From Isoetes taiwanensis (lineage: Eukaryota; Streptophyta; Lycopodiopsida; Isoetales; Isoetaceae), in contig JAJEKV010000023.1 in NCBI GenBank assembly GCA_021234155.1, forward strand, positions 5,601,945-5,665,944: a stretch of 64,000 nt of DNA, in the 5' to 3' direction. A program made the position numbers and the translations under genes. Numbering within the stretch: the first letter of the stretch is position 1; the number at the start of each line of letters is the position of its first letter. Below are positions 1 to 64,000 of this stretch, in pieces. Under the pieces are notes generated by a model. The model was given only the letters and a program-made list of their open reading frames with translations, had not been told where the DNA came from and did not search any database.

Positions 1-929
1 CATTTAACACTACATGTCGAGGACCGCCAGCAGAGTAAGTTCTATCACACCAAAAATTATCGGGTTTCAAATTATTCTCACTCTTCCATGAGCAAGGAAG
101 GAGAAGAAAAAAGGCGCCTTTAAATTGTCGATCCTTGGGTGGAAGGATCTCGGAAGGGATGAAGGAGGCCGGAACCCTAACATCCGGGGAGCTTGGAATG
201 GAGATTTCGAGTCGGGGAAAAACTGTTCAATACGGGAGCTTCACTTCTCTTTGTTCAAGACTCTACAACACTCTGCAGGTGGGGAATGAAGTTGTGGTTC
301 ATAGAAAAAGTCCGCCAAAGACCAAAGATGGAGAAGATGACACCACACGGGAGGAATCCGGATGTGAAGGAGACGAAGATATGGTCGACTCCCCAATAAT
401 GGATCAGGATGATCGGATCAGATTTCACTGAGAGGGGCACGAGAAAATGGAGCTACTGGCTCGGTATTATCCGTTGGGAATATCACACAAGCCGCTCTTT
501 GGACATTAGGCGGCTGAAGGTTTGCACGGGAGATGCCGTCTTGTTCAACCACATGGAATTTAATCCAGCACACATGCTGGAGATTCTGAACCTGATGGTG
601 CGACATCCTGTTGCAGATCCAATGCCTGCGGATGTCATACCTTTTAGCGAATCGACCGGTCGGTTGTTCATTTGGAAGTCCGAGGAAGACACGAAGGGAA
701 AAGACGTCCGGTTAAGGTAGTGGACGGTCAAGATTCGATGAGAGGAGGTATAAGTATTGCGAGCCGGAGAAGGAGGTGCCGCGAAAGGATCAAGGATAGA
801 TATGCCAGCGCAGAGTGCGAGTTCTTTGTGGAGACGCGAAGAACCTAACCGGCCAAAGTATTCAGTGCCCGAACACAATAGCGGCCGAAAGTGCCAGCTA
901 CGTGAGGTAAATAACTCTGATTCTTTCCA

Positions 930-1016
930 TTCTCGACTCGCGAGTCGAGAAATTGTACCATCCTAACATTTCCCGATTATCACTGGGGTTTCTCGACTCG
1001 CGAGTCGAGAAACCCC
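930..1016. repeat. Two palindromes in gene X intron, copy 1
   Basis: A perfect 22-bp palindrome at 930-951 has the core CTCGACTCGCGAGTCGAG. A second copy at 985-1016 is perfect over 32 bp because its flanks (GGGGTTT and AAACCCC) are also mirror complements. Copy 2 has the first intact (11306-11327) and the second mutated near 11360. Confidence 0.9.
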
Positions 1017-2705
1017 GGGGCTACTATTTACTGTTTATTTCGGGTGTTTGTAGATACTATCATGCTCTGACATTGGTACATTGACTGAATGCAGCCCTTA
1101 TCCTGACCAGATCATACACGCTAGGCAACAGTGGAAAGCATTGGGTTGTCCTCAGCGTCCTAAAGGAAATAGGGCTCCCTCGGATAAGTGGAAGACCTTT
1201 GAGAAACTATGTAGATATGTTCTGCTGGAGGGCCAGGAAGATGATGAGGGAGAGGATGAAGAGGAGAAGAAGAAGAGAACACCAAGGAAAGGGGGAGTCT
1301 CTCTCAGACCAATATGACCTCATTCTTAGCAACCGAGGTAAGGATGCCGGGAGAAATGGACCGAGATATGGGCTCAATGGACAAGAGGCAAAAGTGAAGG
1401 ACAGCAATGGAGAATTTCCATCCGAGGCCGGACCCCAAGTTGTTTGACAAAGCGGTTCATGAAGAGGATCTGAGGGCCTCACCGGACAAAAAACGCTTGA
1501 CGCAAGGCGAGAATCTTGGATGGAACAATCCCGCTAAGGAAGACTAGGAGTTCTAAAATGCGGGACTAAAGGATTATGCCACGATCCCTAACAAATAAGC
1601 GTTTAGAAGAAGGCATCACGGAGTTCGCAACGTTGCATCTAATGAATACCATGACTTTGATTTTTACAAGGAAAAGGCTGCCCTTGATGAGGAAGACATG
1701 AAGGAATTGAACCGTCTATGTCAACCCTACATCAACACCAAGCTGAAGCGTAACGTCAAAACCCTTCCTTTCCCACGAGCGTGCTATGGCAATTCTCAAG
1801 AGGAAACTTGGATTGGGGGTGGTCCCATTTAAGGCCGGCGATAGCCCCCTATTTACGGTAACTTTGGGACACAAGGGATTTGGTGGTGCAGGCCGCACTG
1901 GACCCGGTGGCACTATTTGTCATCAATATGATCGAAGACCCCACCTTTTTTATGACAAAGCTGACATAGAGCAGTGGTACAAGGCGTTAATTCGGACATG
2001 ACCGACTGGATACTTTCGGTTTCCTTGTCTTTTGCATGCGGCAATCGGACAGCTTCTTTGTCTCCCAATGGGCAGGTGATATTAACTTCACCAACAAGAT
2101 CATGTACTCCATATAACGAACTTGATCATGAGTGTAGACTTGGCTTGCCAAGGCACCAAGCTTTGCCAACATAGTTTTGGTTTTGATTTCAAGATCGGTT
2201 TGTAGACACGGATAAGTGGTGGTCTAGCGAGCATCATTATCTCGGCAGTTCATGATCTCTCAAGAGCGAGATGGAACCACGGAAGGGGGCAGATTTATGG
2301 AGGATGTTCCATCGATGGACAAGGTCAGCAAAGATGGTGCGACGGGTCCTATACATAGAATTCCTATCGGCCAAGAGTTATCAAGTACTTCATAACTTGC
2401 CTGATCGAGGAAGATCAAATTGTATCACGAAAGTGGTACATGAATGGCCTGTTCTCTCGGGGGCTATCTTTGTTTGGAATGAAACCTATATCCGTGGTTG
2501 GAAATAAGGACATGGTTGAAACCATTCGGTCATACCCGGATACGCTTCATGAGCATTTCAGGGGAGGAAGACAAATGGAAGCGATAAAGGCGGCGAGGGA
2601 CGAGGGAGACCAAGCCGGCGTAGGCGTGAGGTTTAGACAAGGATCTTTGCCGAACACATTCTTGAGAATCGAGATTGAAGTGAGTTTACTTTGCTCTATC
2701 GGTGT

Positions 2706-2790
2706 TTCTCGACTCGCGAGTCGAGAAAACTCGTTCCTTTCAATACCTTTTCTTTTCATTCTCGATTTCGCGAGTCGAAAACTCGTTTCC
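2706..2790. repeat. Palindromes in second gene X intron, copy 1
   Basis: A perfect 22-bp copy lies at 2706-2727 and a degenerate one near 2760-2785. The matching copy 2 intron (13060-13145) has the reverse state: the first is degenerate and the second nearly perfect. Confidence 0.85.
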
Positions 2791-3658
2791 TTCGGCCGGA
2801 TGTCATCATTTCGGGGAGTTCCATGTCAGCGACTCCGGATCATTGTCATTGGATACGGCGGTTCGCGTCGCGAGGAGGAGAGTGCACTCCACAAAGACAA
2901 TCGAGCAAGCAAGACACCGCTCCGCGCCGAAAGGAAAGGAAAAGATAATGATCCGCATTTGGATCCCGATGAACCGGAAATATGGTCGAGCCAAACTCCA
3001 ACCGGGATCGGTGGTCCCGCCAAGCTTGTAATATTTGGCGTCAATGGAGTATTAGCTGCAGTATACCACGATAAAGGCGCCCCCGAGATTAACACCTCGC
3101 AGATCAGACCGTAAGCGGAGCATAAAATAGTGTATCCGGAGGCCTAGAGCTAAGGAAATTATTGAATGGTGCATTGAAGCGGGGATTGAAGTGGGCATAT
3201 GGTCTTGTATGGCAAAGAAAAATATTGTCAATGTTCTTGGTGTTCTCGACATTTCAGTTTTGAAGTTCAAGTTCGTTTGGGGAAGCGAAAGGGTCGAGCA
3301 TGTGTCGGACCTCGATCCAGCCATCACAAAGGGGAAGCCTATAATGGTGAAAAGGTGGGCCGGGGTTTATGAGCAATTCGGGACTATGGCAAACACAACC
3401 GCTGATCATAGGCGACTCGCCTACAAGTGCTATCATAACGCCGCATAAAATACAATCATTGCTAAGCCATATCGACCAAGAATATGAGACGGATAGGTGG
3501 TTGTCCTTGGTTGTGTCTGTCTTGGCGGAATCCCTCTTTGCCATTCTTGTCGCCCGATGTGATTAGGAACTATCCGAGCCTCCACGGAACCCGATCCGGA
3601 GAGCAAGGCGATCATGAAAGCTATGGGCGACAAATATTTTGGTGAACAAGAAGAGTGA

Positions 3659-4891
3659 CCTACGCTTTTCGGATAGTCAAATTGTGTGAATATTGTAAAC
3701 AAGCGTGAAATGTATTGAACATTTTGTAATGAATATACTTGTATATTGAGTTTTGATGCCTTTCTCGACTCACGAGTCGAGAAAGGCATGCTTTGTCCCT
3801 GTTGATGAGACCATTTGTATGTTTGATTGTGTGATTTGGATGCAGCCACAATGTATTATGATAATGCTTCTACGTTGCGTTTCTGGGCCTTTCATTTCGC
3901 GAGTCAAGAAAGGCACCGGGTTGTACTTTCACTTTTATGGGCCTTTCTCGACTCGCGAGTCGAAAGACACTACTTCCCCCGTCATTGGATGCGGTTGTAT
4001 GGAATGAATGTTCTCCATTGTAATTTGATTTCAACATTCTTTTCTTCGTTTTGACTAATGGCACCGTAATTGTTAATCATACTCTCCTTGCTCCAGGTGG
4101 TTCAGGCACAGATCCGACACCAGCACAGATCCCGCTCAGGCATCACAGAGACCGCTCCAGGCGGCACAGATCCCGCTCAAGGCGGAAGAAATACCGTGCA
4201 GCACGAGATCCCGGTCACGCTACACTCTTGCGGCCTTTGGGATAAGGTTGCTCGGGAATTCAGAGGTTGCTCGCTACACCCTGGGGATAAAGAACAGGCG
4301 AAGAACAAAGAGAAAGTCCAGGAAGCTCAAAGCATCTTGCAAGCATTGCATAACATCCACGGAGGTTGGGGAAGGAGCATATTCGATGGAAGGTCTGCGG
4401 GAGGCGAAAGTGGAGAAGTCGGGTGGACAGTCGGACGGTAGCTCCAGAGGCACCTCCACGTGAGGCATTCCACACCCTTCGGGTTGCCCCCAAGGCTTAC
4501 AGTCGGCGTGAAGAAGCGCCGCTAGTTAATCCCCTAAGGTGGACCACCTACGAAGATGATGTAACTGTAGTGACAGCAAGACCACCATGGTCTCTGCGTC
4601 CGATGTAAAATACATTGTACCTGTTCAATTTATTAATAAAAATTCTTTTTCAACTAGATCTTTGGTTTCAAACTTTAATGAATTTACTTTGTTTCAGTTG
4701 CATTGTTCTTGTTCTCGACTCGCTAACCAGAGAAAACTGCAGCAAAGCTTGAATCGCGAGTTTTATTCAAAAATTGAATTAAGGATAGTTTTCGGTCGGC
4801 GTGCTCCTTTTTTTGTGTAAATTAACGGGGTTCGGAAAAAAAGTGGGAATGGAATGAGTCCCACTTTAATTTAAATCTGACTTTAGCCACT
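3659..4891. other. Spacer between gene X and HGKG-type gene, copy 1
   Basis: Apart from the three palindromes this holds a CAG/CGG-rich stretch (about 4090-4210) with short internal repeats around CACAGATCCCGCTC, and no convincing reading frame. The same stretch in copy 2 is 14031-15254. Confidence 0.5.
3756..3968. repeat. Three palindromes in gene X 3' flank, copy 1
   Basis: Copies lie at 3756-3789 (34 bp with one central mismatch, arms extended by ATGCC and GGCAT), about 3890-3915 and about 3944-3966. All are just downstream of the stop codon, so they would fall in a 3' UTR if transcribed. Equivalents in copy 2 lie at about 14127-14160, 14255-14285 and 14311-14333. Confidence 0.85.
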
Positions 4892-5203
4892 GAGGAGGAG
4901 AGTGGGTGTGAATCTGGTGGAATCATTCTTGAAGCGATCTAAGCATATGAGTGTGCAAATGAAAAAAGGGATTCTAAATTACTTTATTCAGCATAAGGCA
5001 TTGGATGGAATTGTGGGAGATGATCTCAGGGACTTAAAAGCAAAGAACCAAATGATAAGTAACATCAGGGAGTCTATTAAGACCGCGGAAACGATCTACA
5101 AATTTGGATTGTTTGGCGCCAAAAGAGTTGTTTGGCTATGGCGGTTGGTGGAGAAAATGAGAATTTGAGTAATGAAAAATTGGAAAGCTACTTGATGTTC
5201 ATC
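4892..5203 (+). pseudogene. HGKG-type gene, first exon fragment, copy 1
   Basis: This duplicates the exon at about 15280-15580 (it starts RVGVNLVESFLK and ends just before the CACTA end). It is followed by only the first 1851 bases of the CACTA element, so the rest of the gene is missing from this copy and it cannot be functional here. Confidence 0.65.
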
Positions 5204-5219
5204 CACTACAAAATTAAAG

Positions 5220-5745
5220 CCACATTACGGCGTCTATTACGACGCCCGGGCGTCGTTTAGACGTCGATCATCGCAAATCAAAAGGTCGATAAACGACATC
5301 TATTTCGACGTCTGAGCGTCGATGAACGACCTTTATGCGTCGCTATACGCGTCGCAACCGCGGCGTCTTAAAGCGACGACCTGACGTCGTTCAACGTCGT
5401 TGCATTACCGTTGCTAATACCGCAGACCGCCGCTTTGCGGCGTGGCAGCGCCAGCCTTGTACCGGGCGTGGTCGATGGTGGGGCAACGTCGTTAAGCGGC
5501 GACAAGTACATCGTCACCATGACGCGCGTGTCTGCGTCGGCGTGGGGTTGCGGTAGCGTGGCGGCTGGCGTGTCGGCCACGTGTTAAACGTCGTTCAACG
5601 ACGTTGCTGACGTGGCTGCCATGCCGCCACGTCGTTCAACGACGCTGCTAACGTGGCGGCCGCGCGCTGGCGTCGAGACGAATGATGAGGTGGCGCGATA
5701 CACGTGGCAGCCACGCCAACAACGTCGTTAAACGACGACCAAGGA
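5220..5745. repeat. CACTA left subterminal repeats, copy 1
   Basis: Many copies of short motifs around ACGTCGTT and AACGACG in both orientations (for example ACGTCGTTCAACGACG) are packed into about 520 bases. Subterminal repeats of this kind are where CACTA-encoded TNPA-type proteins bind in studied elements. Confidence 0.8.
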
Positions 5746-6198
5746 ATTTTGAAAAAAAAAATATTTATTTAATATTATTCAATATTATTTAACGGACAGT
5801 TAATATTCATATTCAATATTAACAAATATTTAATATAAATAAATATTTAGTATTATTTATTAATATTAAATAATATTAATATTAACAATAATATTAATAG
5901 TATTAATAAATATTAAATATGAACAAAATAAATCGAGAATAAAAATTTAAAAATTCGAAAAATAGAAACAAATATTGATTAAATTATATTAGTATTGAAA
6001 GATCATGGTAGATAAGCATTATTATTTAATATGTAATTAAATGTTTAATAAATCTAAGAATAAAAAAATAGAATCGAGCATAAAATTAACATAACAAAAA
6101 AAATCACAAATAATAAGAACAAAGCATAAAAAATTTAGATTGAATTCGATTAATATATTTCACAATGTAATTTGCACATTACAAAATATATTGAGTCT
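5746..6198. other. AT-rich stretch with no gene
   Basis: This stretch, repeated at 16115-16571, is very AT-rich, with many AATATT and TTTAATA runs, and has no reading frame. It may be a 3' flank of the minus-strand transposon gene. Confidence 0.6.
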
Positions 6199-7054
6199 TT
6201 AGTTGTTGCTCTCTTCTTCTTCTTCTTCTTCGGCGCCTTCGTCTTCATTTACCTGCATTATATTGTATCGCAACAATTAGTTCATTGTAGTCACAAATAA
6301 TTATCTAATGAATGATACACACTTCCCCCCGTTCACGCGGAGCGGCGTACTGGATGGCCGCATGACTGCCTTTTTTGAAGGCCCTTTCGCGTTCATCTTT
6401 AGCGGCGGGGCGACAAGCAAATGACTTCTATTGAGAATGAGCACCAAAACTAATGTTAGTGTTCAACTCGAGAACCTACATTATAAACCAAATTTATACT
6501 TACAAATAGCTTATCCAGAAAGCCATAACCGCCAGACCCAGTCTTATTGGCACTATAGCTGCCACTTGCTTCGTCGTACCTCGCGTCCAGCGCTGCCTTT
6601 GTTCTAGTTTCCCCTTTCTTTGATAATATGTTGGCCTTCAAACACTACAATGCAATACAAGGACTTAGTCCACATGGCGTCATCTAATTATACGACTCTC
6701 CCGACTACAATGCAATACAAGGACTTAGTCCATATGGCGTCATCTAATTATACGACTCATGGGAGAGATGATGTACTTGAAATGCCTCATGAGTCAACCA
6801 GATAGGCTGTGCCACTTCCTCTATCGGGACTCCTGTAGCTTTGGCAAGAGCTTTCAGCTGCTTCTTCTGATTAGCTCTGCAAAATATAAATAAAATATGA
6901 GTACAATGAGGTTATAATGAAGAACGAAAAAGCCTAATACCTGGTGGCTTTAACATGTTTACCCTGTTTTGAACAAACCCCCCTCCATGAGATCTCTCCT
7001 GACTTGAGCTCGGGATATTCTGCTTCTAAAATCGCCTTGATCCTCTCTTTTTCC
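6199..7054 (-). pseudogene. CACTA six-exon gene, 3' exons only, copy 1
   Basis: This holds the last exons of the gene described at 16572-18027, cut by the duplication junction. Here the third-exon frame reads through VPIEEVAQPIWLTHEAFQ, whereas copy 2 has a stop at the same point, so this copy preserves the better reading. The intron at about 6643-6757 contains a direct 58-base duplication. Confidence 0.6.
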
Positions 7055-7984
7055 GATCAGGCGATCGATCGAACCGAACCATTCCAAGGCCATCTTATGA
7101 CAGTAGCTTGGTCGACGGATCAGGACGCTTCAGTACCGGAAGTTCTCGCAGATTGAGTGTTCGAGATTCGTTGCCTCGGAAGAAAGTGAGGCCCTTTTTA
7201 GTCTTTGCTTTTTAGTTTTCTGTAAGTCCTTTATCGCATTTTTACTTATATTACGTTGTTAGAGGCTCTTATTAATCCCCGATACAATTCTGACCCGACA
7301 AATCCTTATTCACGCTTTTATAAACGACTATACCCACATGGAATCGAACACGGAAGCCTCCTCCTCATCCAACCAAATCCAGGTATGTTTTGTAATATCA
7401 TACCCTTTTTAATCTCATTTCTCAGATCTTTGTTTTCGTTATCTCATTAATCTCATTTGTCTCCTTTGTTCTCTGTTTTCTCATTAATCTCACTAATCTC
7501 TCGTTATCCGTTTTCCTTTTTGTATTGTTTTACATTTTTTTTGTTATCTTTTTTCTTGCTTGTGGTTGAATTGAATACATTATACGGGCAAAAGTGAGAA
7601 TAGTGGTTAGAGTAGTAGCAAGCAACCGAGATGTCACTCATCGAGACATGTTTTAGGAAGTAAGATATTGCGAGCATTAATGTAAGAGATTCACAAAAGA
7701 TATAGCTAAACCTGTCTAAGAATGTTTCATAACAGAACATAACTAGGAATGTTTTTCTCCCAAAGAAGAACTAAGAATAGGAATTGCTTCACGAGAATGT
7801 GATTTCTAACTCACAAAGATATCCTCCACTGCGGGCAGAGACATGCAGGAGTGGCGAGTTGAGAATACTTCAACTTGCCAGCGGTCCAAGAAGTATCTGA
7901 GGCCTTCTTCTCGACTCATGGTCGAGAACTTCTCGACTTCCTTGGCAGAAGAGGGAGTGTATACCTGGGCTGCTGGCGATTGAG

Positions 7985-8899
7985 GGATTCTCGACTCGCG
8001 ATTTCGGGATTGCACACAGCTACCCAATGTCTTCACATTCTTTTTAACCCTGCTGCAGCCTTCTCGACTCGTGAGTCGAGAATGTCATACCCTGTCAATG
8101 GCCCTTTGTGCAGTCGCAGGTGCCTCCACCCGACCGAGTCACTCTCCCTTGAACCATGCTCATCGAATATTGCGAAGAGGACTGGCTCCGACTGGGTGGA
8201 GGCCTCGGCGACTAACCAACTTTCTCGACTCGTGAGTCGAGAAAACGCAGGCTCTAGTGCACTCTAGAGCTGGCCTGCAGACAGTCTTAACCACTCTCCT
8301 TCTATCTTCCTGGGGACATTGCGAAGGGAAGTGGTTTTGATTGTCTGAGGCCAACTCTTAGCAACCCAATTCTCACATTATTGTGGTCGCGATGGCCTCT
8401 ACCCAATCAAAGACCGTCTCCTTGAACCATCTTCATTTAATTTTGCGAAGGGGATGGGCTCTGATTGGGTGGAGGCCCTGCATAACTAACCACAGTGGAA
8501 ACCCACAGAGCTATTCTGTATGCATTCTTCGGCTGAGGTCGGAATGCCTTACCCAACCGCACTCCATGTGTACCATCCGGAGTTCTCGATGGCTAAGGCA
8601 TTCTCGACTTCGGTCGGTCGAATGTAGATCTAAAACCAGCGATCGCATTCTCGACTCGCTAGTCGAGAATCCTCTAGCCGACCAATTCTCCACGTATTGT
8701 GGTCGCGGTAGCCTCTACTACGGTCGAGCCACTCTACTTGAACCATCTTCGATTTTAATATCGAAGGGGAGGGGCTCGGTTGGGTGGAGGCCTCTACAAC
8801 TAACCACGGGGAAACCCTGAGTTTCAGTCTGTGCATTCTTGACTTGCGAGTCGAGAATGTAGACAGGAAGACAAGCATTCTCGACTCGCAAGTCGAGAA
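7985..8899. repeat. Palindrome cluster in the long gene X intron
   Basis: Copies of the CTCGACTCGCGAGTCGAG palindrome, with central variants (CGTGAG, CGCTAG, CGCAAG), lie at 8061-8082, 8222-8243, 8648-8669, 8836-8857 and 8878-8899, with half copies near 7915 and 7990. They alternate with the hairpin-like units described separately. Confidence 0.85.
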
Positions 8900-9100
8900 T
8901 CCCTTACAGGCCAATTCTCCTATCGAGAATCCCTTACAGCCAAGGCTTGCATTCTCTACAACTCTTGCGACTTTACGTTCTCCCCGTTTTTAGTCCCAAG
9001 TGCCTCTAGCACTGCCGAGGCCACTCTCCTTGAACCATCTTCCTCGAATATTGCGAAGAGGAGTGGTTCCGACTGGGTGGAGGCCCCTCCGACTAACTAC
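8116..9100 (+). repeat. Four or five dispersed hairpin-like units of about 90 bases
   Basis: Units at about 8116-8212, 8390-8475, 8710-8800 and 9000-9095, with a weaker one at 8280-8350, share the order CCTCTAC, CCACTCTCCTTGAACCATCTTC, a short loop, GCGAAGAGGAGTGG, then GGGTGGAGGCC. The CCACTCTCCTT and AAGAGGAGTGG arms can pair, and so can the outer CCTC and GAGG ends. The spacing of about 290-310 bases suggests an old tandem array including the palindromes. Confidence 0.7.
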
Positions 9101-11305
9101 AAGAGGATGCATTTGAACCGCATCTCCTGGGCCTTAGACCTAGCCTGATCTATGTACAACATTCCAAGAAAACAGTCCAAGAAAAATACACCTAAAAGCG
9201 AACTGTTTTCTTTACCCCGATCCATTGTTTCCTAGCCGAAAGCATCTCTCAACCCGAGAGTAAATCATCTCGAAGCTGAAAAATGTTGGACAAGGAAACG
9301 ATGAATCCGTCGAGCTTATCAGCAGTTCCATTATTTAAACACAGACGGCATGTTCTACAAGCGAAATAACATAGGCATCTCTGAAACTCACCTCTTCACG
9401 CAGTAATTCCTTGGGCCTTTGTATCCGCGGATCCCGCGGCCTCACCTAGAGTCTTTGCTTCTTCATTCGGTCTCATCAAGAGTGTATTCGCGATCTAATA
9501 CTTGTGTCCGCTGCGATTCTCGCGTATCCCCGATTCCATGGCGCAAAGATGTAGAGTTCCCGTGTGCGGCAGCTCCTCTCCGCTTCCTACCTTAGCTCGT
9601 GCTCATCGATCAAATCAGCTGCTTGCAATAGGGGGCCGGTCGGGAAAAACACATATGCAAAAGGCGCTGTTAGCGACTTACGCGTCGGGGCGCCATTCGA
9701 AGTAAACTACGATCGATGCTCGCCTCGAACTCAAGGTCGCCAATGCATGATCAAGATAAACTACGCTCCGCTCACTAAGTCCCTTGATGTGATTAAATTT
9801 GAAATAGTGTTTGGGCGGGCTAAAGGCGACCCGTCTTTGTACTTTAGCCCGCTTTTTTTCATAAATGATTGCATGTCCTTAAATTCAAACTAAAGAACAC
9901 GCCCGATCTTTTTTTACATGCAGTCCTAAAACTCACAACGCGCGGAGGAAACTTAATTTACAGAAGGGTCCGATCAGGAAGAGGATGAGGGGGCATCTGA
10001 GACATGGCGACTGGCCCAAGAAGCTTAGGCCCGGAGGGGATGCTAGTTCTAGCGGCACCAAGAAGAAGAAGACAAACACCCCTGTGAGCTCGAGAGGTTT
10101 ATCTTTTTGTCGAATACCTTAACCGATCCATCCTTTCTTCTTGCAAAGATTCACCGCGGACTCACTAGTGATCACTGGCCGAACTCCGTTCTTCGTCATC
10201 GAGGGACTGGAGACAGAGCTTCTTGACACACCAGCAGATTCTTGGTGGTATGTCGAGGTATCAACAAGTGGGAAGGAGAAAGATCTGTTTCTCCACCAAA
10301 GAGACAAGAAGAGCTCCGGAGACAAGTACAAGAAAATCGGTGTTGTGCTCTCCGCCTGGCCCAGATTCAAGCATTTAACACTACATGTCGAGGGACCGCC
10401 ACAGTAAGGTCTATCACACCAAAAATTATCGGTTTCAAATTATTCTCACTCTTCCATGAGCAAGGCGAAGGGCACCGAAAAAAAAAAAGGCGCCTTTAAA
10501 TTGTCAGATCCTTGGGTGGAAGGATCTGGAAGGGATGAAGGAGGCCGGAACCCTAACATCCAGGGAGCTTGGAATGGAGATTTCCAGAGTCAGGGAAAAA
10601 CTGTTCAATACGGGGAGCTTCACTTCTCTTGCTCAAGACTCTACAACACTGCAGCGGGGGGAATGAAGTTGTGGTTCATCGAAAAAAGTCCGCCAAAGAC
10701 CAAAGATGGAGAAGATGACACCACACGGGAGGAATCGGATGACGAAGGAGACGAAGATATGGTCGACTCCCCAATAATGGATCGAGATGATCGATCAGGA
10801 TTTCGCGAGAGAGGGCACGTAAAATGGAGCGGCCGGGCTCGGTATTATCCGTTGGGAATATCACACAAAAGTCTTCTGGACATTAGGCGGCTGAAGGTTT
10901 GCACGGGAGATGCCGTCTTGTTCAACCACATGGAATTTAATCCAGCACACATGCTGGAGATTCTGAACCTGATGGTGCGACATCCTGTTGCAGATCCAAT
11001 GCCTGCGGATGTCATACCTTTAGCGATCGACCGGTCGGTTGTTCAAATTTGGAAGTCCGAGGAAGACACGAAGGGGAAAAGACGTCCGGTTCGGGTAGTG
11101 GGTCGGTCAAAGACATTGAGGGCGGCGCAAGTATTGCAGACGGAGAAGGAGGTGCCGCAAAGGATCAAGGATAGATATGCCAGGCGAGAGTGCAGAGTTC
11201 TTTCAGCGGAGACGCCAGCAACAGAACTGGCCAGCATTAGTCACTGCCAGAACACAATAGCGGCGAAGTGCCCATTTCGGAGGTAAATAACTCTGATTCT
11301 TTCCA

Positions 11306-11385
11306 TTCTCGACTCGCGAGTCGAGAAATTGTACCATCCTAACATTTCCCGTTATCGGGTTTCGACTCGCGCGAATCGAGAAACC
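11306..11385. repeat. Palindromes in gene X intron, copy 2
   Basis: A perfect 22-bp palindrome lies at 11306-11327, followed by a degenerate copy near 11358-11380 that has lost its exact symmetry relative to copy 1. Confidence 0.85.
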
Positions 11386-13057
11386 CCGGCTACTATTTCC
11401 GTTTATTTGGTGTTTGTAGATACTATCATGCTCGACATTGGTACATTGACCGAATGCAGCCCTTATCCCGACAGATCATACACGCTAGGCAACAATTGGA
11501 AAGCATTGGGTTGTCCTCGGCCCTAAAGGAAACGGGGCTCCCCCGGATAAGTGGAAGACCTTTGAGAAACTATGCAGATATGTTCTACTGGAGGGCTAGG
11601 AAGATGATGAGGGAGAGGATGAAGAGGAGAAGAAGAAGAGAACACCAAGGAAAGGCAGGGAGTCTCTCTCAGACCAATATGACCTCATTCTTAGCACTGA
11701 GGCGGTCTGGGAGAAATGGACTGAGATATGGGCTCAATGGACAAGAGGCAAGCTGAAGGACAGCAATGGAGAATTTCCATCCAGGCCGGACCCCAAGTTG
11801 TTTGACAAGCAGTTCATGAAGAGGATCTGAGGGCCTCACGGACAAAGAAACGCTTGACTGCAAGGCAGAATCTTGGATGGAACAATCCCGCTAAGGAAGA
11901 CTAGGAGTTCTAAAATCACGGGGCGCTTAAAGGATTATGCCACAGTCCTAAAGCGACAGCGTGCGTTAGAAGAAGGCATCACGGAGTTCTGCAACGTTGC
12001 ATCTAATGAATACCATGACTTTGATTTTTACAAGGAAAAGGCTGCCCTTGATGAGGAAGACATGAAGGAATTGAACCGTCTATGTCAACCCTACATCAAC
12101 ACCAAGCTGAAGCGTAACGTCAAAACCCTTCCTTTCCCCGAACGTGCTATGGCAATTCAAGAGGAAACTTGGATTCGGGGGTGGTCCCATTTAAGGCCGA
12201 CGATAGCCCCTATTTCGGTAACTTTGGGACACAAGGGATTTGGTGGTGCGAACCTTTTGGACCGGTGGCACTATTTGTCATCAATATGATCGAAGACCCC
12301 ACCTTTTTTTATGACAAAGCTGACATAGAGCAGTGGTACAAGACGTGTCTGGACATGACCGACCTGGATACTTTCAGTTTCCTTGTCTTTTGCATGCCGG
12401 GCAATCGGACATTAACCGCTTGTCTCCCAATGGGGGTGATATTAACTTCACCAACAAGATCATGTACTCCATATACTGAACTTGATCATGAGTGTAGACT
12501 TGGCTTGCCGAAGGCACCAAGCTTTGCCAACATAGTTTTGGTTTTGATTTCAAGATCGGCTGTAGACCTGGATAAGTGGTGGTCTAGCGAGCATCATTAT
12601 CTCGACAGTTCATGATCTCTCAAGAGCGGATGGAACCCGGAAGGGGGCAGATTTATGGAGGATGTTCCATCGATGGACAAGGTCAGCAAAGATGGTGCGG
12701 CAGGTCCTATACATAGAATTCCTATCCGCCAAGAGTTATCAAGTACTTCATAACCAGCTTTGATCGAGGAAGATCAAATTGTATCGCGAGTGGTACATGA
12801 ATGGCTGTTCTCTCGGGGGCTATCTTTGTTTGGAATGAAACCTATATCCGTGGTTGGAAATAAGGACATGGTTGAAACCATTCGGTCATACACGGATCCG
12901 CTTCATGAGCATTTCAAGGGGAGGAAGACAAATGGAAGCGATAAAAGACGACGAGGACGAGGGAGACCAAGCCGACGTAGGCGTGAGGTTTAGACAAGGA
13001 TCTTTGCCGAACACATTCTTGAGAATCGAGATTGAAGTGAGTTTATTTTTGCTCTAT

Positions 13058-13143
13058 CGGTGTTTTCGACTTCGCATGAAGTCGAGAAAACTCGTTCCTT
13101 TCAATACCTTTTTTTTCATTCTCGACTTCGCGAGTCGAGAAAA
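13058..13143. repeat. Palindromes in second gene X intron, copy 2
   Basis: Two copies flank the short sequence CTCGTTCCTTTCAATACC: a degenerate one near 13063-13087 and a nearly perfect one near 13120-13142. Confidence 0.8.
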
Positions 13144-14030
13144 CTCGTTCCTTTTCGGCCGGATGTCATCATTTCGGGGAGTTCCATGTCAACGACTCGG
13201 ATCATTGTCATTGGATACCGGCGGTTCCGCCGCGAGGAGGAGAGTGCACTCCACAAAGACAATCGAGCAAGACACCTCCACGGCCCGAAAAGGACCCGAA
13301 AAGATAATGATCCCGCATTTGGATCCCGATGAACCGGAAATATGGTCGAGCCAAACTCCAACGGGATCCAAATTGGTCCCGCCAAGCTTGTAATATTTGA
13401 CGTCAATGGAGTATTAGCTGCAGTATACCACGATAAAGACGCCCCCGAGATTAACACCTCGCAGATCCAGAACCGTAGCGGAGCATAAAATAGTGTATCC
13501 GAGGCCTAGAGCTAAGGAAATTATTGAATGGTGCATTGAAGCGGGGATTGAAGTGGGCATATGGTCTTGTATGGCAAAGAAAAATATTGTCAATGTTCTT
13601 GGTGTTCTCGACATTTCAGTTTTGAAGTTCAAGTTCGTTTGGGGAAGCGAAAGGGTCGAGCATGTGTGTGGGACCGATCCAAACCATCACAAAGGGGAAG
13701 CCTATAATGGTGAAAAATTTGGGGACGGGGTTTATGAGCAATTCGAGGGACTATGGCAAACACAACACGCCCGATCATAGACGACTCCGCCTACAAGTGC
13801 TATCATAACGCATAAAAATACAATCATTGCTAAGCCATATCGACCAAGAATATGAGACGGATAGGTGGTTGTCCTTCTGGTTGCGGTCCTGTCTTGGCGG
13901 AATCCCTCTTTGCCATTCTTGTCGCCCGATGTGATTAGGAACTATCCGAGCCTCACGGAACCCCGATCCAGAGAGCAAGGCGATCATGAAAGCTATGGAC
14001 GACAAATATTTTGGTGAACAAGAAGAGTGA

Positions 14031-15254
14031 CCTCTGCGCCGGATAGTCAAATTGTGTGAATATTGTAAACAAACGTGAAATGTATTGAACATTTTGTAAT
14101 GAATATACTTGTATATTGAGTTTTTGATGCCTTTTCGACTCACGAGTCGAGAAAGGCATGCTTGTATCTGTTGATGAGACCATTTGTATGTTTGATTGTG
14201 TGATTTGGATGCAGCCACAATGTATTATGATAATGCTTCTACGTTGCGTTTCGGGCCTTTCTCGATTTCATGAGTCAAGAAAGGCACCGGGTTGTACTTT
14301 CACTTTTATGGGCCTTTTCGACTCGCGAGTCGAAAGACACTACTTCCCACGTCATTGGATGCGGTTGTATGGAATGAATGTTCTCCATTGTAATTTGATT
14401 TCAACATTCTTTTCTTCGTTTTGACTAATGGCACCGTGAATTGTTAATCATACTCTCCTTGCTCCGTGTGGTTCGTGCACAGATCCGACACCGGCCAGAG
14501 CATCCAGCTCGCCAGCATCACAGAGACCGCTCCAGCGGTAATGAGATCCCGCTCAAAGGCGGAAGAAATACTGGCTCGCACGAGATCCGTCCACGCTACA
14601 CTCTTGCGGCCTTTGGGATAAGGTTGCTCGGGAATTGAGAGGTTGCTCGCTACACCACGGGGATAAAGAACGGCGAAGAACAAAGAGAAAGTCCGGGAAG
14701 CTCAAAGCATCTTGCAAGCATTGCATAACATCCACGGAGGTTGGGGAAGGAGCATATTCGATGGAAGGTCATGGAGGCGAGTGGAGAAGTCGGGTGGGAC
14801 AGGTCGGCCGGTAGCTCCAGAGGCACCTCCACGTGAGGCATTCCACACCCTTCAAGGTTGCCCCAAGGCTTACAAATGGGCGTGAAGAAGCGCCGCTTAG
14901 TTAATCCCCTAAGGTGGACCACCTCACGAAGATGATGTAATCAGTAGTGACAAACAAGACCACCATGGTCTCTGCGTCCGATGTAAAATACATTGTACCT
15001 GTTCAATTTATTAATAAAAATTCTTTTTCAACTAGATCTTTGGTTTCAAACTTTAATGAATTTACTTTGTTTCAGTTGCATTGTTCTTGTTCTCGACTCG
15101 CTAACCAGAGAAAACTGCAGCAAAGCTTGAATGCAGAGTTTTATTCAAAAATTCGAATTAAGGATAGTTTTCGGGTCGGCGTGCTCCTTTTTGTGTAAAT
15201 TAACAGGGTTCCGGAAAAAAGTGGGAATGGAATGAGTCCCACTTTAATTAAATA
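14031..15254. other. Spacer between gene X and HGKG-type gene, copy 2
   Basis: It contains the gene X 3' flank with palindromes, a CG-rich patch with short repeats (14480-14600) and AT-rich sequence. A frame from 14947 to 15198 is open in part but resembles nothing; it may include the 5' leader of the HGKG-type gene. Confidence 0.4.
14127..14333. repeat. Palindromes in gene X 3' flank, copy 2
   Basis: Three copies, variably degraded, sit within 300 bases after the gene X stop codon at 14030, matching those at 3756-3968. Confidence 0.8.
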
Positions 15255-15599
15255 CGACTTAGCCACACAGAGGAGAGTGGGTGTGAATCTGGTGGAATCA
15301 TTCTTGAAGCAGTCTAAGCATATGAGTGTGCAAATGAAAAAAGGGATTCTAAATTACTTTATTCAGCATAAGGCATTGGATGGAATTGTGGGAGATGATC
15401 TCAGGGACTTAAAAGCAAAGAACCAAATGATAAGTAACATCAGGGAGTCTATTAAGACCGTGAAACAGTCTACAAATTTGGATTGTTTGGCTGCCAAAAA
15501 GAGTTGTTTGGCTATGGCAGTTGGTGGAGAAAATGAGAATTTGAGTAACAGAAAAATTGGAAAGCTACTTGATGTTCATCCACTACAAAATTAAAGCCC

Positions 15600-16110
15600 T
15601 GTTACGACGTCTATTACGACGTCCAGACGTCGTTTAGACGTCGATCATCGCCGTCAAAAGGTCGATAAACGACATCTATTTCGACGTCTGAGCGTCGATG
15701 AACGACCTTTATGCGTCGCTATACGCGTCGCAACCGCGGCGTCTTAAAGCGACGACCTGACGTCGTTCAACGTCGTTGCGTACACGTTGGCCAGCCACGC
15801 GGCACTGCTGCCAGCGTGACCGCGCCAGCGCAGCCGGCTGGCGTGGCTGATGAGCTGGCAACGTCGTTAAACGACGACAAGTACACGTCACCATGACGCG
15901 TGTCCTGCGTCCAGCGTGGGGTTGCCAGCGCGTGGCGCTGGCGTGTCGGCCACGTGTTAAACGTCGTTCAACGACGTTGCTGACGTGGCTGCCATGCCGC
16001 CACGTCGTTCAACGACGCTGCTAACGTGGCGGCCGCGCGCTGGCGTCGAGACGAATGATGAGGTGGCGCGATACACGTGGCAGCCACGCCAACAACGTCG
16101 TTAAACGACG
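15600..16110. repeat. CACTA left subterminal repeats
   Basis: Palindromic and direct motifs of the type ACGTCGTT...AACGACG repeat about every 20-60 bases, interspersed with GACGTGGC-like motifs. These are candidate binding sites for the transposon's own DNA-binding protein. Confidence 0.8.
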
Positions 16111-16114
16111 ACCA

Positions 16115-16571
16115 AGGAATTTTGAAAAAAAAAATATTTATTTAATATTATTCAATATTATTTAACGGACAGTTAATATTCATATTCAATATTAACAAAT
16201 ATTTAATATAAATAAATATTTAGTAATATTTATTAATATTAAATAATATTAATATTAACAATAATATTAATAGTATTAATAAATATTAAATATGAACAAA
16301 ATAAATCGAGAATAAAAATTTAAAAATTCGAAAAATAGAAACAAATATTGATTAAATTATATTAGTATTCAGTATCATGGTAGATAAGCATTATTATTTA
16401 ATATGTAATTAAATGTTTAATAAATCTAAGAATAAAAAAATAGAATCGAGCATAAAATTAACATAACAAAAAAAAATCACAAATAATAAGAACAAAGCAT
16501 AAAAAATTTAGATTGAATTCGATTAATATATTTCACAATGTAATTTGCACATTACAAAATATATTGAGTCT
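16115..16571. other. AT-rich stretch with no gene, copy 2
   Basis: This is the same AT-rich sequence as 5746-6198, lying just 3' of the minus-strand six-exon gene. Confidence 0.6.
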
Positions 16572-18027
16572 TTAGTTGTTGCTCTCTTCTTCTTCTTCTT
16601 CTTCTTCATTGGCGCCTTCGTCTTCATTTACCTGCATTATATTGTATCGCAACAATTAGTTCATTGTAGTCACAAATAATTATCTAATGAATGATACACA
16701 CTTCCCCCCGTTCACGCGGAGCGGCGTACTGGATGGCCGCATGACTGCCTTTTTTGAAGGCCCTTTCGCGTTCATCTTTAGCGGCGGGGCGACAAGCAAA
16801 TGACTTCTATTGAGAATGAGCACCAAAACTAATGTTAGTGTTCAACTCGAGAACCTACATTATAAACCAAATTTATACTTACAAATAGCTTATCCAGAAA
16901 GCCATAACCGCCAGACCCAGTCTTATTGGCACTATAGCTGCCACTTGCTTCGTCGTACCTCGCGTCCAGCGCTGCCTTTGTTCTAGTTTCCCCTTTCTTT
17001 GATAATATGTTGGCCTTCAAACACTACAATGCAATACAAGGACTTAGTCCACATGGCGTCATCTAATTATACGACTCTCCCGACTACAATGCAATACAAG
17101 GACTTAGTCCATATGGCGTCATCTAATTATACGACTCATGGGAGAGATGATGTACTTGAAATGCCTCATGAGTCAACCCGGATAGGAACGTGCCACTTCC
17201 TCTATCGGGACTCCTGTAGCTTTGGCAAGAGCTTTCAGCTGCTTCTTCTGATTAGCTCTGCAAAATATAAATAAAATATGAGTACAATGAGGTTATAATG
17301 AAGAACAAAAAAGCCTAATACCTGGTGGCTTTAACATGTTTACCCTGTTTTGAACAAACCCCCCTCCATGAGATCTCTCCTGACTTGAGCTCGGGATATT
17401 CTGCTTCTAAAATCGCCTTGATCCTCTCTTTTTCCTCATCATAGGCTCCCGCGTTCCATTCACCCTTGTGGACGTTTTGGCAAATGCTATTTGTGACACT
17501 GTTAGCCATCTTCCAAAAATCGTCGCCATCTGCAGTGTTGTGGCGCGGCAACTTCTTGTTACTACACTCAACATACGACTAACATATGAATATGTGTTAG
17601 TGAACAAAAAATGGCATAATTCAAGATGAACTCACTCATATTCAAAGACATGCCGACGTGGAGGTGGTGCACGATCTTTAACAGAGCTTGAAGAGGAATT
17701 GCGTCCACTCCGACGTGAACGACGGTCGGTGCTCTTTCGTGCGGGTTCATACTCCTCGTGCTCGGGAAGGCGCCCAAGATTGAATTCTGAAGGAGTGTAT
17801 GAGCTATGACGTGGAGGGTCATGGGCGCCAGACCTCCGCCTACTTTGTTCAACAGCCTGGCGCGCAATCTCCATTTCTGCGGGCGACATCCCGAATTGCA
17901 AGGCATTCCACCTATCTTCAGGGTTATCGCCTCGTTGATATCTCGGAGTTCCCTGCTCTTCGTCTTCCTGCTCGAGGCGAGGTCCTTTTCCGTCTCTTCG
18001 GCGGTGGTGAGAAGAAGATCCGCCCAT
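16572..18027 (-). CDS. Six-exon CACTA gene, possible Transposase_24-like (TNPA-type) protein
   Basis: The start is MGGSSSHHRRR at 18027. Splice-supported exons: F 16572-16631 (VNEDEG then a run of Glu, ends ESNN), E 16702-16806 (KSFACRPAAKDERERAF), D 16883-17023 (ANILSKKGETRTKAALDARY, GSGGYGFLDKLF), C starting 17257, B ending 17322 (DGDDFWKMANSVTNSIC, KHVKATR) and A from about 17640 to 18027, rich in Arg, Ser and Glu. Donors GTAAGT, GTGTGT and GTATTA and several CAG or TAG acceptors are clear. The KASK-like stretch followed by GSGGYGFL loosely recalls plant Transposase_24 proteins, and position inside a CACTA element fits, but this is weak. Exon C carries a frameshift (VARSYPG then stop) absent from copy 1. 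Confidence 0.5.
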
Positions 18028-18603
18028 AACCACGACGACGAACATTATGCATAGGAAAAGAAGGACGCAACCGCATTTACACGCTACATTTAAAAACATT
18101 AGAACGTTAAAAATAAATGGTTAACTTACATTTTATCCTAGAAAAAAATCCATACCAAATCCGCACAATGGTGGAGGTGGCGGTGGTGGCGAGCTAAACC
18201 CGAACGACCGACTTCGCCTCTTAAAGGCCCTTTGCGAGGTTTAGGGTGTCGTCAAGAAGGCTACCAAGCCACGCGAGAAGTAAAGTTGTGAACAATAGAT
18301 ATGCCATCGTGCCGCATCCCATGGTTGCTGGACATGTGCAAAAACTTGCAAGTTATTTATATGGAGTGCGATGAATAACATAGTAGGAAAGAAACAAATG
18401 TTAGCAACATGGGAAGTTCATTACAAAACATTGGGATTTGAATAATTAAAAGTGTCTTTATATATTTGGTTATTAGACAATTAAAAAAATTTACTACTCT
18501 TAAACATGGCAAGATATACAATATTGTATTCATTCTTTGAGTTGTGATAACAACAATTTTGACATCTCCAAGGCATCCATGCACTTCATGTGCCGTCTTT
18601 GTC
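18028..18603. other. Gap between the two minus-strand CACTA genes
   Basis: It contains likely 5' leader and intron sequence of the six-exon gene (a glycine-rich GGTGGAGGTGGCGG patch near 18170) and AT-rich sequence. I see no gene. Confidence 0.4.
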
Positions 18604-20094
18604 TCACAACCATGGTAGAAGATATTCCAACACTTTGTAAGGCTTCAACAACCCGTAAGCTTTGGGTCGTGATGAGAATATGTCTTCACGTAGGCACATC
18701 ATTCTTGTTTTTTGCTCCTCCAACTTGTCAAGACGTCGTTGGTACATATGGGTTGGATTAATCCATTGGGCATTGTTGTTATTATTAAACCACTCCATTC
18801 GTCGCATAGCTTGCACGAAATCCAGAAGCATCTCATAAATATATCCCAATGCATAGACATCATGAATTTCGTGTCCCCATACACGATCATCATCTTTTGA
18901 TTTCTCAAACACAGTTTCCTCTAACCATGGATATTTTGCTTGTCCATCCGAAAGCAAGTACCGACACTTCAACAAGGGACGACGCTCTTTGGCGTAAAAA
19001 TGAATTGCGTTGTCCCAATCACCAATGGCCACCCACACATTTTGGTACTCATCATCAAAATGTAATTTGACTCTCTTGCAATTAAGCTTTGTGTGAGTGA
19101 AGTGGCCTTTGTGGATCTCAAGGACACCTTCTGCTAGGGCAAGAGCTATCTCTGGAACATACTGATATACAACTCGCATTTTGCTCCTAAGTTCAGCGCC
19201 TATGTGTTTGTCAGTTCTTCTTGGCGCTCTAGCAATTGCATTTGACCATCTTCTAAAACATGACAAGTTATTAGGTAAATAGTCAAACAAGTGTGCAAGT
19301 GTCTCTCCATTCATGAAAGGTAGAATCACCATTGGCCCTATGGTATCCCCACTAGAGCTAGCAACTTCATATGCAAGTCCAATGGATGTAGCCAAAGCAG
19401 GATGCGGGCTCTTGAAGCGTATGTATCTTTGAGCCATCTCATACGTCTCTGCCCTATCTTTGCCCTTGAAAACCCATCCACTATATAGCTCATCATCTTG
19501 GAAGTGTTGTGTTCCGTTGATCTTGATTTGATACGTGTGATGTGTTGGTTTCTCCTCAATAAGGCGTATCACATCCACGGCCCCTACGGGTATGGGATCA
19601 ACAAAGATTGATGTGTTCATGTGATTCTCCAAAGAAAAGTGGGGCTTGCTAGGCCCTGCTCCACTAGAGCTTCCCCCCTGATGCAAAGCATTTTTAATTA
19701 TCTCCAACTGACGTGCATTGAGATCCGCAATGATGTTCTTGTGATCTGCATGTCGCTTCTTTGAGGAATTCCATGAAGCTACCCATTCCTTGACACGAGC
19801 CTCGGCATTAGGACTTTTAAGCTGCACTGAATACTTCAAACATGTCTTCAGTTCATCCATGGGGTTTCCAATCATTGGCTTTACATGTGCGTCAAGGAGA
19901 GAAGTCAACATTTCTTCTTGACCTGGCCATTTTTGTGCTAACTCAAATTGGCACTTCCTTTTCACATGTCTGACAAAATGGTCGACACGTTGACCAGTTT
20001 GCATCTCTCGGTCGGGACTTTCGTTAGCACATATCTCATTTATGACCACGCGTCTAATCTCACTAACCATTTGTGTCTTCACACTCGGGGCCAT
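18604..20094 (-). CDS. Pseudokinase-like protein carried in the CACTA element (496 residues)
   Basis: An intact frame; the likely start is MAPSVKTQ at 20094, because the sequence just upstream, TTGGTTTGTAG|GT, looks like a splice acceptor. Residues about 1-160 are a charged region I do not recognise. From about 190 the order resembles a protein kinase: MVILPFMNGETLAHLF (hinge-like), LALAEGVLEIHKGHFTHTKL (catalytic-loop position, HRD lost), VAIGDWDNAI (DFG position changed to DWD) and HDVYALGYIYEMLLDF (the DVxxLGxxLYEML helix). Loss of HRD and of DFG argues against catalysis. It is the longest undamaged frame in the element, suggesting recent capture or selection. No homologue can be confirmed here. 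Confidence 0.6.
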   Translation of the reverse strand: MAPSVKTQMVSEIRRVVINEICANESPDREMQTGQRVDHFVRHVKRKCQFELAQKWPGQEEMLTSLLDAHVKPMIGNPMDELKTCLKYSVQLKSPNAEARVKEWVASWNSSKKRHADHKNIIADLNARQLEIIKNALHQGGSSSGAGPSKPHFSLENHMNTSIFVDPIPVGAVDVIRLIEEKPTHHTYQIKINGTQHFQDDELYSGWVFKGKDRAETYEMAQRYIRFKSPHPALATSIGLAYEVASSSGDTIGPMVILPFMNGETLAHLFDYLPNNLSCFRRWSNAIARAPRRTDKHIGAELRSKMRVVYQYVPEIALALAEGVLEIHKGHFTHTKLNCKRVKLHFDDEYQNVWVAIGDWDNAIHFYAKERRPLLKCRYLLSDGQAKYPWLEETVFEKSKDDDRVWGHEIHDVYALGYIYEMLLDFVQAMRRMEWFNNNNNAQWINPTHMYQRRLDKLEEQKTRMMCLREDIFSSRPKAYGLLKPYKVLEYLLPWL

Positions 20095-20411
20095 ACCTAC
20101 AAACCAATTTAGATTCATTAATCTTGCTTTGTGACTTTTTTCAAACCTTCATTATGAATCTTTACCTACTTTATTAAGAGTTAGTTTCTCTTTTAATTTT
20201 TTTTTTAAAACCAACTATTGAAATTTTTTCTTGCTCTTAACCACTCCACATCAGTGTTTCTTTGACATCCCTAACATTTTTAAAAAACAACATTCTTAAC
20301 TAGAAACCCGAAAATCAATAATGCAATTTTTTTCAAAAACCCTGCCCTTGTTTAATCAGTAGAAAGATTTCTATTTATTGATATATTAATAAAAAAATAA
20401 ACAAGAGTAGG

Positions 20412-20760
20412 CGGTGAGCTTGGACCCGGAACACCTAGTCTTCTCCACTCAAGGCGGAGCCGACCATGCCCTTGTGCAAGTCTCCCCACTTTTTTCTAAA
20501 CTAAATACATTAATCAATAAAATTACAAGAGTAAACGGTGAGCTTGGACCGGAACACCTAGTCTTCTCCACTCAAGGAGCCGACCATGCCCTTGTCCAAG
20601 TCTCCCCAATTTTTTCTAAACTAAATACATTAATCAATAAAATTACAAGAGTAAACGGTGAGCTTGGACCCGGAACACCTAGTCTTCTCCACTCAAGGCG
20701 GAGCCGACCATGCCCTTGTCCAAGTCTCCCCAAGTTTTTTTTTAACCTAAATAAAACATT
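20412..20760 (+). repeat. Three tandem copies of a unit of about 122 bases
   Basis: Units starting at about 20412, 20537 and 20658 each contain GGTGAGCTTGGACC, CACCTAGTCTTCTCCACTCA, CCGACCATGCCCTTGT and ACTAAATACATTAATCAATA. The open frame across them reflects periodicity, not coding. Confidence 0.85.
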
Positions 20761-21059
20761 AAAATTTTATTCTCCTACTCAAACTCAAATTCTTACCTAG
20801 AATGTCTTCGAGCTGCGAAAATTGATTTCCAAGAGCGACGTATTTTGTTATTAGTGTACATGCAAAAAAAATAAAGGCATTCAATAATTAGAAAACTTAC
20901 ATAAATAAAGAAAAAAAAAAAACAAAAAGACCATTCACGTTAAAAAGATCATTGACATTAAACTATTTACATTGTTAATTAAAAAGAACTATATATTGAC
21001 ATTTAAAAACAAAAAAAACAAAAAAATAAAAAAAAAGGAAGAACATAAAAAGAAGGGGC

Positions 21060-21760
21060 CTCGTCTTTCAACGACGTCCCCTTCTTGTAATAAAAAATAG
21101 AGAAGAATGGGCCTCGTCTTTCAACGACGTCCCCTCTTCTTCCATGGAAAAAAAAATAGAAGAGGAAGAAGAAGAAGAAATAGAAGAAGAAGAAGAAAGG
21201 AGAGATAGGAAAGAAAGATTGAATAGAATGAGAAAGTGATGAAGAAGAAGAAGAAGAAAATGAATAGAAGATTGGAAGAACGGAAGATTAGAAGGAAAAA
21301 ACCAATGATTGGAAGAAGATTGGAAGAAGAAGGAGGAGGATTCGATTCATACTAAGAAGAGGCGAAATGGATTGAAGAAAAACAAGGATGGAAAGAAGAG
21401 GAGGATAGAAATGGGATGGATTGAAAACAAACAAGAAAAAACAAGAAGCCCTAAATCTATCAAACAACAAGCCTAATTCAAAAATAGAGTTGATTGATCC
21501 ATTGAAATACCTTTGGATGCTTGCTTGAAGCTTGGAAAGGACCGCAAGGATGATCCGCGCCAAAAATTGCCACGAAAAACGCTCCTCCAGCCGCCTAGAA
21601 CCAAAAAAACTAGGCGGCGGAAAAGCCGGCTCTGTTTTCTGATAAAAAGTTAAAGACGTCGTTTAACGACGTCGTGACGTCGTTAAACGACGTCTGTAAT
21701 AGTCGTTAAACGACGTTCATAACGACGTCTTTGTGTTAAACGACGTGCCTTATTTTTTAT
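21060..21760. repeat. Internal CACTA repeats: GACGTC motifs and a GA-rich tract
   Basis: Two units of GGGCCTCGTCTTTCAACGAC lie near 21057 and 21112, a GAAGAAGAAG-rich tract runs from about 21150 to 21420, and a cluster of ACGTCGTTTAACGACGT palindromes lies at 21655-21750. These match the subterminal motif, so binding sites also occur in the interior. Confidence 0.75.
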
Positions 21761-22522
21761 TATAACTATAGTACATAGCCCATACGTTGTAATTATCGTT
21801 TGTGTTGCGCTGTGAAGGAAAGCAGCCTTCCATAAAGAAAAAGAATTTGGTCCCCATATCTTTGTCACCTTCCCCATGTGGATCTCCTTGATTCTTGTGG
21901 CATTGCGTTGTTCTTTCATTATATTATTTAAAGTTTTTCTTTGGTTGTTGGCTATTATTCACCTCTCATGTTTTGAAAGAAAATGTGTTGAACTTGTCAC
22001 ATCCACTTCCCTTGGTAATAATGTTTCGTCTTTTGATGATGTTTCGTCTTTTGATGATGTTATTAAAAGGAGCCACAATTTCGGGAATCGTGCAAGTAGG
22101 TGAGGTAGGAGGTCCCTTCATCCAGTCTCTTCATCGTCTCTTCATTCTATCTCTTCGTGCAAGCACCTTCATTCGCTCTCTTACATTCATCTCACTCAGG
22201 ACACTCAAAATGGTCGACACAAGGCGCAGACAGGGACACACCATATCTTTGATGATGTTCCAAGCATATGTCGTTGTTTTATCAAGCTGGCTTCGACTGA
22301 GCGTGACTGTGCCTCGCCAATTTCAAGGTTTGAATTGTTCGATGCACTGTGCTTTTGATTGATGAAAGTTCTAGAAGCATACATACATACATATTTAGAG
22401 AACATAATAACATACATGAATATTTAGAGAACATAATAACACGGTATCATATACCAACTTCCAAACACAATAGAGACCAAAGTATGAACTATGTATGTCC
22501 CTAGTAACCTTCCCCCAGGTTC

Positions 22523-23186
22523 CTAACCCCTTCCCCTTCCCCTTCCCCTTTCCCTTCGCCTGCGAGGTGTAACCCATGCATCTGGGTTAGGAGTCAAGAG
22601 CTCACGCTCTTCCCAGCCTGATTCTTCCCACCATATGGGGTACCTAGTCATTAGAAAAAGTAATTCCACAGGATAATACTCACGGAAGAAGAGCGGACCC
22701 AACTCCACAAAACCGTTGTACTCGTTGTAGTACATCCTAATAAGGCCATACATATGTCCCTTACAAATTTCATGAATGAACTCGATATGTATGCATCCGA
22801 GAGAGTGTGCTAAATATCCAAAGACCGCGAAGAAGAGGCCTCAATTGATGTACCATCTCGTCCGGATAAGGAGGGGTTCAAGCATTCCCCTCATTGCAAG
22901 TCTCCTATAACATTCGGGATGGATTAATTTCCATCAGTGGCTCATGACCACAATCAAATCGCTCCAGAATGAAGTTGATCAACTCCATTGTAAGCTCCTT
23001 GGTGGGACTGTGGCGCAACCTCCACTCCAAGAAATGGTCCCATAGCTCATCCATTCCAGGCCGCACAGAATGCCTGGGGCATGCTTGCAGGCCTTCTGGA
23101 GTAGCCCAGGGAGGATTGGGTCCAATCATTTGCAAAAGCAAGCAAGGATCATCGACGGAGCAAGGAACACGGAGCAAGCAGAGCAA
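22523..23186 (-). pseudogene. Unrecognised gene fragment in CACTA element
   Basis: Two overlapping minus frames read as one protein: GMDELWDHFLEWRLRHS and LMEINPS near 22930, then MLEPLLIRTRWYIN, a TGA where Trp is likely, GLFFAVFGYLAHSLGC, EICKGHMYGLIRMYYNEY and RYPIWWEESG near 22620, ending in an Arg/Gly-rich repeat. The single TGA and one frame change suggest decay. No family recognised. Confidence 0.35.
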
Positions 23187-23189
23187 GTA

Positions 23190-23640
23190 GCAAGATCAAG
23201 AGCAAGGAACAAGATCAAGTAGCAAGAAGCAGAGGTATGAAGTAGCAAGGAACAAGGATCAAGATCAAGTAGCAAGGAGCAATGAACAAGGAAGATCAAG
23301 TAGCAAGAAGATCAAGTAGCAAAGAAGATCAAGGAGCAAGATCAAGTAGCAAGGAACAAGATCAAGTATCAAGATCAAGAGCAAGGAACAAGATTATAGC
23401 AAGGAGCACGGGAATGAAGTAGCAAGGAACAAGGATCAAGATCAAGTAGCAAGAAGCAATGAACAAGGAAGATCAAATAGCAAGAAGATCAAGGAACAAG
23501 GGAGATCAAAAGCAAGAAGATCAAGGAACAAGGAGGATCAAGTAGCAAGAAAATCAAGGAACAAGGAAGATGAAGGATCAAGAAGCAAGGATCGAGATCA
23601 AGTAGCAAGGTGAAAAGTGAGAAGTGAAAGCAAGCTGAAA
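23190..23640 (+). repeat. Minisatellite of AAGATCAAGTAGCAAGGAACA-type units
   Basis: About 450 bases are built from permuted short modules (ATCAAGTAGCAAG, GAACAAG, GAAGATCAAG). Not coding on either strand. Confidence 0.85.
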
Positions 23641-23730
23641 GAATTTATAGCTACGAATCCAATAATGTTGAAGTATAATACCAATAATGTTGAAGTATAA
23701 TACCAATAATGTTGAAGTATAATAATGTTG

Positions 23731-26700
23731 AAGCAAGACATTCATAAATTCGTAATTAATGCATTGCACGAAAATAAATTCCGATTTTTTGCCAGCTGGA
23801 TCCCTAATTCATCTCCAGCACACGGGCCAATTTTCGGAATTTTCGGAGAAGGTCTAGGTCAAAGGGTTAGCATTAGAACGGTCGGGGCAGCCCGTTGCAG
23901 GGCAACCGAGCTGGCACCCTTCCCCAAGTCAAACGAGGCCAGGACCTTGCAGGGATCCCTCACAAGAGGGGAGAGTCCGGACCCCAGGAGGCGGGATCCA
24001 AAAAAGTTCCCGAGGCAGCCCTTCCTGGCAGCGCTCCCCCCGGGGCTGCACGCTAATGACCACCCTCCCGGAGCCCGGTTCCCCTATCCGACCGTTGGAT
24101 CCTCCGTTCAGGGGCCCCTCTTCGGGAAGGCCCAAAAGATTCCAGATCGGTCCGGGAGAACTTGTCAAACCGCGGGGCGTCCTGATGTCGGCCTTGTAGA
24201 AACCGCACTGTTTTGTCGTTCGGGCACCGGGGAGGCTCCGGAATGGCAAATCGACCCTGCCAAATCGTCCGGAATGGCGAAATTACCCTAGGGAGCAAGT
24301 TACACGGTCGGTTTTGCGAAAGAAGGAAACACTCACGCCCTCCACGACAGTATCCCGCATCCACATCCTAGGCCAATTGACTACGAGTGTGATGGAAGTG
24401 AGCTGCTTTGGCGCTTCTTGGAGTTCGGGTGGTCTTCTGGCCACGGAACTTGGTCCCCAGGGCAATGTCGACGTTCTGAGTCCATTGGCAGAGCCAGATC
24501 GCGATTCCGGAGAGGGGAGGTCGCCCGTCCGTCCCCAGGGCCTTGGGGAGAGGAAATTCGGGGCAAGCAGCTTCCGGAGGGATTTTAGGGTCCGAGCTCA
24601 AGGCCAACACCCCAACTCCACTTCAAGACACGGGCGCGAAGGTCCCGCCGACCGACAAGGAGAGGGCCTCCAAACGTAAACCCCGTGGGTTGCCAGGCTC
24701 TAGAAGGGTTTGCGTTTTGGGGGCCGAGTCCTGGTCTGTTGCACTTGGGACCCGGGCCGAGAAGCAGCAGCCAAGAATACGGAGCAAGGGGAACTGACGG
24801 AGCGGAGTTTGGGCCTGTCCTCCTCCCGATGTGGCAAGTAGAAGTCGGGGGGCTTTTGGTAATGGCAAGACATTCAGAATTTGTAATTAATGCATTGCAC
24901 GAAAATAAATTCCGATTTTTTGCCAGCTGGATCCCTAATTCATCTCCAGCACACGGGCCAATTTTCGGAATTTTCGGAGAAGGTCTAGGTCAAAGGGTTA
25001 GCATTAGAACGGTCGGGGCAGCCCGTTGTGGCAACCGAAGCTGGCACCCTTCCCCAAGTCAAACGAGGCCGGGACCTTGCAGGGGATCCCTCACAAGAGG
25101 GGAGAGTCCCAGGACCCCGTGCCGGGATCCAAAAGTTCCCGAGGCAGCCCTTCTGGCGGCGCTCCCGGGGGCTGCACGCTAATGACCACCCTCCGGGCCC
25201 GGTTCCCCTATCCGGACCGTTGGATCCTCCGTTCAGGGGCCCCTCTTCGGGAAGGCCCAAAAGATTCCAGATCGGTCCGGGAGAACTTGTCAAACCGCGG
25301 GGCGTCCTGATGTCGGCCTTGTAGAAACCGCACTGTTTTGTCGTTCGGGCACCGGGGAGGCTCCGGAATGGCAAATCGACCCTGCCAAATCGTCCGGAAT
25401 GGCGAAATTACCCTAGCGAGCAAGTTACACGGTCGGTTTTGCGAAAGAAGGAAACACTCACGCCCTCCACGACAGTATCCCGCATCCACATCCTAAGCCA
25501 ATTGACTACGAGTGTGATGGAAGTGAGCTGCTTTGGCGCTTCTTGGAGTTCGGGTGGTCTTCGGCACCGCGGAACTTGGTCCCCAGTGGCAATGTCGACG
25601 TTCCGAGTCCATTGACAGAGCCGGATCGCGATTAGGAGAGGGAGGTCGCCCTGGCCCGGCCCCCGTGGCCTTGGGAGAGGAAATTCGGGGCAAGCGGCTT
25701 CGGGGATTTTAGGGTCCGCGCTCTGGCGTCAACACCCCAACTCCACTTCAAGACACGGCGCAAGGTCCCGGCCGAATCTGACAAGGAGAGGGCCTCCGAA
25801 ACGTAAACCCTGTGGGTTGCCAGGCTCTAGAAGGGTTTGCGTTTTGGGGGCCGAGTCCTGGTCTGTTGCACTTGAGACCTGGCCGAGAAGCAGCAGCCAA
25901 GAATGCGGAGCAAGGGGAACTGACGGAGCGGAGTTTGGGCCTGTCCTACTCCCGATGTGGCAAGTAGAAGTCGGGGGGCGCTTTTGCAGTGGCAAGACAT
26001 TCGTAAATTCGTAATTAATGTATTGCACGAAAATAAATTCCGATTTTTTGCCAGCTGGATCCCTAATTCATGTCCAGCACACGGGCCAATTTTCGGAATT
26101 TTCGGAGAAGGTCTAGGTCAAAGGGTTAGCATTAGAACGGTCGGGGCAGCCCGTTGCAGGGCAACCGAGCTGGCACCCTTCCCCAAGTCAAACGAGGCCA
26201 GGACCTTGCAGGGATCCCTCACAAGAGGGGAGAGTCCGGACCCCAGGAGGCGGGATCCAAAAAAGTTACCGAGGCAGCCCTTCCTGGCAGCGCTCCCCCC
26301 GGGGCTGCACGCTAATGACCACCCTCCCGGAGCCCGGTTCCCCTACCCGACCGTTGGATCCTCCGTTCAGGGGCCCCTCTTCGGGAAGGCCCAAAAGATT
26401 CCAGATCGGTCCGGGAGAACTTGTCAAACCGCGGGGCGTCCTGATGTCGGCCTTGTAGAAACTGCACTATTTTGTCGTTTCGCACCGGGTGGCTCGGAAT
26501 GGCAAATCGACCCTGCCAAATCGTCCGGAATGGCGAAATTACCCTAGGGAGCAAGTTACACGGTCGGTTTTGCGAAAGAAGGAAACACTCACGCCCTCCA
26601 CGACAGTATCCCGCATCCACATCTTAGGCCAATTGACTGCGAGTGTGATGGAAGTGAGCTACTTTGGCGCTTCTTGGAGTTCGGCTGGTCTTCTGGCCAC

Positions 26701-26930
26701 GGAACTTGGTCCCTAGGGCAATGTCGACGTTCTGAGTCCATTGGCAGAGCCAGATCGCAATTCCGGAGAGGGGAGGTCGCCCGTCCGTGGGGAGAGGAAA
26801 TTCGGGGCAAGCAGCTTCCGGAGGGATTTTAGGGTCCGCGCTCTGGCTTCAACACCCCAACTCCACTTCAAGACACGGCGCAAGGTCCCGGCCGAATCTG
26901 ACAAGGAGAGGCCTCCGAAACGACGCCAAG
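23731..26930 (+). repeat. Three tandem copies of a GC-rich unit of about 1.13 kb
   Basis: Units start at about 23731, 24864 and 25991, each with CAAGACATTC, TGCATTGCACGAAAATAAAT or a near variant, and CCAGCTGGATCCCTAATTC; the third ends near 26930. Long frames on both strands run through all copies, but they shift frame between copies at scattered indels, which argues against coding. The unit may be a captured and amplified fragment or a CACTA-internal satellite. Confidence 0.85.
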
Positions 26931-27143
26931 CTGACGTGTCCTGACACCCAGGCATGCCACGTCAGATGATCATAACGTCGTTTAACGACGTCAAATGATC
27001 ATAACAGAAACAGAAACAGAAACATACAATACAAATAACACAAATAAATAAAAAAACTGATTGTTCCCATTCATAAAATAAGCTTATACAACGACAACAC
27101 AAATAGATAAAAAAACTTATTGTTTCCATTTATAAAAAAAAGC

Positions 27144-27452
27144 TTATACATTACTTATGTCCATCCTGAGGACGTGACAGTTTGATGCAACCATTTGCAT
27201 CATTATCTGCGCCATTAATGTCGTTTTCTCTTTGTTTGGCTCGGTGAGCCATTCTACCAGTCGTTCCCCGCATGGAACGCCAGATGTTAGTGCAATCAGA
27301 AGCTCCTTTTCACTCATCTTTGCCACGATGGTGAAGGGAGGGTTCTCAGCGGGAGAAGCAGGGGGGTTGCTGGAGTTGTCTTCCCTTGGAGGAGAAGGAT
27401 TACTGCTAGAAGGAACATATCGCGCGAAGGTGGTCTTCAACTGCCGGACCAT
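27144..27452 (-). CDS. Short proline/serine-rich protein near the CACTA right end
   Basis: A 102-residue frame starting MVRQLKTTFARYVPSSSN, with a PPREDNSSNPPASPAENPP linker and ending MDISNV. On the minus strand it is the first frame inside the element and follows a telobox-like leader (27529-27556), the position expected for a promoter-proximal exon of a CACTA gene. It could continue by splicing. Function unknown. Confidence 0.4.
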   Translation of the reverse strand: MVRQLKTTFARYVPSSSNPSPPREDNSSNPPASPAENPPFTIVAKMSEKELLIALTSGVPCGERLVEWLTEPNKEKTTLMAQIMMQMVASNCHVLRMDISNV

Positions 27453-27528
27453 TATAGCAAGATAGGGAAGAACACTCAAAAGATAAGAATAACAGCAGCT
27501 ACTAGTGGATCCACTTATAACGTGGATG

Positions 27529-27556
27529 TAGGGTTAGGGTTAGGGTTAGGGTTTTT
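27529..27556. promoter_or_regulatory. Telobox-like run of four TAGGGT units
   Basis: Read on the minus strand it is AAACCCTAACCC followed by two more CCCTAA-type units, about 80 bases upstream of the ATG at 27452. Single AAACCCTA teloboxes are common near plant gene starts; a run of four with 6-base spacing is longer than usual. An interstitial telomere-like insertion is the alternative. Confidence 0.5.
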
Positions 27557-27589
27557 ATTTGGCAAAAAAAAAAAAAACAAATTCCTGCG

Positions 27590-28425
27590 GTGACGCCGTT
27601 TAACGACGCCGAGGTCGACATTCGCAGCAAAAAGCCGCCTTTGGCACCAGCACCATGCCAAGCAGGCAGAGGTGACACGTCAGCTTTGTCTGACGTCGTT
27701 CAATGACGGCACGCTGGCGCGTCTTGACACGCAGGCTGCTAGCTTGGCAACAGCCCATTTCCACGCAGGACGGGCGGCGACGCCGCTTCTTCTCGGGAGA
27801 CGCCGTTCAACGACGCCGAAGCCGACGCGGTTTTGACACGCAGCAGCCTGGCACTTTGGCACCATGGCAGGTGACACGCCGCTTTGTCCGACGCCGCTCA
27901 ACGACGGCACGCCGGGCGCTGCGTTTGACACGCAGCCGCCGCCTTTGGCAAATGCCCATTTCCACGCAGACGCCGCGACGCCGCTTTTCTGCGGAGACGC
28001 CGTTCAACGACGCCGAGCCGACGTGGTTTTGACACGCAGGCAGCCGCCTTGGCACCAGCAGACCATGCCAAGCAGCAGAGGTGACACGCCGCCTTTGTTC
28101 GACGCCGTTTCAACGACGCAGACGCCGGGCGCTGTTTTGACACGCAGACCGCCAGCCTTTGGCAACAAACGCATTTCCACGCAGACGGCTGACGCCGCCT
28201 GTGGAGACGCCGCTCAACGACGCGGAGTCGACGGTTTTGACACGCAGTGCCCGCCGCCTGGGCAAAGCAGCATTCATGCCACGCAGGCCAATCCGACACG
28301 TCAGCCCCGATAGACGTCGTTGAACGACGTCGAAACGACGTTGTCGTCGTTGAACGACGATGTCGTCGATGTTCGACGACAACCCATCGTTCGTCCACGT
28401 CTCGACGTCGTTGAAGGACGACTAT
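27590..28425. repeat. CACTA right subterminal repeats
   Basis: About 830 bases hold GACGCCGTTCAACGACG motifs, together with larger units (TTGACACGCAG, CCTTTGGCA, CATTTCCACGCAGAC) repeated roughly every 120-240 bases, ending with four ACGTCGTT...AACGAC palindromes next to the terminus. Confidence 0.8.
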
Positions 28426-28677
28426 CCCTTGTAGTGATCCAAGAAATATTTCAGCTGCTAAGAAAAACAGGGAAGAAATTGATTGCAATGGAGGAAAGTG
28501 GGTGTATTATAAAAGATCTAAAAGGTGTGACTCTATCTCAGATTCAATTATTACACTTGTACAAACATTTTGGACCTCAAACACTAGAGTTTCTCCAAAT
28601 ACTAAGGATGTAAAATTTAGAAGACTAGAACGAAATATTAGAGAGGAGCATGCAGCACATTATCTGGAACAATCTCA

Positions 28678-29227
28678 GGTTGGTATCTCTTCTTATCTCT
28701 TCCTTTGAGATTTTTATAGTTGAGGTTTTCAATAACAGTTTGCTATAGTGGTTGGATTAAAAGTTTATATCAGGTATATCTCTTTATAGTTCTGCTGCAT
28801 CAATTATTGAGCTACAATGGTTTCTGATCTAGCCATAGTGGCTTGTCTTTAACTATAATTTCATTTGTGCCCTTGATCTTCAATGGTTGTTTTCCAACTA
28901 TAAGTGGTTTGTTTTCAAACCGAGTGTATTCTTGGAGATATAGTGGATCTCAAACCATATTCACACATAGTTTAAGTGCAACTATATAATAGTGTGAGTG
29001 TTTCAACATAGTTCGGGTGCAGCCATAATGGTGTGTGCTTTAAACATAGTTGGAGTGCACTCTTGGAACTACAGTGGTAGTAGTAAGTGGAAGACTGTAG
29101 TAAGTGGTATACAAGAATGATTATGGTTTGTAGTAGTAAGTGGTATACAGTAGTAGTTATGGTTTGTATTCCTCTTTTGTGCTATACTTTGAGAGTTATT
29201 TTGCATGCTAACACATATATTCTTACA
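28678..29227 (+). other. Intron of the HGKG-type gene
   Basis: It is bounded by CAG|GTTGGT and TTCTTACAG|ATGCAA. It contains repeated CTATAGTGG and CATAGTTTGAGTGCA-like units and GTAGTAGTAAGTGG repeats (about 29083-29160), with no reading frame. Confidence 0.7.
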
Positions 29228-31086
29228 GATGCAATTGTACGAACGGTTCAAAGAAGAATACCCTGAAGCTAAGGTAGGAGCAAGATCTTTTCAAAAGTTA
29301 AAACCATGGTTTGTGGTGAAGCTAAAAGACTATAATACATGTTGTTGTATTCATCATGTTAGGCTTGGAATAGCTGCTTGATGCATTCAAAACAATGAGA
29401 AGGAAGCATTCGAACCTTGTGAATGTACTTGTAGTGTATGTGAACCTCACCATACGTGCACTTGTAATGCTCGCTGCTAATATTCTCTTCAACACATGAG
29501 TTATGGAGGTGCATTGTTTGTCCAAAAGAAGTTGATGATGAGTTCCATAGGAAGGACTGCCTTTATGGTACTTGTCAGAATTGTGGCATCTCCAAGTTGC
29601 ATATATGTCCTCTTGAATTGAGTGATGCAGAGCTGAATTGGGAGTATTTGGACTATGAGGGTGCAGGATTGGGCAAGAATGGGAAACCAAGGAAGATTCT
29701 GAAGCATCAATACAAAAAGACCACTTCTAGAGAATTTGTGGAGAAGTTACGTGATAGATTAAAGAGGTTTCCTTTGCATAACTTTAGGTACAAATGGCAA
29801 GACAAGCAATTTCGTGAGCTGCTGGAAAATCTACCCTCAGATGTAGTGGTCTCAGTGGTGGATTTTGCCGAGAACTACACCTTCAAAGAACGTCTTCAAG
29901 TGCGATCTCGTGATTGGTGCAAAGATTCGTGTAACAATCCTTGTTCACATTACTTATCATGTGGATGAAAGTGGGCAAGTCGTAAAAGAGACACACTTCT
30001 ATATCTCCGATGACAAGAAGCATGATACTCTCTTTGTACAACATTGTTTTAAGATGCATTTCAGGTACATGGAGGCCAAAGGGCTAAAACCCAAAAGGCA
30101 TTGGGTCTGGTCTGATGGAGCTGCATCACAATTTAAGGCAGCTCGTCCAATGTATTTTGTTCTCCATACTCGGTTGAAACACGTACGATGATGTGGAGTT
30201 ATTTTGGTTCAAACCACGGTAAAGGCGAAAGCACGATGGCAAGGCTGCAGACTGAAGAGGTGGATTAGAATGATGCAACTCTTGTTTCTCGAGATAAAGC
30301 TTGAAAATGCACATGACGTTGTGGAGGCAGTTGCAAAAAATTTTTCCCATGGAATTTCTTCCACTTACTCACAACAAGATACTGTAAGAAGATATTTTTG
30401 GGAAGTTACAGATGTTGATAGGTCTAAAGGTGGTGGGCGCAAAACACAATAAAGGATACGAGAAACACTCATTGTGTTCATGCCTTCAATCTTCACCCAA
30501 CACAATATTGCATACCGCAAGTTATCATGCTTTTTGTAGTTCTTTGCTTAGATGGACATTGGGATAGATGTGAGAACAAGGCATACGTTGATGAATGGGA
30601 GTTAGTGGTAGTAGAGCCTACCAATTCAAATTGAACCTCGATATGGTGGAGAGTAGGAAGTCTCAAAGAGCTCTATTCTCTATTAAGTCAGATGTCTTAG
30701 CTAGTGCTCTTAAAGTGGGTGATAACTTTGCAGTTGTTGCACCCAAAGATAATGAAGAAGGATCTGATTTTTGGATGGTGAAATGCACAAGAGAGATGCA
30801 TTCTATTGAGTCAGATTTTGAAAAGAATGGTGTATGGTTTTTAAAAGGTGAAAGTGTCCTAGAAGGCATATATTATAGAAAGCTTCAAAGAACCCGATCA
30901 TCATACGAACTTTGTAGGAATGAAGAAAAAGTCATAGTGTTTGCAACACAAGTCTGCGCTATTCGAGTTTCCATGGTACGAGCTAAGCATCATGTCAAAG
31001 GGAGTTCTGAGATATTCACACTTGATGAGAATGATGCAGAGAAAATCAGAGATAATATGCCTGATGTGCTAAGTGATGAAGAATGA

Positions 31087-32912
31087 GTTGATAAGATGAG
31101 GAGCAATATACTTGAAGCTATAAGACAAGCAGATTGAAGGGTCTGCAAGGCCAGAAAATAGATTGATGTAACTCTTTTTTTTGTTGTTCATGTTTGATTT
31201 TTCATAATCAAGAAAACACTTATTTGAAGTCAAATTTTGGACTTAGATTGTACTGTTCGTTGCATCTTGAATATGAGATATGATTCATATGTGAATATCA
31301 GACTTATATCCCTGCTCTATTTTGGAAATATGAGAATTGTGTATTTGTGTATCTGTAATTGTGTCCCATTGCTGAAGTTTCCTTATTGATGTGTTCCATG
31401 TACCCAGGCCCAAAACTATTGCCTTGTTGCTGTGTTCGAAATATCTTAGGCATAAAACCATCAGAGTTGTTTATGTAGCAGAACCTAACAAGTATTCTTG
31501 ATTCATTGACCCCACCTGAACAAAATCGACACGCATCTGACCTGGTTGTATTGCAGGTTTCGGCCCTGTAACAAATGAACCCTAAACCAAATGAACAGTA
31601 ACATTCGATACAATCAATTCCAGTGTTTATATATCCCACAATCATGAATGGAAAAAAAAACCATTGTTATATAAACATTTGCATTTGTATTTGGGTTGGA
31701 TTGGGTCCTCATGGGAAGGGGAAGAAGAAAGCCCTTGCCATGAAGATCCATTCCTTGATCAATTCCTTTTAAAGATTTTCTTAATTGATCCATATTCGAC
31801 TTAAAGAATATGTTAAAGAATAAGTTACCAGTCATTGAATATATAGCCTATGCATTTCTGTGAAGTCTAAGATCTTAGCATACTAAGTTGTTATCTACCT
31901 ATTGATTTTAGCATACTTTAAGTGTCATGAATATCACATGAAGGGGGAATGATACATATCTTGGCTCCCCTTGTAGAAAATATGAAGGTGTTGAACTTGT
32001 AGTCATGGTGAAATAGTTAAGGTTGTTTAACCTAAACGAAAAGCAATATTGAATAATTTGAAGGTTCAATGGTCTAAGGGCTTCATATTGTCACCAAGCC
32101 TGTGGGATATATGTCGAATCCAGTCAATGCAGCTACAGTAATAGGGTCAATCCCTGAAATGCATTTTAATCCATCTGGGATGGATTTACTTCTTGTAGAT
32201 TCTGACACAGTGAATAATTGCAACAATGTTTTGCAATTGTATAAGCTGTCTTGTATAAATGCCTTGTATAAATGCCTTGTATAAATGCCTTGTATAAATG
32301 TCTGGTATAAATGCCTTGTATAAACTGTCTTGTATAAATTGTATAAATGCCTTTTTGATGCTAACTTTACTTAGAACTTTTCTAGTAATATCATGATAGC
32401 ATGTTTCCCCTAATGGGGGTTGAACATAACATACAACATTAACATTAACTTGTACTAAACATTAACATATTAACTTAACATTAACATATTAACCTAAACA
32501 TCTAGCCCTAAAAAAAAAAAAAACAAATACTTGTCCACATGGCATCACGTGTATGATGACATGGCATGATGATGTGGCACATGCATTTTGATATATACAC
32601 AAATTTGCTTAAAATGTAACATTTTCTTCAAACAAATAAAAGTAGCTGCAATATGAATAGTTCTTTAGTGTCCCATATGAATAGTTGCTTAGTGTCCTAT
32701 CTATATAGGACAATGATAGGTCCTATTTAATACAATGATAGGTCCTATATAGTGTCCTACATAGGTCCTATATAGTGTCCTACATAGGTCCTGTATAGGA
32801 CAATGATGTATGCATGCAAATTTACCCATAAATTTCGGAACCTCAGCAGATCGAACCATCTCATTTTCCTTTCCTTTCCTTTCCTTTGCTTTTCCTTCTC
32901 ATTTCAGTAAGA
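31087..32912. other. Gene-poor stretch with short tandem repeats
   Basis: No credible coding frame. Tandem 15-base units (GCCTTGTATAAATGC) occupy about 32252-32350, and units around ATAGGTCCTATATAGTGTCC repeat at 32690-32815 in direct and inverted order. TTCCTTTCC repeats lie at 32865-32890. Confidence 0.6.
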
Positions 32913-33191
32913 ATGCCGCGCTTTAAGAGCACCCCGAGGAAGCCCCCAATGGAGGAATCAAGACTGAAGGCCCCGATGGAGGAATCAAGCCTGAAGCTTC
33001 AAAAAATAAGTTTTGAAGCTCGATTTAGTTGCAGAGAGGTGATGATTTTGCAACACAAGGGAGCTTCAGTTACTGAAAAAGTACAGCAGTGGGTAGATCG
33101 TGCCTGCTTCCATGAGGAACGCCTGTTGAAGATGAAGACTGAAGTTGGTGGAGATGGTGGCCTTCAAATTCAGCTCAAGATGCCTGATTAA
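32913..33191 (+). CDS. Small basic protein of unknown function (92 residues)
   Basis: An intact frame starting MPRFKSTPRKPPMEESRLK after a pyrimidine-rich stretch ending TTTCAG, with two KxPMEESxLK repeats and a C-terminal part FEARFSCREVMILQHKG. It could be a short gene or a last exon. No family recognised; chance is possible at this length. Confidence 0.3.
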   Translation: MPRFKSTPRKPPMEESRLKAPMEESSLKLQKISFEARFSCREVMILQHKGASVTEKVQQWVDRACFHEERLLKMKTEVGGDGGLQIQLKMPD

Positions 33192-33954
33192 AGAAGTTTT
33201 TTAAATCTGCAGTTTTTCATAAAGTATAGTTTTACTATCTTCTTTTCTTTAGTTTTTCGGCTCCAGAACAGGGTTTTTGAACAGCTGTACTTGGTTTCTC
33301 TGTAAAAACTTGACCGATATAACATAATGTAACTGTTTTTTCTTTTTATATGAAAACTGGCCTGTGAAAACTCGTCTGTGAAAACTGGTATATGAAAATT
33401 GGTTTGGACGGGCATTTTTGTAAACAAGTTACAAGAGATAATATAATATGGTTCTATATATGTGTTCTTTGTATATTCCGAACACTGGTTATGTTTGTAA
33501 TCTAATTCAATCTGAATTTCATTAAATTAGTTATGTTTTTAATCTAATTATCTTCTTGCATTATAGAAATGTCAAGGATCTTGAAGGAATGGATTGCAAA
33601 TGCAGAACATGGTGTATATTCCACCTGCATTTTATGAGCAACAGGATTTGCCAAAACAATCTACTAGGCTGTTGCTTGTTGCATGATGAAGAGATAAGAA
33701 AAGACAGACAAATCTTTCTTTCTCTTAGTAGACCAAACATCTACATGCAGCAAGTGGACAAATCTTAAACCATGCAAATATATATAAGCCATGCAAATCT
33801 TAAACCATGCAAATCTTAAACCATGTACAAATCTTAAACCATGCAAATCTTAAACCATACAAATCTTAATCCTTGTCATATTTCAGAGATTACATACCTG
33901 ATATCAAATAAGAATACCAGATATCAAATACAAGAATCAAAACACAATGATATT
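33192..33954. other. Intergenic stretch with a 17-base tandem repeat
   Basis: Units of CATGCAAATCTTAAACC repeat about six times at 33770-33870. The rest is AT-rich with no gene. Confidence 0.6.
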
Positions 33955-35706
33955 TTAAATCATTCTTTTTGTCAACAATTCAATTATTGAATCAGAAATA
34001 TCATCCAACCAATTAGTAATAGGATGATCTCGAACATAGTCTACAATGTGATTTGAGTCTCTCAAGCCCTCCAACCATGGCTTCAGTTGGTTCAATAGAA
34101 ATGACCTATCCCTGCGTTCTGGATGGAAAGAGATTGGTGTGATCATAGTATGAGGGCTATTCTTATACCCTTTATATTGGTGATCATCAATCATCAAGGT
34201 ATTCGATGTGTTATAATATCCTCCAAGCTCTTTGTCCTTGTATACTTTCTGCAACACTTTCAAGCTTATGTTGACTTTCTGATACTTGAAACCTACCTTC
34301 ATGCACTTATCAACACCCCATTCAAACACCAACTTCTTCTTCAATTTTGCAGAAATACCCATCGGGTGATTGACTTCAAACTTGCAACATCCAAATCAGA
34401 CCACATGGCAATGTCAAAGTGTTCACTGCACCAGCTCAAAAACTCTATTGCATCTGGCCTTAAAATAACGAGCTTGCTCTTTGATAGATGCTGAGGCACT
34501 GTTCCTTCTTCGGGAATGCAAGTTGGGATCCCTCCCTTTGTCTCATACATTTTACCAAGCACTCCATTGAAATCAAATATAATTAACTTTCTCGACAACT
34601 TTGATTTTCTTTAAAGGAGGTGGAGGAGATGATCTGAGAAACTGTTTCAAAGCATCTACACTTCCCAAACCTATCACTTCTGTTTGATGCAAGCATAGAA
34701 AAACACATAAGAAAATACAAGCTTCAAATGCATTTCCCTAATAAATCATAGCATACCTTGCCTTTCAAATGACATATTGCTTGCAATCTTGGTCTTCTTT
34801 GGAGTTGCATCTTCAATTCTATTTGAGGCTGCACAAACTCCACAAAATATCAAAACCATTAGGGACCTCAATGGTTAAATTTCTAACTTGATTGCACTCA
34901 ATTAAGCATATGTTCCAAAATCAATGAAATTTAATGTTGATTTAGCTAGATTAGCATACCATTGAGCATTACACCATCACACATTGATGAACTTCTCATT
35001 TCCAAACGCTTCTGCACTCTTTGATCATCAAAAGTAGTCCTCTCTATTAATGCACAGCAGGATGTTTGATTAGATCATGATGAAATTTCAGAATCAAGTT
35101 ATTAAAACCATATTATTAGAACTTACCTATTGACAATTCCCGATCTCCAATGGTGGCTTCTTCTGATATGGGAAAGCTCTCTACTACAACTCAAAAACTT
35201 GTGTAAATAGATGCAAATATAAAGTGTGGACTCTAGCATTGGACTCGAAATACCTTTCTCGTTGTGGGGCAAAACCTCTGCATTGGTTAATTTGCTTATA
35301 TATCCAGTCGATGGAGTAATAAACGGACCTGTTGGAACACCATAATACAGTTTACCGTCTACCATTTTCTGTACTATAAAGATTGCTTGTACATAAAGAT
35401 ACATAACACTTACTTGAGGCATATAGATCTGTTTCGATTTCTTTCCCAGTATGTTGCAGCTCTTGAACATGATTAGGGCCATGAATCTTGGCTGTTACAG
35501 TCATCTCTAAATCTTACTTGCTAAAACCAAACAAGTGTATGCATGCCTTCAACAAAATTACCTTTTGTTTCCACTGAGAGAATTTTTACCTCCTCTTCTA
35601 CATTTTCTTCATTACCTTTCCCATTAACCTTTTCTTCTTCATAATGTGGAGATGCTTCTGCAATGTTTAATTTGCTTACATGTCCATTTGATGCAGTGAG
35701 AATATA
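33955..35706 (-). pseudogene. Gene Y: multi-exon FCP1-like HAD domain gene, split by gypsy element A
   Basis: The HAD domain on the minus strand reads KLIIFDFNGVLGKMYE (about 34585), LRPDAIEFLSWC, FDIAMWSDLDV, then after a one-base shift near 34360 KLVFEWGVDKC, NTLMIDDHQYKGYKN and VDYVRDHPI, to the stop at 33955. This is the FCP1/NIF order, with Asn at the second Asp of the DxD motif, as in gene X. Upstream exons with GTATGC donors include about 34758-34829 (ATPKKTKIASNMSFERQ) and about 34960-35040 (DDQRVQKRLEMRSSS). Two earlier exons share a repeat (ISKLTNAEVLPHNEKG and VSKLNIAEASPHYEEE). The exon at about 35640-35706 runs into the LTR of element A, so upstream exons lie beyond the window. 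Confidence 0.65.
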
Positions 35707-37377
35707 TGTGACGCTCCCTGAACATATACGACCCTCGGCCGTATACATACGGGGACTTTCCCCTCCCATGGCGACCAACTCGCCATGAGCAGGGCCCTCC
35801 GTCTATTTCGGGCCATCTATAATATGATGCCCGAAAGAAGGACACGAAGGGGTCATTCGGCCCACGCCTTCAATGGGGCTCCTACGTCGCGGAAGCGTGA
35901 ATACAAGGGTTAGCACACAGCATAAATCACATATAAATAACCACCACGAAGGGTGGCGCATCCATCCAAATACCAACGGCAAAGAATATGCATCTAAACC
36001 TAAGAAAACACCCCAAACCCATGGTTCTACCCTCGCTCGGACTCGGTGAGGATCGACCGACGGCTAGGTCTCAAGAGATCAGCGGGACAGAATCTTGACA
36101 TGGCGTTAGGCTGGCATAGAACATTGGCTAGGGTTGTCCACTCCATCCGCCCCTCCGGTGCACACTTTGCGGATGAGTCGAATCATGCTATGGCATCACT
36201 ATAGCCTTAGGACCGCTTGGACTCAAGGTATCACCCTCACGAGCCTACTCACGGGGTTCATGAAGCCCGTCCGATGAGGCAGGTCGGGGAAGCGTCCCCT
36301 TCCGGGATCACGGTGGTTCCATGGGTGGACTAGAGAATACGCTTGCCGCATCGGCGACCCCGCATCCGTGCGGAGCTTACTCGCCCTAAATCTACTCAAA
36401 GTGCAAGGTGCCCCATGCGGGTCACACCAACTACACCCGTGGGAGTGTCGGACCCATACCCGGCACGGATCGCCTAGCTCACCGGGCCGGCTATTAGGCC
36501 TAGTCCCTTTGTAGGAGTCTCAGGAGCCTTTTATGTTCGTGCAAGACCCCACCCCCACTTCACCACTGTGTCCCTTGTTTGGTGCTAAGCCATTCCATAG
36601 CATCCACGACTCGGTGGGCTCTTGTGCACAGGCCGCATTATTGGGATAATAGAGGGCTCTACCTAGGAGCATACTACAATATATGGGCTCAGAGGTCTCT
36701 ACCCCCCTTATTTCCCCCATTTCCAGAGTAAGACTATGCAAAGAACTATCAATCCATCCTTTGAGAGCAAATCCAAAATCAGAATATAAAGAGAACTTAC
36801 CTTTACAACCAAGGGTTAGTTCCTACGAGTAAAAACACGAGAGAAACGGACAAAACAACACAACAAGTGCCCAAAAAGGGCTTATCCTAGAATATCAGCC
36901 TATACTAGCCACCTACCCGAAGTTCCTTGGACCCGTTATCGTTGGCGCTTCCATCTTCTTGGGACTTGGCGTTTAGCTCTGGCGGCAGTGCAGTGCTAGG
37001 CAAGGGTGGCGCCGTTGGGCAAAGGTAGGTAGGGCTCGGCTCCTCAAAGGTGGCTTCGGCTCCTCCCGGCTCCTCCGCAGTGGGTTATGGCTGATATGGG
37101 GGTAGTGATTCACCTTGATGCCTCAATTAGCATCACCATGTTAGCCAATCGATTTTGGCCAAGTGGCACCTTCCCAAACCATAATTAACTTAATTATCCC
37201 TTTTACATATTAATTCCTTAATTATAGGTTATTATCCTTAATAATTAAATTAGCATAGCTAATTTAATCCCTTTTAGGTCAACCCCCTAGGTTACCATAC
37301 CCCATGGTGGCGTATCTATACTGGGTGACGTGTCAATATATTTATACATATACCGTATAAATACTTGGAACGTCACA
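35707..37377 (-). repeat. 3' LTR of element A
   Basis: Bounded by TGTGACG and CGTCACA, 1671 bases, matching the LTRs of element B and the partial LTR at 63432. It is preceded on the minus strand by the polypurine tract, which identifies it as the 3' LTR. Confidence 0.92.
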
Positions 37378-37392
37378 TTCTCCCCTCCTTAG
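37378..37392 (-). other. Polypurine tract of element A
   Basis: On the minus strand TAAGGAGGGGAGAA abuts the 3' LTR, the expected primer for plus-strand DNA synthesis. Element B has the same tract at 56818-56832. Confidence 0.85.
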
Positions 37393-38043
37393 AAAATAAT
37401 GCTGTCCTCAGCATTGGGGTTAGATACAATTGTAGTACATGACATTATAAAGGAAGGGAATTCCTTATTCCAGAAAGTAATATATTAAAGCTTTCAAGTT
37501 TACAACAGTTTAAGCAGCAAAAGTACAATTCACATCCTTATCATAATTAAAAAGTGCAAGGACCAAAGTCCAAGATTAACAACAACAGAACATGTAGATA
37601 ACATAAAGCGAAGAAATCGGGTCATCAGCAACCCCCTAACATGGACAGGTCACGTACCGCTCACTGGCCTGCACATGGTAATATATCAGTTTATATATAT
37701 ATAAAATAATTAGGTTGTGGTTGAAGGGTCCACCCCCTATATAAAAAAAAAATGAAAGAAAATTTATCTAGAAGGAACCTATCATGCCTATGGTTCGCAG
37801 TTCATTGTGGCGTAAGGAATGGTCAGGTTCCTATTATAGCCAAGATGAATGCGGTTATGAAGTACATGCTTTACAAGCAGTTCGCGGTCATGTCCACATT
37901 GACAGTACACCACGTCCTAAGGAACACAAAGGTGATCCCATCATCGGTAACCGTTGTTAATTACGATGCATCTACCCCCCTACTGATTCTCGGCGAATCA
38001 AGTCTTCAAGCTTACCGCCGGGAGCGGGGTTGATAGCATCGTT
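37393..38043 (-). other. Element A 3' untranslated region and end of integrase
   Basis: On the minus strand it begins with the tail of the integrase frame (AINPA...GKLEDLIRRE near 38000), homologous to element B at 56150-56205, followed by about 600 bases of untranslated sequence shared with B. Confidence 0.7.
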
Positions 38044-41000
38044 CACAAGGCCCCCAAAAAAGAACACGCATAAATAATCACCATGAAAACTAGTATAAGT
38101 GTGATTTTTCATACTGATAAATTGTAATCTCATAAAAAACTATATATTCTACATGGTTTTGTAAATCATTACTAGTTTGCATCATATTTTTTATACTAAT
38201 TCTATTTCTTATACTAGTTTCTTGAAATCATCCCTAGTTGGGAGGTGTTTTTCTAGCGTGCATTTTTTAATACTGTAATATAGGATGATTTTTAATGCTA
38301 ATTGTCAATAACCTATATGGTTTTTGTAATGTAGTTCTAATGCGCTAAACTTAGTTCAAAGATCGCATTTGATTTTGCAAATATGCTATGCTTTTGCTAC
38401 TTGCTTATTTTATAGTCCATTTTGATCTGGTTTATTTTGTTGCTTTTATTATAAAGCCACTATTGATCTTGAGCATAATTTTCCATATTAACTAGTCATT
38501 CCAACTACTATACCTAATTCTTCAGGTGTTGCAATCTTCAAAAGCATTAGAATATCTTAATAGCCAGGAACTTCAGTTCGCCATCTCTCTGTAGTATGTG
38601 GTATTGGGTGTCGATGAATGGTGATAAGTATGGATATGCCACATTATCTATAGTTTTGTCGATGGATGAGAATAGACCCATAGTCGTTTCTTCGTCAAAA
38701 GATTGAAGCAATGAAATAATTATTGAAATTTTGACCAGCATACCTTGGGACTTAGCGGCCATGGTAAATTCAGATTTGACTGATTACAAGTGCTTTAATC
38801 ACCTAGAGGTCTACGTGGCTCATAAATATGGTGATCATGCCATTGAGTAATGTTTTAGAAAATGTTTGTTGAAGGATGCATTATCTTTTCTTTCATTCAC
38901 ATCTTTCTCTCTAGCCATAGATCAGTTTGAGTAGAAGTTATACAATACAAGTTCAATGTCGTAAACAACTTGAGTGAACTTATGGTCCACTAGATTGGGT
39001 GCTATTTGTAGGGCATTGTTACATTTTGACAAATAAAATACATTTATTAATTAATTGATATATATTTTGTAGGGAATGACATGTGGTATCTTTAGCATGT
39101 AGTGCACAACTACATATAGCCATCTATAGCAACTGAAGGAATTAAAAAAAGGGTTCTCAAGGAATGCGTTCTAGAGCGTCGAACATTCTAAAACATTCCA
39201 CTTTGGGTTTTTGCAAAGTTTGAAAAAAAAATCTATCTTTAGATTGAGGTGCTTACTGAGGTGCTTATCCATGAGCATGGGAGCACTTGTTGAAGTATGC
39301 TTTACTGTAATATTTACAATTTGTAACTTAATTAGCATAAACAAATGAATGCCAATAAATGCTTTGGCTACTTCCGGGTGGGCTTGGGATACTTGCAGCA
39401 GGTATGTTAAATATGCTAGCCCCTTGACGATCATCTTTAATAAACAAAAGTCATTAGATTTTCTATATTATTTAATAGTCAAATTCCAGCCTCTTTGGTA
39501 GAACCTTCAGCGCCATCAGATCCAACATGGGCATCATACCTTGTCACTGGTTCTAAAAAGCCTTCAATAAGTGGGATGGCATAGAAGGTTCAGATAAACC
39601 AGTCTCCTGCACTGGATCAACTTAGTTTGGTTGCTTAATCTGATGATATGAACTAGTGAATCCAAAAAAACCAAAAAATGCTGCCAGTAAATCCAAGGAC
39701 TGCTTAGAAAAACATTGGGAAGAATTTAGGAGTTTGCATGTCTGAATTATGTGGTGGGTGGAAGATGGTGCTCTTATGCGTGGGTGAGGCAAATATGCAT
39801 CAGCACATTGAGGAGCGAACATTTGCAATAGTGGTAAGTATTTAGTAGACTAAAGCACCTGATGAGAGTATTGTGGCAGATCCGAATTGACTTGTAGAGA
39901 AATGTCGGATTTCTGGATGCCATTTGGCAACAAACCTAGGGCCAATTTAATTACAGCTCCAATGGGGGGGGAGGGAGGGCAAGTTGCCTTCAGCCACAAT
40001 AATCTATTACGTCTTTATTGGAATACGCACCTCTACAAAATCCAGCAATTTGAGTTCTCTATACTAAGTAGGAGACTGCAAAAAGTGTGACGACATCAGA
40101 GTGACTTTTTTATGCCCATGCATGTTTGATATATCCCTGTGAGAGGTGCTTCAATAGTTATGTTAAATTCCTTTTATAAATTACAAGTTATAATAATGTA
40201 GTCGTGTGCTTGCAGGTTTGAATTGTGTGCCATCCAAGTAATGTCTGGGAGGTGTGTTGCAGGTTACTGTGCCCTTGTGGGAGCGGTCCATAGTTGGCAC
40301 AAAGAAGAGAGAGGAGAGAGAAACTAATGTTGTAACTGGGAAAACATGTCATGCGAAATTGGCTAGCCAAATTTTTAGTGTAGGGAAGTTCCATGTGGTA
40401 GCACCATATTAAAAAAGTACAACTTCATTAAAAATCGTAACTTGAGCTGTTGAAGAAGTTGTTGCTCTTTATTTCTCCAGTTCCAAATTCTCATGGTTCA
40501 TTTGAACCTTATCAGTCAAACATCTCTACATAGGTGATGTTTCAAATGAAAAACAGTGGGATCTGGGTTAAAAAAACTATCAATTCATTCGCCAAATCCA
40601 GTTTTATTTTTCACAAATCTACTAATTGATACATTGGGGTACAACAATTGATTTATTTTGTGCCTCCCCTCTGAGATTGTTTTCAATCTTTCTAAAATCT
40701 AGTAATGGATGAAGCTCTACTTTTCGGAGCCATATTGCTCATTGTCTGATGGAGATCGGAGTAACTGATATGTTTATACTGCTTTTTTATCATATCGTGG
40801 AGTAGGCTGCTCTCGCTCTCAATGGATGTTGTAATGCGCACAATGCAGGTTATATTGCAGAGAGTAGCATTTGTCTTAACTTATAGATATAACTACCATA
40901 CTTAGGAAGCAAGAGCGATTCTTTAGCTGTGCCCCCATTTGGCATTGCCCCAAGAGAAAAAGTAAAGGCAATTTGACAATTTCAAAAACTGCAGGAGCAT

Positions 41001-44000
41001 TGTTGGGAAATACCCCATTAGAGTTCTCCAATCATTCTTCCGCACAGGTTTAAATTTTGGAATTCAAAAAAGTGATGGCCGTTGATTTTTTCTTTGGTTT
41101 TTTTTTGCCGTACATTTGTGGACGACAGAAGCAGGCCCCTTCAAATTCGTGCAACCGCGTGGAGATGTGGGGATCTGCACATGGGTTTCCAGATTTGTTG
41201 GGGCCGGATGGCAAACTATATCTTCCAATTCCTGTTTTGGATTTGCTAGTCTGTGCTGCGGCTTGCAAATCAATGCCATCATGGGCCGGATGATCTTTGT
41301 AAACGCTTCCCCTTTCTGGTTGTAAATACTTCCTCTGTTCAGGCTTAGAATATGCAGATTAAACGGTACCCAGCTGCTGAATGCCGCTTTGAATCTTTGC
41401 AACAACTCTTAAATGAAGGCCTTGGCTATGGTATGGCATCATGACTGACCGAAAAGCATTTTCCAGGCCCTAGAGAGCAAGCAATGTATGGGATATTTAG
41501 ATTTTTGATGGTTTCAAAGATGGCTCCTTCTTGCTGTGGACGCATGGGCCTGCTGCTCCATTCAGCAAAAAGCATGCCTCTGTTATGCAAAAATGGAGAA
41601 CATGTTTTTATTTGAGCGGTTTTTAGAGGGTTGCGTATTTGTGGTTGGAGGTCAGCAGAAGGATGGAGCCAAAGACATTTCTTTATTTGACATTACAGGT
41701 CTCCGGCTCCGGCTCCGGCTCCGGCTCCTGAGTCTCTGCGTCTCTCCCCATCGTGAATCTGGATCGTGCATGTAAGCCCTGTGCTGGCTAGAGCATGGAG
41801 CTCCTTCTGATTTGGATTTGGATTTTGCCACGTGTGCAGTAATATCCAAAGGATGAGCGATTTTTTAATTTTTGTTTTCCAAACCCATTAGAGTTTGACC
41901 CCATAAATATAAAGGGCTTTTTTTTTAATTTTTCTTTTAATTCTTCACTTGATAACGCCCCAAACCCTATTTCCCTCCATTTTTCTAATGCGGCAGCGGT
42001 GGTGGAGCTGAGAGCTCCCATTTGGCTTCGCTGGATGCAGCCATGCTCCACTTAGCAGCGTCCATATGACCTAAAGGATGCCGATCCATAACATAGGGCG
42101 GAAACATGCTTCTTTGAGAACAAGCATAGGCATGGCAGTTTACCTGAGGCTCTTCACAGAATATAGGCATCCGACCAGCATATTTCAGCTCTTGCTCTAT
42201 GCTTGGTTGCTTTCTTATTTCTTTGATTTTTTCGTTTTTGGAGCTCTTGTTTTGTTGCATTAGATTTCAAGCATGAGTTGTGTTACAGATCAATTTCTTA
42301 TCTTATATTTTGTGCTCTGGTGTTGACCAGAAGAGGATCCTGCTGCAGGTTCCGCAGCCGTCTATGCAACCCGGAAACTGGATTCCGGAAGAGGTTAGTT
42401 GCTTGGTTATTGCTGGTGTTTTGATTTGCTATTGGAAACGCAAGTGCAGGGTGAGCTTGATTGAAGCAGGATGCAATAGTTTCAATTCTGAAACTCTGTC
42501 ACAGCTGATGGTTATGCAGACAGGCTTTAGGCTGGAAAATTAAAACCCCACTGTGATCTATGCTTATTTTGCTTATTTTGGAGGAAGTACAGCTCGATTT
42601 CAACATCTCAAGCTCCTATCTTGACTGGTAAAAGATCTTTTATTGACTGGTACGTAGTTGCAGCATTGGTTTGAGCTTATTTTTGTTAAAAGCATTGTAC
42701 AAAGGTTAGATCCTAGTTGATGTTTGGCATGATTGCATGGCTATTCCTTAGTGCTTATCTATTTCCATTTGTTAGAGCAGACTACATTTGACTCTGGAAG
42801 ATATTTTTATTATCTTCAACAGTTTATTCATCTAGTTTATTCATCTTCTGTATGATCCGAACCTGTCTTTTTTCAGGGTTATTACTGGGGTTAACAGGGC
42901 CAAATGGCTTTCTTGCATATTACACTAGGTAATGCTTTCTTGACTGGTACGTAGTTGCAGCATTGGTTTGAGCTTATTTTTGTTAAAAGCATTGTACAAA
43001 GGTTAGATCCTAGTTGATGTTTGGCATGATTGCATGGCTATTCCTTAGTGCTTATCTATTTCCATTTGTTAGAGCAGACCACATTTGACTCTGGAAGATA
43101 TTTTTATTATCTTCAATAGTTTATTCATCTAGTTTATTCATCTTCTGTATGATCCGAACCTGTCTTTTTTCAGGGTTATTACTGGGGTTAACAGGGCCAA
43201 ATGGCTTTCTTGCATATTACACTAGGTAATGCTCCTTTCTTTCCATGCTTTTACGCAATCTGGCTTCTAAATTGCTCATTCCGTTTAGGAATGATTATGC
43301 TTCTAAAGAAATTTGGCTTCTAAATTGGTCATTCCTTTTAGGTGTCTGGCTCTTTAGAAACATACCACATGATTATATCTGATCTAATTGTATTGTGAAA
43401 CACATGGTAAGATTGTGGGTTCAACTCCCACATGTTCACCTTCCCATTGTAGTCACAAAATTCCCTAAATCCTCTACTGCATTGTCATACAACACTATTA
43501 AATATCATACGCTCAAAATTAGGTTGTAAAATTATACTGGTAAACTATTTGATAATATTGCAGTGGTTAACCATTTGGTATCATGCAAAAAAAATCATAC
43601 TAGCAAATCTAAACCAACTATACTTATCATATGTCGTTGTTACAATTAATTACTATAAACTCATACTAGCAAACCTAAACCAATTACATTTATCGTATGT
43701 TGTTACGATTAATCACTATAAACCATTGTAACATAGACACTTAAAATTATCATGTGTATATGCTAAGGAAGATAGATGGGATTGATAATCATTCTATTAA
43801 ACTAGACATATTAAGCAATAATGCACATCATATATTTTAAGTTGTTATAAAGACTAACTATAACTATCATGTTCTACTACCATATCAAAAAACAATGATC
43901 TTTTATCACGTCGTGGAATTGTATTGATGAACTATAATGTATAACCAGATATGGTTTGTAAACTTTTTGGCCCACATATCGGTAATGATTTTAAGATTTG

Positions 44001-44059
44001 GTTTTCACTAATAAATCATTTCAAAAAAATCATACTGATTCAATTTTGGGGGCCTTGTG
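38044..44059. mobile_element. 6,016-bp DNA transposon with 16-bp TIRs, inserted in element A
   Basis: The ends are perfect inverted repeats, CACAAGGCCCCCAAAA at 38044 and its complement ending at 44059, flanked by the 3-bp target duplication GTT (38041-38043 and 44060-44062). Removing it rejoins the integrase tail of element A (TIN then DAINPA). A 3-bp TSD with CAC...GTG ends fits the En/Spm-CACTA superfamily, although the ends are CACAA rather than CACTA. The interior is AT-rich with no transposase; short open frames (such as minus 38547-38762 and plus 41057-41293) and a spliced-looking stretch near 42340-42450 may be captured gene fragments. It includes a GGCTCC run at 41702-41728. Confidence 0.88.
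42643..43235 (+). repeat. Direct tandem duplication of 297 bases
   Basis: Sequence starting TTGACTGGTACGTAGTTG at 42643 is repeated from 42940 with very few differences, both copies ending with TACACTAGGTAATGC. It is inside the 6-kb DNA transposon and noncoding. Confidence 0.92.
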
Positions 44060-45202
44060 GTTGATGGTGCGGCCTTGAGATTCGCGCATGAAATCCGGAT
44101 AGTGCTTCTCAAGATCTGTTTGCATCACCCACATAGCATCCTCGACTGGCAAGTGTTTCCACTTGACCAAATATTGTAACATTTGAGTCCTTCTGGTCTG
44201 TTTATAAGCTCGATCAAGAAGAGCTTCAGGCACTATCTCTAGTTGTTCCTCTGTCATTTCGGGGAGGGTTGGGGTTTCAAAACCTCCTGCGGATCGTGGG
44301 TGTCTTTGCTTTAGAAGACTCACATGAAAACCTTGTGGATCTTTAAGCAAGGTGGCAAGTCCAGCGATATGCTTGCTCCCCAACACGTTGGTGATTTTGA
44401 GCGGTCCAGCCCATCCGGGTGCTAGCTTTTTGCGATTACCAATCTTAAGCTTGGCTTGTTTTACCTTAATCTTAAGCCAAACCGATTCACCCACCGGAAG
44501 ACTCGTGGGGTCTGTGCTTATCGGCTACACTCTTAGCGGCGACAAGCGTGCGACCAATAGGTAAACCACGAACTTCCTCGACCCGAGCTTGCATTTCCAA
44601 GAGGAGTTGCCGAGAGACCTCCACTTTAGAAGCGGGGTTATGCCATTAATGCGGAGTAAGGCATTGATAACCATAATTTATCATGAAGGGAGACATTCGG
44701 AAGATTCTGTTTCATCTTGTTATAGGCAAATTCGACCCGGATAAATATAGTCAGCCCATTGGGATTGCTTACTCCACACATAACTTCGTAGCATATCCTC
44801 TATAATACGATTGGTACGCTCTGTCTGACCATCCGTCTGAGGATGATATGCGGTACTCATAGCAAGCTTAGTCTGGATAGTAGCAAAGAAATCTCTCCAG
44901 AAAGCACTTACAAATTTGGGATCCCTGTCGGAGACAATAACTCGTGGCATTCCGTGCAATCTGAAGATCTCCTTTGCAAAAAGCATAGCATTATCGAAGG
45001 CTGTGTCCGTGGTACGACATGGCAAGAAATGAGCCATTTTGGACAATTTGTCGACCACTACCATTAACGCATCATATCCACGGAGAGTACGTGGAAGGCC
45101 CACAATGAAATCCATGGTTATCACTTCCCACTTAGCGTTGGGCACATCCAAAGGTTGCAACTCTCCTGGAGTCCTTAATTGTTCCGCCTTGGTCTGCTGA
45201 CA
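44060..45202 (-). pseudogene. Element A integrase core, GPF/Y region and chromodomain (C-terminal half)
   Basis: From 45202 downward on the minus strand: QQTKAEQLR (end of the zinc-binding domain, the rest at 58460), MDFIVGLPRTLRGYDALM with the first catalytic Asp, IVSDRDPKFVSAFW with the second, and STAYHPQTDGQTERTNR with the catalytic Glu. A damaged segment (44500-44720) is followed by GWAGPLKI and FHVSLLKQ (GPF/Y module) and a chromodomain-like LQYLVKWKHLPVEDAMWV. Element B inserted in the zinc-finger coding region. Confidence 0.85.
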
Positions 45203-45207
45203 CACTT

Positions 45208-46834
45208 TGTGACGTTCCAAGTATTTATACGGTATACGTATAGATATGTTGACACGTCACCCAGTATAGATACGCTACCATGGGGCATGGTAACCTAGGG
45301 GGTTGACTTAAAAAGGATTAAATTAGCTATGCTAATTTAATTGTTAAAGATAATAACCTACATTTAAGGGATCATTATTTATAAAGGATAATTAAACTAA
45401 TTATCCTTTGGGAACGCGCCACCTGGCCAAACCTGGTTGGCCAGCATGGTGAATGCTATTTTGGACCGATAAGGTGGATCACCACCCCGTATCCACCATA
45501 ATCGACCTGGTGGCGCCTACCTTGGGATTGAGCCGAGCGCCACCTTGCCCCAAGACTTGCACCTGTGATCGAGGTGAGCATCGAAGTTTGAAGGATGGAG
45601 GCACCAAACGATAACGGGTCGAAAGGGAATACTGGTGGATGGCTAGTATAGGGTGATATTCTAGGGTAGCCCCTTTTGGGCACTTGTGTGTTGTCTTGTA
45701 TGTTTCTCTGTGCTTTTTATTCGTAGGAACTAACCCTTGGTTGAAAAGGTAAGTTCTCTTTATATTTTGATTCGGGTTTTGCTCTCAAAGGATGGATTGA
45801 TAGTTCTTTGCTTAGTTAGCACTCGAGATGGGGGATTACGGGAGGGTAGAGACCTCACGAGCCCATATATTGTAGTATACTCCTAGATAAAGCCCCGTAT
45901 TATTCCAATATTGCGGCACATTGCACAAGAACCCTTAGGGTCATAGATGCTATGGTAATTGGCTTAGCACCGGACAAGGAACACTGGTGGTGAAGTGGAG
46001 GTGGGGTCTCGCACGAACATAAAAGGCTCACAGGACTCCTATAGCGAGCTAGACCGATAGCCCGGTCACGTAGAGGGCGGGTATGGGTCCGACACTCCAC
46101 AGGTGGGAAGGTGTGACCCGTATGGGGCACCTTGCACTTTGAGTAGATTTAGGGCGAGTAAGTCGGGTGCGGATGCGGGGGTTGTGATGCGCACGTATTC
46201 TCTAGCTTCGCCCATGGAGCCTTTGTGATTACGGAAGGGGCGCTTCCCACGACCTGCCTCATCGGGACCAGGGGCTTCATGAACCCCGGAGTAGGCTCAG
46301 CCGGGGGTGATGCCTCGAGCCTGCGTCTCAGGAAGGCTATAGCGGCGCCATAGCGTGAATTGACCCATCCGCAAAGTGTGCGGGAGGGGCGGATGGAGTG
46401 GACAACCCTAGCCAATGTTCTATGCCAGCCAACGCCATGTCAAGATTAAATGCGCGCTGATCTCTTGAGGCCTAGCCGTCGGTCGATCCTCACTTTGGAG
46501 TGCAGGCGGGGTAGAACCATGGGTTTGGGGTGTTCTCTTAGGTTTAGATGCATATTCTTTGCCGTTGGTATTTGGATGGATATGCCACCCTTCGTGGTGG
46601 ATATTTATATGTGATTTATGCTGTGTGCTAACCCTTGTATTCACGCTTCCGCGACGTAGGAGCCCCATTGAAGGCGTGGGCCGAATGACCCCTTCGTGTC
46701 CTTCTTCCGGGCATCGTATTATAGGTGGCCCGAAATAGACGGAGGGCCCTTCTCATGGCGAGTTGGTCGCCATGGGAGGGGAAAGTCCCCGTATGTATAC
46801 GTCCGAGGGTCGTATATGTTCAGGGAGCGTCACA
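45208..46834 (+). repeat. 5' LTR of element B
   Basis: 1627 bases. Over most of its length it is identical to the 3' LTR; differences are concentrated in short patches near CTG or CCGG contexts (compare about 45890-46340 with 57530-57960). Confidence 0.93.
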
Positions 46835-46835
46835 G

Positions 46836-46847
46836 TGGTATCAGAGC
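46836..46847 (+). other. Primer-binding site, initiator tRNA-Met
   Basis: TGGTATCAGAGC lies one base after the 5' LTR and is the complement of the 3' end of plant initiator tRNA-Met, the usual primer for chromoviruses. Element A has the same site at 63419-63430. Confidence 0.9.
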
Positions 46848-47433
46848 ATGGTTCTGGGAAGCCAAACTATTGCACTGGCCACATACTAACTCGATAGATC
46901 GTTAGCTAGAGAGTGAGGATTTTGGAGTAGTACTGAGTTTTTTTGGGTGGTGTAATGGATGCGCCATGCTTGCTTTAGTGTGGTATAATTGTAATTGAGA
47001 GGGTGTACCGGTACCCAACCCTAACCCTAAGTGGGAGGGGGGCGGGGGGGGTGTCGGGTGGCGCTTGAAGTAGAAACCTCGGGGTAGGGGTGCCGCCACC
47101 TAAAAAAAAAAAAAAAAAAAAAAAAAAACCCAAACCCTAAGTGGCGGGGGGGGTACGGGGCCTTGTGGCGCTTAATGGCGACGTCGAGGTAGGGGGTGCC
47201 CGCCACCTCGAAAAGCGCGCCCCGTCACTTTTTCATAAAAAGTTTTTTAGGGTTAAAATTTTAAAAGTGACTTTTTCTTTCACTTTTCTTAAACACCTAG
47301 CGCCCTTTTGAGCTCCGCCTGGCCGCCATAGCCGCCGGAACTAGAAGCTTCCCTCTGCCATAGCCAAACCTCGCCCCTTACCTTTCTCCCCCAAGCGCCT
47401 GCCCAGCGCCCACCTAGCGCCTACTCTATAAGG
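46848..47433 (+). other. Leader of element B with duplicated GC-rich segment
   Basis: A unit with AACCCTAAGTGG, a G-rich run, TGGCGCTT, GTAGGGGTGC and CGCCACCT occurs at about 47018-47102 and again at about 47132-47210, separated by a run of 26 or more A. No coding frame is evident before the ATG at 47434. Confidence 0.6.
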
Positions 47434-48785
47434 ATGGAGACACCCAAGCAAGTTTATACGCGTAAGCCTCGCTATTCCAAAACCCCTATAGAGCTTATAA
47501 TGGCTGAATTGCTGCCACAACGAGACCCGCGATTGAGAAGTTTAAGACCCAAGAAATTTGGAGTATTTAGGTGAAACGCTTTTACGAAGGGGTCAGAATC
47601 CCATACCCGCTCTTTTGCTATAATGAGCGCTTTGTGTTCAAGCTCAACGCTATCCGGGAGACCTGCATAGTAGTGGAACAGGAAGATGGCGTCCAGAAGT
47701 ATGCCCGGTACTTTCCGCCAGCAGGGGATGAACAAGCAGAGGAGGAGGCCTTACAAACGCAGGCCCAGAACAGTTTGCAAATGGCCCAAGAGGCGGATCT
47801 GCAGTGGTTAGCATTGGATGATCCGGCTTCAGGATACCGCTACCTAGGAAACGGCATGTGCCTCTTTGATGGGGGAGCCTATACTCTTCCATCGTTTTCA
47901 TATGAAGAGGAGACCAACCGTATCCTCTGGGAAGCAGGATCACCCTCGTATTTCACAGATCACTTTCAGCGGGCTGTTGAACGAGACATGCAAGCTAATC
48001 CCCCACGTTACTTCATAGAGCTTACAAGAAGAACGGAGATTAGAATAGCCAAAGAGAAGCAAGCAGAGGAGCAAGCCACACTCCGGGCGCAAGCACAGAA
48101 GGCAACACAGTTGACGGAGGAGGCTGCCAAGCTTCGTGAGGATACTATTCATCAGCAACAGGTAGAACAAGAGCAAAATCTGAAGAGAATGCAGGAAGAA
48201 GCAGAGGAAAGAGCAAGAGAGGCAACCGAAGCCGTGAAGGAGCGACTGAGGAAGGAAGAGGAAGAAAGGCATCGGCAAGAGCAACCACCTGCAGAAGCCC
48301 GTGTTCCTCGCCGAAGACAAAAGAAGACACCCCAAAGATCTGGTGCTCAGTATAAGGATCAGCTTAGGGCTCGAGGAGGGATCGCTAAGGCTGCAGGGGA
48401 TAACCGGCGGGACAATATCATCCGTAAAGCCCGGCATCCTGGAACAGCAGGGAAGACTCTACCCGGAGCTGCACCCCAACCTAGGAGGAGGCATCGTTAC
48501 AAGCCTGGTACCGTGGCACTTCGAGAGATAAGGAAGTACCAGAAATCCACTGAGTTTCTGTTACGAAAACTTCCTTTCCAGCGTCTGGTCCGAGAAATTG
48601 CCCAGGAATTTAAGACGGACCTTCGTTTTCAAACTCATGCCATCCTAGCACTTCAGGAGGCGGCCGAGGCTTACTTGGTGGCCCTCTTTGGCGATGCAAA
48701 CCTATGTGCCATCCATGCCAAGCGAGTAACCATCATGACAAAAGACCTACAGTTAGCACGCCGGATCCGTGGGGAACGGTCATAA
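47434..48785 (+). CDS. Coiled-coil to histone H3 fusion encoded by gypsy element B
   Basis: A continuous frame of 404 codons ends at 48785; an upstream ATG at 47434 ([18 protein letters not shown]) joins it after one frame change near 47570, giving about 450 residues. Within the 404-codon frame, residues 1-150 are unrecognised, 152-238 are a Glu/Gln/Lys/Arg-rich coiled coil, 243-307 are basic, and 308-404 are the histone H3 core. H3 landmarks are [53 protein letters not shown] and ARRIRGER. The 97 residues align with canonical H3 39-135 without a gap, with about 12 differences from the plant H3 I remember. The ARTKQTARKS tail is absent. It lies between PBS and gag, same strand as the element. 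Canonical RIRGER and KTDLRFQ make it unlike CENH3. Confidence 0.9.
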
Positions 48786-51416
48786 TTATGTACATCACAA
48801 TTTTGTATCTATGTAAATCGGTATATATATTAATACAAAACTGTTTTGACTTCTTATTTTGAATTGTGAATTTTCCTACAATTAAAAAAATAAAAATAAT
48901 AATAATAAGCGAAAAAAAAAAAGAGATGATGAGTCGGCGCCTCGAGCAGCGGTGCCCGACAAAAAGTTAAATACTCAGATTCATTTTAGGGTTTCATCAT
49001 TTCTTACTCTGTTTCCTTCTTCCTCCCATCTCCCGCTGCGGTGATGGACTATTTGTTGGCCGACTAGCATGGTACATGGGAGGCGAGCAATGGGATCCCC
49101 GGGTTCCTTACCCTCTCTTGGATCCTATGTTGCGAGTTGATTGACCTCATCGACAATATCTTGGCGCCCACCCGACTATGCGACCTTTGTAGAGTTCTAT
49201 GATGAGGAAATATTGCCAAGCGGAATTCTTTGGGGAACCGCCCCAACCTTATCTTCTGAGAGATATTGTGGAGCATATGTTGGGAGATGATCGCCACAGC
49301 TATGACATCCTCAAGGGCATCATCGGGCGTGCTAAGCACGCTCCCATTATCGATTGTGGCTCCAACGTACTTTGAAGCCCGGTTTGCTTTTGCTCTTATT
49401 ATGGGACGGTATGTAGATGGTATGCGACACCGCTTTAGAGCAAGCTAAGGCCCCACTTCCTCCGGATCGAGAGGAGGACGAAGCAGATAAACTTTGCTGA
49501 TTTTTATGCGATGGAAGGAGTTAGCTAAAGAGAGGCCTTTACCTCGTAGTAAGGGCCAAGCACTTGTGGGATTGAGTTCGCTTGCTACCATCAAGGTTGG
49601 GGATCGGGATTACTTGGCTGGCGGCGACATTCAATGGGCGTATCGGCATATATCGCCAATAAGGGTAGCGGAGGACCGCTCACCTTCTCTATGAGCTGGC
49701 GAATATTGTCGGGGTCGACATGATTTCATTGATTACTCTCGCCCCAATTATGCGCGGAGATACATCAGTTGCTCAACTATCAACCTCTTGATGTTGAGCC
49801 TATCAATTACACTCTTGTCCTTGCGCCCGATTAATGATTGAGGTACCCCATCTTGAGTTCCTAAATCGGCTTTCGTGCTCACGGGGCCACATGTGCCCAA
49901 CATCAACGGCGTCGTCGTCAAGCTGGAAAACGACCCAACCATGGAGGATTTATGTGATGAGAGTCGGTATGCTCGGGAAGAGAAGGATTTTGCCATGGAG
50001 GAGGAGCTGCCCGAAACTTGGGTCCGAGTTGGCCTCTTCAACCCATCCGATGGTTCAAGGGTTGAAATGCCATATTACTTTCGATTCTTCTGTCGGCTTT
50101 CACAAGCGGGGCGGGTTCTCTTCTTTGCTAAGGCAATTGCCCCTGAAGCAGGCGGTACGTATGGGCATTAAGGGCACTTTCCACCCAGCCGGGCCACAAG
50201 AAATTAGCTCTAACCTTGAGCGGATCATCCTAGTGAACCGTGATCTTGCCATTGCGGTGTTTGACCATGAGATTGGTTCTTGGATGAACATGAGTCTGCT
50301 GGTTTGGCGGCCATTGGCTACAAATGTTCCTCCGAAATAGCTTCATCGGTTGCCTCATCGGTTAATCCTAGCGTGTTACTCCTCAAAGATCGACCCGAGC
50401 CCGGTTTGATACTCAAGCACAAGATGTTGACGGATCGACCTCTTAGTTTTAGGTTTCATTGGGTCATCATTATGAAATTTTGTTAATTTTGATTGGCATT
50501 ACCTCTAGTGGGCCAACACCAAAATCTATGTCTTGTTTTCAATTTTATATATATTAGGGATATCTTCTTATGTTTCTTGCACTGTTGAAAACCACTTCAT
50601 TGTTTTCTCCTTTCAATGATTAATTATTTTCCTTAAAGCTCCAGTGGAAGGAAATTGTTTTCAATGTATATATAATTATTCCTGTCGTCTTGCAGAAGAA
50701 ACACTTGAGGAATACGGGGCCGGGATCACCCGATCGATAAGAATGGATGAGCAGGGGACCTCTGAGCGGGACTATGGGGAGCGGTACAACGAGTATCTGA
50801 GCGGGAAGTTGGCGATGACATAAGCGGAGCTTAGGGTCCCGGAACAACCTTATGATCCCGACAAGGGCATGGAAGTAGTTACTCTTCTTCGAGCGTGCTA
50901 CGATGATCCGAGATGGACTCTTTCCCGTACTTGGGATTATTGGAATATGACCCCACATCAAGCTTTTGATGATGCTAATGATCATCTCTGGCAAATCTTC
51001 TATGCACTGCGAAGGCTCTTCAACCTTCTGATTATTAGCCCCACTTGGGATTATCAACCCGTTATTATCCAGGCTTGGGCACGCTACAAGCTCGTCAGAG
51101 CTGTGCGTGAGAGTGTGCGCTATGCCGTCATGTATCCCTACGCAAACCCTTAAGCCACAATTTCCAGTTTTGTGTGTTCCTATGCTTCACCATGGCTAGG
51201 AAATGGCTTGTATCAGGCCTCTTTATGTATTATATAACTACAAGTTTATAACTGTGTTCCATATAAACTTCTTTGATGTAACCGTTATCTCCCTTGTAAA
51301 TTGAATCTTCCGTCCTTTTTCGTGTTCACTTTGTGTTTCTTGATACTACTCAGAATGACTTTGTTATAACACTTACTATTATCGTACTCTTTCTTATATC
51401 ATCGTATGTTTAATAT
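48786..51416 (+). pseudogene. Extra decayed coding region between H3 and gag in element B
   Basis: This 2.6-kb stretch is absent from element A, where only about 190 bases separate H3 from gag. It begins with AT-rich sequence ending in an A-rich run (48886-48924), then fragments such as HVPNINGVVVKLENDPTMED and ETWVRVGLFNPSDGSRVEMP (49875-50171) and a 94-residue frame at 50869-51153 (TWDYWNMTPHQAFDDAND). None is recognised. It may be a second captured gene or an older insertion. Confidence 0.4.
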
Positions 51417-52640
51417 AGACGGTGCACGCAATGCCGCCTGGCAGACACCCTCAAGCGCCCGGTCGGTTAACACCGAACAAGAATTGATCTTTGATGAAAA
51501 GGCGGTTAGGGCGAATTCTGAGGGCCTACGTCTTGCATGCTAACCCACCCAAAGCATGTACAGCGGGGCCTTACTTAGGAGTTACCTCCGTTACCACCTA
51601 GTCCACCTACACGTGGCCGTCCCCACCACGAACTAGTCACGTACTGTGCGAAAGAGGTCCCCTCTAAGCGCCCGGCGGAGCTCCTCTAGAGGCAAGTGCC
51701 ACCTCTTCAAAGTACGCCCGCCGGTGTCATCGCATCATCGGCATCATCGGGGGCCATGCAAAGCCCGAGATAAGGAGTACCGCAAGGCAGTTGATACTGA
51801 CCATAACTAGTATGATGGAAGAATAGGAAATTGGCCCGGTTTGATGGGAAATCTAGAAGCGGCTTGAATAGAATCCGGGCTGGGACGAAATGAAGGAGTT
51901 GGCAGGTCCTATGGCATGGCAGAGAGAAGGATCTGAGGAAAGGTTGCCACCACAAACCTTACGGAGCTGCCCGTATTTGGTGGAAGGGCTATGCGAGCCA
52001 AACAAACATCGGGACAGGAGTAGATGCAACTTGAGAAAGTTTGCCAAGGCCTTCAAATCGCATTATGTGCCTCGTGCACATAAATGCCAGCAGATCCGGA
52101 CTTTCTGAGGTTGGGCGGGGAAGAGTATGTCGTCTGAGGCCTACGGATGAGTTCATGCGCTGAGGCTGTATGTACTGGTATGAATGAGAAAAAGGCGGTG
52201 GGAGGGCTATATTGAGGGTTTGGCACCATCGATCAAAGCGGATGGTTAAGGCCATCGACCGAAATCGATTCTTGGCGAGGCTAAAGCATTGAGCCTCGAG
52301 GAGGACATACCAAGAAATCGATATCCGCGTCCTGCTCCTTACTCGCGACCCACGGCCGTCCACACCTTACAAACCCCCGCTCTCCAAGTCCGGGGCCCTC
52401 TCAGTGAGAACTCTTTACGGTGCCGCTAGGAGAGAAAATTAAGCTTTTAACACGCCCGGATAAAAGAGAACAATGCGGGTAAGGAAGTTCGAAACCTCTT
52501 ACTGATCCATTCCTAAAGAGGCCGGAGAACATTTGCTTGTAGGGATAAGGCATGTTACTGGTGTATGAAGCGGGACACTTCATGCGCGAATTGCCCATAT
52601 GTTACCCAGGTGCCTTGGTGGCCATGGCCGACTTTGACTG
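51417..52640 (+). pseudogene. gag region of element B, frameshifted
   Basis: It starts after the sequence AATATAGACGGT shared with element A. It contains a GAARIWWKGY-type capsid segment (near 51960), KFAKAFKSHYVP (near 52035) and a zinc knuckle near 52550 (CYWCM...CPY) in which the histidine spacing is damaged; element A keeps the standard CCHC form. Confidence 0.75.
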
Positions 52641-53276
52641 GGGCGATATTGAGTCAACATTACCTGGCGGCGAGGGGCGGCTCGAGTACATTCAGCGTCG
52701 TCTCATATCCTTGCGGCTATAGAAACGGCAATCTTTGAAAGTCACTTCTTTGTCATTTCCACCATAGGCCAAATAGACAGTAAGCCTTTTGTAATTCTTA
52801 TGGATACGGGGAGTACACATAATTTTGCTTCTCCTAGAATGGCCCAGGTCCTACAACTGGAAACCCTAAGGTCACGACCAAGACCTGTCACTTTAGCCAG
52901 TGGTAAGGTTAGACATACTCATGGTCGTCGCATCAACCTTAAGATGCAGTTGCCAGGCGCACTAGTTGCTATGGGTGCCGAGTTAATGGATATTGGCAAA
53001 TACGACCTCATTGTTGGAATGGAATTCTTGGCATCTGCAAAAGCCAACATAGACTGCGAGAAGAGAGAAGTTACCTTCAACGCAGACTAATGGAGCCGTG
53101 TAACTATAAAAAGGTGAACCATTCAACCCTATCATGCAGTCTATGTCCATTCGACAGTTAGATAAAGCTATACGCAAGCAAAAGCTCCTCTGCCTTATTA
53201 GACTTGCTTCCATTGAGGCAGATGTTAAGCAAAACCAAGTAATCAACACCTTGCCACGGGGATTGCGGTATTCTCC
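52641..53276 (+). pseudogene. Aspartic protease region of element B
   Basis: The active-site motif [13 protein letters not shown] starts at about 52794 and [13 protein letters not shown] lies near 52993, typical of a Ty3/gypsy pepsin-like protease. A frame change near 53090 separates it from RT. Confidence 0.85.
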
Positions 53277-54640
53277 ATGAATTTAGCGATCTTTTCCCGG
53301 GACGAGATCCAGAAGCTTCCTCCTTTTAGAGGGGTAGAATGTGAGATAGCTTTAGAGCCAGGCACTAAGCCTACCAGCAAGGCCCCGTACCGGATGAGTC
53401 CCCCAGAGTTGGCAGAGCTTAAGAAGCAACTTCAAGAGCTGCTAAACCTAGGTTTTATTCGACCTAGCGTTTCGCCCTTTGGCGCCCCTATTCTTTTTGT
53501 AAAGAAAAAGGACGGCTCCTTGAGAATGTGTATTGATTATCGGCAACTCAACAAGCATACCATCAAAAATCGCTATGCTTTGCCGAGAGCAGATGATCTA
53601 ATGGATCAGTTGCAAGGGGCCAAATATTTTTCAAAGATTGACCTTAATTTCGGGATATCATCGGATAAGGATTAAAGAGGAGGGCATCCATAAATGCTTT
53701 TAGCACTAGATATGGACATTATGAGTTTACCGTTATGCCTTTCGGATTAACTAATGCCCCATAGCGTTTATGCGGTTAATGAGCGATGTTTTCCGACAAT
53801 ACTTGGATGATTTTGTTGTCATTTTCTTTGGCGACATTCTCATCTCTGATAAGACTCTAGAAGAGCATGAGAGACATCTTAAATTGGCCCTACAAAAGTT
53901 AAGGCGTCATCAGCTTTTTGCCAAGTTCTCTAAGTGCAAGTTTGCCACTCCAAAGGTTGACTATTTGGGCCATATCATTTCTGCGAGAGAGGGAATTACT
54001 TTCTGAGATCCGGCAAAAATAGAGGCCGTAAAGGGAATGGCCTATTCGAGAAAATGTCTCAGGGTCCGAAGTTTCTTGGGATTAGCGGGATACTATCGAA
54101 AGTTTGTAAAAGGATTTTGCAAGGATTGCAGCACCTCTTACAAACCTTACAAAAGCATGAAAAGGTGAAGGATTGGATGGAGCCTTTGGAAGACTAAGGT
54201 TCAGGGAAATTTCCAGCTGACTTAAAGATGCCTTAACCCAAAGACCCGTTCTCACGTTGCCCGATCGATAAGGATAAACTAGTGGCCCGGAGATGCAAGT
54301 AAAATCGCCACTGGTGGGGTTCTAATGCAGGAGGGGAGGGTTATTGCTTATGATTCAAAGAAGATGAACGAGACGGAACAGCGATACCCTACCCATGATC
54401 AAGAGTTGTTAGCTGTTGTTCGCGCCTTGCGAATATGGAGACACTACCTCCTTGGTAGAAGGTTCGATTGGACCACGGATCACCAAAGTCTCCAGTTATT
54501 TATCCACCTAGCAAGAACCTCAACCTCCGGCCGAGGAGATGGATGGAATTTCTTGAAGAATATGATTTTGAGATCATGTATAAGCCTGGAAAGCACAATG
54601 TGGTTGCGGATGCATTGTCACGCCATCCCTCGGTAACCCG
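53277..54640 (+). pseudogene. Reverse transcriptase and RNase H of element B, frameshifted
   Basis: RT motifs: [43 protein letters not shown] and the catalytic YLDDFVVIF near 53803. RNase H follows with AYDSKKMNETEQRYPTHDQE near 54346 and TDHQSLQ. At least four frame changes lie between these blocks. Confidence 0.88.
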
Positions 54641-56210
54641 AACCCATTGTAACGCAATTTCTACACTCACCAGTGAGTTTGGGAAACAGATAGAACAGAC
54701 TTTGGCCACGGATCCCGAGTTTTGTGAAATGCGGGCTAGTTTGAGTAAGGAGGCACGCGATAGCGATAAAGAACGCGAAGCTTTCCGTTCATATAAGAAA
54801 GAGGGCAATTTGTTGTATCACAAGGATAAGTTATGTGTACCTCTGACTTCCGGGGTGCGTAAGTTAATCCTCCATGACACGCACAACAGCCCTATAGCTG
54901 GACATGCGGGTTTTATGAAGACCTATTTTAAAATCCGCTCTAGTTACTTTTGGCCTTCCATGAAGAAGGATATTGCTAGATACATTAAGCAGTGTCAAGT
55001 GTGTCAGCAAACCAAGGCGGAGCAACTAAGAGTTCCAGGAGAGCTGCAGCCTTTGGATGTGCCCCACGCAAAATAGGAAGTAATAACCATGGATTTCATT
55101 GTAGGCCTTCCACGAACTCTCCGTGGCTATGATGCATTAATGGTGGTCGTCGACAAATTGTCAAAAATGGCTCACTTCTTGCCATGTCGTACCACCGACA
55201 CTGCCTTCGACACCGCCTTGCTTTTCGCAAAGGAGATCTTCAGGTTGCACGGAATGCCACGGGTTATTGTATCTGACAGGGATCCCAAATTTGTAAGTGC
55301 ATTCTGGAAGGATTTCTTCACCACCATACAGACCAAGCTTGCTATGAGTACCGCATATCATCCTCGGGCCCGATGGTCGGAGACAGAAGCGTACCAACCG
55401 TATCATAGAGGATATGCTCACGAAGTTATGTGTGGAGTAAGCAATCCCAATGGGGTGACTATATTTATCTAGTAGAGTTTGCCTATAACAAGATGAAAGG
55501 AGTCTTCCAAAATGTCTCCTTTCATGATAAATTATGGTTATCAATGTCTTAATCGACACATGGCACAACCCCGTCGAAAGTGGAAGTTTCTCAACAACTC
55601 CTCACGGAGATGCAAGCTTTGGTCGACAGTGCGTGGTTACTTGCTGGCTGCGACTAAAATCGTCAAAAGAGTGTAGCAGATAAACACGGGACCCCACGAG
55701 TCTTCCGTGGGGCGAATCGGTTTGGCTTAAGATTAAAGTAAAACAAGCCAAGCTTAAGATTGGTAATTGCAAGAAGTTGGCACCCGGATGGGCTGGACCG
55801 TTCAAAATCATGAGCGTATTGGGGAGCAAGCATATCGCCTGGACTTGCCACCCGGCTTTAAAGATCCACAAGGTTTTTCATGTGAGTCTTCTAAAGCAAG
55901 CACACCCCTGATCCGGAGGAGGTTTTGGAAACCCCAACCCTCACGGAAAATGAGGAGGAGCAGCTAGAGATAGTACACAAGCTCTTCTTGATCGAGCTTA
56001 TAAAAACGACCGGGAGGACTCAAATGCTACAATACTTGGTCAAGTGGAGACACTTGCCCGCCAGAGGATGCTACATGGGTGATGGAAGCAGATCTTGAGA
56101 AGCACTATCCGATTTCATGCGCGCGAATCTCAAGGGCGCACTATCAACGATGCTATCAACCCCGCTCGTGGTAAGCTTGAAGACTTGATTCGCCGAGAAT
56201 GGTAGAGGGT
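54641..56210 (+). pseudogene. Integrase and chromodomain of element B, frameshifted
   Basis: The zinc-binding domain lies near 54880-55015 (HDTHNSPIAGHAGF ... CQVCQQTKAE), then MDFIVGLPRTLRGYDALM near 55089 and VSDRDPKFVSAFW near 55268. The region of the catalytic Glu is scrambled near 55370. GPF/Y and chromodomain segments (about 55790-56110) are broken by frame changes; the end reads GKLEDLIRREW then stop at about 56205. Confidence 0.85.
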
Positions 56211-56832
56211 AGATGCATCATACTTAACAACGATTCACCGATGATGGGATCACCTCTCGTGTTCCTTAGGGCGTGGTGTCTTGTCAATGTGGACATGACC
56301 ATGAACCGCTTGTAAAGCAGTGTAGTTCATAGTCTGCGTTCATATTGGCTATAATAGGAACGACCATTCCTTAGGCCACAATGAACTGCGAACTATAGGC
56401 ATGATAGGTCCCTTGTAGATAAATTTTCTTTTATTTCTTATAGGGGGTGGACCCTTCAACCACAATCTAATTACTTTTTTTATCTATGAAAACTGATATA
56501 GTGACATGTGCGGGGCCGATTGAGCAAAGACGTGACCTTTGCCCATGTATAGGGGGTTCTTGATGACCCGACTTTCTCCGTTTTCATGGTGTTTACACAT
56601 AGTTCTTTAGTGCTACACTGTTTTTTGATATTGGACTTCGGTCCTTGAACTTTTTAATTATGATAATCATCTGAAATGCACTTTGGTGCTTGAACTGTTT
56701 TGAACTTCGAAAGTTTTAATATATTACTTTGGGAAACAAGGAATTATCTTCCTTTATAATGTGTTTTCTTTATTGGTATATCTTCAACTAACCCTAATGC
56801 TGAGGACAGCATTAATTCTAAGGAGGGGAGAA
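56211..56832 (+). other. 3' untranslated region and polypurine tract of element B
   Basis: It is noncoding and homologous to 37393-38000 in element A, with the tract TAAGGAGGGGAGAA at 56818-56832 directly before the 3' LTR. Confidence 0.8.
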
Positions 56833-58454
56833 TGTGACGTTCCAAGTATTTATACGGTATACGTATAGATATGTTGACACGTCACCCAGTATAGATACGC
56901 TACCATGGGGCATGGTAACCTAGGGGGTTGACTTAAAAAGGATTAAATTAGCTATGCTAAGTTAATTGTTAAAGATAATAACCTACATTTAAGGGATCAT
57001 TATTTATAAAGGATAATTAAACTAATTATCCTTTGGGAACGCGCCACCTGGCCAAACCTGGTTGGCCAAAGATGGTGAATGCTATTTTGGACCCATAAGG
57101 TGGATCACCACCCCGTATCCACCATAATCGACCCGAGCCTGGCCTACCTTGGGATTGAGTGCGCCACCTTGCCCCAAGACTTGCACCTGTGTGATCGAGT
57201 GAGCATCGAGTTTTGAAGGATGGAGGCACCAAACGATAACGGGTCGGCGGGGAATACTGGTGGGTGGCTAGTATAGGCTGATATTCTAGGGTAGCCCTTT
57301 TGGGCACTTGTGTGTTGTCTTGTATGTTTCTCACGTGCTTTTTATTCGTAGGAACTAACCCTTGGTTGAAAAGGTAAGTTCTCTTTATATTTTGATTCGG
57401 GTTTTGCTCTCAAAGGATGGATTGATAGTTCTTTGCTTAGTTAGCACTCCCGAGATGGGGGATTACGGGAGGGTAGAGACCTCTGAGCCCATATATTGTA
57501 GTATACTCCTAGATAAAGCCCTGTATTATTCCAATATTGCGGCCTGTGCACAAGAACCCACCGGGTCATAGATGCTATGGTACTGGCTTAGCACCAGACA
57601 AGGAACACAGTGGTGAAGTGGAGGTGGGGTCTCGCACGAACATAAAAGGCTCCTGGGACTCCTATAGCGAGCTAGACCTGATAGCCGGTCACGTAGAGGG
57701 CCGGGTATGGGTCTGACACTCCCTGGGTGGGAAGGTGTGACCCGTATGGGGCACCTTGCACTTTGAGTAGATTTAGGGCGAGTAAGTCGGGTACGGATGC
57801 GGGGGTCGCTGATGCGGCACGTATTCTCTAGCTCGCCCATGGAGCCACTGTGATTCTGGAAGGGGACGCTTCCCTGACCTGCCTCATCGGACCGGGGCTT
57901 CATGAACCCTGGAGTAGGCTCAGCAGGGTGATGCCTCGAGCCTGCGTCTCCGGAAGGCTATAGCGACGCCATAGCGTGAATTGACCCATCTGCAAAGTGT
58001 GCACAGGAGGGGCGGATGGAGTGGACAACCCTAGCCAATGTTCTATGCCAGCCAACGCCATGTCAAGATTCTGTCTGCTGATCTCTTGAGGCCTAGCCGT
58101 CAGTCGATCCTCACTGGAGTCTGAACTGGGGTAGAACCATGGGTTTGGGGTGTTCTCTTAGGTTTAGATGCATATTCTTTGCCGTTGGTATTTGGATGGA
58201 TATGCCACCCTTCGTGGTGGATATTTATATGTGATTTATGCTGTGTGCTAACCCTTGTATTCACGCTTCCGCGACGTAGGAGCCCCATTGAAGGCGTGGG
58301 CCGAATGACCCCTTCGTGTCCTTCTTCCGGGCATCGTATTATAGGTGGCCCGAAATAGACGGAGGGCCCTGCTCATGGCGAGTTGGTCGCCATGGGAGGG
58401 GAAAGTCCCCGTATGTATACGTCCGAGGGTCGTATATGTTCAGGGAGCGTCACA
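56833..58454 (+). repeat. 3' LTR of element B
   Basis: 1622 bases, TGTGACG to CGTCACA, followed by the CACTT target duplication. See the 5' LTR for the pattern of differences. Confidence 0.93.
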
Positions 58455-58459
58455 CACTT

Positions 58460-59732
58460 GACACTGCTTAATGTACCTGGCAATGTCCTTTTTCATAGAA
58501 GGCCAGAAATAGCTGGAGCGAATCTTAAAGTAGGTTTTCATAAAACCGGCATGTCCAGCTATAGGGCTGTTGTGCGTGTCATGGAGAATTAGCTTACGCA
58601 CTCCTGAAGTCTCAGGTACGCACAACTTATCTTTGTAATATAACAAGGTGCCCTCCTTCTTATATGAACGGAAAGCTTCACGCTCCTTATCTGTGCGAGC
58701 TTCCATAGCCAAACTGTCCCAAACATCACGAAACTCGGGATCCGTGGTCAAGGTCTGTTCTATCTTTTTCCCAAACTCACTGGTGAGTGTGGAAATTGCA
58801 TTACAATGGGTTTGGGTTACCAAAGGATGGCGTGACAATGCATCCGCAACCACATTGTGCTTCCCAGGCTTATACATAATCTCAAAGTCATACTCCTCCA
58901 GAAATTCCATCCATCTCCTCTGACGGAGGTTGAGATTCGGCTGGGTGGATAAATAACGGAGACTTTGATGATCAGATCCAATCGAATCTTCTACCAAGAA
59001 GGTAGTGTCTCCATATCGCAGATAACCGGACAACGGCTAGCAATTCCGATCATGGGTAGGATATCATTTGCTCCGTCTCATTCATTTTCTTTGAATCATA
59101 GGCAATAACCCTCCCTCTCCGCATTAGAACTCCACCAAGTAGCAATTTTATCGGCATCCGTTTGCTACTAGTTTATCCTTCTCGTGGTCGGGCAATGTGA
59201 GCACCGGTGGCGACGTTAAAGCATCTTTAAGTCTGGCTGGAAGCTTCCCGAACCTTTACTTTCCAATGCTCAATCCAATCCTTTACCTTCTCATGCTTTG
59301 TAAGATCGGTAAGAGGTGCGGCAATCTTCGCAAAATCCCTAACAAATTTCCGATAATATCCCGCTAGTCCTAAGAAACTTCGGACCCGGAAACATTACCG
59401 GAATAGGCCATTCCCCTTCCGCCTCTATCTTGGCCGGATCCGTCGCGATGCCCTCTGCTGAAATGATATGTCCCAAATAATCCACCTTGGGAGTGGCAAA
59501 CTTGCATTTAGAGAACTTGGCAAAGAGCTGATGGCGCCTTAGCTTTTCTAGGGCCAAACCAAGATGTTTCTCATGCTCCTCCGGGGTTTTACTATAGATG
59601 AGAATGTCGCCAAAGAAAATAACAACAAAATCATCTAAGTATTGCCGGAAGACATCATTCATTAATCGTGATAAACGTTATGGGGCATTAGTTAATCCAA
59701 AAGGCATAACGGTAAACTCATAATGCCCATAT
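58460..59732 (-). pseudogene. Element A RT C-terminal part, RNase H and integrase zinc domain
   Basis: On the minus strand YLDDFVVIFFGDILIYSK lies near 59640 and KVDYLGHIISAEGI near 59475. RNase H is damaged near 59000-59150, followed by HNVVADALSRHP (near 58840) and the integrase zinc domain HDTHNSPIAGHAGF to IKQCQVC at the insertion site of B. The frame resumes at 45202. Confidence 0.85.
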
Positions 59733-61259
59733 CTAGTGCGAAAGGCAGATTTTATGAATGTCCTCCTCCTTAATCCTTATTTGATGATATCCTGAGCGTA
59801 AATCAATCTTTTTGAGAAATGCTTGGCCCCTTGCAACCGGGTCCATTAGGTCATCCGCCCTAGGCAAAGCGTAGCGATTCTTGATGGTGTGCTTATTGAG
59901 CTGCCTATAGTCAATGCACATCCTCAAGGAGCCATCCTTTTTCTTGACAAAAAGGATAGGAGCGCCAAAAGGCGAAACACTAGGCCGAATGAAGCCTAGG
60001 TTTAGTAACTCCTGAAGTTGCTTCTTAAGTTCTGCCAACTCAGGGGGACTCATACGGTACGGGGCCTTACCGGTAGGCTTAGTACCTGGTTCCAAAGCTA
60101 TCTCACATTCTACCCCTCTAAAAGGAGGAAGCTTCTGGATCTCATCTGGAAAAAGATCGCTAAATTCTCGGAGAAGATTGGCAATCCCTTCCGGCAAGGT
60201 ATCAACTACTTGCTTCTGCTTGGCATCTGATTCAATGGAGGCAAGCCTAATAATGCAAAGCAACTTATCCTTACGTATAGCTTTATGTAACTGCCTGATG
60301 GTGATAGACTGCATAATGGGGTTTAAGGAGTCACCTTTTATAGTTACGCGGGCTCCGTTAGCGGCGTTGAAGGTAACTTCCCGTTTCTCGCAGTCTATAT
60401 TGGCTTTTGCAGATGCCAAGAATTCCATACCAACAATAAGATCATACTTGCCAATATCCATTATCTCGGCACCCATGGCAACCGGTGCACCTGGCAACTG
60501 CATCTTAAGGTTAATGCGACGGCCATGCGTATGTCTGATTCTACCACTGGCTAAGGTGACAGGCTTCGGTCGAGATCTCAAGGTTTCAAGCCGCAATACC
60601 TGGGCCATTCTAGGAGAAGCAAAATTATGTGTACTACCCGTATCCATCAGAATGATAAAAGGTTTGCTGTCTACTTGACCTATGGTGGAAATAACGGCAG
60701 GCTGACTTTCAGCATTGCCGGTTTCAATAGCTGCAAGGATATGGGACTCACCGTGAATGTAATTGGGAGCCTCCTCCTCGACAGGTAGAGTCGACTCGAG
60801 ATCGTCCCAATCAAGGTCGGCCATGGCCAGCTGGGCAGTCTGTGTGACATAAGGGCAATTCTGCATGTAGTGCCCGGGTCGCATACACCTATAACATGCC
60901 TTATCCCTGCGTAACTGATCTCGGGCCTCTTTGGGAATAGATTGTAAGAGATCCCGAACTTCCTTGCCGACATTATCCGGTTTGTCGGGCATGTTGAAGG
61001 TGACTTTCTTTTCCTGGCGGCCGTAAGAGTTCTGCTGAGAGGGCCCCGGACTTGGCGAGCGGGGTTGGTAAGGTGTGGACGGGCGTGGCTGCGAGTAAGG
61101 AGCAGGACGCGGATACTGGTTCCTTGGTGTGTCCTCCTCGAGGCTCAATGCCTTAGCCTCCGCCTCTGCAACTGATTTTGGGTCTATGGCCTTAACCATT
61201 CGCTTAATGGATGGGGCCAATCCTTCAATGTAGCCCTCCACCGCCCTCTTTTCATTCAT
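59733..61259 (-). CDS. Element A gag C-terminus, protease and RT N-terminus (508 codons open)
   Basis: The longest intact gypsy frame here: gag end with a Pro-rich linker ([18 protein letters not shown]), a CCHC zinc knuckle [14 protein letters not shown], the protease motif [26 protein letters not shown], then [22 protein letters not shown] and [11 protein letters not shown]. Gag and pol are in one frame, as in many plant chromoviruses. It ends in a frame change just after [12 protein letters not shown]. Confidence 0.88.
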
Positions 61260-62040
61260 CCCGGTACATGTCTGACCTCAAGCATGAACTCATCGGTGTA
61301 GGCCTGAATCGACATACCCTTTGCTCTAACCCTGCAAAAGGTCTGAATTTTTTGGCATTTTGCGCCACGAGGCACATAATGCGACTTAAAGGCCTTAGCA
61401 AACTTCTTAAACTTGCACCTGCTTCTGTCCAGATGCTTGGCTCTGGCATAGCCCTTCCACCAAATGCGGGCAGCTCCTGTAAGGTTTGTGGTGGCGACCT
61501 TTCCGGTATCCTTTTCTGTCATGCCATAGGATTTGCCAAACTCCTTCATTTCGTCCAACCAAGACTCGCATTCAGTCCGCCCCTAGATTTCCCATCAAAC
61601 CGGGCTAGTTTCCTATTCTTCCATATACTAGTTATGGTCAGTATCAACCGTCCGGCGGTACTCCTTGTCCGGCTTGGGGTGCTCTCCGATGATCTGAGGG
61701 CGACTCGGAAGACAATGAAGTGGCCGATGGTGAAGAGGTAGCACTATCCCTTGAGGAACTTCTATGGCGTTTGGAGCGGTACTTCCCGATGCTTGGTGCA
61801 GGGGCTTGGTTCGGGCAAATTCTTTGGGGTGGTGGGCTTGGCGGCAACGGAGGTAACTCCGGTGCATCCTCCTATACGTGTTGCGGAGGGTTGGCATTCA
61901 ACACATAAGTTTGTAACTCGACTAATTGCCTCTTCATCAACATAAGTTCTTGCTCCGGTGTTAGTCGACTGGCGTTCGAAGGTGTCTGCCCGGCGGCAAT
62001 GCGTGTACCGTCTATATTGGGTATAAGAAGGTATAAGCAG
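61256..62040 (-). pseudogene. Element A gag N-terminal and capsid region
   Basis: On the minus strand the frame near 62010 begins with AAGQTPSNASRLTPEQELM, followed by a Pro/Ser-rich stretch, and the capsid-like GAARIWWKGYARAK near 61470 with FAKAFKSHYVP. One or two frame changes separate it from the long gag-pol frame. Confidence 0.75.
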
Positions 62041-62200
62041 AATTATAGTGACATCAAGTCTCCCAAAGAAATTCATTTGGGATAGTATAGAGAGAAAGAG
62101 AATACAAAAACATTCTTATAGTCACGATTTCAAAATTTGGACTATTTCACATAATTAAGTCCATAAAATTTTTACAACAGAAAAGAAGATAGTCGCCTAG

Positions 62201-62503
62201 TCACCGAAACTCCCCTCGGATCCTTCGTGCCAGCTGGAGGTCCTTGGGCATGATGGTGACCCTCTTTGCGTGTATGGTGCAAAGGTTGGCGTCGCTCAAG
62301 ATTTCGATGAGGTAAGCCTCGGCAGCCTCCTGAAGTGCGAGGATTGCAAAAGCTTGGAACCTCAGGTCGGTTTTAAAATCCTGGGCAATTTTCCGCACAA
62401 GCCGCTGGAAAGGGAGCCGACGAATCAATGGCTCAGTTGACTTCTGATAGTTACGTATCTCCCGAAGTGCTACCGTGCCCGGTCGGCTTATTCCTAGGGG
62501 ATA
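62201..62503 (-). CDS. Histone H3 core encoded by gypsy element A
   Basis: The open frame from 62503 to the stop at 62201 contains [18 protein letters not shown] (from 62485), [54 protein letters not shown] and ends EFR. The 94 residues from Arg at 62485 align with canonical H3 42-135 without a gap. It shares ANLC (canonical TNLC), the Ile in AIL and the Leu in KDLQ with element B. No coiled-coil extension is present; a stop lies 18 bases upstream of the start of the open frame, so expression would need splicing or another start. It is about 190 bases before gag, same strand as the element. Confidence 0.85.
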
Positions 62504-62756
62504 CTAGCTTTATATGGTTAACAGTTATCCGGTTGACTATAGCAGAGAAAGGTCGTCTCCCATGGCTATGGCAAGGCTGCTTACTTCGGCGGCTATGGCG
62601 AAAGAGCTTGCTCCGGCGGTTATGGCGAAAGAGCTTGCTCCGGCAGAGTTGTTGCCTCCACAATGTGGGTTTACCAAAGGCATGCCTCTAATTTAGATAT
62701 GGAATAGATGCACTATAAATACTAGAAAAAGCATTATTTTACTTCAAGAAAGAAGT

Positions 62757-62822
62757 TGGCTTATTGGTAAAGGTGTTGGCTTGGGTGCAGAAGGTCAGGG
62801 GTTCAATCCCATGATGTACCCT
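62757..62822 (+). repeat. tRNA-derived SINE head with boxes A and B
   Basis: Box A-like TGGCTTATTGG (62757-62767) and box B-like GGTTCAATCCC (62800-62810) are 33 bases apart, the usual spacing of an internal RNA polymerase III promoter. There is no full tRNA cloverleaf, so a SINE is more likely than a tRNA gene. Confidence 0.55.
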
Positions 62823-62913
62823 TTTTCTTAAAAGAACTGCTAACTGGACAAAACAGAATATTAGATATGTATAACAAAGCAATAGAACATATATATATAC
62901 TGTATAAAGATAG

Positions 62914-62975
62914 TTGGCAAGATGGAAAGAGTGTTGGGTTGGAAGTGGGAGGTTATGGGTTCAAAACGCGGGCGA
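62914..62975 (+). repeat. Second tRNA-like SINE head
   Basis: TGGCAAGATGG (62914-62924) and GGGTTCAAAAC (62957-62967) resemble boxes A and B with similar spacing to the neighbouring copy, in the same orientation. The A box has one mismatch. Confidence 0.4.
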
Positions 62976-63418
62976 AAAAGGAAAAACTTATTTAAAAAAA
63001 AAAACGGACGCGTATTTTTATACGGCGGCGGACCGTATGGGGCGCTGACGTGTTTATACGCGTTTTATTTTCAAAAAGAAACACCCTCGGATACCTCAGC
63101 GCCCCTTTTTGTTTTTCGGCGGCCTGTTGTCCGTTTTGCCTCGGGAGACGTGCCCCCTAGGGTATTTGAGAGGTGCCCGATCCATTGGAGCCGTTTTTGC
63201 CTTCATCCGAGCTACCCACAAAAAGTTATGGCTCCTCGAAACTTGGGTCCTCCAGGCGGCCTAGACTTCCTTAGAATTTACAGTCTGTTACCTTAACCTA
63301 GCACTAAATCAAACATGAAAGACTTAAACAATCACTCTTGCTTAATTCTCTCTCCTAACTACCGAACTAGCGAGTTAGGGTTTGGTCAGTGCTATGATTT
63401 CGAGTAACCGAAATCACG

Positions 63419-63430
63419 GCTCTGATACCA
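63419..63430 (-). other. Primer-binding site of element A
   Basis: On the minus strand this reads TGGTATCAGAGC, one base after the LTR, the same initiator tRNA-Met site as in element B. Confidence 0.9.
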
Positions 63431-63431
63431 C

Positions 63432-64000
63432 TGTGACGCTCCCTGAACATATACGACCCTCGGCCGTATACATACGGGGACTTTCCCCTCCCATGGCGAC
63501 CAACTCGCCATGAGCAGGGCCCTCCGTCTATTTCGGGCCATCTATAATATGATGCCCGAAAGAAGGACACGAAGGGGTCATTCGGCCCACGCCTTCAATG
63601 GGGCTCCTACGTCGCGGAAGCGTGAATACAAGGGTTAGCACACAGCATAAATCACATATAAATAACCACCACGAAGGGTGGCGCATCCATCCAAATACCA
63701 ACGGCAAAGAATATGCATCTAAACCTAAGAAAACACCCCAAACCCATGGTTCTACCCCGGCTCAGACTCCAGTGAGGATCAACTGACGGCTAGGTCTCAA
63801 GAGATCAGCAGACCGAATCTTGACATGGCGTTAGCTGGCATAGAACATTGGCTAGGGTTGTCCACTCCATCCGCCCCTCCTGTGCACACTTTGCAGATGA
63901 GTCGAATCATGCTATGGCATCACTATAGCCTTCCGGACACGCAGACTCAAGGTATCACCCTACGAGCCTACTACAGGGTTCATGAAGCCCCGTCCGATGA
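63432..64000 (-). repeat. 5' LTR of element A, partial
   Basis: It matches 35707-36270 and the 3' part of the B LTRs in reverse orientation, and continues beyond the window end. Confidence 0.92.

Follow-up and report, generated by a model that had tools for sequence, protein, structure and literature searches.

The window analysed here, a stretch of 64,000 nucleotides from Isoetes taiwanensis, contained two Ty3/gypsy LTR retrotransposons, one nested in the other, and each of them carried a histone H3 core. The inner element, E1, occupied positions 45208-58454 on the forward strand. LTR comparison revealed its 5' LTR (45208..46834, TGTGACG...CGTCACA) and 3' LTR (56833..58454), which were flanked by matching target-site duplications, CACTT, at 45203..45207 and 58455..58459. 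The PBS TGGTATCAGAGC, which we take to be of the initiator-Met tRNA type, was located directly after the 5' LTR (46836..46847), and the PPT AGGAGGGGAGAA (56821..56832) abutted the 3' LTR. The two LTRs, the short target duplication (also found in E2), the PBS and the PPT assigned E1 to Ty3/gypsy and bore out the preliminary description of a structurally complete element with an H3 frame between PBS and gag on the same strand. The leader between the PBS and this frame contained a run of 27 A at 47102-47128. The gag-pol of E1 (51393..56148, forward strand) was homologous to that of E2 and contained many frame-breaking indels; Pfam showed RT, integrase zinc finger and integrase core in the Ty3 order, with RT below the cut-off in the scanned piece. 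A second, broken frame (49193..51153, forward strand) was located between H3 and gag, in pieces at 49193, 49491, 49857, 50271 and 50824. None of the five pieces had a Pfam match, and the portion from 49826 onward was also present in another copy, L029, which had an RT match of 6e-34.

The insertion of E1 interrupted the integrase gene of the second element, E2, which lay on the opposite strand. The 3' LTR of E2 (35707..37377, reverse strand) and its 5' LTR (its part in the window at 63432..64000, reverse strand) were flanked by the target duplication ATATA at both ends of the element, the start of the 5' LTR being about 1.1 kb past the window. The H3 core of E2 (62210..62485, reverse strand) consisted of 92 codons, lacked the N-terminal part found in E1, and lay between LTR and gag, the same place as in E1; gag started only about 0.7 kb past H3. 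The end of gag, the protease, RT and the start of the integrase were found at 58443..61259 (reverse strand), including an open frame of 508 codons at 59733-61259, and the integrase core with a chromodomain was found on the far side of E1 (44030..45220, reverse strand; rve 5.2e-9, Chromo 1.2e-8). The last listed frame of the former and the frame of the latter each entered E1 by a few bases. The pol order was PR, RT, RH, IN according to Pfam, with RT and RH below the cut-off in the scanned pieces, and the chromodomain at the C terminus of the integrase (44033-44494, reverse strand) identified E2 as a chromovirus. Between the chromodomain and the 3' LTR, about 6 kb (38042-44060) had no counterpart in E1 and contained a 297-bp unit repeated twice at 42639-43232; this stretch is probably another nested insertion. 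Elsewhere in the window, a frame of 504 codons at 18604-20118 (reverse strand) had no Pfam match at 0.01.

The H3 core and the protein that carries it

The H3 core of E1 was encoded at the end of an open frame of 404 codons taken from the ORF list (47571..48785, forward strand), which consisted of an orphan N-terminal part, a helix, a basic linker and the H3 core. The core (48492..48785, forward strand) comprised 97 codons and a stop, was H3.3-like (Tyr41, His87, Leu90) and had no insertion in loop 1. The Pfam Histone model matched residues 294-400 of the protein at 2.2e-36, with 125.2 bits against a cut-off of 26.4. The closest solved chain to the frame was H3.3, and the best chains were H3. 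Codons 48492-48782 were 87.6% identical to plant H3.3 over 97 amino acids without gaps. The gap-free H3 core described from the letters at the end of this frame was thus confirmed by Pfam, by the solved chains and by alignment. The E2 core was identical to H3.3 at 77 of 92 positions (84%).

Residues 87 and 90 are diagnostic for the H3.3 type. His87 was present in 30 of 31 sequences and Leu90 in all 31, so that the core shared with H3.3 both the gap-free fold and the residues of this type. It differed from H3.3 in its fusion to other sequence, in the lack of the canonical tail (ARTKQTARKS... with its modifiable lysines) and in Lys42, Phe60, Leu62, Ile89, Ala107 and Leu124, which were common to all 21 of the closer E1-type sequences. 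Some deeper E1-type copies retained Leu60, Ile62 or Val89, and the H3 of E2 also had Ile89, Ala107 and Leu124. A long, divergent N-terminal part ahead of an H3 core might suggest CENH3, the centromere-targeting variant. CENH3 has a longer loop 1 and a diverged core, whereas the core here had no loop-1 insertion, matched H3.3 without gaps at 87.6% identity and kept His87 and Leu90; this identity was rejected, and centromere targeting is very improbable.

The preliminary description had called the 404-codon frame intact. It was open over all 404 codons, but the E1 copy was broken near its N terminus. The frame started with GTG right behind an in-frame TAG (47568-47570), and the ATG at 47434 lay in a different frame with an early stop. 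In most of the relatives fetched from the genome, the ORF started at the position corresponding to 47434 of E1, and in 17 of the 20 fetched copies it extended over 444-455 codons from the first ATG (L010, L016 and L020 were shorter). Therefore, the stretch at 47434..47570 (forward strand) represents a broken first part of the ORF, about 46 codons long, in the E1 copy.

A single long helix was predicted by single-sequence AlphaFold2 for residues 147-235 (48009..48275, forward strand), with mean pLDDT of 79-94 per 10 residues across 161-230 and low values in most other parts. It was followed by a basic linker in place of the H3 N-terminal tail (48276..48491, forward strand). The replacement of the tail by a basic linker and a long coiled coil, as described beforehand, stood with respect to the tail, but the coiled coil fitted the E1 subfamily only: the three E2-type proteins (L052, L053 and L054) had a divergent, Q/D-rich, repeat-like segment where the E1 subfamily had the helix. 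Mimicry of the H3 tail by the N terminus and linker of E1 was rejected because 782 and 804 of 2000 shuffles scored as high. In the HMMER alignment the H3 match reached back into the linker, as far as residue 292, at low posterior, and a Lys27-like motif, G-K-[ST]-x-P, was found ahead of the core in all 11 E1-type and all three E2-type aligned copies. Since the tail alignment was not significant, we do not claim this motif as a remnant of the tail.

The N-terminal part had no relative at an E value of 0.1 among 3,513 candidates when used alone, and none among 7,997 scored candidates when an alignment of 11 copies was the query. Weak Pfam matches were found among these 11 copies (DUF5960 in five and AAA_19 in three), and a low-confidence single-sequence AlphaFold2 model and structure comparison did not give a reliable fold for this domain. 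Beyond this genome, the 404-residue query gave 4,908 matches, the 120 listed of which were named histones, uncharacterised or hypothetical proteins. Five proteins examined among the matches listed had at least two H3 cores each and no N-terminal part of this kind. The viral contigs scanned with H3 and with the gag-pol of E2 gave no match.

Copies across the genome and constraint on the protein

The assembly of 1,658,258,908 bases in 1110 sequences was searched with the 404-residue protein and with the H3 of E2. The first query gave at least 108 matches to the E1-type fusion, a lower bound because 103 of 17,536 first-look candidates were scored, and identity among the matches listed ranged from 57 to 100%. 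Sixty-five of these 108 were near full length (from residue 15 or before to residue 393 or beyond); 22 of them had no stop, 17 had one and 26 had more. Two E1-type matches lay within 6 kb at G000:C1045:27217811-27223608 and three within 29 kb at G000:C1035:11041981-11070640, and these may be nested or tandem. The second query gave at least 150 matches at 88-100% identity among those listed, again a lower bound (150 of 8,492 candidates scored). Even the weakest of the listed E2-type matches was nearer to E2 than H3.3 is, with 88% identity to E2 compared with 77/92 between E2 and H3.3.

Twenty copies were fetched from the other 107 E1-type matches, 19 of them free of stops. An E1-like LTR was located upstream in 19 of the 20; the exception was L019, where the nearest 4.4 kb contained no such LTR. 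In L015 the LTR ended about 4 kb upstream compared with the usual 0.75 kb or so. The exact PBS string was found in 12 of the 20 copies, and the expected 3' LTR in four of seven copies examined. The stretch downstream of H3 in L011 matched RT at 6e-34 and gag at 0.0018, the latter below the cut-off. Matching 5-bp duplications were read in four elements: CACTT in E1, ATATA in E2, GGAAA in L009 and AAAGT in L011. The LTR context of the E2-type set was represented by one copy, E2. H3 between PBS and gag was thus a property of many LTR elements of this genome. An assembly artefact or contamination, which might be suspected because the repeats of this long-read assembly contain many indels of 1-2 bp, has a negligible probability, as the copies were on many contigs, had different target duplications where these were read and showed graded divergence.

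Three E2-type loci were chosen because their open frames were long, and they encoded proteins of 443-453 residues. Their N-terminal parts were 29-34% identical to those of two E1-type proteins and their H3 parts were 81-86% identical. Because both parts aligned between the subfamilies, the fusion predates the subfamily split and points to a single origin, and, both subfamilies having the fusion, the E2 element of the window is a copy that lacks the N-terminal part. The sequence after the H3 stop of E1 was AT-rich and ended in an A-run, as a retroposed mRNA might leave, so a processed pseudogene of host H3 inserted by chance into one element was considered. It was refuted by a multi-copy, constrained family: H3 occupied the same place in E1 and E2, more than 100 matches to the same fusion were found, the N-terminal part was common to both subfamilies and the dN/dS of H3 was 0.025. 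We give this explanation virtually no weight.

In E1 and the 20 fetched copies, dN/dS over all pairs was lowest in H3 (0.025), followed by the N-domain (0.087), the helix (0.154) and the linker (0.174); this set of 21 copies kept L027 and L028 despite their incomplete ends, and, as 19 of the 20 copies behind these values and the indel figures were stop-free matches, it favours open frames. The three E2-type copies gave 0.04-0.05 in H3 and 0.11-0.15 before H3. Additionally, 14 more divergent copies, 11 with stops, were fetched, and their pn/ps was 0.18 for H3, 0.37 for the N-domain, 0.47 for the linker and 0.56 for the helix, values that are higher partly because shifted frames were included. 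Decayed copies in such a sample would be expected to weaken the constraint, and H3 was still the lowest. When nine of the 14 were combined with E1 and the 20 copies, pn/ps in H3 was 0.076 (the other five, whose H3 was gapped, only partly matched or broken in frame, were left out). The ratio lay far below 1 in the stop-free copies and was 0.18 in the H3 of the divergent, mostly broken ones; with H3 present in many copies as well, neither of the outcomes named beforehand as refutations, a single H3 copy or a dN/dS of about 1, was observed. Between E1 and E2, the H3 proteins were 83% identical while 72% of the synonymous sites differed; dN/dS was about 0.05 with dS saturated, and none of 20,000 neutral draws reached the observed protein similarity.

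The indels showed the same constraint. In 11 well-aligned pairs, from which pairs with L015, L019 and L024 were left out owing to poor alignment outside the ORF, the number of indels per kb was 21.3 in the LTR, 16.2 in the leader, 3.8 in the first 48 codons and 0.60 in the next part. H3 had no indel over 3267 aligned nt, and the first 200 nt past the stop had 18.1 per kb. The corresponding values for 14 near-neighbour pairs were 20.8, 16.7, 3.05 and, for the 404-codon part, 0.47; H3 again had no indel, here over 4158 aligned nt, and the value past the stop was 17.5. The first 48 codons lay outside the search query, yet they had few indels in both sets. In bins of 40 nt, no indel was found in the last 40 nt of the ORF and 11 were found in the next 40, so the shift fell at the stop.

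The preliminary description had suggested recent capture or selection on the fold. Selection was supported by dN/dS and by the indels, whereas recent capture was not, because synonymous sites were near saturation both between E1 and E2 and between more distant copies. A captured host gene copied by the element without use would be in line with the captured genes that occur in LTR elements, with the stops in 43 of the 65 near-full-length matches listed and with the pn/ps of up to 0.56 outside H3 in the divergent copies. Such a passive passenger is nevertheless highly unlikely, since H3 had changed little while synonymous sites approached saturation, dN/dS was low throughout the protein among the stop-free copies of both subfamilies, and H3 was the lowest even among broken copies. 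The H3 fusion is present family-wide in two old subfamilies and is under purifying selection, above all on H3; that this is an H3-bearing family under selection we regard as almost certain.

Decay of gag-pol was seen beside the conserved ORF. Over 5413 aligned nt of gag-pol and the stretch before it, E1 and L011 were separated by 108 internal indels, of which 101 broke the frame (two end overhangs are excluded from the count). Between these two copies dN/dS was 0.55 in one part of gag-pol and 0.34 in another, compared with 0.10-0.13 against E2, and E1 and L011 are not autonomous as assembled because their gag-pol is frame-broken. Homopolymer error of nanopore reads as the main source was rejected, as it explains few of the indels: 10 of the 70 one-base indels in gag-pol fell in runs of four or more, which make up about 7% of all bases. 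The heavily frameshifted gag-pol beside an indel-free H3 is real in the assembly, and part of it may be assembly error.

The LTRs of one element diverged by about 5.2-5.8% in E1, L009, L011 and L018 and by 12.3% in L017. The ORFs of E1 and L009 differed by about 18 synonymous and five nonsynonymous changes and no indel in 1212 nt; if the LTR ages are right, so few changes despite LTR divergence of about 5% mean that both ORFs were protected after insertion. The differences between the two LTRs of an element fell, for most pairs of elements, into similar 100-bp bins, with Spearman coefficients of 0.49-0.72 among E1, L009, L011 and L018 and 0.22-0.55 with L017. Ordinary mutation after insertion does not predict such clustering across independent elements, and this, together with possible assembly error in high-copy repeats, makes LTR dating doubtful. 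The numbers suggest protection of the ORF after insertion, and assembly error may explain part of them. Retention of the ORF by the host, with many insertions domesticated and selected in place, would account for the contrast between E1 and L011, in which gag-pol decays while the ORF from codon 47 does not, and for the few differences between E1 and L009. We consider it unlikely, because it needs host selection on dozens of scattered copies, many copies are broken, and the LTR dating behind it is open to the errors just described.

A proposed role on chromatin

The residues kept in the H3 core bear on its function. Positions that we take to belong to the H3-H3' bundle, the ASF1 surface and the DNA contacts were conserved, position by position, in 29-31 of the 30-31 sequences compared, among them E2, and so were Lys56, Lys64, Lys79, Lys115 and Lys122; the five divergent sequences left out of the combined pn/ps above are outside this count. 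Owing to this pattern, the protein probably still folds and pairs as an H3, and the kept interface residues suggest a nucleosomal function, that is, formation of H3-H4 and entry into nucleosomes. The main rival to this reading is that the fusion acts inside the particle of the element, where it would pack cDNA much as a nucleocapsid protein does, and has no part in host nucleosomes. It would suit a protein that is encoded upstream of gag and has a basic linker and, in one subfamily, a helical segment. DNA packing alone would not need the H3-H3' and chaperone-surface residues, which were kept as strictly as the DNA-contact ones, and we regard packing as a possible but doubtful alternative.

For a nucleosomal H3, we propose the following explanation, to which, with its pairing to H4 and its entry into or docking on chromatin, we lean by a little. 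A chromodomain family of Ty3/gypsy would have gained an H3.3-like core in a single ancient event, at the C-terminal end of an additional protein of about 450 residues encoded between PBS and gag. In this protein, a conserved N-domain without known relatives precedes a variable segment, either helical or Q-rich, after which come the basic linker and the tail-less core. The core would pair with host H4, be taken up by H3-H4 chaperones and enter or dock on nucleosomes, while the N-terminal part would join H3 to the particle or RNA of the element itself. Pairing with H4 on chromatin, judged from the conserved residues, has about an even chance. The pre-integration complex might thereby be brought to chromatin, or the chromatin of the element might receive an H3 that lacks the tail with Lys9, on which silencing by the host depends; docking for integration and anti-silencing appear about equally likely. 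A stronger form, that of a selfish histone variant that would replace host H3 and, lacking the Lys9 tail, make chromatin the host cannot silence in the usual way, is tentative and rather improbable. It might act on the element's own copies or more widely, and the ORF would then be protected even in insertions with decayed gag-pol.

No LTR retrotransposon encoding H3 was found in the open-access literature among the matches listed, and subscription papers lay mostly outside this search. Captured host domains in Ty3/gypsy are already known; it is the H3 cargo and its degree of constraint for which no precedent in an LTR element was found. The closest precedent is the H3-like (H3L) ORF in a hAT DNA transposon of Pyrenophora tritici-repentis (PMC3538342), also an extra ORF of a transposable element that is multiplied by the element. 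H3L belongs to a fungal DNA transposon with 26 very similar copies in the reference genome and has its amino-terminal tail, whereas here a plant LTR retrotransposon carries a fusion with an orphan N-terminal part, in two old subfamilies and with measured constraint. Ty3/gypsy elements of Phalaenopsis with an ORF for a 2-ODD (AlkB-type) m6A demethylase (PMC9289625) likewise kept a captured host-type domain through subfamily divergence, but their cargo is an RNA demethylase and not a histone. The same paper surveyed the LTR elements of 121 angiosperms and reports 15 unusual domains in them; histone is not among the nine or so named in its section 12, and the word occurs twice in its text, in other senses. 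Plant chromoviruses (PMC3350952, PMC12786077) have the Ty3 pol order and a C-terminal integrase chromodomain as E2 does, and the passages of these two papers that were consulted do not mention the extra H3 ORF that E2 has. The additional ORFs of plant LTR elements (PMC7264820) are kept in most copies of a family, as is the ORF here, and some of their proteins are nuclear; those reviewed there are mostly located between pol and the 3' LTR, in contrast to the position between PBS and gag here, and the word histone does not occur in the main text.

The matches in the genome, at least 108 of the E1 type and at least 150 to the H3 of E2, some of them partial or broken, form a natural series of H3 cores that has evolved outside the histone genes of the host and reveals which changes the H3 fold can bear. 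Silencing of mobile elements works through marks on histone H3. With a tail-less H3 long encoded beside an integrase chromodomain, both sides of the silencing contest would be held in one mobile unit, and the family would make it possible to test directly whether mobile elements can provide parts of the nucleosome to escape silencing or steer integration. Judged from its sequence, a mobile element here seems to make part of the chromatin of its host.
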